DNA of 64,000 bases, from contig OX485805.1 of assembly GCA_950295325.1 (NCBI GenBank), positions 42,184,758-42,248,757 on the forward strand. Direction: 5' to 3'. Origin of the DNA: Polytrichum commune (Eukaryota; Streptophyta; Polytrichopsida; Polytrichales; Polytrichaceae). Positions 1-64,000 of this stretch are shown piece after piece (positions within the stretch are counted from its first letter, which is position 1; the number at the start of each line of letters is the position of its first letter). The translations under genes were made by a program, and so were the position numbers. The notes below the pieces were generated by a model that did no database searches, was not told the origin of the DNA, and was given only the letters and a program-made list of their open reading frames with translations.

Positions 1-382
1 CCCATTAGGGCAAGTATTGAGGAAGTTATGGCTCTTCAAACCTTGGCAGTCCCGGGCACCACTCCCAGGTCACTGCTGTCCCAGGGTGCTGTCCCGGGAC
101 AGCGCCCCACTCAAATTGCCATATCTCCTAGCTAGCACCTCCGATTGAGGTGTTCCTTAGCATTCTAGAATTCCACCGCCATAAGCTACTCATAACTTAT
201 GGCCTTACCCTCATGACTCTTAGTCCCCGTGGGTGAGAGGCTTTCTCAATGCCCGGGGCCCTCACCCACACTAAGAGTACTTGGGCCCTCTCACCAATGG
301 CGCCACAAGTCCCGGGTGTCACTCCGGGGTCCCCCTTGTGCCCATGGTGTTGCGGGCACTCCTCATGGAGAGGTGTGCGACT
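1..382 (+). mobile_element. 3' part of an LTR (cut by window edge)
   Basis: Positions 1-382 match 33,441-33,814, the 3' part of the solo LTR that sits in the LINE at 32,847-33,814. Shared blocks include the run starting at the GGCAAGT near the edge, the CCCGGGACAGC block and the terminal GGAGAGGTGYGCGAC. The final A of the LTR appears mutated to T here. The 5' part lies outside the window, so whether this is a solo LTR or one end of a full element cannot be seen. No primer-binding site follows, and gene-like sequence begins immediately, which favours a 3' or solo LTR. Confidence 0.75.
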
Positions 383-723
383 GAGAACACCCATGCAGTC
401 GTGGAATTCATCTTTAAGGGACTCCAAACCCCCTGCTTGGTCCTAGGACAGGAGTCATGTAAAACGTTATACACATCCGACGGCAGGGTTGTGAGGAAGC
501 CCAACAACCCGGCCGTAAATCAATATCTTAAGGTCTTAAAGCCAATTGTATGGGACCAGCGTCCCACCATGGTCAACTGTCCCTACGATGTTCACCCCAC
601 CCGTGACAACACCTTGATGGTGGACGACAGTGCTTCCAAGAACATTTTGAACCTCCAACTTCATAATTTGCCCTACGTGGACGGTCGAGAAGGTCCGAGA
701 CCGCTTTTTGTTAGACCTAATTA
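383..723 (+). pseudogene. FCP1/HAD-like phosphatase domain remnant
   Basis: The frame just after the LTR reads through to a stop at 722-724. It contains a GQESC segment, a W-D step, and MVDDSASKN followed by LHNLPY. That order resembles the C-terminal half of FCP1-homology (NLI-interacting-factor-like, HAD superfamily) phosphatases, where VDDS supplies late acidic residues. The N-terminal DxDxT motif would lie upstream of the LTR and is absent, so the fragment is probably a gene broken by the LTR insertion. The family call is by eye and moderate. An intact gene continuing upstream by splicing around the LTR cannot be excluded. Confidence 0.4.
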
Positions 724-1004
724 AGCACATTCAAACGCTCGTGGGGAGCGGACTACCCGTGCCCCGGTTTCTTAATTGTAATCCGATAGGCGAGAGATCC
801 ATGGATCCGAGGGACTATATGTACAGAGAGTTGTACGCTCACGCGAAATATAATAAACTCATTTGAGATACTACATGGTGTACCATTTGTGTGATATATT
901 ATGCCTCAAATGTATATCGATTTTCACATGCTCCCCCTTCCCCCTCTTCCCTTGGGTTTTGTCTGTTTTTATTTTGGCATCATCTTTTGGAGCCCTCCCT
1001 TGAG

Positions 1005-1350
1005 GTCGTCAGTGAATCAAACTTGGGGAGCTCTTCTACGAGACCGTCTACGATGCCACGTCCACCATCGACTACTCCAAGGAGCCCCTTGATGCCGGCG
1101 TCGTCGATAGCCCCCCACCCAAGCAAATCTTCCGACAATCTTTGTCTCCATCCCCGCTCAAGGGCATAGATCGCAAATGCGTCTGGGAGTCCCCCTCTCG
1201 GCCCGGAAGCAATATTACACCTCAACGGCGGCTGCGGATGGACGCTCGGCCTGCAAAGAGTGGACCCCTCCTTATTCCTTTGCGGGACGCCTTGCTCAAA
1301 CTAACACATGTGTTCTTGGCCTGATGCGTTGCAGGTTGCATCCAACCCTT
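1005..1350 (+). other. GC-richer coding-like stretch, unrecognised
   Basis: This stretch is GC-richer than its surroundings. The frame around 1023-1323 encodes a polar segment (GELFYETVYDATSTIDYSKEP, then proline- and serine-rich). It could be a downstream exon of the phosphatase-like remnant at 383-723. I recognise no domain, and no clear splice sites fix its limits. Confidence 0.2.
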
Positions 1351-2059
1351 AACCTATGCGGTCTAGTGCGTCCATCGAGTTGGAGCGTTTGTATGCTATA
1401 ACCAGAAATGCAAGACAGTCCACTTCATCGTATTCGAATTCTTCGTCATATAATTCGGGTGGCCGACGGAATCCAAAATGTGTAATGGAGGGCCCACGTC
1501 CCAACCTTGGCTATAGTCGCGGGGCGGAGATTTTCAGGAATGTTGAGGCCATAGTGGGCGTAGGGTTTTGGGCCATAGGCAAGATCATTTTGGGTCGCAC
1601 TATCCAATGGATGTGTGGTGTTAGCATGCTATTTAATTTACATGACATTTGTTGTATATTTTATTTGCAATAATATAATTGACATATGATTTCCCCTTCA
1701 ATATGATTTAATGTTTGGATTGTCCTACCTAAACTATTTCGATATGAGTTCTTTATTGGTTCCTTGGTATGAACACCCGCTTCAAAGTATTTACATCTTA
1801 CAACAATCTCCAATATTTGTGTCATTTTATCCATGTTCTTCTATTTGTAAAAGTCTCAAAATGCCCAAAAAATCCCAAATTAACGAATATAGTGTTCTAC
1901 ATAGCCAATTACCCCATCCCATATATTAATGCATCATTTTTGAGCCACCACTTTTATAATTAATCATATTGGATTCAAACAAATTTTATTCTACTTGTAA
2001 TCTAATGCAACATAAGTGATCATTCACTATTTTAAATTTTTTACATCAGTTTTTTACAT
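1351..2059. other. AT-rich spacer
   Basis: No gene, RNA or structured repeat recognised. The AT content rises from about 1,620 onward. Confidence 0.5.
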
Positions 2060-3000
2060 CATTTATAACTTTTTGGATCTAGTTGTTTTTTTAAGGAAGT
2101 CAAAGGCATGGTGCCAATGCTTTGCATCCGATACAAAATGTGCACCAAATTGGTAGAAACGTGAAAATTCTCCGTTGACCTGAAAAAATATTGAATTGAT
2201 CATATTTATGATGATATAAGTTAACAAATAGATTATAAATAACAAATTAATGAATAAAAACCAATGGTTAAGAACAGTACTTGTTAATGCCGTACATAGC
2301 AATCAAAAAACTTGGAAGGTCGTCAAGGTAGGGCTCTCAAATTATAGAATCCACAAAGACGTAACGTTTATAATCATCGGTATGTACACGGTCACTGTAA
2401 TTTTTCCAAGCAAAAAAAATATGTGATTACCATCCCATACAAAGAGCATTGTGATATAAATGAAGGTCTCCATCTAATTGATATTCAAATATGGCATTGG
2501 CTTGAGCCTAATTTTGGCTCCAAGATCCACAAACCTCATCATCCATAAATTGAAAGTTTGTTTTAGAATCAGTGGACGATATGTAAAACACACGATAACC
2601 GTAAAAAATCAGCCTTCAATTTAGTAATGTCACCCTTTAAGGCATGACGCACAATAGGCATAGCAACCATGTGTCATAAGGGCACATGTAAGCAAAACTT
2701 GGACTTAGCACGGATTGAATAAATTGTGGCAGTTGAATTGACCTTTCGTTTGTCTGTAACCTTCTATACTTTCTGTTTATAGGGTTTATCATCACCATCG
2801 TTGTCTTCATCGGAGTGAAAATCATTGAGGGAATTATCTGATTTTTTCCTTATTCTTATTCTTGAAATTTGACATAATATTTTGATGATGATAAAGTGGT
2901 AGAGATGAACGATCTTGAGTAGAATATTTTGTGAAATCATCATCAGTAAAATTATGAATTGTATTCTCCACATCCATTGGTTGGTCATAAATGCAAACAA
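2060..3000 (-). pseudogene. Decayed multi-exon protein-coding gene, family unnamed
   Basis: Read on the minus strand, scattered coding-like blocks occur in a sensible order. An acidic N-terminal stretch lies near 2,960-2,780. A block with VRHALKGDITKLKADFL follows near 2,650-2,600, then one with NAIFEYQLDGD near 2,490-2,450. A segment with YLDDLPSFFIAMYGINK ends at a GT donor near 2,275. After an AT-rich intron, an AG acceptor near 2,180 leads into GEFSRFYQFGAHFVSDAKHW. In-frame stops and frame changes interrupt every block, so this is a pseudogene. I recall similar uncharacterised proteins in bryophytes but cannot name the family, and I propose no function. Confidence 0.4.
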
Positions 3001-3169
3001 TGAAGGAAGTTTTTTAAATCATTTTAATGAAGCAAACCATCTCAATAAATATATGAAATTGTAGATTGCAAAAGAGAACATAGTCAAAGCAAGAGAAATT
3101 AGAAAAGGAAAATACCTAAGAGTAGAAAGACCAACAGAAATTGAAGAGAATTAGCAGTAAGAACATAAA

Positions 3170-3480
3170 TAATAAAGTAGCAGTACTAGCAACAGAACCT
3201 ACAGTACAAAAGCAACATAACAGCAGCACTAGTAGCAGTACTAGCAACAGAACCTACAGTACAAAAGCATCATAAGAGCAGCAAATGAGCAACACTCGCA
3301 GCAGAACCAGAAGCAAAAGAATAGCACCAACAACAAATGAGCAGCACCAACAGCGGAACTAGTGGCACCAACAACAAATGACTAACACCAACAACAGAAC
3401 CAGCAAGAAAAGAATAGCCCCAACAACAGAACCAATAGCAAATAAACAACAATTGTAATACCACCACCAACAAGAGGAAG
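3170..3480. repeat. AGC/ACA-rich low-complexity tract with ~60-bp tandem duplication
   Basis: A unit of about 60 bp (AGCAGTACTAGCAACAGAAC and following) occurs twice in tandem between about 3,174 and 3,290. A degenerate run of CAGCA/CAACAA words continues to 3,480. The minus-strand frame here is only a leucine/valine/serine-rich translation of the repeat. Confidence 0.6.
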
Positions 3481-3559
3481 AGGAAAAAAATTCTAGCATG
3501 TGAACTTGGCAGCTTAAGTATTGTACGATTAGGATGGCGGCTCGCCCTAAAGAACTAGG

Positions 3560-3722
3560 GTAGACCCTGTGTGTTAACGCATAGGGTTTATGTATCTAGT
3601 TGGACGTCTTTCAAGGTTGCGTTTTTAGATCATGTGCGTTAACACTCAGGGTCTATGCGCCTAGCTACATACGTTTGAAAGTTGCCAGCGTGGACCCTGT
3701 GCATTAACGCATAGGGTCCACA
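3560..3722. repeat. Palindrome array A, three ~65-bp units
   Basis: Three near-palindromes with a GTTAAC or ATTAAC core start near 3,563, 3,628 and 3,693, a regular 65-bp step. The arms read like ACCCTGTGYGTTAACGCAT with AGGGT closing. The spacer word TTTGAAAGTTGCC is the reverse complement of the AACTTTCAA word in array B, so array A appears inverted relative to array B. Confidence 0.65.
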
Positions 3723-4208
3723 TCGTAGACTTTGGACCATTAAAAGTAGTGATGTGGACGTTGTACATATGGCTTTGAAAAGTTTTAAGGTGCTTTTTTA
3801 GTGTATGGATTTGGTAGATTTGTCAAAACTTATAAAATCTATAAATAATCCAAATCGTATCCAGAAATTAAAATTAAAATACCTTATACTATCTAAATCT
3901 CCGTAGCTGCAATTTTATCTTATAAGGTTTTTTTCTTTAATATCATTATTCCTCTTCATTATTCTATAGATTTCATTATTTTTAGCCACCTTACATATTA
4001 CAGGTTTGCGGGCAAAAAAAAATTCCTATTGTTTTTTATGTTTTTCTAGCCCCTGTTACATATTGCAAGTATGTTCTAACACAAATATTTTCTACTTTTT
4101 GCATCTCAGTCCCATATTGGAGAATTTCATTGCTCCAAATCTTTATGCGTCATTTTCAATTCACGCAGTAGGTCTTTTTTTTACTCTTAGGCTCTCCAAG
4201 TTGCCGGC

Positions 4209-4755
4209 ACATACCCTGTGTATTAACGCACATGACTCTCCCTCCTATCTTTCAAGATCTTTCACTTGCCACCACATACCTTGTGCGTCAACGCATAGGA
4301 TTCTCCCTCATAACTATTAACCTCTCTAAGTCACTGCCACATATCATATGCGTTAACGCACAAGGTTCTCCCTCCTAACTTATAACCTCTCTAAGTCGTT
4401 GCCACATACCATGTGCGTCAACGCACAAGGTTTTCCGTCTTAATTTTTAATCTCTCTAAGTTGTTGCCATATACCATGTGCATCAACGCACAAGGTTCTC
4501 CCTCCTAATTTATAACCTCTCTAAGTAGCTACCACATACCCTATGCGTCAACGTATATGATTCTCCAACCTAACTTTCAAGCTCGTGTACTCCTCTCACG
4601 TACCATTTGTGTTAACGCACATGGTTTTTCTTCCTACCTTTCAAGCTCTCTTACTCGTCCCCCGTACCCTATGCGTCAACGCACATGATTCCCCCTCCTA
4701 ACTTTGAAGCTCTTTTATTCGCCTCACGTACCATGTGCGTCAACGCACATGGTTC
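4209..4755. repeat. Palindrome array B, nine ~65-bp units
   Basis: Nine units start near 4,211, 4,276, 4,345, 4,409, 4,474, 4,538, 4,604, 4,668 and 4,731. Each holds a palindrome of about 20 bp. The best is perfect over 16 bp (TGTGCGTTAACGCACA type), and the commonest core is ATGTGCGTCAACGCACAT. Spacers share CTAACTTTCAAGCTCT or CTCTCTAAGT. With array A they bracket about 480 bp of AT-rich DNA. Confidence 0.7.
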
Positions 4756-7015
4756 ACTTGACTAACATATCCATCATTATAAACCACTCGACAATTCTTA
4801 ATTAACTTTGTAAATGTCATTCTCTAGCTCATCTTCATACAATGCACTATCAAAATATACGAAAATTAAGGTGACTTACCTTTTTGTTTCTTGTATTTTA
4901 TTTCTTGTATTTATTTCCGATTCCGATATAAAACCGTATTTCTATTATTTGCTCTTTACATCTTCATCACCCTTCATCGCTATTGTTGTTATTGTATAAA
5001 AATCCAGTGTCTTCACAATCTCTTCTATCGTACTCAACAAGTTTTTTTCCTTTCCTTGCTTACATTCTTCTTTCCCACACTAAGCCTGAACCTCTCTTTC
5101 TCATAAATAAAATACAAAGGTTTCATACGCCTTCTTTTTGGCTTCACGGGTGTTTTCTCTACATCCTCTATTATCATTGATGTCAAAGATATGTCCTCTA
5201 CCACTTCATTTTCATGCATTTTTCCAATGTCTCTATTTCACATGAACTTGGCGTTTATTTTAATCATTTGTGTTGCAATTGGCATCCAAAGACCGAATTA
5301 TTTCTACACGTATTTTATTCTACTTATGTTTTTATTATACCCGCCAAATTTTCCTGACACCCCTACCTTCCCCAACCACTTGGTTTTATTCAGAATTATC
5401 TATTATTTACCTTCCCGGCCAAATCTAATGGTTTCTGCATCTACATTCAGATTGCACTGCCACAATTTCAAAACTTTGCCAATTTGTTTATTATTTAACA
5501 TCATTCTCTTCATAACATCCGTGTCTGTATTTCTTATGTGTTCTTATTTCCTATAATATACATTTTTTTTTTATCTTAATGTGTTAAACTTATAATACAC
5601 AACTCCCTTGTGGGGTGGGATTTTCTATAGTTTATTTTCCAAATGAGATATTTTTTAGGATCTGGTTTAGGGTTCTATACCTTGCCTTAAATATTCTCTT
5701 ATTATTGTTGTGATTTGTCTACTTTTGTACTATTTGATGCTATGGTATCACACGTTTTAAATTCCATCCATTATTGCACTATACAAAACTCAATACAAAA
5801 ACTCCACCAATCCAATATCATTGTGATGTGATGTTCATTTATTACTTTGTTTCTTTATGACTACCATTAGAGCTCATGGATTTTTTATTTCCTTCATGTT
5901 GTCACTTCAAAATGATGGTCATGTGGATGTCTCGGAGGATTTGCTTAGTTTGAGGTTCAACCTCTAAATAGGAACCATGAATCTATAGCAAAAAATGTAC
6001 TCTATGGATGGAGAGGTGTATGAAACGATTTTGGTTCAAAAGAACAGAACCAAGGTTGGTTTCATGTGGAATTTAGGCCATGGTTCATTTAGGGTGATAA
6101 ATCTTCCTAAGTCTTAGATGCAAGTTTCAACTGTCATATTGACAAACAAATCCGGTACATTCACAATTCAAATCCTCTTTGTTGCAACTTTTAGATTGGA
6201 ACTCATTGATGATAGTGTGTTTGTACTATCAAATTCAGAAGAGAACATTTGTGCATCTATTGATCTTTCAGACACGTCGTCATTTCCATTTAGAAGTATT
6301 AATTCTACTCTTTCACAACTTCCCATGCATGTAGCCAAATCACCATGCAGTCCTATGTACGGGAGGTTGGTCCACCATAGCACACCTTCTCAACGTCCTC
6401 CACTACACCCTTCACCTTCAACTATAGGGTTGACTATCGTACATACCTTGAAGCTCACAAAGTCAAGAAAAAAATCAAAGACAGATCTCACATTCATTCA
6501 TTTTGACAAATAGATGTTCGTGATATCAAGTACTTACCATCATCTTTTAATGCCGATGTTTTGTTTCTCTTGCTCCTAGTGGCACATAAAGTTCCAAATA
6601 CGTATGGCCATTCAATGGACGGCATGGACAAGATGTGCGATGGTCACCCTTAGTGCACCACCAAAACCACAAATATCCAAAACGATTTTGAACTGTCTTT
6701 CCGGCGTTCTACTTATATTGGTTATCTCCAATGTCATAACGACTGTTCTAATTACATGCATCGCAATGAGGGTGTGAGGAATAACAGTGAATGGGCCGGT
6801 TCAACTCCTCTCCCATTTGTTGTGCGTAATGTTGTCCCTACTAGGTCCACTATCGAGTGTAAGGTATGTCGTTCCACACATGTATGCATTGCTTTGTACC
6901 ATGCTCAAATAATATACATCCACTCCACATCCGTTGGGATGTGGGTCATCCCTGCAAACACTTATTTGAGATGATACTGTCACAAGCCCATAGGAAATCA
7001 ATTAAGCATATCATT
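4756..7015. other. AT-rich region without a recognised gene
   Basis: Short open frames occur (for example 5,191-5,556 and 6,118-6,513, both plus strand). They lack recognisable domains, good start context or splice partners. The longer of the two encodes a hydrophobic, phenylalanine/leucine-rich product, as expected of AT-rich noncoding DNA. I see no structured repeat here. Confidence 0.45.
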
Positions 7016-7019
7016 CCTC

Positions 7020-7600
7020 ATATGTGAATTAAATCATGACTAATTCCAATAATTGCATTTTATAATTAATTTGACAATAATACTTTCTGATTTAATTGGG
7101 CTTAATTACTATTAATTAGGTATGATTGCACTTAATTATAATTAATCACACTTGTTTAGTTTCAATGGGTATGAATACCTCCTGAAAATAGAAGGTATTA
7201 GCTATAATATTATAAAATACACCTACTCAAAATAAAACAATGATTTAGTTCCATTTTAGAATTACAAAGACCCTTTCAATGGTAAGTCACAAAAATCACA
7301 ACCTCTATCCAAATGAGGGTTTCAGTTTTTGTCAATAAAGAATGTAATTAACCTCGAACTTAACATATATATTAGATTTTGGACATTGACAATGAATTGC
7401 ACTCAATATGAGTTATATGAACAAGAGGCCTTTAAAAATGCACAGGCAATTTTATTTTTCAAAGTCGGATATAACGGGCAACACTTTTTGGTCGGGATAT
7501 GAAAATTTTAGCTTTGCTTTCTTGGGGCTGCCCGGAGGTGCCCGATGACGGCCCTGGCTCCAATCCACCTCCTATCTGAAAGTTCGTAGGGCGGTGTAGC
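7020..7600 (+). repeat. Diverged fragment related to the 58.7-60.0 kb foldback element
   Basis: Words such as CAATGGTAAGTCA, ATAACC/ACAACCTC, TAATTAACCT, GCACTCAATATG and the GGGCTGCCC block appear in the same order as in the centre and right arm of the element at 58,719-59,997. The left arm is missing. The fragment stops where the AKR1 duplication unit begins, near 7,606. Confidence 0.5.
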
Positions 7601-7739
7601 GACCGCCACGAAACAAACCTCACACTTTTAAGCTGAAGTTCACCTCCGGGATCATTACCTGCATAGAGATCGTACGCAACTCGCAATTCACCTTGTAGTT
7701 TCCGAAAGGGTGGGAAATTTGGAAGCTAGTGACGCTTCT

Positions 7740-8780
7740 AGTTCGGTATATATGGTATATACGCTTCTAGTATTCGACGATTGATTTTCGCTGTTGGGTG
7801 TGCGGGGAGGTAAGTGTCGACTGGGGCGTTGTTGTTTTTAGCTTGGATTGAGATAACATTCTTAAGTGGCCTATGAGTAAGTGTTCCGGCGCAAATGCGA
7901 CTGACTCCTAGGTAATTCGGATAACAACAAGAATGAATCTTTTTGAGAAGCACAGCTTCAATTAAATTGCTAGATGGGAGAAGGATTCACAACTGAAGAT
8001 CGGCAACGATGAGGTGTCGACTAATGGCTAACGGGGGCTTACAGCCACTCGACTATATATTCATGCATGCAGATTATCAAGGGGGCATCAAGTACTTTCA
8101 AGATTACTGCAAAATCCATTTTTGAATCTAGAATAAAATGATATAGTCCTTACATGGCTGATCAATATAAATTGTTATTTTTTGGTGTGCAAGCTAGCTT
8201 AACTTATGTTAGTTTTCGGCGCTGATTAAGTGGGGGGTGCAGCATCCGGGGTGGATCTGAGTGTGCATCTGGGGGTCACATAATCCGACGATTGACGTCA
8301 GTATTGTATATATGTGCGGGAGGTTTAACGATATTAACTTGGTTATTGTGGTCTTCACTTTGGATTGCGAACGAAGTATTTTGTTTTCCGATGCAACAGA
8401 TGTATAGCACCCTTAAGTAGCCTATGTAATACTGCACCGGAAATGGAATGAGTCTTGGGTAAACCGGAGAACCCAAAAATGATTTCATTAGGAAATTACG
8501 TCTTCATTGAATCTTGAATGCCGAATCCTACTAGGTGTCGAGTAACGAGAGGTTAATGTCACTTGACTATGCTCGGCATTCATGCATACATTTAAGGACT
8601 TCCATCATCGAACTTTCTTCTTGAAGGCTCAAGAATATATTGCTGTTTGCGGTGAATGCGAAGTTAATTCATTGTTGCATTCGCCTGGATTTGATTGTAC
8701 ATGGAGGGCGCTGCAGTATTCGACGATTGATTTCACTTTAGTGTTGTGTGTGCGGGAGGTTTAATGATTTTGAGATCGGT
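7740..8780 (+). promoter_or_regulatory. Repeated upstream modules of AKR1
   Basis: The motif CGACGATTGA followed by TGTGCGGGGAGG or TGTGCGGGAGG occurs three times (about 7,776, 8,284 and 8,718). The two intervals share further words in order: a CTTRGATTG box, CTTAAGTRGCCTATG, AGGTGTCGA, and a CATTCATGCAT end. So the upstream region is an old internal duplication of about 450-500 bp. The same layout precedes AKR2 (about 15,805, 16,351 and 16,789). It may be promoter sequence or an older repeat, and no start site can be fixed from sequence. Confidence 0.4.
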
Positions 8781-8834
8781 GTTGCAGTTGTTGTTGTCGT
8801 AGTCGTCGTCAGGTTGGATATCTTGCGAGCGGCG

Positions 8835-13024
<4,190 letters not shown>

Positions 13025-14420
13025 GATTGAATGTAAGTATGTCATGAGAAAGTATAAAGTTGACAAGTGCTCATGAGCCGTTTGTTAGACATAAGATGAG
13101 ATGAGAGTTGCTGAGGTAATGGAGAGATTGATCATATGGCTTCACCTAGTTTCTCACTTTGCCTTATCAACAAGCAAGATTCATGGTACGGAGTTGTTGG
13201 AGAAACATGTGAAGTAGTAGACTCATAGTGACACTGGGTGTTGTGAAAATATCGTGTAAAATTCGGTTATGTTGTTACAAATGTTCAAATGAGTTGAGGA
13301 TGTGTTTTGCCCTGGTTTTGCATTCAATTTGATGTTTTACTCAGTTGAACATTCCTTGAAATTTCCTCCATATTTGATTCTATAATCAACAACAATATTT
13401 GGCTTAGTGAAGTTTACCAACTCAAGGGAGTCCAATGTACTCCGAGATTGCATTGGCAGTTTGCTGAATTTGAGTGGGAAGTCAAAACATGCATGATAAT
13501 TAAGAATCAAAGAGAGGAAATGCTAGCGCTAGCGTAAAGATGTATTGGAGCTTAATAAGGATGTAACTAAATGGTATTTCCTAGAGGAGTTGTAGCAAAT
13601 TGACAAAATTCATTATGTAAGTACTGTACATGATCAAGATAAATCAGCCCAACAGTGTAATGCGTAGGTATAACAAGATTATTACTAGTAACCAAACAAC
13701 AATTAAATCCCTAGAATGGGAAATAGTATGTAACAAGACATTTGTTGCTCTAGATACAATGTATTCACTGATTTGGCATGTTCGCAAGGCCCTTGTGCAT
13801 CAAAATCACGAATTATCAATTGTTGGTATGCTAATATGTAGTGATATTCTTCAGTTTGAGCTTAGATTGTGCAATCGACACTTGTGTACCCGTTGGAGTT
13901 GGGTGGATATGTAGGGTGGTAGACAGGTGGGTGAGTAAACTAGTAGGTCAATATGGAGATTGGCAGACGTTGCTTTGCTTGGCTGTCACATTCTACACAT
14001 CCATAAGCATTTAGAAAATATAAGCATGTAGGAATACAAACCAAATATCCTAAGATGTGCTTGAAAAGAACAAATCTTCTCCATATATACACTTTTGAAA
14101 CTTGATTTAGGACCACTACATTATCTATTATATTTAGTGTCATTTGCTATTCGGGGTTACACAATGCTATATGTTTTTAATATTGATGCAATTAACTAGG
14201 ATTTACATTACATTATTCGGTGATTCCATTCTAATAAGGTTTGGTGACAAGTGTTTCAACCGATTTATGAAGCGAAATCTTAGATAGCAATGTTGGTAAT
14301 ACAATAATACGATATTCAATATTTTGAGAGAGTGGGATCCTCTCAAAATAATATTGGCCATTTGGACACCTAAAAGTCATGTTAGGTTCATAAATACTAG
14401 ATTATACTTCAAACGTGTAG
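13025..14420. other. AKR1 3' flank and spacer
   Basis: The first ~850 bp are homologous to 39,201-40,075 (displaced AKR2 3' flank) and include the shared 3' UTR. The remainder shows no gene. A clear poly(A) site could not be assigned. Confidence 0.6.
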
Positions 14421-14568
14421 TTTCCATTAAAATGAGAGTATGTTAAGCTGGGAAATCGACTCATTTAGGTTGAGTCGACCTAAATGAGGACAATATGTTG
14501 TCAATTTAGGTTGAGTCGACCTAAATGAGTCAATTTCCCAGCTTAACATACTCTCATTTTAATGGAAA
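14421..14568. repeat. 148-bp near-perfect hairpin element
   Basis: The two arms of about 65 bp are almost perfect inverted copies, from TTTCCATTAAAATGAGAG to its complement ending at 14,568. Each arm also contains its own smaller palindrome (TTAGGTTGAGTCGACCTAAA), giving a hairpin within a hairpin. Size and structure suit a small MITE. The target duplication is unclear. Confidence 0.75.
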
Positions 14569-14929
14569 GTACGGCGGAATTTACGGCGGAAAATCAAATG
14601 TTATTTTTTTACTTGTACTCTACAACTTTCCAGTGGTTTTCATTTCATTCTTGGATTAATAGTTTGCTTTATGTACTCTCAATTCACTGGAAAACTCTCA
14701 TTTTAATGAGTATTGTGTTTTATTGCCGTTGTCAAATCCTAGTTATTTGTGCGTCATTGTGGAGAACCGACTCCTCATATATGACACATGTACACATGAC
14801 ACCTCGGCACACGCAATGATATATCCAACTAATGAAAGAGTAAACAATGGCTCCATGTGCTCACAGATGGCATAAAGTGGTGGACATGTCACTCGCATGT
14901 AGTTGTTAAATAGTAACGGAATAGTCGTT

Positions 14930-15245
14930 TACGATACACATAGGCACATGACGAAACCCCATTGAACGCCACGTCTGCGCCATGTCATGTTCAGCAACAA
15001 CAAATGACTACATAAGCACTGTAGAAATGGACACGTGGCGATATTGTACTTGACCCCATCTGACCTCGTATAATGAGGAATACGACGTGTCACACAACTA
15101 GCAATGCACGATGACATGGCCAATTGACTCGGAAGCCACGTGTCTATGGACATGGCATGAATGCCAACTCACATGATGACATGGAAGGGAGGCCATGGCG
15201 TGGATTGCTGTGTCATCACGGTGTGCCACGTGTGTCCAACATGTT
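14930..15245. promoter_or_regulatory. Cluster of CACGTG (G-box) motifs upstream of AKR2
   Basis: Three perfect CACGTG cores lie at 15,032-15,037, 15,137-15,142 and 15,227-15,232. Two have the GCCACGTGT context typical of plant G-box/ABRE elements. Related ACGTGTC and CACGTC words also occur. The cluster is about 1.7 kb from the AKR2 ATG, and no equivalent is seen before AKR1. G-boxes bind bZIP and bHLH factors. A role here is inference. Confidence 0.35.
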
Positions 15246-15261
15246 AACGACGAGAAGTGCC

Positions 15262-15472
15262 CGGGAAGTTTATGGGCATATTCTGTCAAGATTCTAGTGA
15301 TTGTAAATCCAACCGCTTACATGTTCACATCTTCCGGTTCTGTTTTATTCATTTGAGGTATATTCTAATAATTCCTCTAAAATGACCGGTAAATTTCCTG
15401 AAGTCTTGACCTTCAACCGGTTATTTCTCGAACTCAACCGGTTCAACTGCAACCAACCGCCGGTTCTTCCCG
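15262..15472. repeat. AACCGGTT-rich MITE family, copy 1
   Basis: Aligns with 56,390-56,606 and 60,029-60,340. Shared features are a TTGAGGTATATTCTA block, CCTCTAAAATGAYCGGT, TTCAACCGGTTATTTCT, and an end of CGGTTCTYCCC. The full terminal inverted repeats are visible only in the 60-kb copy. Confidence 0.65.
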
Positions 15473-15511
15473 GACATAGATGTGGACAGAGAAAGTCAGA
15501 CTTTCTTCGTC

Positions 15512-20897
<5,386 letters not shown>

Positions 20898-23638
20898 GAA
20901 AAGAAAAGATAACGCCCGTATTATGCATACCGGCGTGAATGTGAGCCCGTTAACCCTATATTGATCTTGGGAATCTGAGATGCAATATTGGGTGTTATGC
21001 CTCCTGTGGGAGGTGGGCTCTGGTGTAGTGCAAGATAATTTCCACCTTATGGTGGTGGGATAGGGTTTTGTTTGTTGTCAAGTTTCCTTTTATTTAAGAC
21101 CAAATAGGTAAGATATTTAATGGCATTTTGGTGTATGTTTTTCATGAGGGTTTTGATGTGGGATTTGGGGATTTTCAGGTTGGTTAATTGTTCGATGGAG
21201 TTCTCGTGAATAGCACCTCTTACTCCTGCGGTGATAGTAATGAGGGGGTTGGTATTCCATCCGTTAGCTCTTAGTGTGGTAATTAGCGGGTCATATTTGT
21301 TGTGTTTGTGTGTGCGGGCTTGTTCGGGGAATCTATCGTGGCAGTAGGTGAATTCAATGAATTGTACGGTGTGGCTTGGGGAGGGTAGTATTGGAGTTTG
21401 CATTTGGTTGGGAGCTCTAATAATGCACATTATGTCTGGTCTTAATTTGGCTTGACAATGGCATGGTGCTTGCGTGCATATACATTGGAGGAGCCAGTCG
21501 GGAATTGTTTGGTCTTGGGGTTGGTTGGGTAATTTGCCCGCGTTGGTCAAGGTGAAGAACCTGGTGTTGTTATTGGCTTGTAGGGTTTGGGAAATGAGGT
21601 GGGTTGCTTTATTGTGTCTTGCGATTCGTAGGCCTTTTAGGTATGGGTGTTCGCATGTGGCCAGATAATAGGTGTGGCCATGTGTCTCTATCATTGGTGC
21701 GACATAGTGTGCAGTTGGGGTTTTGGTATTTAAGGGGCCAAAATATATTTTTCCTATGGTTACCCATATATTGGGCATATCTAAATTTTAGAGTTTGGGT
21801 AATTTGTGTGTCGGGTATTTTATCATGTTTCCAAAAATGGTTGGAAAGTTTTTGGTTGATTTCTTCATTCGAGAGCCATTTGGCTACGTATGGGAATTTT
21901 TGTTTGGCTAGTGAAGTTTCTCGGTTTTCGTGATCTTTCATTATGAATGTGTGGAGGTTGCGGATGGCTCCATCATGTGTAGTTGTGGGGGAGGTTGCTA
22001 GCCAGTAGGGGGTAGCGTGTGCTATGTGTATGTGTGGCGTGTTTTCCGGTTTGTCTTTGAGTGTCCCTTCGTTGGCTAGGGCATCCGCCATTTCATTGCC
22101 TCTAATTCCCGTGTGTGCGCGTACTTTGTGTATGTGTATCATGTGTGGGGTCCAATATATTTGGTGGACGATGGCTGCGATGAGTAATTTATCGGGGTGG
22201 TGGTGTTGAGATGTTGGGTGTTGGATGTTGGATGTGGTTGTTTATTAGGTAGATGTTGTTAAGGTTGTCTGTGAATATATGTGTGTCTATTTAGGTAGTT
22301 TGTATAGTTTTTATGGCTATAAGTATGGCGTTGAGCTCAGCTCTTAGAATATTGGGATATCCCAGTAATCTTTCGGCTATTTGGGTATTGTTGTTGGGAC
22401 TGTATACCCCTGAGCCCGCGATATTGCCGACTATTTGTCCCTCGGAATTTTTGGAAGGTGGGATGAAGGACCCGTCCGTATATATGCATTGTTGTGGGTG
22501 GTATTTGAGGGGGTGTATGTGGTTGTATGCGGGGGGTAGGGGTAGTGTTATGTTGTTGTTGGTGGGGATGGTGTGGTTTATGGGAGCGGTTTTCCATGTT
22601 TTGGAAAATTTAATGTGATAATTGTTGGGAGTGGGTTGAATGGGATGGATGTCTATGTGGGTGTTGGTAATTCTTTTTAGGACTCTATTTAGATTGTTTG
22701 GGAATTGTTGGTGAAGTGTTGGGGTTAGCTGGTTGTGTATGTATATGATGGATGTGAGTGATGGTTCCGTATATTGGTAATATTGTGGCCATTTTGGCGT
22801 GGGTTTATATTGTATGGTATGAGGTGGTATGGTAGAGATGACATGGATATCTACTCCTTTGGTGAGGGTTAATTTTTGTGGTGTCCAATCTTGGTGGTTA
22901 ATTATGAGGATTGTGCTTGTCTGTGTATCTTCTTTGGCGGCCATTCGAGCCCAATGAATGGCTTGTAAGGTTGTACTATAGTCTGTTGGGAATGCTAGGC
23001 CCCTACCACTCCATTTGGACGATTGTGCATGTCCTAGGGATCCGAATATCATGTCTCGGGTGTGTGGGGAGTGGTATTGTGTGAGTTGTGTGGGACACGT
23101 AAGTGGGGAGGAATAGTATGAGTGTGTGATTTTGAAGGAGTCTATAAGTAATTTGGTGATTTCCGGGTGTATTGTATGATGTTGATTGTTGGGTAGTATG
23201 TGTTTAGGTTTTTTCTTGGGGAGTATGGTAATGTATATTTGTATGAGCCATAATATTTCTGTTTCGAAGTTTTGTACTGGGGGATGTAGGGAGTTGGTTA
23301 GGCGGATTAGGTTGTTTTGAGAGAAGCGTGCCCATAGCCATTCTAGTCTCTCCATGGTAATGGTAGCGAGGAATTGTCCATTTTGGTCATATATGTGGGA
23401 TTCCACGGCGCTTGTTTGTATGGTAGGTTTATTGGTAATGATATCTTTGTCCGGGTTACATTCTTGTGTGGATGTTTTGAGGTTGGTGATCCTAAGCGGG
23501 GGGTGTATGTGTTTTTTATCCTTTGTTTGGGTGTAGTTGAGGTAGTTGTCATATGTTTGGGTGGCTTTTTGTATATGGGTGGTGGTGTGGTATCTTGTTA
23601 TTAGTAGGAGGTTGTGTTCTAAAATGATGTTGTCCGGG
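20898..23638 (-). mobile_element. Outer LINE, 3' part (RNase H to 3' end)
   Basis: The minus strand encodes the C-terminal half of a LINE polyprotein. Pieces are 23,638-22,291 (linker and start of RNase H, with YTDGSFIPP and RAELNA), 22,142-21,609 (end of RNase H with KVRAHTGIRGNEMADALA, then the first CTLC of a zinc knuckle) and 21,778-21,047 (RPDIMC, EFTYC and KHNKYDPLI of a PD-(D/E)XK-like domain). A nonsense codon interrupts RNase H and a frameshift lies in the knuckle. The 3' tail is CT-rich. The 10-bp TSD TCCTGAAATT is at 20,888-20,897 and 39,201-39,210. The 5' continuation is at 38,212-39,200. Confidence 0.85.
21047..21778 (-). pseudogene. PD-(D/E)XK-like endonuclease domain of outer LINE
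   Basis: This 243-codon frame aligns along its length with the C-terminal domain of the inner LINE (36,993-37,724). Conserved are CxC-n-CHC, RPDI-C, QFIEFTYC, a K-NKY-PLI step, GW-n-PLI and TAG-R. The spaced Asp, Glu-x-Thr and Lys suit a restriction-like endonuclease fold as in R2-type LINEs (remote similarity judged by eye). It was once the C-terminus of ORF2 and is now cut off by an upstream frameshift. Confidence 0.55.
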
Positions 23639-25731
23639 ACCATAACCCTAAGTGGTTGGAGGAACTGGAATCACGATGTACCAAAGTTGAAGAGCTCCGT
23701 CTCTCTGGAGAGGTGTGTGATTAAGGAGTAAGCCGCTGCATCCTGATGTGTGAGCTGCTAGAAGTTGGGCTAGCAGTTAACCCCACACACATCAGTGTAG
23801 CAGTTAGGTTAAGTGTGTTTTGTTGAGGTGCAGAAACGTGTTGGAAGGGGTACATGTGAAGGTTTTAGATCAGATCTAGTGATACAAGCAAATGTGTATG
23901 ATTGTTCAGATCTCAAGGTTAGGGTATTTTGATGTGTTGGGGCCCTTGTTGGTTGCATTGAGTTTGAAACTTCATTTACTATGCTTGTAGATAGCTAGAT
24001 CTGCATTGATACATCACATTAGAGGGAAACAGAGCACCAAGGATACAAACACATTTGTACTCATGGTCATATGCTAATCCAGAAAAACATTTCAAAAAAT
24101 AGATAGTACAACACACAGAAGGTGCCATAGGCTCCTTCTTTCTCTTACACTCATTATAGTCACATTCTATCTACCCTCTCTACCTAGCATAGATCTTGCA
24201 CAGCAGTGGCAGCAACTAGGGAGATCCACAACCCTTCAGCAACAGAATGTGGAGGAGATCCACATCAACTTCGAACAGCAGCTAGGGAGATCCAAAGGTC
24301 TTCAGCGGCAGGATCGGGAGGACACCGACTTCGAACAGCAACTAGGGAGAGCCACAGCCCTACATCGACAAAATGCGGAGGAGATCGACACCGACTTCGA
24401 ACGGCAGGTAAGCGTCACCGAAAAGACCAAGCGGGAAGGAAGATCAGTATTCGAAGAACACCTACACCGAAAAAACGAGACCACCGAGAGAAGCGAGGAG
24501 ACCTACACCGAAGAGAGTCACACTGAAGGAAGATCGGAGATCTGCGGCGAAAGGATCAAGCAAGAAGAAAGTCCAGCAAACTACATCAAAAACCACCTAC
24601 ACCAAAACCGTGACACCACCGAGGGAAGCTCGAAGATCCACACCGAAGGGATCCACACTGCAGGCTGCCGGCGCGAAGAACGAAGGAGCCAATATCGAGG
24701 GGAAAAGTACGAGAAACCTGCTACGAGGGCGAGGAAACAACGAAAAGAAAGCAGGAGCCTACGTGAGGGGGAGAAGCCTGTCTAGAGCAAGAGGAAAACC
24801 CAGGAGCCTGCAAACACCGTGATCAAAACGCCGAAAACAAACCAAAGAAAGGAGATCCAGCAGAGGAAGCAAAGACCGACACCAGGAGAGCCAGCACCGA
24901 GGAAGAACTTGTGTGAGGGAAGAGGAGAACCAGCACCGAGGAAGAACCTGCGCGAGGGAAGTAGGAGCCGGTGCAAGGAGAGGAAACGACTGCGAAAAAG
25001 AACGAACCTGCGATTGGGAGGGAGGAGCCTGCGCAAGAGAAGGCCGAAGCCTGAAGCCGCCGAAAAGCCTGTATTGAGCAAGAAGAAGACCCAGGAGCCT
25101 ACAACCGCCGTGACCAAAACGCCGAAAACAAACCAAAAAGAAGAAAGGAGGAGATCCAGCAAAGGCCGAAACCAAGAGAGCCAGCACCGAAGAGAGCCAG
25201 CACCGAAGAGAGCCAGCACCACCGAGGAAGAACCAGCACGAGGAAAGCAGGAGTCGGTGCAAGGAGAGGAAGCGACTGCGAGAAAGGAAGAGCCTGCGAG
25301 TGGGAGGGAGGTGCCAGCGCAAGAGTAGCCTGAAGCCTGAAGCCGACGAGAAGCCTGTCTTGAGCAAGAAGAAGACCAAGGTGCCTACAACCACCGTGAC
25401 CAAACCTGTCTTGAGCAAGAAGAAGACCCAGGAGCCTACAACCGCCGTGACCAAAACGCCGAAAACAAACCAAAAAGAAGAAAGGAGGAAACCCAGCAAA
25501 GGCCGAAACCAGGAGAGCCAGCACCGAGGAGAGCCAACACCGAGGAAGAACCAGCACGAGGAAAGCAGGAGCCGGTGCGAGGAGAGGAAGCGACTGCGAG
25601 AAAGGAAGAGCCTGAGAGTGGGAGGGAGGAGCCTGCGCAAGAGAAGGCTGAAGCCTATAGCCGCCGAGGCCTCTGGACGGGAAAGCAGCCGAGAGAGAGC
25701 TGCGAGACCGAAACGGGTAACCGGTAGCAAC
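23639..25731 (+). repeat. LINE 5' UTR with two sets of tandem repeats
   Basis: About 24,205-24,410 holds three ~65-bp units (GGGAGATCCACA, then CGACTTCGAACAGCA). About 24,782-25,675 holds three units of ~290-300 bp, each starting near TTGAGCAAGAAGAAGACC. They pass through GCCGAAAACAAACCAAA, GAGAGCCAGCACCGA and GTGGGAGGGAGG to AAGCCTGAAGCCGCCGA. The last unit has a small internal duplication. The region is purine-rich on the sense strand. Tandem 5' monomers with promoter activity are known in some animal L1 elements; the same role here is inference. Open frames exist in it, but they follow the repeat composition. Confidence 0.65.
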
Positions 25732-27513
25732 ATGGCCGAGGGTAGAAAAGTAGGCACAGAAAAAATGACATCCCAGAAAACCTCCCAACGCAAAAGTAAC
25801 GGAGCAGATGGTGGAAGCCTAGCTCCAATTACTCTTGCAAAATTTTTTGGGGAGGATGAGGACATTATGGAGATAGACTCTCCAGCTCAAAGTCTCAAAA
25901 GACTTTTGGAAGAAAAAGCAAAAAATCAAAGCAAAGGGGCAGCTCAAGGGAAGCGTACTAGAGAACCCATCAAGATGGAATCCGTTCTCACACACCCAAT
26001 GAAATTTAGATTTTGGTTAGGCTTTGAGGTTATGGAAAAATTAGCTAAGGAGCAAGGAGTCGAGGAGCTTTTCAATGATGAATCCATTGCCGACCGCATC
26101 ACAAGAGGCATCCCCCGCAAAGAGGCCGAAGAATTGGAGTGTGTAAGTATCTCTTACCCAAGAGTCCCTCAAACCCTATACCCAAGTGAGAGGAGTGATG
26201 GCATAAATGGGCAACATCTTAACCTAACCCAACTACCACAAGAAATAGAAATTGACCCAATTTCTAAGCTTTTCAAGGATTTTCACATTGCTATCCACTT
26301 TCAACTTCCCAACCACCCTCTTATGCACAATCATATCAAAGAGCTAGTACAAGAGAGGCTAGATGACATGAAGATCGCACTAGGAACCAACCTTATAGAA
26401 CCCATATCCGTTCTATGCATGAGTGTGAAAAGGGGAGGAATGAAAGGAGTGTGGGCCGGGATCATTAAACTCCATCTCCTTAACCCTCACATTGACGGGA
26501 TTGCCTTACTAACCGGGCTAAGGGCCTTTATCCTTCACCTTGAGCCACACTCAAGTGTTGGAAGCCTAGGCAAGGTTTGTAAGTCCTACCATACAATTGC
26601 TAGGAGTAACAACCTATCAATCAAAATTTCCAATGACACACTTGTGGGCATAACCGCTCATGACCTCTTTCTAGACATTCTAGAAAATAGCTTTAAGAGA
26701 GGGCACAAATTTGAAATAGTAGAAGTTCAAAAGGGTACCCCCAATAACCATGCGTATATTGTGACCCCCACCCCTCTCCAAGCCAAAAAAATTCAAACTT
26801 TACAAGTCTCTACCCATCACCAAATTCTAGAGGGGCAAGTTACCAAAGGCCCCTCCCTCACCCAAGAGCAAAAGGCTAAAAAAGAGGCCCTCATCCTCAC
26901 CTTTTACAACCTCCCTATTCTAATGAACATCGAGGATACCTCCCTAGAGATTTGTAAAATCCTAGGGACCAAAAATGTTGTGTCAATATGGTTTCACAAG
27001 CAAGATGGGCTAAGGCATAACGGGAGTGCAAACGTAGAGTGTCTCAACCCCTATGTCTATAGGAAATTCTTAGGCAAAGAGGCAAAAATCGGGGCCTACC
27101 ACGTGGAAATTACCCCGCACCGAAGGAGCCTAGAAGGAAGTGAAAAACCATCCAAGGAGTTACTAGTCAAATTCGGCTTCGAAGACACTAATACGTGTTT
27201 GGTAAATACGGTCGAAGCCATCCAAAACCAAACACAAGGAGAGGTAAAAGTGACAAATGAGGATGTTCTTACCGTGATGAAAGAGGCCATAGAGGAAGGT
27301 AATAAAAAGCTCAAACTTGAACTCCACAAGGATATGAAGGAGTTAAAAAATGACATTGTAAAAGAAGCTCATTTATATGCGGATGAAATAAATGAAAAAC
27401 TCAAAAAACAAATGATGGAAATTCAAAGTACCCTATCCTTGGCATTAACGGGGATGCAACAAATCACGGGAGTGGTTAAACCAATGCTCAAAGACCAACC
27501 AAATGTGGAGTGA
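25732..27513 (+). CDS. LINE ORF1 protein, 593 residues
   Basis: The frame runs open to 27,513. The start is the ATG at 25,732 (MAEGRKVG), where protein-like composition begins after the purine-rich repeats. Upstream in-frame sequence is repeat-derived. The N-terminus is basic with an acidic patch (FGEDEDIMEIDSP). A central segment (KKEALILTFYNLPILM to RKFLGKEAKIGAYHVEI) has the alternation of an RRM-like fold, with NLP in the first strand and GSANVEC in the RNP1 position. The last ~90 residues are Lys/Glu/Leu-rich and likely coiled-coil. LINE ORF1 proteins are RNA-binding chaperones that coat the element RNA. There are no stops or frameshifts, unlike ORF2. There is no CCHC knuckle. Confidence 0.7.
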   Translation: MAEGRKVGTEKMTSQKTSQRKSNGADGGSLAPITLAKFFGEDEDIMEIDSPAQSLKRLLEEKAKNQSKGAAQGKRTREPIKMESVLTHPMKFRFWLGFEVMEKLAKEQGVEELFNDESIADRITRGIPRKEAEELECVSISYPRVPQTLYPSERSDGINGQHLNLTQLPQEIEIDPISKLFKDFHIAIHFQLPNHPLMHNHIKELVQERLDDMKIALGTNLIEPISVLCMSVKRGGMKGVWAGIIKLHLLNPHIDGIALLTGLRAFILHLEPHSSVGSLGKVCKSYHTIARSNNLSIKISNDTLVGITAHDLFLDILENSFKRGHKFEIVEVQKGTPNNHAYIVTPTPLQAKKIQTLQVSTHHQILEGQVTKGPSLTQEQKAKKEALILTFYNLPILMNIEDTSLEICKILGTKNVVSIWFHKQDGLRHNGSANVECLNPYVYRKFLGKEAKIGAYHVEITPHRRSLEGSEKPSKELLVKFGFEDTNTCLVNTVEAIQNQTQGEVKVTNEDVLTVMKEAIEEGNKKLKLELHKDMKELKNDIVKEAHLYADEINEKLKKQMMEIQSTLSLALTGMQQITGVVKPMLKDQPNVE

Positions 27514-27907
27514 CCACAAACCGCCAAGAAACCCAAAAGTATTTACCTAAATACTATCATATACGTATATACATATATATATACGTGCAATATATACATA
27601 TACAATATACAATATATACATATACAATACATACATATTAAATATATATATATAGTATATACATACTAAAATAAATACAATATACCGTACAAAAGGTACC
27701 ATACAATACCACAAACCCCATTTGGTATACAAATACAATACCCACCCCCTATATCCGAATACATACATAATACAATACACCTACCCTATACTCAAACCAA
27801 AATACAATACCAAAAAACCCAAAAAATACCATCGTATTACACACAAAGGCTACCACCGTATAACACCCAACTACCACCCACATTACAAAAAATACCCAAA
27901 AAATAAA
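27514..27907 (+). repeat. AT microsatellite spacer between LINE ORF1 and ORF2
   Basis: Runs of ATATAC and ATACAATAT words occupy about 27,545-27,660. The remainder is AC-rich and open in the ORF2 frame but without an ATG, so ORF2 is taken to begin at 27,908. Confidence 0.6.
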
Positions 27908-29755
27908 ATGGCCTCGGCCTACCGGCCTCGCCATCAAACTAAATGCAAATACAACTCAACAACAAACAACTATATTAAAATACACTTCATGCCTAAACAA
28001 CTAAAACACATTATACCCACCCTACCCACCACTACCCCTACAACAAAATCTACACCTAACAAATACCAAAAACCAAACAAGAAAAAACCAAAAAAACTCT
28101 CATACAAAACAACCCGGCCACACTTACAATATAGGTACCCCCCAAAAAACAAACTTCATCATACATACAAACCGCATCTAAACTATAAGTTACATCCCAA
28201 ACAAAGATCATACTCAAAACTAAATCTCCCCCGTACATCTAAACAATTAAATATCATAATACACACTCCGAATTCCGTAAAATACTCAAAACCCATACAA
28301 CACTCAAGGCACCTCCTTTACCCTAAACACGGATCCCATCCAAAACACATAAACTACTTAAAATACATATCTCGTCCAATACATAACCCACCATATAAAC
28401 TAGGAGCCTACCCTAACCTAAAGGCACGCCAACAAAATAAACTACATCCTAAACATAAACCCCACCTAAAACCCATACTCTACCCCCAATCAAAACCCAA
28501 CACCTACTCAAAATACAAACAACTTCCAACAAACAATGTGGCCTCGGCCTACCGGCCTCGCCACAAAAAGAACCGGAAAACTCACCTCACCAATTGGATA
28601 CCCACCCTAATGACAAACCAAGTACCTAAACAATATACGAACTTATACACCTTACTCAAACAACATAAAAACATAACACCCATCCTACACCACTCCCCTT
28701 CCACAACAAAACTAACACCCCTCAAAAACCTAAATCCAAACAAAACAAAACCGAAAACAATTAACATATATAGATATTCACCTAATATTGCAAGCACCTC
28801 AAGGATAGAATTTACAAAAATACCAAATTACATCATTAACTACCCAAAACACAACCCCATAACACAACACACTACGCATCCAAATTTTACCGATCACCCA
28901 AAAGTAAAAATACAATGGCCCCTCTCACAACACAAATACTTCCAAAGTAAAAAACTTTATACTAAAGTCAAAACACACCCAAGGCATAGATTACAACATC
29001 AACACAAAACTCAACCAAAACCTAAAACAAGCCCTTTAACCAATCAATTAAAAAATATAACACTCCCCCCACCACAACATACTCACACAACACAAGAACC
29101 ACCCCGGTCCCACTTAAAACACTTCCCCCACCCAAGATATAGCTCACAATTAAAACACGATCTCCATCCATGGAATAAGTTACACCCAAACTATAAAGGC
29201 CATCTACAACATAAACTTCACCCAAAAATCAAATTATACCCAAACCACAAACACCTTCAACCTCACTCAAAATACATATCTCATCTAAAACATAGACTCC
29301 CTCCAAGACACAATTCTCATCCAAAAAATAAACTCCATCCGAAAAACAAAGTAACCTCAACCTACCAACCCCGCCTCTCAACAAACATCAAAACACACCT
29401 AAAAAACAAATGCTCCAAAAATAAACCCTACCCTAACTTCGAACATCATAACAAAACCAAACAACTATTAAGCCCCCATATAAATTACCAACCCCACTCA
29501 AAAAACACAATGGCCTCGGCCTACCGGCCTCACCACACATATAATAACAAATACCACTTCATAAACAATTGGAAACCTAAATCAATAACAAGCCAAAAAT
29601 CTACAAATAATACAAAACCACACTTCTCACCCATACAAATAGAAAAAACCATACCCGCTATACCTAACCTCTTTACCACAACCAAATTTACAATCACAAT
29701 ATATCTAAAAACAAACATGAAAAACCCCAAAATAATTCACTTTCATGGATACTAC

Positions 29756-29812
29756 TTCATTAACAAACTAGAATTACTAAAATGCGGAGACATAGAATCC
29801 AACCCCGGACCA
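29756..29812 (+). other. 2A-like ribosome-skipping peptide in LINE ORF2
   Basis: In frame with the long ORF2 the sequence encodes LELLKCGDIESNPGP. This fits the 2A consensus D(V/I)ExNPGP exactly, with the usual leucine-rich helix and a glycine before the core. Skipping would occur between the Gly at 29,807-29,809 and the Pro at 29,810-29,812. The extension would be released from the catalytic part, which would begin with Pro-Met. 2A-like peptides are known in some non-LTR retrotransposons (trypanosome L1Tc and several animal clades). Activity here is inferred from the motif. Confidence 0.85.
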
Positions 29813-30460
29813 ATGCCTAACATCCTACATACACATCCTGCCACACACAAAAAGAGAGCCAAGATATACTTCATCCCAAATACTATAAAACTACAACTTG
29901 AATACCAACACATAGCAAATACATTTGCTCCCATACTAAAAAATACACACCACCTACACCATCAAGCAATTATTACCCACCCACACCTACACCAATACAT
30001 CCAAACACAAAGGCAATCACCACTAACCCATATACTATATGCCATAGTTATTACCATCCACCCCTCAATAGACACATGCAATAACATACTAGCCCGCCCC
30101 CAAAATTACCACTTTAACAACATATGGACCAACACATTAATTATTAGACTAACTAACCTCACCAACCCCCCCGAAAGGCACATATTGACACCCCACCCCT
30201 ACACAACATTTGTAGAAAATAATCAAGATATAATACTTCCAAAAAACTCAATACACACCAAAATATATGATTTTATCCACAACCAAGCTACCACACCCAC
30301 ATCAATCATCCTCAAGAAAGAATTCCCCTACCTTCCAAACCAGTTAATAACCGAAACACTTAGATGTCTAGAAAATATAAACGAATACTCACACCCACCC
30401 CCACTCCCGGCCGCTCCCACTCCAATCACACGAATAAACTCTATCACCGAGCATGAAACA

Positions 30461-31245
30461 AGCATAATAACTTGGAATGCGTCATCGCTCAACACATCAC
30501 TACTAAACTTACAAGACTTAATCAACAACTCTCTAAATAACACAGCAATCATTCATATCCAAGAAACCAAACTCACTGCAAACAAATCTACTAAATATAT
30601 ACAAAACTTATTTCCGGAATTCAAACTCATTTCCGGAATTCAAACTCATTTTCAACAACACACACGCACTCACAAGGTGCATCCAACAAAGAATGCCCTA
30701 TACCCCCGGAAGAGGTGGCCTACTCACACTTATCCATCACAAATATGCATTCCCGGGAAATGTCACCAAAATTCCCACATCAGCAAACATCTCTCCGTAC
30801 CTACAAGTAATAAAAATAAATAACCATCCACTAACACCTTGGCTAATTATACACATGTATATGTCTACGCACCTAGAAGATACATATCTTATCCCACACC
30901 TCAAGAATGAAATCACTAAACAAATTACTACACACCCCAATCACATATACGCACTGTGTGGCGACTTCAACAGAGATATTGCACTTAGGGGCAGACAAAA
31001 TAACAACACTACTACCCCCCCACAAGAAGAGGACCTCCAATGGAAAAATTTTACCACATCTCTCGACTTAGAATATATCACTACCAACACTAGTATTTTC
31101 AGACAAGGTGGCTACAACTACACATCAACAAGTCTAATAGATGGTTTCTACATTCACTCCCCTGACAACAGCAAATTTACCTCCACTACAAACACAAACA
31201 TGAATCTAAATTCAGATCACTACCCAGTCACATTACACATCCCAC
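30461..31245 (+). pseudogene. APE-type endonuclease domain of inner LINE ORF2
   Basis: The endonuclease/exonuclease/phosphatase signatures are TWNASSL and IQETKL before the frameshift at 30,611-30,648, then GRGGLLTLIH, CGDFNRD and a final SDHYPVTL at about 31,212. Asn, Glu, the GDFN Asp/Asn pair and the SDH His cover the catalytic set. In APE-type LINEs this domain nicks the target DNA to prime reverse transcription. Domain order and residues are normal apart from the frame break, so the enzyme was probably active before the duplication. Confidence 0.85.
30611..30648 (+). other. 19-bp tandem duplication that breaks ORF2
   Basis: The 19-bp word starting TTTCCGGAATTC occurs twice head to tail (30,611-30,629 and 30,630-30,648). 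One extra copy adds 19 bp and shifts the frame by one base inside the endonuclease. The downstream frame is open from 30,693 at the latest. Confidence 0.85.
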
Positions 31246-32180
31246 ACAACACACTTATTGCCAGACCTCCGCCCTCTACAAACACCTCACCAACTAGGAT
31301 ACTGAATCCGATACCACCAGAAAACCTAGAGAAATTTAACATAACATTCTTCGAAGAAAACTCCATCCAACTTAAAGAACTTACCACACTACTAGAAGAC
31401 CACCAACACTTAACACCTGATCAATGGCAAAATGCATGCACATCATTGGATTACATTATAAACAAAATCTCAGAAACAATTGAAAAAACCTGTAGAGCTG
31501 ACCCTCTACCCAACCTCACAAACAGAACATCACAACAAGGCGGTTTTTTACCACGCAAACTAGCTAGAGAATGGAAAAGACACCTCAACACATATCACCT
31601 CATCAAGAAAACCATTTACATTGTACAAAATGACCCAAACTGGCAAGTACACCCCATCCTAAACGATATACGAAACCACCAACACGTCAACATCTCACAC
31701 CCACCTACTATAACAGCATCTCCTGTCGAATGGATTAACACCATAGCAACTATCGCAAAAACGGCAAATAAAGAAGCCAGGAAAATCACCATAAAATACA
31801 CCAGAGATTGCATTCTAAAAGCCGTATCAAAATACCGTCAAATGTATGAAAAAAATCCCAAGAAAATGAATCGGAAAGTCTTCAAGAATACTAAAACTTC
31901 ACCTCTTGACTCCATCATTGATAGACAAAACAACATATTAACCAACCCTGAAGACATTGCTTCAGAGATTTACGCACAACAATCCATCAGCAACCGCCCA
32001 ACAGTCCCCACATGCCACCATCAAAATATACATCCAATTCACTGTACATGTGGAGTAAGGCAATACCCTTGGCACGACTTAGATGGATACACAATAGACA
32101 GACGAGGAGAACCCCAAATTCCCTTGCACACATACTTTGATCAAGAAACATACGACTTCTGTCTTAAAAACCTAAGTAAC

Positions 32181-34140
32181 AATAAAGCCCCAGGTCCAGA
32201 CAAAATCCCCAACTCAATTCTAAAAAATATGCCTCCACGCTTTCACAAAATATTGTTCTTATTCTTTAAACACTGCTATAAACAAAAACAAATCCCAGCA
32301 TCATGGAAAACTAGGCTAACAGTTTTACTATATAAAAAAGGTAACCCATCACAACTAACAAACCACAGAACTATTGCACTAGCTAACACTATATATAAAT
32401 TATACACAAGCACATTAACCTCTATCCTATCAGCATACGGAGAAAGATACCAAATACTACACGATAGCCAAGAAGGGTTCAGAGCAGAAAGAAGCACCTC
32501 TAGACAAATTCAAATACTAATTGCAGCACTTGAAGACGTCAGATTCACGAACCAAAATATATACATTCTTTACATTGACTTCAAAAACGCCTTTAGCTCC
32601 ATTGACCACGCCAGATTATTAGCCATAATGAAAGACCTGGGTTACCCCAATGACTCCATAAACCTCATAGGAAACATATACTCACAATCATCAACCATAT
32701 TTACCGGCGAACACTTCGGTAAAACCTTACCAATCCACATCCAAAGAGGTACAATACAAGGCGATACCCTTAGCCCATACATATTTATTATATTCTTGGA
32801 ACCCCTACTTAGATGGCTGCAACAAGGAAATAATGGATATACCTTCTGTCGCAACCCTTGCTAGGTCCCTTAACAATCTTGCCAATTTTCCTTTCTAGCA
32901 AAGGTTACGAGCGCTAACCCTTCGCATACCGCCATGCTAATGGTTAACTCTTCTTACCCCGGACCATATAATTCAAAGGAGGGGAACCAACCCTCCTACT
33001 TTGCTTTCGGGACTCACCCCTTTAATCGGTAACCACTCCTTAGATGTGGACTTCCATCCATGGAAGTCCAATCTTATGTTGATCATCGCGTTGCCGGAGC
33101 AACACTACAACAACCCGAACCATACTAGGCAACTATGGCCTCACAATGGGCCAATGCCCATGGAGGCCTTGCCGTTCGGCCTCGGGTGGGTGAGGCCACA
33201 CCACCTCACCCATATAAGCCTCTAGGACTCTACACGGAGCCCCTACCCCACCGCCAACCAACCTCTTGTCTCTCTACCAAGAGTTGGGGCCAAGTGGACA
33301 TTTTCCCTTAGCTGCTGGGCCTAGAACCCCCCCAGCAGCTTCAGACCATCATAACTTCCTTGTATGATGTCTGATCATAACAACCAACCACTTCATCTTC
33401 ATCTACGCTTCACGTAGATGCCGATGGACTCCTCGCTTGCCCCATTCGGGCAAGTCTTGAGGAAGTTATGCCTGTTTGAACCTTGGCAGTCCCGGGAATC
33501 ACTCCCAGGCACTCCTGTACCAGGGCGCTGTCCCGGGACAGCACCCCACTCAAATGGCCATAACTCCTAGCTCACACCTCCGATTGAGGTGATCTTGAGC
33601 ATTCTAGAATCACCACGCCATGCATAGCTCATGGCCTCACCCTCATGCCTCCTAGTCTTTGTGGGTGGGAGGCGTTCCCAACGCCCGGGGCCCTCACTCA
33701 CACTAGGATCACTTGGGCCCTCTCACCAACGGCGCCACAAGTCCCGGGTGTCACTCCGGGGTCCCCCTTGTGCCCATGGTGTTTTGGGCACTCCTCATGG
33801 AGAGGTGCGCGACACCTTCGGTACGTCCAGAGTCACAATTTCATCAGCAGCATATGCAGACGATCTTGCAGCAATCGCCAACAAACTAGAAGCATTACAA
33901 ACACAACTAAACAAACTAGACAAATTCTGTGAATGGGCAGGCATGGACCTAGGTACACCAAAATGTGCAGTAACTGGATGCCCAAACAAATCTAAACTCA
34001 ATCCCACAACCTTCAAGGCCCTAATCCAATCCACCAACATAAATTATAGAAACCAACCTATACCAGTCCTAAACCAGCATGAACCCTATACATACCTAGG
34101 AATAAATCTTGCATCATCATTCAAATGGAAAACACAAATA
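32181..34140 (+). pseudogene. Reverse transcriptase domain of inner LINE, split by a solo LTR
   Basis: RT blocks in order are NKAPGPDKIPNSIL (32,181), LLYKKGNP with NHRTIALANTIYKLYT, QEGFRAERST, motif A LYIDFKNAF (Asp at 32,577), motif B GTIQGDTLSP, and motif C AYADD at 33,850-33,864. A 968-bp LTR lies between motifs B and C. Sequence on both sides is in the same frame once the LTR and one TSD copy are disregarded. The thumb region extends to about 34,950, after which the frame shifts in a C-rich run near 34,888. Confidence 0.88.
32847..33814 (+). mobile_element. Solo LTR, 968 bp
   Basis: Starts TGTCGC and ends GCGACA (TG...CA with 6-bp inverted ends). It is flanked by the 5-bp duplication CCTTC at 32,842-32,846 and 33,815-33,819. 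This is the classic footprint of an LTR retrotransposon reduced to one LTR by recombination. A CATATAAG box at about 33,210 could be the LTR promoter TATA. The last 374 bp match window positions 1-382. No coding region or primer-binding site is present, so Copia or Gypsy cannot be decided. Confidence 0.9.
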
Positions 34141-34870
34141 AATACCACCACAACTAAAGTAATTAAACAGTGTCAAGCCCTAATAGCTTGCCCAGCTACT
34201 ATGAAACAAAAAATCAACATGGCAGACACAGTCATACGCGCTGGAATAGCATATAGTTTTTATGCAGTACCATACTCCATACCAGCCAAAAAAAAACTAG
34301 ACAAAAAGATCATCGCACTCCATAAAACAATATGCGGAATACCTAAATGCACATCTAATATCGCCACGCAACTCCCCCACAACTTATTTGGAATTGAAGC
34401 ATTTTCACTACAAAATGCCTATTTAAGGTGCATTGGTGAACAATTACAAAATGCCCTCAATGACAAAGGGAGAATTGGGAAAATATATACTGGCCTAGTA
34501 CAATTCATACTCGCTACACATGGGGGCTCTCAAGAAATCACTCGCATTAAATACCATCACTGTGTTAGATCACCCATCGCTAGAACATTGTTCCTACTAA
34601 AACATAAAACCGGAGTCCATCTAAAAAGCACAATAAACAACTTTCTACTAACCCCATCCTCACTTGAAACTGCATGGATGCAAGAAGCACAAATGCTACA
34701 TGGTCTAAACCCCAACACCTCACTTAAACTACTACACAAACTACTTATACATAATATAACAACACTAGACCAAATTACCATGCCTGGTATCACTCTAATG
34801 AACAAGGACGAATTCAAAATATATCACTCCACTCCTTCTAAACTCATCCAAAACGCACTTAACATAGCTA

Positions 34871-35995
34871 ATGAACTATTCTGCCACCCCCCCCTGCAAT
34901 CAATGCCCCCTACCCTGCCAACAACACCACCCACCAAGATCCCTTAAAAACAAATATATAATAAGAAATCACAACATCCTACCTCACACACCGACCGCCC
35001 CCGTACACCCCCCTAACCCCCCCATCCCTCATCTACCTCCTTCCCCCAACAACATGTTTAAAGACCCCCGACAATTCCCCATACACAAAATACTCAATCA
35101 CAAACAAAAACAATCTAACGACCACAATGGAATAAAAAGAACAGTCACGTCATACCTGTGTCAATGGACCACAACAAATAACAACACATATAATAAATGG
35201 CGAACCCAAAGGGACCTATACCCCTACTGTGAAGCCGACATATGCAACCACAACACAAACCTACTTATCCAATATTACACAAAAAGACAACACAATCATT
35301 TTTCAAACATCATTAACGCTTACTTCACCACGGAACAACACCGAGACACAAGATACGTCACACCACCCACAATAATTCCGCTAGCACATATTTCTATTAG
35401 TGAATGCAACCCAGAAAACGACATCGAAACAAATTCTGATACTATCCAAACACAATTCGATGTCGCCCACATATACGAAGACAATGGAAGGCACCTCATC
35501 ACCATCCCAAAAGCTAGACTAACATGGCTATGGAAACAATATCAATTGGCAAAAAATACCACACATGGTCTAGAACCATCTACCCAATCATTCGAAACTG
35601 AAATTGTCTGGCTATACCAGAGATACAAATATCGTATCCCAAAGAACGACCCACTCAAAAGAGCCCAATATACAATACCAACACAAATACTAGATCTACT
35701 AATTACAACATTCAATATTTCTCATTCTTACTTTTCATCCCCAGTTACATGTCCTACACAATTCACCCAATTCTACTCACCCTTTTCACGAGACATAATA
35801 TTTGGATCCTTAGGAAAAATGTTTGACTATAAATGGCAAGGAATTGGATACGCACATCCTCACACCTCAACAGACCTACAACACAGGCCCATTCCCAGAC
35901 ACACATGTCATTGCCCATTTTGCCGCTGACACAATCACATACGAAGAACCAACAATACCCCCCGAGCTCAATACTATAAGGAAAGAACCATCTAC
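34871..35995 (+). pseudogene. LINE ORF2 linker between RT and RNase H
   Basis: The frame 34,871-35,929 aligns with 23,643-22,900 (minus) of the outer LINE: shared ISECNPENDIETN/STQECNPDKDIITN, FETEIVWLYQRY, SHSYFSSPVTCPTQFTQ and RDIIFGSLG. It is out of frame with RT (indel in a C-run near 34,888). It changes frame again near 35,890, followed by a stop near 36,000. I recognise no domain, but conservation between the two copies shows it was part of the polyprotein. Confidence 0.65.
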
Positions 35996-36050
35996 CATGT
36001 AAATATTCTGTATCCATCATCAAAATAATAACATAGGTACCTACGAACAA

Positions 36051-36986
36051 ATGAAGCTAATACACGACACTGCGAATAACCTCCAAATACTACAAAGCCA
36101 CACTCAAATTGCACCACCCACCCCCCCGAACATCACCGTTAACCCTAGTAAAAAATGGGTTAAATCAAACTACCCAAACACACCCCTATACAATAATAAC
36201 CCCACCCCACAAATCCCAAACTACCAAACCAACTTACCGCTAAAATTCCACCCCCAATTTAGCTACTACACAGATGGATCCTTTATAAAACCCAAAGAAA
36301 TTGCCCCTGGAGTATGGAGAAGAGAAAGAGCTGGATATAGTATCTATAGCCCCAAAGGCTTAAATATCGCCAAAAGACTCCATGGGCATCAAAACATACT
36401 ACGTGCAGAAATGATGGCTATACATAAAACACTAAGAATCATCAATACACAATTCCCTAACGAACCCGCATTTATATTCACAGATAGTCTAAACGTACTA
36501 TACCTACTCAATACACAAATCAAACACCCCACTCTCCATAATAGTCACCCAGACCAAACCACACTCAACTCCATGGTAAAAATCCTCCAAGACCGTACAC
36601 AGCCTATCACACTATACAAAGTCAGGGCACACGTCAATATTGACGGTAATGAAAAAGTTGATAAACTAGCAAAAGACGGGTTAGAATTAGAACACAGAAT
36701 CGCCATACACCCATACGAACATGCCCACGCCACCCCATACTATTATCAAAAGGACGTCTGGGCCTCAATGGAAGAAGTCCCAGACAAAGGTCCAGTAAGA
36801 TTCTTAGAAAAACAAATTAAAAAATATGACAAGGAAACTAATATAGCAGTCATGGCCACACAAACCCCCAACACGTGTAAATGGACAGAAAATATAGACA
36901 TTGACAAAGAACTATCCAACGAATTCTGGACAAATCCCTCAATCACAAACAAACAAAAATCATGCCTTATTAAATTCCGCACATGA
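36051..36986 (+). pseudogene. RNase H domain of inner LINE ORF2
   Basis: Residues of a retroelement RNase H are visible: YYTDGSF (36,264), RAEMMAI, FIFTDSLNVLYLLN and KVRAHVNIDGNEKVDKLA, giving the Asp, Glu, Asp and His/Asp set. The frame ends at a TGA (36,984-36,986), where the outer LINE has sense codons. The same frame then continues into the zinc knuckle, so a single nonsense change separates them. Confidence 0.85.
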
Positions 36987-36992
36987 ACATAC

Positions 36993-37724
36993 ATGGGTAA
37001 TGCTAGAAAACAAATGTTTTTCGGTCACCAGAGGTACCCCTCCATCACGTGTCCCATATGCAACTCAAACGATCCAGACACTTGGCTACATGTACTACTG
37101 AAATGTAACCAACAAAATATACACTCACTACGAATTAAAAGGCATAACAAAGCAGTTGGAGAAATTAGGAAGCTCCTAATCTCGTCCGAAAAATCCCGAT
37201 GTTTTACCCTCATGAATGCCGGCACCTTCAATAATAATCCCCAAGAAAATACTGTCCCCAATTGGCTACTCCCTTGTGAATGTAACACACAAAGATGTCA
37301 TTGCAATGCAAGGTTCAGACCTGACATACTTTGCGTCAAAGGATTACGATATCAAAATGACCCTCCCATCGACGTTAACCCTAACCTCACCATACAATTT
37401 ATTGAATTCACATATTGTAACGACATATTTTCCCCAGAAACTATAGAAGCAAAAAACAACAAATACAAACCACTGATTGACAATATCGCTTCCAGAGGAT
37501 GGAAAATCGAACCACTTATTGTACTCACAGCTGGGGCCCGAGCTACGGCCCACATCCCATCTATGAAAATACTAGAAGAAAATCTCAAAATACCCATGGT
37601 TACCATCAAAAATACCTTTAAAAACATTAATACCATTGCAATACAATATGCCATGTCCATCCTCCTACATAAGAGGAGACTTGAAAACCACCAACCACTC
37701 CCCCAAAACTTAGACCCCCCATAA
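36993..37724 (+). pseudogene. CCHC knuckle and PD-(D/E)XK-like endonuclease domain of inner LINE
   Basis: CPIC...H...C at 37,050-37,106 has spacing Cx2C-x9-H-x4C, like the knuckle that precedes the restriction-like endonuclease of R2-type LINEs. It is followed by a CEC/CHC cysteine cluster, RPDILC (Asp at 37,323), QFIEFTYC (Glu at 37,404), then a Lys-rich AKNNKY step and GW...PLI. This order suits a PD-(D/E)XK nuclease. With the upstream APE domain the element would carry two endonucleases, as in Dualen. The homology is remote and judged by eye. The frame is otherwise intact. Confidence 0.6.
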
Positions 37725-38199
37725 AACCCAAAAACTTATATTATATCTAGTATCTACGTACAACTCAAAATGAGGGATGGTGCCGGCAGGTTGGTACAAA
37801 TTTCCTGCCTTTTACTCACTAGCAGCACCAAGTCATGTGTTACATTTTAGACGATCATACGGACTCGACTGGAATCGAACCCGGAACGTCTTAACTCAAA
37901 CATCCTCCCACAACCAACCGAGGAATCATGACTTGGCGTTCACTCTCATTACAAAAAACATGAATTATACCTAAAAAGCATGCACCTCCGTGGACCATTA
38001 TCGGCCCTTGTTATTTGTTTCTTGATTGTTGTTTCTCGGTTACTGTTTCTCTGTTACTATAGTGTCCATCCTCGAAAGAGGAGAGTAGTTTTGTCCCAGC
38101 TTCCCCATGTCCTGTGGGCATCGGGTTGTTGGCATTACGAACGGACACTTTATTCACGCCGGCCCCTAAAAGGGACCGGAGTTTCTATCTATCTATCTA
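37725..38199 (+). other. LINE 3' UTR with terminal stem-loop and TCTA tail
   Basis: Just before the end, CCGGCCCCTAAAAGGGACCGG (split as CCGG-c-CCCT / AGGG-a-CCGG) can form a stem-loop. It is followed by GTTTC and a run of four TCTA-type units. The outer LINE has a matching TTCACGCCGG block and a hairpin of different sequence (CCGGTAT / ATACGGG) before its CT-rich tail. Conserved 3' hairpins are recognition sites for RT in some LINEs; that role is inference here. Confidence 0.6.
37840..37950 (-). other. tRNA-like sequence, antisense in LINE 3' UTR
   Basis: The minus strand contains GGGTTCGATTCC, a perfect pol III B-box. About 45 bp upstream lies CTCGGTTGGTTGTGGGAGG, resembling a D-arm/A-box. 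The T-stem does not pair well and no acceptor stem closes, so this is not a functional tRNA gene. It may be a tRNA-derived (SINE-like) remnant. Confidence 0.3.
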
Positions 38200-39200
38200 A
38201 TGTTGTCCGGGTGTAAGAGGTCCTCCTCAAGGCGCCATTGTTGTGTGGTGCCATGCATAGTGAGCCATTGACATTGATATTTTCTCTTGAAGGCTTGTGC
38301 TCCCCATTTGTCATTTCGGTTGGTGGTTTTTGTATCAACTATTTAATGGATGGCCCGCCCTAGTGTGGAGTCTACGTGGTGGGGTTGGTGGTTAAGGTCT
38401 AGAGTGGTATTTGTGGGTGTTGTGTGTGGTGGTTGGGGATGATTTTCAAGGGGGTTGGGTGTTGTTGTGATCGGGAATATTATTGTGGCTTGGTGTAGGG
38501 CTTCTTTGATGGTTTTGGGTGCAAGTTTGTGTATGTTTCGGTATTCCTCTTGTGTGAGTATGGCCTTGGTGTTCTTGTTTTTAATTTGTGCTAGTGTTGT
38601 AATGCCATGTGTGCAAAGCTTGTCTAGGTATTTTTGGGATTTTGTTTTGGAGGCATCATCAAGGGTGGTGTATATTGGGTTGGATAGCCATGCTTGCTCT
38701 AGTGGGGTTTTCCTAAGGGGGAATGCTCGATTGGCCGTGGTAACATGTATTTCGTATTCTTTTGTGAGTAGGAAGAGGGTTTGGGCTATGGGTGACCTTG
38801 TACATGCTTGTTGTTTAAGTTTCGGGAGGTGGAGTGAACCTCCGTATTTAGCTGCTATGTATTTAGTTAGGCCTTGATATATGTCTCCTAGTTGGTATGG
38901 GTCGTTGAGGGCTTGTAGTAATTGTTGGCCTATGCAGTGTATGTAGTTGGGTAAGAGGGAGGAGACTCCTATGCCAAAGTTTTCATTTGTAAGGTGTGTG
39001 AGAATGTTGGTAGAGCTTTTAGGTATGTTGCATATTTCTTTGGTTAGATTGTCTATTATTTTATCCAATTTCGTAATGTCGGGTTTGGAGAATGGGACTG
39101 CATAATATGCATATGCTATACGGGGTTTTATAACTGTGTTTAGTATCTTGATTTTTTGTTTGAGACTGGCTGGGGATAAGGATAGTAGTTTACTTTGTAG
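38200..39200 (-). mobile_element. Outer LINE, 5' part (RT thumb and linker)
   Basis: The minus-strand frame 39,200-38,343 aligns with 34,150-34,940 of the inner LINE (KQKIKILNTVIKPRIAYAYYAVPFS, FGI-n-CIGQQLLQALND, RSPIAQTLFLL). It continues through 38,342-38,212 into the part left at 23,638. The element is 5'-truncated within RT, right at the TSD copy 39,201-39,210. Its total length without the inner element is about 3.7 kb. Confidence 0.85.
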
Positions 39201-40075
39201 TCCTGAAATTAAATGTAAGTATGTAATAAGGAAGTATGAATCTAACAAGTGTTCATGAGTTGTTCGTTAGATAGAGGATGAGGTAAGAGTTGTTGAGATA
39301 ATGGAGAGATTGATCATATGGCTTCACCTAGTTTCTTCATTCTGCCTTATCAACAAGCAAGATTCTTGGTATGGAGTTGTTGAAGAAACATGTGAAGTAG
39401 TAGACTCATGTTAATATTGGATGTTGTGCAGACATGGTGTAAAAATTTGGTTATGTTATTACACTTACATAAATAAATTGAGCATGTGTTTTGCCTTGGT
39501 TTTGCATTATTGGTTTACTTAGTTGAACATTCCTTGAAATGTCTTCCATACTTGATTCTTGAATCAACAACAATATTCGGCTTAGTAAAATTTACCAACT
39601 CAAGTGAGCCTAATGTACTCTGCAATTTCATTAACAACTTGATGAATGTGAGTGGGAAGTCAAAACATGCAAGGTAATCTAGAATCAAAGAGAGGAAATG
39701 CTAGCGTGAAGATGTATTGGAGCTTAATCAGGGTGTAACTAAATGGTATTTCCTGGAGGAGTTGTTGCATATTGACAAAATTTATTCTGTAAGTACTGTA
39801 CATGATCAAGATAAATCAGGCACATAGTGTATGCTTAGCTATAACAAGATTATTACCAGTAACCAAATAGCAGTTAAACCCCTAGATTGGAAAACAATAT
39901 GTAACAAGACATTTAATGCTCTACATACAATGTATTCACTGATTCGTGATCAAAATCACGAATCGTCAAATGTTGGTATGATACTATGTAGTTAGTTTCA
40001 GCAAGTTTGTAATCTCGGTATGTTTACCTCCGTAGAACTTTCATGATATTTTTCAGCTTGAGCTTGGGATTCCAT
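39201..40075 (+). repeat. Displaced 3' flank of AKR2 (duplication copy 2, second part)
   Basis: Begins with a second copy of the AKR2 end (TCCTGAAATT) and matches 13,020-13,870, including GAGATTGATCATATGGCTTC, TTGCCTTGGTTTTGCATT and AACAATATTCGGCTTAG. It shows that the AKR2 3' UTR once followed directly on the stop codon at 20,893. Confidence 0.85.
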
Positions 40076-41337
40076 GTATGTGGAATAACTTGCAAATTCA
40101 ATTTTTTTCTTTTCTTTATACTTATATATAAAGCCCAAGAAAAAAAACAATATAAATGGGGGGCATGTATTTAAGTACCTGCAAAGTCTCAAGGAGGCAC
40201 ACGTACAATATTCACATGCAAAGCCAGAGGTTAATCATGTGAAGCACACAAATTGCTCATGAGAAGGAAATAAGTACACATGTAATAATGTAAATTGAGA
40301 TAAAAATATTTGTAATTCATAAGAAGTATTAGTCAAAAACTTACCACAATGACTACAAATACCATATAACACCAATTCAATATGTATCATAGTTAATAAT
40401 TACAAGTAATTTTTTTTTCAATGGTTTGAATTCATAAACAAATACCAAGAATAGATGTCCTTGTAAGAAAAAAACGAAATTGTCCAAATGAACTATATCT
40501 ATCAAATAAAATTAGTAAATCAACAACATCAACTAAATAAACGAAATCAAGTACATTAACAAAATTCAACAAGGAAATGCAGTTGAGTTACCTAGGTACA
40601 GATCCACAATTAGTCACATCCCAAAGTTACTATGTAATAGATACTATGTATATCTACTCATGAAAAAAAATCATAAACTTTTGAACCATTTTGGTGATGC
40701 TTTATGTAAAAAGTAGATTTTGTTTTATCGCACGTGGTGTTCAACTTGACAATGAAGTGCACCCCCCGTGTAATTCATCCACTTTTAAAATGGCATATGT
40801 TGTATCCTAACATTTAAGTGATGAAATATTGCCTTGGGATGACAACTATTGAGAACTTAGTGGAAGACGTTCATTGGCTATTTTACTGTATAATAATAAT
40901 TATTTTAAATTTGAACATTGTATATAACATTTTGAAAATATTTACATTTACTACACAAATCATTTTATCAAAAAATTCATAGGTTAAAGTCTTAAGTTTG
41001 TAATAATTATAGATATTTAAAGTAAAAGCAAAACAACATTTGTTTTCAATCAAGAATACAATAAAAGTACAAATATTTCCATAATCTTTTGGCTTGCAAT
41101 TCTATTTAAAAACATGAAGATGTGTATCTATCATTGTTATTCACATACAATCTTTTTGCATACCATCAATAATGAAGAATGTACCAAGTTTGAGTGGAAC
41201 TATAGACAAATCGCTTTGTTCAAAAAACAATGGACCTTATGAGGTTCTCTAGTTGTGTAGGCATTATGTACGTATTTCACAAGATCCTATACAATAAATA
41301 AACCGAACAATAATCACATTTTTGCAAAGTGTATGAA
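40076..41337. other. AT-rich spacer, nothing recognised
   Basis: Short frames only, no domain, no clear repeat. Confidence 0.5.
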
Positions 41338-41585
41338 TATGTGACTTGTGCCTTGTGTTGTATGTCTTCTTTGGTTGTATTTATGTTCACATAATACCCA
41401 TGATACACATTGCAATCTTTGTGTATCAGCCCCGCCTAGCCTTCATTGAATCATAGTTCTTAAAGGTAGGTGGGCCTTGATACAAAGGATTTGCAATGTG
41501 TATCATGGGTACTATGTGAACATAAGGACATTGAAAGAATTAGGAACAACCAAAGCATACATTCAATACAAGGCAAAACTCATAT
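41338..41585. repeat. Imperfect hairpin element, ~248 bp
   Basis: The block GTTCACATAATACCCATGAT followed by ACACATTGCAA (from 41,384) has its inverted copy ending at about 41,522. Outer parts (GCCTTGTGTTGTATG / CATACATTCAATACAAGGC) extend the arms to about 41,338 and 41,585. Likely a MITE. No target duplication could be fixed. Confidence 0.55.
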
Positions 41586-43430
41586 ACAAAGAAGCTTAGA
41601 AAATTGTTCTTGATAAAGTTGGAAACCACAAAGAGAAGCAACCATTCAAGTTCATGCATTGTTGGCTTATTTGAGGGATTATCCATAGTGGTGGTGTAGA
41701 GAACTCGTAAGAGGAGCACAAACACTTAGTAAACAAATAGCATGTGATATAGTTTTGACAATAGGCAAAAGAGAAGCGGATCAAGGCTTGGGTGAAACTC
41801 CAAGGGTTGTGTTACAACGACCCAAGGGTCATGAAGATGCTAACCTAACAAGGTAAACCAAGAATTGCATATTGTTGCTTTAAAGAGTGTTGTAAACACT
41901 TTTCAATCTATGAGTGAATTGTCAATTGTGAAGTCTAGATTTCTTTGTGATATCAATGAAGATGCATTGTTTAGTCGTCTTGGTCGTCAACTTGAGCATC
42001 TTTGATGAGCATATTTGAAATTAAGAGAGGGACAAGCTTGCTTGGAGTTGAAAAAATAATATCATAAACTTGCAGATTTTTTTATTTATAATTAGCCCCA
42101 ATACCTCCAATTTTATTGTGGACAAAGAGGAACAATGTATTGTTAGAGGATCTAGTCTATTCGGCATACTAAATTTGAATTCACATGCATTATGATTTTA
42201 GATAGGATGTTTATATATAATATTATATATATATACAATAAGGGGAATTTTAAATGATAATCACAATGATATTAGTGTAAAAACATACATTCAAAAAAAT
42301 TAGGGACTATAGCAAAAAATAAGAGGTTGTTGCCACACAATTTGGAGAGTGTAATCATGAATTTTTAGCCATAGTTTTTTTTTCATCTATAAGTCTTAAC
42401 ATTTAGTAAAAGAACATTGATACAATGTATATAAAGGCTATTAGATGTAAATAGGAGGTGATTGTTAGGTAAAGATGGTTATAACTACTTAAGGCACTAG
42501 CCACCAAGTTTGGTTATAATAAAGAGGTAGCTTAGAGAGTTCGAAGAGTGCAAAATAGCGCGAGAGAGAGAGCAAGGGCAATAGTTTATGTTTGGATATG
42601 GTTTAGAATTTGCCGAAGTAGCAAAGAAAGGTTATAGCCTTGAGTAAGGGTTAAGTAAGAGAGACGATGCATGTGAAAGGACTGTTGAGTTGATTGTTGT
42701 CAAGCATTCATACCTCCTATGATATGAGGTGATACTTAGACTATTCATATAATATAGCCAATATACCAATTATGTTGGAATTTTGTGTTATTGTGTGTAA
42801 TCAATTGTTTTAAATGTATGTGAGCAATAGCTATAATCTTAATTCCAAGCAAAAGGATTGTTTGGATCAAGAGCAAGTTATTAATGACGATGATGATCAA
42901 AATTGAGTGTAAATGAACAAAATTTGGCAATAGGCCAAGGAGAAGGAGGAATATTGAGCAAGAATGTTAGAGAGGAAGGTCGGCCGAGATAAAACACTAA
43001 GAAACGTTGTGACACATAGAGATGTTATAAACACAGTAGTTTGAGCCTAACTAGCCAGTCGGCCATGAAATAAGAGATTGAAAGTTATGAAAGCCATAAA
43101 ATTAAGTTTAAATGTGTACTTCTTGGCAATCAAATGAGAAGTAGGTAGAGCATATGATACTGAGGATGCATGCACAATGTAAACCAATATAGCCGAGGTT
43201 GATTGAAGAAGAGTCTAAGAGAGACACGAGTATGTCGCATGAAGAGGGAAACAATTTAATACCGAGAGGTTTGTTGAATGAAGTGCTTAGAGAGACAAGC
43301 AATCAACCTCAAAACTGAGATTGAAATTGAATAAAAATCACATAAGAGATAGGCTATAACCACGAAGGCGCATCGGAGAGAGTTAGCACATTTAATATGA
43401 AGATGGTTAGGCTACCAGGTTCTTCAATAC
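41586..43430. other. AT-rich region without a recognised gene
   Basis: Short frames on the minus strand (for example 42,745-42,930 and 43,108-43,302) show no domain. A short TA tract lies near 42,222. Confidence 0.45.
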
Positions 43431-43860
43431 GTAAGTGTGTCCAAACCCATGTGTGTTTCGTATACCTACTTTTAATCGGGCCCTAAGTAAATCCAAATTC
43501 GGACCCCTTTTTAGCAGAGTTTCGAATTAACACCCAAGTGTTCCGAATTCCATTTGCATTCCACACCCACCCTGATAGCCTAGTATTGAATTCCATCAAC
43601 ACACACTAGTATTCAATCAAATAGTTGCTCTCTAAGATAATGTGCTGAATTCCATTTGTATCCAACACCCATGTGTTTGCTCCTAAACGAATGGAAATCG
43701 AATCCATAATAATGTGCTGAATTCCATTTGTATGTATTCCACACCCATGCGAATGACAACCATGTGAATCGCTCCTAAACAAATGACAGTCCTAATACCC
43801 AAGTGTGTGGAATTCCATTCGTATCCAACCCCCCCCCCCCCCCTCTTTTGAATCGGCTCG
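43431..43860. repeat. Degenerate tandem repeats ending in a poly(C) run
   Basis: A unit of roughly 70-85 bp recurs four to five times with words GAATTCCATTTGTAT, CCAACACCCATGTG and GCTCCTAAACRAATG. It ends at an uninterrupted run of about 15 C near 43,830-43,845. Poly(C) of this length is uncommon and could also be an assembly weak point. Confidence 0.55.
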
Positions 43861-44759
43861 TAAATAGATGAAAATATATGCCTATTTTCAATCGGTCATA
43901 TATAGATGAGATAAATATTTTTATCGGCGACCTACTTTTAGTCGGGACATGTGGCAGAGGGGTTATTTTCCAATTTTTATATTGCTTTAATTGAATAAAA
44001 TTGCTATATAGATTTTTCTTTATTTGTTTTCTCGGGAGGAGTGACGGAGCGGCGCGCGGGAGGCAGGCGGAGGAGTGGCGGAGAGACTAAGGGAAAACGT
44101 CTACCTTGCCCCGATAAGATATTGAATTGGAGAAGTTACTAGCCTACTATGGACATGATCGCTCACAAGAAGGCTTAAAAATTCACTCCCTTATGAATGT
44201 AATAGCTTATAAGCGTGAATTTTTAGCTTGGAATTGCAGGCCACTACCGAATGGGGGGATAAGACTTGGAGAGACTTATGGGGCATTATCAGCCCAAAAT
44301 GAGTGCTCATATTTGTTTTATGTTTAGAATTCAATTAGAAGTGCAATTGGAGTGTTATTGAAACAATCAAAAGTATAAAAAGAGTGAGGCTTGGTGTGGT
44401 TTATGTTTTAGGCTTTAAGCCATTTTGTGTAGTTAATTAAAAGCTTAATGATATTAGGGAGTGTTGTGATTAGGTGTGTGGTATTTGATGAAGCAAAGGG
44501 AAGGGCCTTGGATTTAAATGTTTGAATTAGAATATGCCTTTGTTGGTTTAGAGGGTGAAGGTTTAATGGATAGGATAAGGTCCTACTAAGTAGGAGAAGG
44601 TTGAAGGGCTTGTGGTCTTGGGTGCCCTCCCTTTCTCCTCCTCTCCTCTCTTCATTCTCTCTCTCTCCCTCTCTCCTCTCTAGGATGTTGGAGCTCTTAG
44701 AGCAAAACAAGAATATGTGTGAATTATGAATGGTTTTAGTGGATTAAGTGGGATAAGAT
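43861..44759. other. Spacer with CT-rich tract
   Basis: A CT-rich tract lies at about 44,625-44,682. A 66-codon frame (44,127-44,327, plus) has no recognisable domain. Confidence 0.4.
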
Positions 44760-45310
44760 AGAAAAATTAATAGATTAGTGAAGGCAGCAGCTGGTTAGTT
44801 GCAGTCATATTAGTGAAGGCAACAGCAGTTAGCTGCGGAATCTGGTTCAGATTAGTGAAGGCAACAACTGGTAGTTGCAGTCAGATTAGTGAAGGCAGCA
44901 GCGGTTAGCTACGGAATCTGGTTCAGATTAGTGAAGGCAGCAGCTGGTAGTTGCAGTCAGATTAGTGAAGGCAGCAGCGGTTAGCTGCGGAATCTGGGTC
45001 AGATTAATGAAGGCAACAGCTGGTAGTTGCAGTCATATCAGTGAAGGCAGCAGCTGGTTAGCTCCAGAACTGGTTCAGATTAGTGAAGGCAGCAGCTGGT
45101 TAGCTGCGGAATCTGGTTTAGAGTAGTGAAGGTAGCAGTTGGTAGTTGCAGTCAGATTGGTGAAGGCAGCAGTTGGTTAGCTGCATAACAACTTCAGACT
45201 AGTTGAAGGCAACAGCTGGTAGCTGCAGATACTGGTGCAGTTTAGTGAAGGCGGCAGCTGATTAGCTGCAGATACTAGCTTCAGACTAGTTGAAGGCAGC
45301 AGCTGGTTAG
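44760..45310. repeat. Minisatellite (GTGAAGGCAGCAGCTGGTTAG type)
   Basis: About a dozen units share ATTAGTGAAGGCARCAGC followed by TGGTAGTTGCAGTCA or GGTTAGCTGCGGAATCTGG. The two unit types of about 35-40 bp alternate, giving a two-unit period of about 70-75 bp. No frame or function is apparent. Confidence 0.75.
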
Positions 45311-45570
45311 GCTCACATTAGCGATTTGGGGTTGGCTAAATGTGGCCTAAGTCGGCCTAATCGAGTGGTTAGTAAGTGAGTGAGAACACCCCGTTATGAT
45401 GGGTGGTGGTGTGAATGTGCACTAGGTGTATGGATTTATTATGGGATGTATTATGGAAGTGACATTAGAGAAGAGCATTTTTCAATGCTTGTACTCTTAT
45501 GATGGAATAAATTGGTGTGCAACATTTGATGGGAATTGAAATGGATGTTTACGAAATTGGTAAGATGGAG

Positions 45571-45780
45571 TTATGCGAACACGAATGTGATAACCATTCC
45601 CTCACCCGGACTAGGACGCTTAAGGGTGGGTGGTTTGGCCTCACAGGCATGACCATATGAAATTTTTTCTTTGCAAATCCAGTATCCTAATTTGCTTGTT
45701 CTTGCTAATTTGGCTAGAATACAATGTGTACCATCTACTATTGTGAGAAAGCGTTTAATGTCCAAAATTCAATCAAAACG
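45571..45780 (-). pseudogene. Possible DDE transposase scrap
   Basis: The minus-strand frame contains FLTIVDGTHC followed by a basic/aromatic stretch. VDGTH is the first catalytic block of PIF/Harbinger and related DDE transposases. Nothing else of the domain is recognisable nearby. Confidence 0.25.
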
Positions 45781-47178
45781 TGAGTGAAAATAGGCTTGGA
45801 AGCACAAAATTGAAAGCTTTGCTCATAATTGCTTTGGATTAAAACTTTGATAATATCATTGAAGAGGCAATTTCTTTGTGGAAAAATGGAACTAAATACC
45901 AATTCCTATATGCAAGCCCTTCACGTTATATGTCTTTTGCAAGTGACGTTTCTTGTTCAGTAACTTCAATTTTGGTTCCCAATTATGAGAATTAAAGGTT
46001 GCATGTATTGTTGTACTAATAAACCTCTAAAAAATGTATGTTCCCTCTTTGGATCCATATTTCTCAACGGCTACATCCTCGGCCCCAAGATCTTGGGGAC
46101 TTGGCAAGGTTCAACTCCTTCCATGATACTTGGGATTTATTTCAACACAAATTTATTCCCTTAAAAGCATAACACCAATTTTCTTTTATAAAATAAAAAT
46201 AAAAATAAATTTCCGACTTACTATACATACTTTGGAAGCATATTGAAGTAAAATTTAGAAACTATAAAAATTACTAAATGGTAAAGGTAAATCTTGGAAT
46301 TTAACCGAGGAAAAAAATTGGCTTTGGGTAGGTTCCGAGTAAGCAAAAAAAATCCAAACCTCTTAAAAAAGGTCCAAAATGTACCCATTTGTGTATAGAA
46401 CTCCCCGGACTGTGAGCTAAACTCCGACTTATGTAATTAAAGTGAATGTGCTGATATTTTTTTACATACATGCCCAAAAAGGGCAGTTTTGAAAGAAATT
46501 CAAGTCAACCATTCTTTTGTCTTCTTTTGGGCCTCACTTGTCTTCACTTGTTAAACGTGTCGAAGATGTGGCTTGCAAATCTTCTCACAACAATTTTTAC
46601 AAAAAAAATGAGCGATTTTATTTGTACATATTCAATGTAATTTACGTGTGACATGTACCTTGTGTTGTCACTATTAGAAAACTATGCGAAAAAGAATCGC
46701 AATTGTTTTTCCATTGCTATGTTTTTTTACCACCATGATATGCATTCGCTAAACCAATACGGATTTTTCTTTTTCATTTTGCAAGTGCAATTTTTTAACA
46801 TTTTGGGGCATGTAAAATACCGTTGGAAAGGTCTTGAAAAGCCCAAAGGTGTTTACAAGCCCCCAAATTCCAAACATTTTAGTTGGTAGACCAAAAAAAC
46901 AAATCTGCACTCAAATTCTTGAGTTCTAGATGTCCCACGATGTTTGGTGAAACATGTGGAAGCTAGTTTAAGGGGTAGGGCAAGGTAAAAGTAGTATGTC
47001 TTATGAGCTATGATATGATCAAGGCACATAGTTAAAAGAGTTGTATATTAAACCCCCAAAAAAATTCATTAAAATTTTTATTGTAAGAGCATTTCTTTGC
47101 CATGGGCCCTTATCTTTCCTACTAGACCACCTCTCTTGCCTCTCTCACCGCACAACCCATTGGACCATATCAATACAT
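45781..47178. other. AT-rich spacer, nothing recognised
   Basis: Short frames only, no domain or repeat family seen. Confidence 0.45.
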
Positions 47179-48040
47179 TTAGTATGCCTTGAAATATTTA
47201 TTTTGGGGACCTCGACCTCCATAGTCACTCTCCCATTTTTGTCTTGGTGTACCCGAAAACAACACCAACACTTTAAAAAAATGTACTAAATACAACATCG
47301 CAATTTGTTCCAAGGCCTCGCAATTTTTCATGTAGAGTTTCTTCAAACATGTTAGGCCCCCTAATCCTTCCGTAATTTTCTTCAAGGATTTGCATCCACC
47401 AAAATGAAATTCCTTCAATGCCACAAGCGTGGACACTCTGGTGGCAAATTCCAACAAGCCCTCACACTCCGACATGTGAAGTTCCTTCAAACATGTCAAA
47501 CCCCCTAATCCTTACGGAATCTACATCAAGGATTTACATCCATTTAATGCCAATTCTCCATCACCATGGGTTAGCACTCTCTATACATAAATTCTCTAAG
47601 GCCTCGCATTTCTTCATATGAAGTTCCTTCAAACATGCCAAACCCATTAATCCTATCCAAATCTTTTATAAGGATTTGCATCCACCAAACATCAATTCCT
47701 CCAACACCATGAGCGTGGACACTCTGTATTGCACGTCTCCAAAGGCCTCACATTTGGACATGTCAAGTTTCTTCAAACATGTCAAACAACCAAATCCTTC
47801 CAGAATCTCCTTCAAGGATTTGCATCCATTAAATGCTAATTCTTCCAATGCCACGAGTGTGCACACTCTGGATGGAAATTCTTCTAAGGCCTCACAGTTT
47901 GACATGACGACTTTCTTCAAACTTGTCAAACCCCCTAATCCTCCTGGAATCTTCTTCAAGGATTTGCATCCATTGAAACTCAATGTCTCCAACGCCACGA
48001 GCGTGTACACTCCGGATGGAAATTCTTCCAAGGCCTCGCA
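47179..48040 (-). pseudogene. Decaying LRR units beyond the NLR stop codon
   Basis: The LRR frame continues past the TGA at 48,041-48,043 without a shift. About 2.5 further 48-residue units (ALEEFPSGVYTLVALETLSF... to GGCKSL) follow before a TAA at 47,666-47,668. Still more worn LRR blocks (CLKELHMKKCEALE near 47,600; CLKELHMSECEGLLEF near 47,480; CLKKLYMKNCEALEQ near 47,320) carry stops and indels. Decay increases away from the gene, so the protein was once longer. Confidence 0.75.
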
Positions 48041-49840
48041 TCAATTCATATAGAGTTTCTTCAAACTTGTCAAACCCCCTAATCCTCCCGGAATCTTCTT
48101 CAAGGATTTGCATCCACCGAAATCCAATTCCTCCAACGCCACGAGCGTACACACTCCAGATGGAAATTCTTCCAAGGCCTCGCATCCCCACATGCGAAGT
48201 ACCTTCAAACTTGTCAAACCCCCTAATCCTCCCGGAATCTTCTTCAAGGATTTGCATCCACCAAATATCAATTCCTCCAACGCCACGAGCGTACACACTC
48301 CGGATGGAAATTCTTCCAAGGCCTCGCATCCCCACATGCGAAGTACCTTCAAACTTGTCAAACTCCCTAATCCTCCCGGAATCTTCTTCAAGGATTTGCA
48401 TCCACCGAAATTCAATTCGTCCAACTCCACGAGCATGCACACTCCGGATGGAAATTCTTCTAAGGCCTCGCATCCATCCATGTAGAGTTTCTTCAAACTT
48501 GTCAAACCCCCTAATCCTCCCGGAATCGTCTTCAAGGATTTGCATCTAGGAAAACTCAATGTCTCCAACGCCATGAGCGTGCACACTCCGGATGGAAATT
48601 CTTCCAAGGCCTCGCATTCCCACATGTGGAGTTCCTTCAAACTTGTCAAACCCCCTAATCCTCCCGGAATCCTCTTCAAGGATTTGCATCCGCCGAAATT
48701 CAATTCGGCCAACGCCACGAGCATGCACACTCCGGATGGAAATTCTTCCAATGCCTCGCATCCATTCATGTATAGTTTCTTCAAACTTGTCAAACCCCCT
48801 AATCCTCCCGGAATCTTCTTCAAGGATTTGCATCTAGGGAAACTCAATGTCTCCAACGCCACGAGTGTGCACACTCCGGATGGAAATTCTCCCAAGCCCT
48901 CGCATTCCCACATGTGGAGTTCCTTCAAACTTGTCAAACCCCCTAATCCTCCCGGAATCTTCTTCAAGGATTTGCATCCACCGAAATTCAATTCCTCCAA
49001 CGCCACCAGCGTGCACACTCCCCATGGAAATTCTTCCAAGGCCTTGCATCCCCACATGCGAAGTACCTTCAAACTTGTCAAACCCCCTAATCCTCCCGGA
49101 ATCTTCTTCAAGGATTTGCATCCACCAAAATTCAATTCCTCCAACGCCACGAGCGTGCACACTCCGGATGGAAATTCTTCCAAGGCCTCGCATCCATTCA
49201 TGTAGAGTTTCTTCAAACTTGTCAGACCCCCTAATCCTCCTAGAATCTTCTTCAACGATGTGCATGTAGGGAAACTCAATGTCTCCAATGCCACGAGCGT
49301 GCACACTCTGGATGGAAATTCTTCCAAAGCCTCACATCCCCACATGCGAAGTACCTTCAAACTTGTCAAACCTCCTAATCCTCCCAGAATCTTCTTCAAG
49401 GATTTGCATCCACCGAAATTCAATTCTTCCAACGCCACCAACGTGCACATTCCCCATGGAAATTCTTCCAAGGCCTCGCATCCCCACATGCGAAGTACCT
49501 TCAAACTTGTCAACCCCCCTAATCCTCCCGGAATCCTCTTCAAGGATTTGCATCCACCAAAATTCAATTCCTCCAACGCCACGAGCGTGCACACTCCGGA
49601 TGGAAATTCTTCCAAGGCCTCGCATCCATTCATGTATAGTTTCTTCAAACTTGTCAAACCCCCTAATCCTCCCGGAATCTTCTTCAACGACTTGCATCTA
49701 GGGAAACTCAATGTCTCCAACGTTACGAGCGTGCACACTCCGGATGGAAATTTTTCCAAGGCCTCGCATTCCCACATGCGAAGTACCTTCAAACTTGTCA
49801 AACCCCCTAATCCTCCCAGAATCTTCTTCAAGGATTTGCA
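48041..49840 (-). repeat. 144-bp LRR repeat array
   Basis: Twelve and a half consecutive units encode CKSLKKIPGGLGGLTSLK (variable) CEALEEFPSGVCTLVALE (variable). Variable slots take few alternatives: KVLRMWGC, KKLYMNGC or KELHMWEC, and ELNFGG or TLSFPR. Units two to seven repeat as a 432-bp higher-order block of three, with shortened versions after. DNA identity between units is very high, including silent sites. Confidence 0.88.
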
Positions 49841-52800
49841 TTGTATAATGCATAATTCCTCCAAAGAGATTATGCTTTGAAGTTCATTTGGAAACTCATC
49901 CAATGTTTCACACCCTACAAAGTGTAATGCTTTCAAAGTTGTGAAGTGGAGAACATCAAATGGAAATGAGTTTGTGATTCGACCTTTGCATATTTCAAGT
50001 ACACTTAATTTCTTCAAATTTTGTTTCGCAATCTCTTTGAAATCATTGTTGAATGTTTGTTGCGTTGCTAAAAAATCATCACATTCGGTTTTGAAATGGA
50101 TCCTCAACCTTTTGAGTTTGGTGGTTCCATTGAGGATAGCAAAAAGAAGGTGCACGTCCTCGCAATTGTGAACACTTAACAATCGTAGATCATGTGCTTG
50201 TACAATTGGTGCAAATGTCATTCCTTTCTCAAAATTTGTAAACGACATGCCTTCAATTGATTTTGTGTCCTGCATGGAAAACAAACATTAGACTACAGAA
50301 CATTTATTTTAAATCTTAATTTATTATTGCTCATGGGTACAATTCTCACTTTCAAGACATAACTTCATATATGATATTAGTAAAAAAAATGCCTACGTTT
50401 GTGCAACATACCTTTTGATTACAATAATCAATGAATGTTGATGAAGAAAAATCCCATATTCGAGAGCCTTGGTATTCTTTTTCCACAATCATACGACCCA
50501 TATTTCGCAATTGATCATGCATATCCAAAACACCAATTTCATCAACTTTAAACAATGATTTGTCTCGCAACTGCTCAAAAGTTCGTGCTATAATGTCTTC
50601 ATCATCATCAAAGCATCTAAGTATTCTTTCTTGTGTAAATTGCAAGCCACCAATTCTCGAGTCTTTGCAAAAGAAACAACATATATCCATGAACATGTTT
50701 TTCTCCCTTTCATCTAGCTCATCAAAACTGATTCTCAATGTGTTCCAAATTCTTTCATCTTTACTTTGATCATGCCTTGCCCTCAACAATCTTTGCATTC
50801 TTCGCTCCCAAATTCTTAAACGTCTCTCCCCATTTAAGGAACTACCCATCACCTCCAAACTCAATGGGAGTCCATCACAAACGTTCACGATTTCTTGAAC
50901 TACATATTTCAAGTAAGGCAAGCATGGTTGGTTGGTTGTACAAAAGGCATACATCGAAAATAATTCCAAAGATTGTTGCCCATCAAGGGTTTGCACCTCT
51001 ACTTTACCAACCATGGGTACGTATGCTTCCAAGGACTTCCATTCACGAGAAGTGGCAATGAATTTACTTCCATCACCATGTTGAAATTCATGATTGCCCA
51101 ATAGTTCCTTGAGTTGGCTTGCTTTACCAACATTGTCTACAACAATAAGAACTTTTTGCGTGTGTTGCAATTGGGTCAAAATCTCTCGTCCTTCTATTAA
51201 TGGTATGGTTTTGGGTAATGCTTTGACATCTTGTAACTTGTATCGCACTGCCAAACTACAACTTTCATCTTTGAAGTCATTTACAAAGACCATCGCATCA
51301 AATTGGTGGGAGATGTGATCACTTAAAGCAACCGCAAACGTTGACTTGCCAATTCCGCCCATGCCCACAAACCCCAAACTACCAACATCGTGAAGTAGTT
51401 TTTCCAATTTTGGTATCTTTTCTTTCAAGCCAATCAATTTGGAATCCCCATTTGTGTTGTTTTCCACCTACAAGAATGTCAATATACCAAGTTACTTCAG
51501 TGATATTCAACAAAACTCATAAATCACATGAGGTCTTATATTGTTTTGCACTATTAAGTTTTTAATATTACTATTGATTAAGATACATCCAACTTGCTTG
51601 TAAATAAACTTTGACAAAGTAAAATTCACCTCATGTAGCATTTGATTCGACAATATGATTTTTGATTCCTCTTTGATTCTTGATAATGAGGTGTTACTAC
51701 CAAGCTTCAAAGCTTTGGATGTAAATTGTGATGAGCATTGGGTGAGGGTGATATACATACGCCACAAGAATAAGTTGACCCACAAAACACGGTGAAAAAA
51801 TTCATGTTTGACCCTTCTCCACCATTGCCTTGGATTTGGGATAGAACTCAGAGGACATGTGGGCTCATTGAAATGGTCGGAGGCTGTAACATCATGGATA
51901 GTCTTGAAGATTGTATCATTCTTTAATTTTCTCAAAGTCTTAAGAATATCAAGAAATACCGGCCTTTTTGAAGGTTCCGTGGACCAACATTGTTGTATCA
52001 ATGATTTCAATACTTTTGAACAAGCTTGAGGGAGTTTGGGTCTCTCACCTTTCAAGATGGAGTTATTATAGTCACGAAGAAGAACACCATCAAAATTCCT
52101 CTTTCTTAAAATGATCTCAGAGCACATCATGCCGAAACTAAACACGTCTGATTTGAATGCATCTACCTTTGAACTTCTTTCAAAAACCTCAGGTGCCATA
52201 TACCCACAAGTTCCATATATCTTCCCACCAATAAGCACCTCTGAAGAGCTTGTCACTTCAATTTTGGAAATACCAAAGTCAACTAGCTTCACATGCACAT
52301 ATTCCATACTAGTTGAATCATTTGAGGTCAAGACGACATTATCAGGCTTCAAGTCACGATGGGCGACTTTCATATCGTGAAGGTAGCACATTCCGCTTGC
52401 AATTTGCAACATGATATCAATGGCATTTTCTTCATTGGACAAAGTTTGTTGATTTAAGAAATGTGACAAGTCCATAGTTCCTCGTTCAGTGACAATTTCA
52501 AACTCTTTATTTTCTTTGCCTTGATTGTTGTCCCTCATAAAGCCACAACAAAACAGTTTGATGATATTCGGATGATTCAATCCTCCCAATATACCCGCCT
52601 CTTTCCAAACGAGTGTTTCATGCTCTAGGCCATTGACTTCGATCACCTTTGTGACAGTATCAATTCCTAACCATTTTGTGGAATATACGCTTCCGAATGC
52701 ACCTCCACCCAAGGGAACAAGTGGCCTTCCATATTCGGGGCGAGGATAGTCATGAGGAAAGATAATGCTATCCAATTCACCACCTTCGGCCTTTGCAAGA

Positions 52801-53336
52801 CCCTTTACTCGCCCCATTAGATACCGTACAAGCATGCAATTCTTGCAACTTGCACTTTTGCACATTTCCAAATGCTTTGAAAACCTTTCATACATTGAAT
52901 TATGGTCCTCTGCAACTTCATCAATGCATGTTGGAAAAAATGTCGTAGAGCTTTCAATCTTCAAAATTTCAGCTTCTCGACTAGGAAAAACATGGCGAAG
53001 TATGTTGCACATTGTGTGGAAAGAACATTCGAAGTCCTCGAGAAGCTCTCTAAAGGTCTCTTTGTTATTCATTTGCTTCACCACAACCCGACACCAATCA
53101 TCCTTGCAGCATTCTTCTATCACACATTTTGCCTTGTTTACAACTAAGAGCATGTCTTCCTCCACTCGATGAAAGACTTTCCCATGTGAACTATTGGTGA
53201 TCGTTTCAATTGCTTGCACACCCTTGCGTAAATTGTCCAATAAATTTACACATTGCCGTCTATTCAAAACTTCCTTTGACAATGATAATTTGGGAAAATT
53301 TGCAATCTCCATTGGTACCCGTACAAAGTTTGTCAT
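48041..53336 (-). CDS. Protein kinase-NB-ARC-LRR immune receptor (PNL class)
   Basis: Three exons, 53,336-51,630, 51,467-50,412 and 50,269-48,041, join in frame to 1,663 residues. Residues ~15-150 are helical, resembling the four-helix bundle before MLKL-type kinases (inference). The kinase has a glycine loop (210-217), Lys230 in VTKVIEV, HRDLKPDN (326 on), DFG (353-355) and GYMAPE, so it looks active. The NB-ARC has the P-loop GMGGIGKST (604-612), VLIVVDNV, GSKFIATSR, GLPLSLEV and MHD. The LRR has 12 near-identical 48-residue units. Kinase-NB-ARC-LRR fusions are known from mosses, where they are presumed intracellular immune receptors. The ATG before TNFVRVP is the first in frame. The stop is probably premature. 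Splicing is predicted from GT-AG sites and unbroken frame. Confidence 0.85.
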
Positions 53337-56300
53337 TTTCAACACTGGTGTTTTTTATTCCGTTGTCGTTTCCGTTAAATCATTGTTGTCAAAAATACTC
53401 TTTGTGAAGAACGAGTAGTATACACATGCAAGCACACTCATAATGAGATGCAAAATCAAGGGTTATGATCAATTTTCAAAGATGATTTTCCAATATATAA
53501 AACTTCTCAATACACTTTTTAGAAAAATGTGCTAACAACCTCAAATCAAATATGGTGACATTGAAGTGCTCACATGGCAATGATATAAAAAAGATGTTTC
53601 CATTGCCTAATAGAAATAAAGATTGACATGATTATAGGAACCCCTAAGGGATTAAGAGGCCATACTCCAGTCTCAAGGTTCTTTTGATATTATTTTTGGT
53701 GTGGAGAATTCTTATTTTTATTGGATTTTTTCCTCCCATAGCTTGTATAAAAATATTCTATATAAATACCCAAGTTATGAAATACATATTTTGAATATTA
53801 TTATTCTTAAATCTCATTTCATAATTATAACTAGTTAGCATTCATATAGATGCAAGCTCAATGAACATTTTTAAATGTTTGTCATGAACTCAATCATCTA
53901 GCATATATTGTACATGAGATAGCAAGAATTTGTTGACTACACTCGCAAAGCATTAGAATCGAACAATTAAGAGATGTGGCAAAATTTAAACTTGATAAAA
54001 TGAAAAATCTTGGAGAATTGTTTGAAGTGAATAGCCTCCCTTGGTGCTCTCGGACTTTGAAGTCTTATGTTCACCATGGAAAATGCTCAACGGTTGTCAT
54101 GAAGTGAGCATAATGCATGTTCAAGCTTAGCAATAGTTGCAAAGTTTTGTAGCTTAAATCCCTGACACCTAAACAAGTTGGCTGCAAGACATTGTTGATT
54201 TGCCTACTATGAATTCATTCGCATATGACTTTTGATTTTTGATATTTACAAACACATGCACATGGTCATCATTGAATTTGAGCTAAAACCATCTAGAAGT
54301 GCAATGTCGTAACTACTAGTCTGTCTCATGCAACTAAGCTCAACAAAGCAAACCTCTCTTCACAAATCCATCGCGACAACTATTTCATTACCTAATGAGG
54401 ACAAATTAAACATCACGCATACTACTTTAGGTCAACCACTATGCATCAAGAAGGAATGCCCCCTATATCCCATATTCTACAGATGTATTACTTAGATAAA
54501 AAATGAATATTATACAAGCCATATGGAGACCACCTTCAAAACATCAAATCAAGAATTTCATGTTGGTCTCGTAATGACTCTTCATAACATTTAATAACCT
54601 AGAGAAACAAATAGTAGCAAGTCCTCATACACCCGTACAATGAAAGCAATACATGCACAGAAGGTCACTCTAGGTCGAATACAATAAAAAACAATTCTAT
54701 GCCTTTGACTAGGACAAAGCAGTGCAAAAAATGCATAGAATGAGACTCTAGGTACTAGGTAGCAAAACTCATTACAACATAGTCGAACACACATGGTAAT
54801 CTACTGAAGGGGCTACACCAAAGTGAACATTGTGCTACGTCCAAAAGGGAAACCCCCCAAGTATGGCTTACAATTAGTGGTAGCCATGTTAAGGGGTCCA
54901 TTAAGTAACTTGCTAAGCCATGTATAAATTTATAGTTGACTCATCCCACGAGACTATTTTGGGATCTCTAATATTGACTCCGACTGTAATTTGTTCCCCC
55001 AAAAAAATGTGGTATATGGGGTTCTAAAGATTCAACTTCAACTTACAAGGCTACCACAAATTCTTGGCTCTATACATGCCACGGTCTCAAAAACTTGAAC
55101 CAACTAATACACTACACAATAAGACCACCCTCAAAACAACACATCAATAAACTCAAAATCTTAATATAGACTTGATCATACCCACAAGAACCACTTTTCT
55201 AGGAAGGTTTGAACAATTTTCCACTTGAAGCATTCACAGTTATCTATCTTGATGTAGTGTATTGATGCACTCCTTGGAGAAAGTTTGATACCTCCCCGAC
55301 GTCTACAACACCACTAAAACATGTCCACTACTGGATTGACCTCATAATCCAAACTCCGTGTGCCCAACAAAGATGAAGCCAATCATTGAATAAAACAAAA
55401 CATTTAACTCAATACTATTCTACCTCCCAATACTCCAAGGACACAAGTCCATATTTGAACAATTTTGCAACATTTTAAGGATTTTTCAAGCGTCTCCCAA
55501 GCGGCCATTTCCCTTGATAGATTCCAATGAAGAACAATTCCATTGCAAACATGGCCATGCTCTATTCTTCTAGAAACATAAGTAATCCTTCCTTGAATCC
55601 TAGTAATAGGCATTAAAAGAAAAATGATGACAACATACCATGGTGCTAAGATGAGATGTTAAGTACCAAATGCACACACAAGAGTACAGAGATGCATGGC
55701 TCATACTACAATTCACTAGCGCACCACGACATAGTGTTGAGTTGGTACAAACAACCCAACACAACTCTAGCACCCACGCACTCTATATCAGGCTGTAAAC
55801 AAGATTCATTCACTATAAGTTGAAAGGGCGGCCAACCTCTTGCACAACGAGAATGGGAGGGAGCCTCTTACCACAAGAAAGAAAAGAGACGAAAGAAAGG
55901 GGGTAAGTTAGTCTACCGATGAGGCTCAACCTAAGAGTTATCATAATCTAAGTTAGTGTGCCTAACAATTACGAGACTAGGCACTAATGGGTAATAGTGT
56001 AGTCATTGGACTCCCACCTTGAGGGATTTTGGCGAACCAACCCATACACTCGTTCCTTGTTGGATGCCTGAACCCTTACCTCCTAGGAACCAATGTATGC
56101 ATTGTTTTGCCCCAACCCACCTTGAAGTGGGTGGGTCATACTGATCTCCCTCTTATTTTTATGTTTACTGGTGTGCCTTTGTCAAATTGGTGAGTCACTT
56201 AAATTGGGGAACCACTGATGAGTAAGTAAATTAATGAAGGGGGGAAAAATCTCCTAACTTAATTATCATTCGTTCAGAGTGTAAACAAAGAAAGTTTCCG

Positions 56301-56389
56301 GAGCGTCTTAGCACTCCCAGAGCCAAAGTTGGGGGGTGTTAGCCTTGTGGACCCCAACAGTGTGTCCAGAAGAGCTAAGGTGGCAACCC
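53337..56389. other. Upstream flank of the NLR and gene-free spacer
   Basis: On the minus strand a TATATA-type box lies near 53,495, about 160 bp before the NLR ATG, a possible core promoter (weak). The remainder holds only short frames (such as 54,591-54,794 and 55,404-55,613) without domains. Confidence 0.4.
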
Positions 56390-56606
56390 AGTGTCCAGGG
56401 AGGAGTTTGAACATAATCAGTCAAAATGCTATTGTTTCTAAGTTCAACCGGTTATATGTTGTGATTTTTCGGTTTTTCTTTATTAATTTGAGGTATATTT
56501 AATAGATTCCTCTAAAATGATTGGTAATTATCCTGAAGTGTTGAACTTCAACTGGTTATTCCTCAAACTCAATCAGTTCATCTGTAAGTAGCTGTCGGTT
56601 CTCCCT
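56390..56606. repeat. AACCGGTT-rich MITE family, copy 2
   Basis: Aligns with 15,262-15,472 and 60,029-60,340. It keeps TTGAGGTATATT, CCTCTAAAATGATTGGTAAT, CTTCAACTGGTTATT and the GGTTCTCCCT end. It starts at a GTGTCCAGGGAG word matching GTGTCCGGGGAG of copy 3, but most of the 5' inverted repeat is deleted. Confidence 0.65.
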
Positions 56607-58553
56607 ATTCATTGCAACGCCCAATCCAACGGGGACGCAATACAAACGAGCATGACGATCATGAACATGATGATAAAGTCCAGGCAAACATGATGGAATC
56701 AGAAAAATTGCCACTAAATTTACCTTCTATAACTTATGCATTCAATTCTGACTATGAAACTTGAAACAACTATCTGTGTTCTAACGTCACCTAATCCCCA
56801 CCATTCTAAGAAATAACATGGCATCCAAGAAATGACATTACATTCACGAAATAGCACTATATTGCTAATTAAGAAATGACAAGAAACCAAAAAGAACAGT
56901 ACAACTCCCTAGTTCTGCTCATTGAGATGTGAGCAATTTGTGGTCACTCTTAATTGAACACATGTACTTGAATGACATATGACAAGGCTCGTAGTCAAGA
57001 ATGGACACCAAAAATCCATGGCTTGGGATGAGATTGGATAGAAACCAACCTTGGTACACTCAAGACAACATTAGGAAAGCCTCTATGATCACTTAAAGAG
57101 GAAGATAATCACCACTAAATTAACCTCCTTCACAATTGCTAAAACCAAATGAGGCAATTCCCAATCCAATCCACCTCCCAAAAGTGTTTGTACATCGGAG
57201 ATCATCAAGGGCAACACGTGCATGATGGTCTGCTTCACAAAAACCATCCAGGTATGGTAATGAACTTACTACCAAGTTTTAGTTGTGGATTTTGGTCTTT
57301 CGCTCTAAATTGCAAGGATTATGTGTAAATAAGATTGCGATGTTTTTTATACATAAGGACGCCTGCAATGTGTTGGGCCAAAAGTTCTCATATTTTCTAC
57401 TAAAGGCAACTGTATGCAGTGTCAGAATACACTATGCAATTCGATTTGCAAAGTCAATTCTTCATAGTTACATGGTGGAGGCGAACTTGTGTTCGGGTCA
57501 CTCAACCCATCTAATCTATGACTCTTTGGACCACAACAATCTTACTACTGTTCTTCCTTCGATATCTCACTTTGGCATTGTCACTTTAGATTTCCTCAAA
57601 CCAGGTCAAGTATGAATAGTTTGAGCTTTGGCCGAAATTTTGTCAAATCGGAAGTATCAAACTCCCAAGATTTGCAAGTTCAAGCTGTCAACTGAAGCTA
57701 CAGTATAAAGAATGCTTAGTTACCATTCCCGCTTTGAAATCTCAGTTTGAACATGGCAACTTTGCACTTGCTCAACCCTTGGAGAGCTTGAGGAATAGTC
57801 AAGCTCTCTTTACTTTGAGCTTGGGATGGAAGCTGCGAGTATCAAACCCTTAGAAACGTACAAGATCTCAACTCAAGCTCTAGTGTAAAGGTGGACTCAG
57901 ATAACCAACCAATCCTAATTCTATTCGATTGATGCAATTCAAAGCCCAAGTGTACTGTGCAATCATTACTTGGAGTTCGTAACTCCTCAAAATTCTTCAA
58001 GGCTCTTTGTAGAATTGCCTACTTGGGAAAGCCCACTACTTGCACTAAACAACACTTTATTTTGAGCAATTAACTGCGGACACATATATAGAAACCGATA
58101 TCACATACCGAAGGCTTGGGATTGTCTAAATGTGGTGCAGTTGTATACAGCTCTAAATGTTGAAGATGAAACACTCGATCTTCAGCCGGATAGTAATTGT
58201 GGTGGGTAGCCCCATTGATGCACGTCCGCACCCGCAAAATCTCAAAATTTCCTGCAATAAGACGATTGCTCGGGTAACCTAGGGATAGTCACAGGAACCA
58301 AAACACACTTCTTCATTCTCTCTACACTCAAAAAGTGAAAAACCAATTGTGGAAGTTTGGGATTTCAGTGTGGAGGGATGATGAGTGCAGGCACAGTCCA
58401 TATCACGCTCGGAAGTTCCTCTTGAGTGCAGGCTCCAACAGCCGATGTGAACCAAAAGAAAAGCTTCCGAAAACAACACACAAGAGTGCAGAACAGAAGA
58501 AAGGGTGCAGATCATAACACCACACCATCGGCACCTCTCAGCTGCGGCTCTGC
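56607..58553. other. Spacer without a recognised gene
   Basis: A 110-codon frame at 57,283-57,615 (plus) has no recognisable domain or splice partner. No repeats seen. Confidence 0.4.
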
Positions 58554-58621
58554 GAGGTGCGTGGGGGAATCATTGACTCCCGGAAAAGGTGATCGGAGAC
58601 TGGGGAACTACAGCAACTTAG
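58554..58621 (+). repeat. 68-bp direct repeat, copy 1
   Basis: GAGGTGCGTGGGGGAATCA through GGGGAACTACAGCAACTTAG is repeated with four differences at 60,496-60,563. The two copies bracket the foldback element and the AACCGGTT MITE. Confidence 0.8.
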
Positions 58622-58718
58622 ATTCGGTTCGTGCTTATCTTGTGATGAGTCAGAATGTACTATGTTTGGGACGGATCATCATGCAACATATGACAGTTTA
58701 ATGTGCCTTGGTCTAAAT

Positions 58719-59997
58719 GGGGGACGTTAAGTACCCCCCACGAACTAATAGGGATTCCATATTCGGGCGGGGGCAGCCCTCCCACGAAATTTCTGCCCCC
58801 GCCCGGATTCTTTCCAAACCCGCCCGAAAATAGCTGCCCGCCCCGCCCGAAAACGAAAAAAACATTGCTCTTCCATTCTTGAAGGCCGCTTGACTACAAA
58901 TCCCATATTGAGTGCACTTCACCTTCAAGGTCTCAAATCCAATATATATGTGCACTTCCACCTAATAAATAAGGCATTAAATGGGATTTCATTCCGGAAG
59001 TGAAACCATCAACCAAGAATGTAATTAACTTGGAAGTCAAAAAATTAGAAAATCCTCATCAACATTGAGGTTATAATTTTTATGACTTACCATTTGAAAT
59101 TGTCTTCGTCATTCTAAAATGACACTTAAATTTAGTGTGCTGATGTGGTATGTATATCTAATAATATTTTAGATAATTCTGGCTACTTTCAAGAATATTC
59201 ATACGCACTTATTCTAATTAAGTGTGATTTAATGTAATTATGTCTAATTAATTCTGATTAATCCTAATTAATCCCAAATAAATCAGAAAGTATTCTTTCC
59301 AAATTAAGTAAGACTAATTAATCCTAAAATTTAATTACTGGAATTAACTCCAATTAAGTCCAATCAATTTCAGTAATTACAATACTCAATTTTTATATCC
59401 AGTAAGCCTAATTAACCCTAAAATATAATTAATGGAATTAACTCCATTTAAATCCGGTAATTAAAATAATTGATTAATTAGTTCCATTAAGTATATTTTA
59501 TAAATAAGTGCGTATGAATATTCTTGAAAGTAGCCAGAATTATCTAAAATATTATTAGATATACATACCACATCAGCACACTAAATTTAAGTGTCATTTT
59601 AGAATGACGAAGACAATTTCAAATGGTAAGTCATAAAAATTATAACCTCAATGTTGATGAGGATTTTCTAATTTTTTGACTTCCAAGTTAATTACATTCT
59701 TGGTTGATGGTTTCACTTCCGGAATGAAATCCCATTTAATGCCTTATTTATTAGGTGGAAGTGCACATATATATTGGATTTGAGACCTTGAAGGTGAAGT
59801 GCACTCAATATGGGATTTGTAGTCAAGCGGCCTTCAAGAATGGAAGAGCAATGTTTTTTTCGTTTTCGGGCGGGGCGGGCAGCTATTTTCGGGCGGGTTT
59901 GGAAAAAATCCGGGCGGGGGCAGAAATTTCGTGGGAGGGCTGCCCCCGCCCGAATATAGAATCCCTATTAGTTCGTGGGGAGTACTTAACGTCCCCC
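58719..59997. mobile_element. Foldback element with 495-bp arms and 9-bp TSD (MULE-like)
   Basis: Terminal GGGGGACGTTAAGTAC and its inverted copy bound a 1,279-bp element. The flanking 9-bp duplication GGTCTAAAT lies at 58,710-58,718 and 59,998-60,006. Arms 58,719-59,213 and 59,503-59,997 are near-identical inverted copies with strongly GC-rich tips (CGGGCGGGG words). The 289-bp centre is AT-rich. A 9-bp duplication with long inverted repeats is the hallmark of non-autonomous Mutator-like elements. Open frames in the arms are mirror-image copies and not genes. Confidence 0.88.
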
Positions 59998-60028
59998 GGT
60001 CTAAATTATGCAGTCTGCAACAGTGTCC

Positions 60029-60340
60029 GGGGAGAACCGACGAACCGACTGCGATGCTACTCACAGAAGAACCGGTCGAGTTTGAGAAATTACCGGTTGA
60101 AGTTCAAGACTACAGGAAGATTCAGTGATTGGGGAGATTTTTGGGCATAATCGGTAGAGATCCTAGTGTTTGCAAGTCTAACCAGTTACATATTGATATC
60201 CTCCAGTTTTCCTTCATTAAATTGGGGTATATTCTACAAATTCCTCTAAAATGATCGGTAATTTTCCTGAAGTCTTGGACTTCAACCGGTTATTTCTCAA
60301 ACTCAACCGGTTCATTTGTAACTAACTGCCGGTTCTCCCC
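60029..60340. mobile_element. AACCGGTT-rich MITE, copy 3 with inverted repeats
   Basis: Starts GGGGAGAACCG and ends CGGTTCTCCCC. About 80-100 bp at each end are inverted copies (GAACCGGTCGAGTTTGAGAAAT versus its complement). It is the most complete of three copies in the window. No clean target duplication was found. Confidence 0.75.
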
Positions 60341-60495
60341 GATCATTGGGAAGATTACCCATCATTTTAGTGGAATCTCCGAGTGCCTCAAAGAAATGAA
60401 GAAACCCCAAAGATATATATCAACATGTGACCAGTTAGACTTGGAAAGACTAGAATCTTACTGTTTATGCCCAAATCTGGTTGACTCCTAAATAT

Positions 60496-60563
60496 GAGGT
60501 GCGTGGGGGAATCACTGACTCCCGGAAAACGTGATCAGAGACTGGGGAACTATAGCAACTTAG
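60496..60563 (+). repeat. 68-bp direct repeat, copy 2
   Basis: Second copy of 58,554-58,621. It lies directly upstream of the TATA box of the Harbinger-type gene. Confidence 0.8.
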
Positions 60564-60587
60564 GGGGGTACCCCACTAGGGGTTGGC

Positions 60588-60597
60588 TATATAAATA
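60588..60597 (+). promoter_or_regulatory. TATA box of the Harbinger Myb-like gene
   Basis: TATATAAATA sits in a GC-richer region about 440 bp before the ATG at 61,031. A 5' UTR intron is likely between, with donor AAG/GTGAGC at 60,903 and acceptor TTTAG at 61,024. Confidence 0.5.
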
Positions 60598-61609
60598 CAC
60601 AGCTTCGATTGGCTGCGCTGGTGGGTGGCGTGCCCCATTAGGGGCAGGGTTTAGGGCAGGAGGGCCACCTGAAGACTGCCGTCTGCGGGTTCAAGTTCCA
60701 GGGGAGGACCCCCGGAACCCCGACCCCCCCGGCTACGGGCCCTGGTGGCGATGGGCCCTGGGTGAGGTGGCACCCGACTCACATAGTCGACCAACTTCGT
60801 TTCGGCACTCGACAAGAGCTGGTTTGCTGCATACGGCCAGCACAGTGCATACGGTTTGGAGCTCTCTGCCTTAGCTTGTACTTCATCAGTTTCTAGCCCA
60901 AGGTGAGCCTTTCTTTTGTGTTTTCCTCTTCTCTGGTTTTTATTTTTTATTTTTTAAAATTTTATTGTTATAGTTTTGCTTCACTTTTGATTAAATATTC
61001 CATTTTTGGGGGAATTGGGTTTAGGGTTCAATGGATTCGCAGGGTAATGCGAGTGGTGGTGCCAATGCAAGTGTTGTGACAGGTGGAATCCCCCTTGTCG
61101 CATGCGCTCCAAATTCAGGACAACGTCCTCCCATTCCTCCCGCACCATTCTTTGGTGGCTTCCATGGGGAGGGGAATCAATTGCCATTTCTATATTCCCA
61201 TTCCTACATGCCTCCAATTCCAGGGTATGAGTTTAGTGCTCCCACCCAAGTCACTCCTAGCACCACAATTGATCTCACGGAGGAATCACCAAAATGAGGC
61301 CCCCAAGACTCATTCATTGATCACTCCAAGTCCATCAAGAAAAAAAGAGCCCCCCGAAAGAAACCAGAAATTGTGGAATTGGACGATGCCAAAGAGGATG
61401 TGGAGCTCTTGAAGCATGCTCATCATTGGAAGGACCATTGGGTCATTCAATGCACCACCAAAGCAAGGTGTGCCTCTTTAATTTCGCAACATTTTTTCCC
61501 TTTTTCCCCGTAATTTCGCTTATGCTTTGGGTGCTTCGTATGTGCATTGCAATTAGAACCTCCTTGCTTGCTTGTTTGAATTAATTTGAATTTTTTTTCT
61601 TTTGGTTAA

Positions 61610-61842
61610 ACCCTTAAAGGACAATGCAAGCCCCACGGGCTTCGTATTGTTTGGGAGAATCTTGTTCAAAATTGAAACTCCATTGCACCACATGGAATTT
61701 TTAGAATGCCAAATCGAGCACCTTAGAAAGATCTATACTTCTTTAGAATATAGCCAAAGTCTTTAAAAATATAATCATGCTTAAAATGAATTTTAAAAAA
61801 GATTTTTGGTGTGCTATCAGAAGAGCTTGCGTCCTTCAAGGG
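61610..61842. mobile_element. TTAA-flanked MITE, copy 1 (233 bp)
   Basis: Bounded by TTAA at 61,606-61,609 and 61,843-61,846. Its short inverted ends are ACCCTTAAAGGAC and GTCCTTCAAGGG. Lies in the intron of the Myb-like gene. A TTAA target with CCC-starting ends recalls piggyBac-type MITEs, though the ends are short and this assignment is tentative. Confidence 0.7.
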
Positions 61843-62188
61843 TTAACACGCTCGCGGGTTCGAATTCTTGAAATAGATTGTAATCTGTACCTGTATTCTG
61901 TACCATATTCTGTGCCTGTATTCTGTCTGCAAACTGTAATCTGTAATGCATAGAATACAGAACCAAATTGTTGCCTGCTATATTGTCTGTCTGCAGGCTG
62001 AAATATGGGCATGCAGACTGTATTTAGTTAGTTGACTGCAAACTATAATTAGTTAGTTGACTGCAGACTAAACTAAACCAGCAGATTGTCCAATGCTCGG
62101 ACTGTAATCAGGTTACTAATTAAACAAAAACCAGCAGACATATCGTAGCAGCTATTTATTTTTTTTTCCAGTTGCATATTTTGGTTAA
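61843..62188. other. Intron segment with CTGTA/CTGCA words between the two MITEs
   Basis: Repetitive words CTGTATTCTGT, CTGCAGACT and TTAGTTAGTTGACTGCA recur without a fixed period. No coding potential. Confidence 0.5.
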
Positions 62189-62422
62189 TCCTTAAAGGAC
62201 ATATGCTTTCCTGATACCACACCCAATATCTCTTTTAAAATTCATTTTAAGTATGATTATGTTTCTAATTTACTTTGGCTCTATTGTCAAGAAGTATAGA
62301 TCTTTCTAAGGTGCTCGATTTGGCATTCCAAAAAACCCATTTGATGCGATGGAGTACAAGTTTTGAACAAGATTCGACCAAAATAATACGAAGCCCGTGG
62401 GGATTGCATTGTCCTTTAAGGG
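62189..62422. mobile_element. TTAA-flanked MITE, copy 2 (234 bp, inverted)
   Basis: Bounded by TTAA at 62,185-62,188 and 62,423-62,426. It is the reverse complement of copy 1 with scattered differences (shared GATCTTTCTAAGGTGCTCGA and CGAAGCCCGTGGGG). The pair could form a long intronic hairpin. Confidence 0.7.
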
Positions 62423-63173
62423 TTAATTCGCAAACTCGTTTTTACTCTGAATCTAAAATTGCTTTCAAAACACAGTTTTAGGGTGGAATTGAAATTGCAA
62501 TTAGCCATACACATAAGTGGAACCCTTTCAAAAAAAAATTTGGTTTCGCCCTTTCCTCGTGTGATTTAGGATTATTTTGATTCGCAATTTTTTTGAATTC
62601 AAAAGGCATATGTGAAGTGTCATTTAGCGGTGTGCGTAATTATGGCTTGTTGTTCGGAACGTGGTGCAGGTGTGGACAATTGGTCCCGGTTGCACACGAA
62701 ACTTGTGTCCCTCTGTCCGGATTTCACAAAAGACAGCGATGCTTGCCGGAAGAAATGGAGTTCCATCTACAACGACTACAAGAAAAACAAGGCCATAAAT
62801 ATGCGGTCCAGATCAGACCGTTCAGAGAAATGTCGGTTTAGATCGTATGTACTTTTGGATGAATTCATGTATGACAGGGCGCATACCATAAGCCATGCGC
62901 ACGCGAGTGCAACGAATCCAGATGCTCCGAAGTCCGCAAGCGCATCTGTCACCAACACCACGGAACACAATGCAAGTGAGAACACATCAAAATCTCCCGA
63001 GCCCAAGCACAAGGAAGAAATCTTCCTAGAACGATGTTTAGGCATAGTTGAGGAGAATAACAAAAATCTTATGGATAGTTTAAAGGCAAGTGATGATATG
63101 AAAATGGCTTTATTGATGAGCATGCAACAAACAATGCAAAAACTAGTAGAGAAGCTTTGAAAAAAATTTATTT

Positions 63174-64000
63174 CTATTCCTTGTCATCAATGGAAGTTTG
63201 AGCAATGCACGCCTTTGTCTTGGCCATCCAAAGATTTCTTGCAATGCTATTTCGTCTCGCAGACAACTCTTTGAATGACTTTCCGGCAATGCTCATTGAA
63301 ATTTCAAATGCCATAGCGTCTTCTTGCTTTATGTATTCTAGAGTTTGTCGTGATTGGTCGTCAATGCCGGCAAAGCTGTGCAATGCCAAGTTTGCAACTG
63401 TCATTCGCTCGCGTATGGATGATCCCGACAACTGTGGAGTGGCCAGTCCGTTGTGCACCTCATCAGTGGCCTCCCGCATCCATTCTTCTCTCCAAAAAGT
63501 GTCCCAAAAAATTATGCACATGTTGTATAGAACCAAGCACATGGAAACCAAGTCGGGCACGTTCTTCAAATGCACGTCCACCCTTTTCAAAAGAATTTTC
63601 CATCTGCCTTTGAGCATCCCGAATGCTCGTTCGACGCACATGCGTGTGGAACTTTGGACAAAGTTCCAATGGTACTCCTCCCGTGAAAGGCCGTCTTTGT
63701 GGCCCTTGAAAGGAGCCAACATCCAAGGCCTACATGGGTACGCAGCATTTCCAACCAAAGTATAAGGTGAGAGTTTGCCAGCCTCACAGTACTGGCCGAT
63801 TGCGGTCCGGCCCCAGAGGTTGGCATCGTGCATCAAATCCGTCCAGCTTATGTCAAAATCTCAAAACAAACATTTGGCTGACACCACACCCTGCAAAAGG
63901 ATTGAATGGAATCATTTGCGGTTGTAGTAATCTGGAGCATGAAGTCTAGGTACAACGATGGGTATATGCGAGCCATCCACTGCCCCCACCACGTAGGGAA
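63174..64000 (-). pseudogene. PIF/Harbinger transposase (DDE), continues past window edge
   Basis: The minus-strand reading starts outside the window. It shows VDGSHIPIV (first catalytic Asp), DYYNRK, then a TGA (63,912-63,914), FHSILLQGVVSAK, a second TGA (63,861-63,863), and a frame open to 63,174. In that frame VGNAAYP stands where GDxxYP is usual, so the second catalytic Asp is Asn (codon 63,747-63,749). CVERAFGMLKGRWKIL supplies the Glu. The gene converges on the Myb-like gene with 13 bp between stops, as in Harbinger elements. Two stops and a lost Asp mean no active enzyme from this copy. Confidence 0.85.

Follow-up and report, generated by a model that had tools for sequence, protein, structure and literature searches.

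LINE clades known to bear 2A peptides include L1Tc/Ingi in trypanosomes and Rex1, CR1, L2 and Crack in animals, and 2A-bearing non-LTR retrotransposons were reportedly treated by Heras in 2006 and by Odon in 2013. In the trypanosome and animal elements the 2A stands in a polyprotein upstream of endonuclease and reverse transcriptase (RT), an arrangement shared by the moss element described here. The moss clade, however, looks different: its elements have RNase H, a PCIF1-like domain and, probably, an RLE at the C-terminus, besides very long leaders, tandem sites and a plant host.

The presence of 2A sequences in LINEs is already on record (PMC11512398). A class of StopGo/2A sequences with a leucine-rich lead-in ending in (A/S/C)G has been described, one leucine-rich class (motif 6) was active when tested and, at position 14 (p14), His was more than 95% active in vitro and E14Q 26% or 56% (PMC12846837). 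Lys does not appear among the p14 residues described as functional in the available part of that work. 2A recoding is generally regarded as mostly viral and rare in cellular genes; almost none was found in plant viruses, although it functions in plants (PMC12846837). The moss sites resemble viral StopGo/2A, as far as these are described there, in the core D(V/I)ExNPGP, the leucine-rich (A/S/C)G lead-in, Asp at p12, the frequency of Ser at p15 and the occurrence at p14 of His, an active variant, and of Gln, a partly active one (PMC12846837). They differ in that they lie in retrotransposons of a land plant and have Lys at p14 in one lineage.

LINEs of the Dualen/RandI group have been described in green algae (PMC3636483, PMC4640811, PMC8226300) and are defined by the presence of APE and RLE in one element (PMC3636483, PMC4640811), and RNase H has been reported in them (PMC4640811). 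They share with the moss element the APE, the RT and the RNase H and probably also the RLE. The 2A sites, the PCIF1-like domain and a hydrophobic leader are extras of the moss element, for which the algal state was not compared.

The motif was found in the window, i.e. the whole 64,000-nucleotide stretch of Polytrichum commune DNA that was analysed, where lead-in and core together make up 19 in-frame codons of the ORF spanning positions 27722-30823. The core, DIESNPGP, is an exact match to D(V/I)ExNPGP in the ORF2 frame, as the first-pass annotation had claimed, and the expected leucine-rich lead-in is also there: LELLKCG directly precedes the core in translation and by eye belongs to the leucine-rich (A/S/C)G class. 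The features are collected in Table 1.

Table 1. Positions of the LINE copy, its parts and related features (window coordinates unless a locus is named).
Feature	Position	Strand	Remarks
Whole LINE copy	23639..38199	+	14,561 bp including a later ~970-bp insert; 12-bp direct repeat flanks both ends
Left 12-bp target-site duplication	23627..23638	.	
Right 12-bp target-site duplication	38200..38211	.	preceded directly by the CTAT-repeat tail of the element
ORF1	25300..27513	+	737 aa, listed from GTG; no Pfam family
ORF2 leader	27656..29788	+	basic and of low complexity, rich in K, H, P, N and T; no stop in the 2A frame
Three (M/V)ASAYRP(R/H)H repeats	27908..29536 (starts 27908, 28538, 29510)	+	G+C-rich core in an AC-rich background
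In-frame ATG	29717..29719	+	24 codons upstream of the core; Met lost in 42/116 gaplessly aligned copies
2A lead-in FINKLELLKCG	29756..29788	+	L-rich, CG at its end
2A core DIESNPGP	29789..29812	+	skip predicted at the junction of Gly (29807-29809) with Pro (29810-29812)
Post-2A region	29813..30466	+	conserved, MPNILHTHPATHKKR...YFIPNTIKLQPEYQH; precedes the endonuclease; right end approximate
APE-type endonuclease	30843..31229	+	Exo_endo_phos_2, E 2.4e-4, under the Pfam cut-off in the window
RT piece 1	32340-32831	+	Pfam; RT span 32340..34110
Insert splitting the RT	32846..33811	.	~970 bp, unrelated; gap between L031 matches
RT piece 2	33838-34110	+	under the Pfam cut-off
PCIF1_WW-like domain	35555..35842	+	E 3.5e-12; also in L031, L032
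RNase H	36258..36683	+	E 1.8e-13
C-terminal region, RLE-like motifs	36942..37703	+	one internal TGA in the window copy; motifs as seen in L031
Hydrophobic ORF2 N-terminus at ATGNNTAG over the ORF1 stop	L032 1473 onward; L036 1022 onward; L141 2511 onward		

The first-pass annotation had also placed the motif between the leader and the catalytic domains. Its position between a basic low-complexity leader and the APE/RT domains was confirmed, but in the window copy the motif frame closes at 30823 and the endonuclease-RT part therefore lies in other frames. This copy is decayed, with the early closure of the motif frame and the insert of ~970 bp within the RT. In L031, ORF2 is uninterrupted (2,619 aa in the stretch fetched), the domain order is the same as in the window and the RT is in one piece. 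The window LINE is a nested Dualen-like insertion: it lies within an older LINE on the minus strand, a member of the related L149/L150-type family, whose flanks on that strand (22274-23638 and 38200-39051) match L150 with 72-74% identity and are continuous across the insertion point.

In the window, L031 and L032 the PCIF1_WW-like domain sits between the RT and the RNase H in ORF2. PCIF1 is a cap-methyltransferase family, and the cellular PCIF1 has the motif NPPF. At the position of this motif, the elements studied here have AHPHT/AHPHN, and catalysis by the PCIF1-like domain is therefore doubtful. No match was obtained at E up to 1 when the domain was compared with solved structures by phmmer, and its support comes from Pfam only.

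Elsewhere in the window, a kinase-like ORF adjoins NB-ARC-like and leucine-rich repeat ORFs on the minus strand (48041-53345), which by eye is possibly a resistance-type gene of the kinase-NBS-LRR kind. Three other stretches (15247-15471, 56406-56611 and 60138-60353) match the first ~270 bases (5' part) of locus L038 with 80-81% identity, and these are a repeat near the LINEs but separate from them.

The C-terminus of L031 contains C-x2-C...H-x4-C, RHN, RPD, EFTY and K..KY motifs, and another family, 45% identical to it there, has kept them. When a profile of the region was compared with solved sequences at E up to 10, the only matches were 8gh6 and 8ibw (E 0.29, 41 positions including the RHN motif). 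Both entries are named 'Reverse transcriptase-like protein', and we take them to be R2 proteins. In Pfam, the region gave zf-RVT (0.087) and DUF2043 (7e-4), each in one of four members only. The Exo_endo_phos domain reached 26.0 bits in L037 against a cut-off of 24.5 and stood at 24.5 in L038; the APE domain was under the cut-off in the window and in L031, and was not listed for L032. RNase H was present in the window, L031 and L032, and the stretches of L037 and L038 stop before this domain. Among solved sequences, the RT comes closest to R2 proteins (E 2.7e-30). At E up to 0.1 eight such sequences are listed, five of them R2-type RTs and three RNase H1, with no L1. Membership in the plant L1 LINEs is thus not supported by these eight matches, no tree having been built. 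The element is called Dualen-like because both nuclease types in one element define Dualen/RandI, the RLE being only probable here; in the absence of a tree, it looks like a member of this type, with APE, RNase H and probable RLE, and not like an L1. Nothing was found when the RT of L031 was compared with viral contigs, which says little.

Conservation of the site was assessed in 129 copies obtained by homology search (L001-L030 and L042-L140). Since these are only 129 of 982 first-look candidates, the family is larger than the number scored. All 129 were read at the site: 108 have the canonical (D/G/C/N)(V/I)ExNPGP, 20 have variants of one or two residues (DIKPNPGP in 10, DMKPNPGP in 1, DIEPHPGP in 2 and seven others once each) and one, L126, is without the region. 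The site was out of frame with respect to the downstream match in 11 of the 128 copies that have it, apparently (by eye) as a result of indels in or near an A-rich run ~12 codons after the motif. Among the 106 canonical copies with Asp at p12, the free position x is occupied by Pro (50), Ser (35), Leu (19) or Thr (2), and its neighbours hardly change. In the lead-in, L43, L45, L46 and G49 are replaced in 2, 1, 1 and 4 of 116 copies, respectively. The copies are related, so the counts are not independent. The 2A motif is a trait of the family. According to the first-pass annotation, related copies that lacked the motif or showed it only out of frame would refute a 2A; the copies read here support its interpretation, although there are no skipping data.

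Codon and tree analyses were carried out with the 116 copies that were ungapped in the expected frame, after dropping 13 (the 11 out of frame, L126 for want of the region and L109, which by eye is shifted by one codon), and the motif codons were left out when the tree was inferred. The seven fixed codons of the motif had undergone 53 base changes and 14 changes of amino acid; the corresponding figures for the 92 other codons are 1080 and 496 (p=0.0067). On internal branches, the fixed codons had 24 base changes and 2 of amino acid, as opposed to 551 and 219 for the flanks (p=0.0011), and no amino-acid change at all was observed in L43, L45, L46 and G49. On tip branches, where the fixed codons had 29 and 12 such changes and the flanks 529 and 277, there was no difference (p=0.26). 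A split of this kind between internal and tip branches would be expected of a peptide that matters during mobility and decays afterwards. Conservation amid variable flanks, named in the first-pass annotation as a sign of selection, was also met with, given that the core persists in families whose leaders differ by eye and that selection acts on internal branches and not on tips.

One lineage complicates this picture. Lys replaces Glu at p14 (E14K) in 11 of the 129 copies, and DIKPNPGP is carried by the L032/L033 lineage, whose open frames are the longest (2,924 and 2,663 aa). LKGGDIKPNPGP is common to six copies of the E14K lineage, for which reason the lineage is taken as young; it is apparently young with open frames. 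Either Lys at p14 is inactive and the lineage does without skipping, or it is active in its own context. An ancestral 2A that is now mostly a relic, with the current lineages independent of it, would accommodate both E14K in the longest-frame lineage and the P-to-A change at the second site of L037, which ends in NPGA. This explanation is unlikely in view of the selection on internal branches, the retention of the core in further families and the retention of DIEPNPGP in L017, L020 and L030, whose open frames have 2,625 aa.

The leader, judged from its sequence, is coding. From 27656 to just past NPGP it comprises 720 residues, with 133 Lys plus Arg and 9 Asp plus Glu. At the window locus (L001) 500 upstream codons are open, with 31 and 32 stops in the other forward frames. 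The upstream frame is open over all 500 fetched codons in 11 of 30 loci, in which each of the other forward frames has 25-32 stops, and the remaining 19 loci have shorter open leaders of 46-398 codons. Self-similarity within the leader is weak (27862-28094 with 28492-28757, and 28527-28776 with 29499-29751). The leader of ~635 residues given in the first-pass annotation is the length counted from the ATG at 27908, which precedes every other in-frame ATG in the open frame; the true start of ORF2 in the window subfamily has not been established.

In the trypanosome L1Tc, the 2A trims a short N-terminal peptide. A comparable situation in the moss element, with translation starting at the ATG at 29717 and the 2A removing a short N-terminal peptide only, is distinctly unlikely. 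Met occupies this position in 74 of the 116 gapless copies, but it is not Met in 42, and this ATG is therefore ruled out as a general start. The long in-frame open leaders of 11 of the 30 loci, with every other forward frame stopped 25-32 times, argue against such a start, and so does the start of sister families at the ORF1 stop. An ATG five bases before the ORF1 stop, ATGNNTAG, was sought in 15 loci and was found in 10 of them (L032, L033, L036, L037 and L141-L146) but not in L031, L034, L035, L038 and L040. Of these loci, L031-L033 and L141-L146 had been chosen for their long open frames (L032/L033 and L141/L142 are pairs of close relatives); the eight loci L034-L041 had been chosen by the motif and were excluded from the conservation counts. 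Proteins starting at ATGNNTAG have a related hydrophobic N-terminus, e.g. MDSDHIRYHQWPLLLICCIFSFLYNKE. Their best 17-residue hydropathy means are 1.37-2.02, compared with 1.36 for the RT of L031 and 0.89 for the window leader; the hydropathy of the sister leaders is moderate and the window leader is without a strong hydrophobic segment. In L031 (bases 2143-2167, reverse strand) the ORF2 frame overlaps the end of ORF1 by 22 nt, without an ATG.

The sister families show the core in several forms. Among the motif-picked loci, L034, L035 and L040 have DIETNPGP, L036 has DIELNPGP and L037 has DVEPNPGP, and the frames of L039 and L041 are degraded. Four sites (DIQLNPGP, DIELNPGP, DIYTNPGP and DIHPNPGP) are present in one 841-aa frame of L036, two in L037 and two in L038, where the post-2A module is duplicated with them. 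At least one site was found in each of the six loci L141-L146, which were picked by long frame and not by motif: Gln then His at p14 in L141, L142 (across two frames) and L145, Glu in L143 and L144, and DVKPNPGP in L146. The second family gave 109 match rows, and its site was read in the named loci only.

These sites bear on whether NPGP could be a conserved turn in the ORF2 protein that has a structural role or is recognised by a protease, with no skipping. The motif does lie in a conserved coding stretch, and it is not uniquely constrained, as some post-2A windows are equally so: the overlapping windows starting at codons 76, 77 and 78 had 10, 14 and 12 amino-acid changes, compared with 14 in the motif. 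A turn of this kind is nevertheless very unlikely, since the fixed and free positions match the 2A pattern exactly, the leucine-rich (C/S)G lead-in is retained in otherwise different-looking leaders, module and site have been duplicated as a unit, and the residues that recur at p14, His and Gln, are active or partly active variants in viruses.

The E-type pattern gave 273 matches in the genome (408 Mb, 64 contigs), the H/Q-type pattern 156 and the K-type pattern 22, i.e. 451 sites altogether, with 0 matches in each of the reversed controls. These DNA patterns also allow Met at p13, and the ORF context was not shown for every match. In the window the degenerate E-type pattern had a single match, and in 100 dinucleotide shuffles it had 0. 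The same genome has four places that match the LEAFY SAM domain over its cut-off, compared with 0 of 14 control genomes; this domain is confined to plants, in keeping with a plant host. A chance match is thus ruled out by the shuffles, the reversed controls and the copy counts, its probability being negligible, and the earlier statement that the motif is too long for chance was right.

Tandem sites were counted in C1 and in C2 up to 64.14 Mb only. In this scope 158 sites were found (Glu 100, Gln 29, His 22 and Lys 7 at p14), of which 119 were single and the others formed 18 clusters of two or three. Within clusters, 19 of 21 spacings are multiples of 3 (P 8e-8, although the copies are related and not independent); for distinct spacings the figure is 15 of 17 (P 4.5e-6). 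The spacing in the listed clusters was 62-267 codons. His is the last site in 14 of the 18 clusters and Gln the first in 13, and Gln then His is the commonest pair.

The motif and its frame, the conservation and selection, the tandem sites and the architecture have been shown. From these we consider it highly probable that the motif functions as a StopGo/2A, by which a family of Dualen/RandI-like LINEs frees the replicase from the leader; the skipping activity itself is inferred. A ribosome translating ORF2 would make the leader, reach NPG|P and release the leader with a C-terminal ...NPG. Translation would then resume, giving a separate replicase that begins with Pro-Met-Pro-Asn and contains the post-2A region, the APE nuclease, the RT, the PCIF1-like domain, the RNase H and the RLE-like nuclease. 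In the sister families, ORF2 may be started through termination-reinitiation, which is likewise inferred, at the ATG overlapping the ORF1 stop, and would open with a hydrophobic signal- or anchor-like segment that takes the leader to the membrane, a localisation that is also an inference. The presumed benefit is that the 2A would keep the replicase soluble and off the membrane route, and it would perhaps set the dose of leader relative to replicase. Failed skipping could yield a second, membrane-bound form, as in the 2As of sea-urchin NLRs. A 2A sequence from a sea-urchin NLR skips in plant leaf cells (PMC4981915). In the sea-urchin proteins, a hydrophobic N-terminus likewise goes with a 2A, and dual targeting results there when skipping fails; the 2A serves as the signal in its own right (PMC4981915), whereas in the LINE it is the start of the leader, apart from the 2A, that is hydrophobic.

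The clusters raise the possibility of serial StopGo, for and against which we see the case as evenly balanced. A reinitiated leader with a membrane-type segment would carry as many as four successive 2A-like sites, graded in their p14 residue (often Gln first and His last), and cutting at these would release a number of small proteins from the leader ahead of the replicase and set their ratios; Lys at p14 would be either tuned-down skipping or a form active on the host ribosomes. Multi-2A-NPGP picornaviruses similarly have several NPGP per ORF, ~50-150 aa apart as far as described (PMC11512398), compared with the 62-267 codons of the LINE. They differ in that an RNA virus polyprotein is cut there and a LINE leader here, with Gln then His as the commonest pair. 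If true, serial StopGo would mean that a polyprotein strategy comparable to the one used by multi-2A picornaviruses has evolved inside a retrotransposon.

No plant LINE with a 2A was found among the literature matches listed, which did not cover a 2025 survey of eukaryotic 2As; a first in plants is unproven for the reason that this survey of cellular 2As was not covered. Nor did the literature matches listed include a LINE with serial 2A sites or a Dualen-like element with a 2A, and it is not established that these are new. The natural set of variants (Glu, His, Gln and Lys at p14, in single and serial sites) can be used for mapping what the ribosome tolerates, and the family offers a tractable case for asking why a LINE separates its leader from its replicase. 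The occurrence of hundreds of sites in one plant genome, with selection in the family tested, suggests that plant ribosomes have long been exposed to natural 2As.
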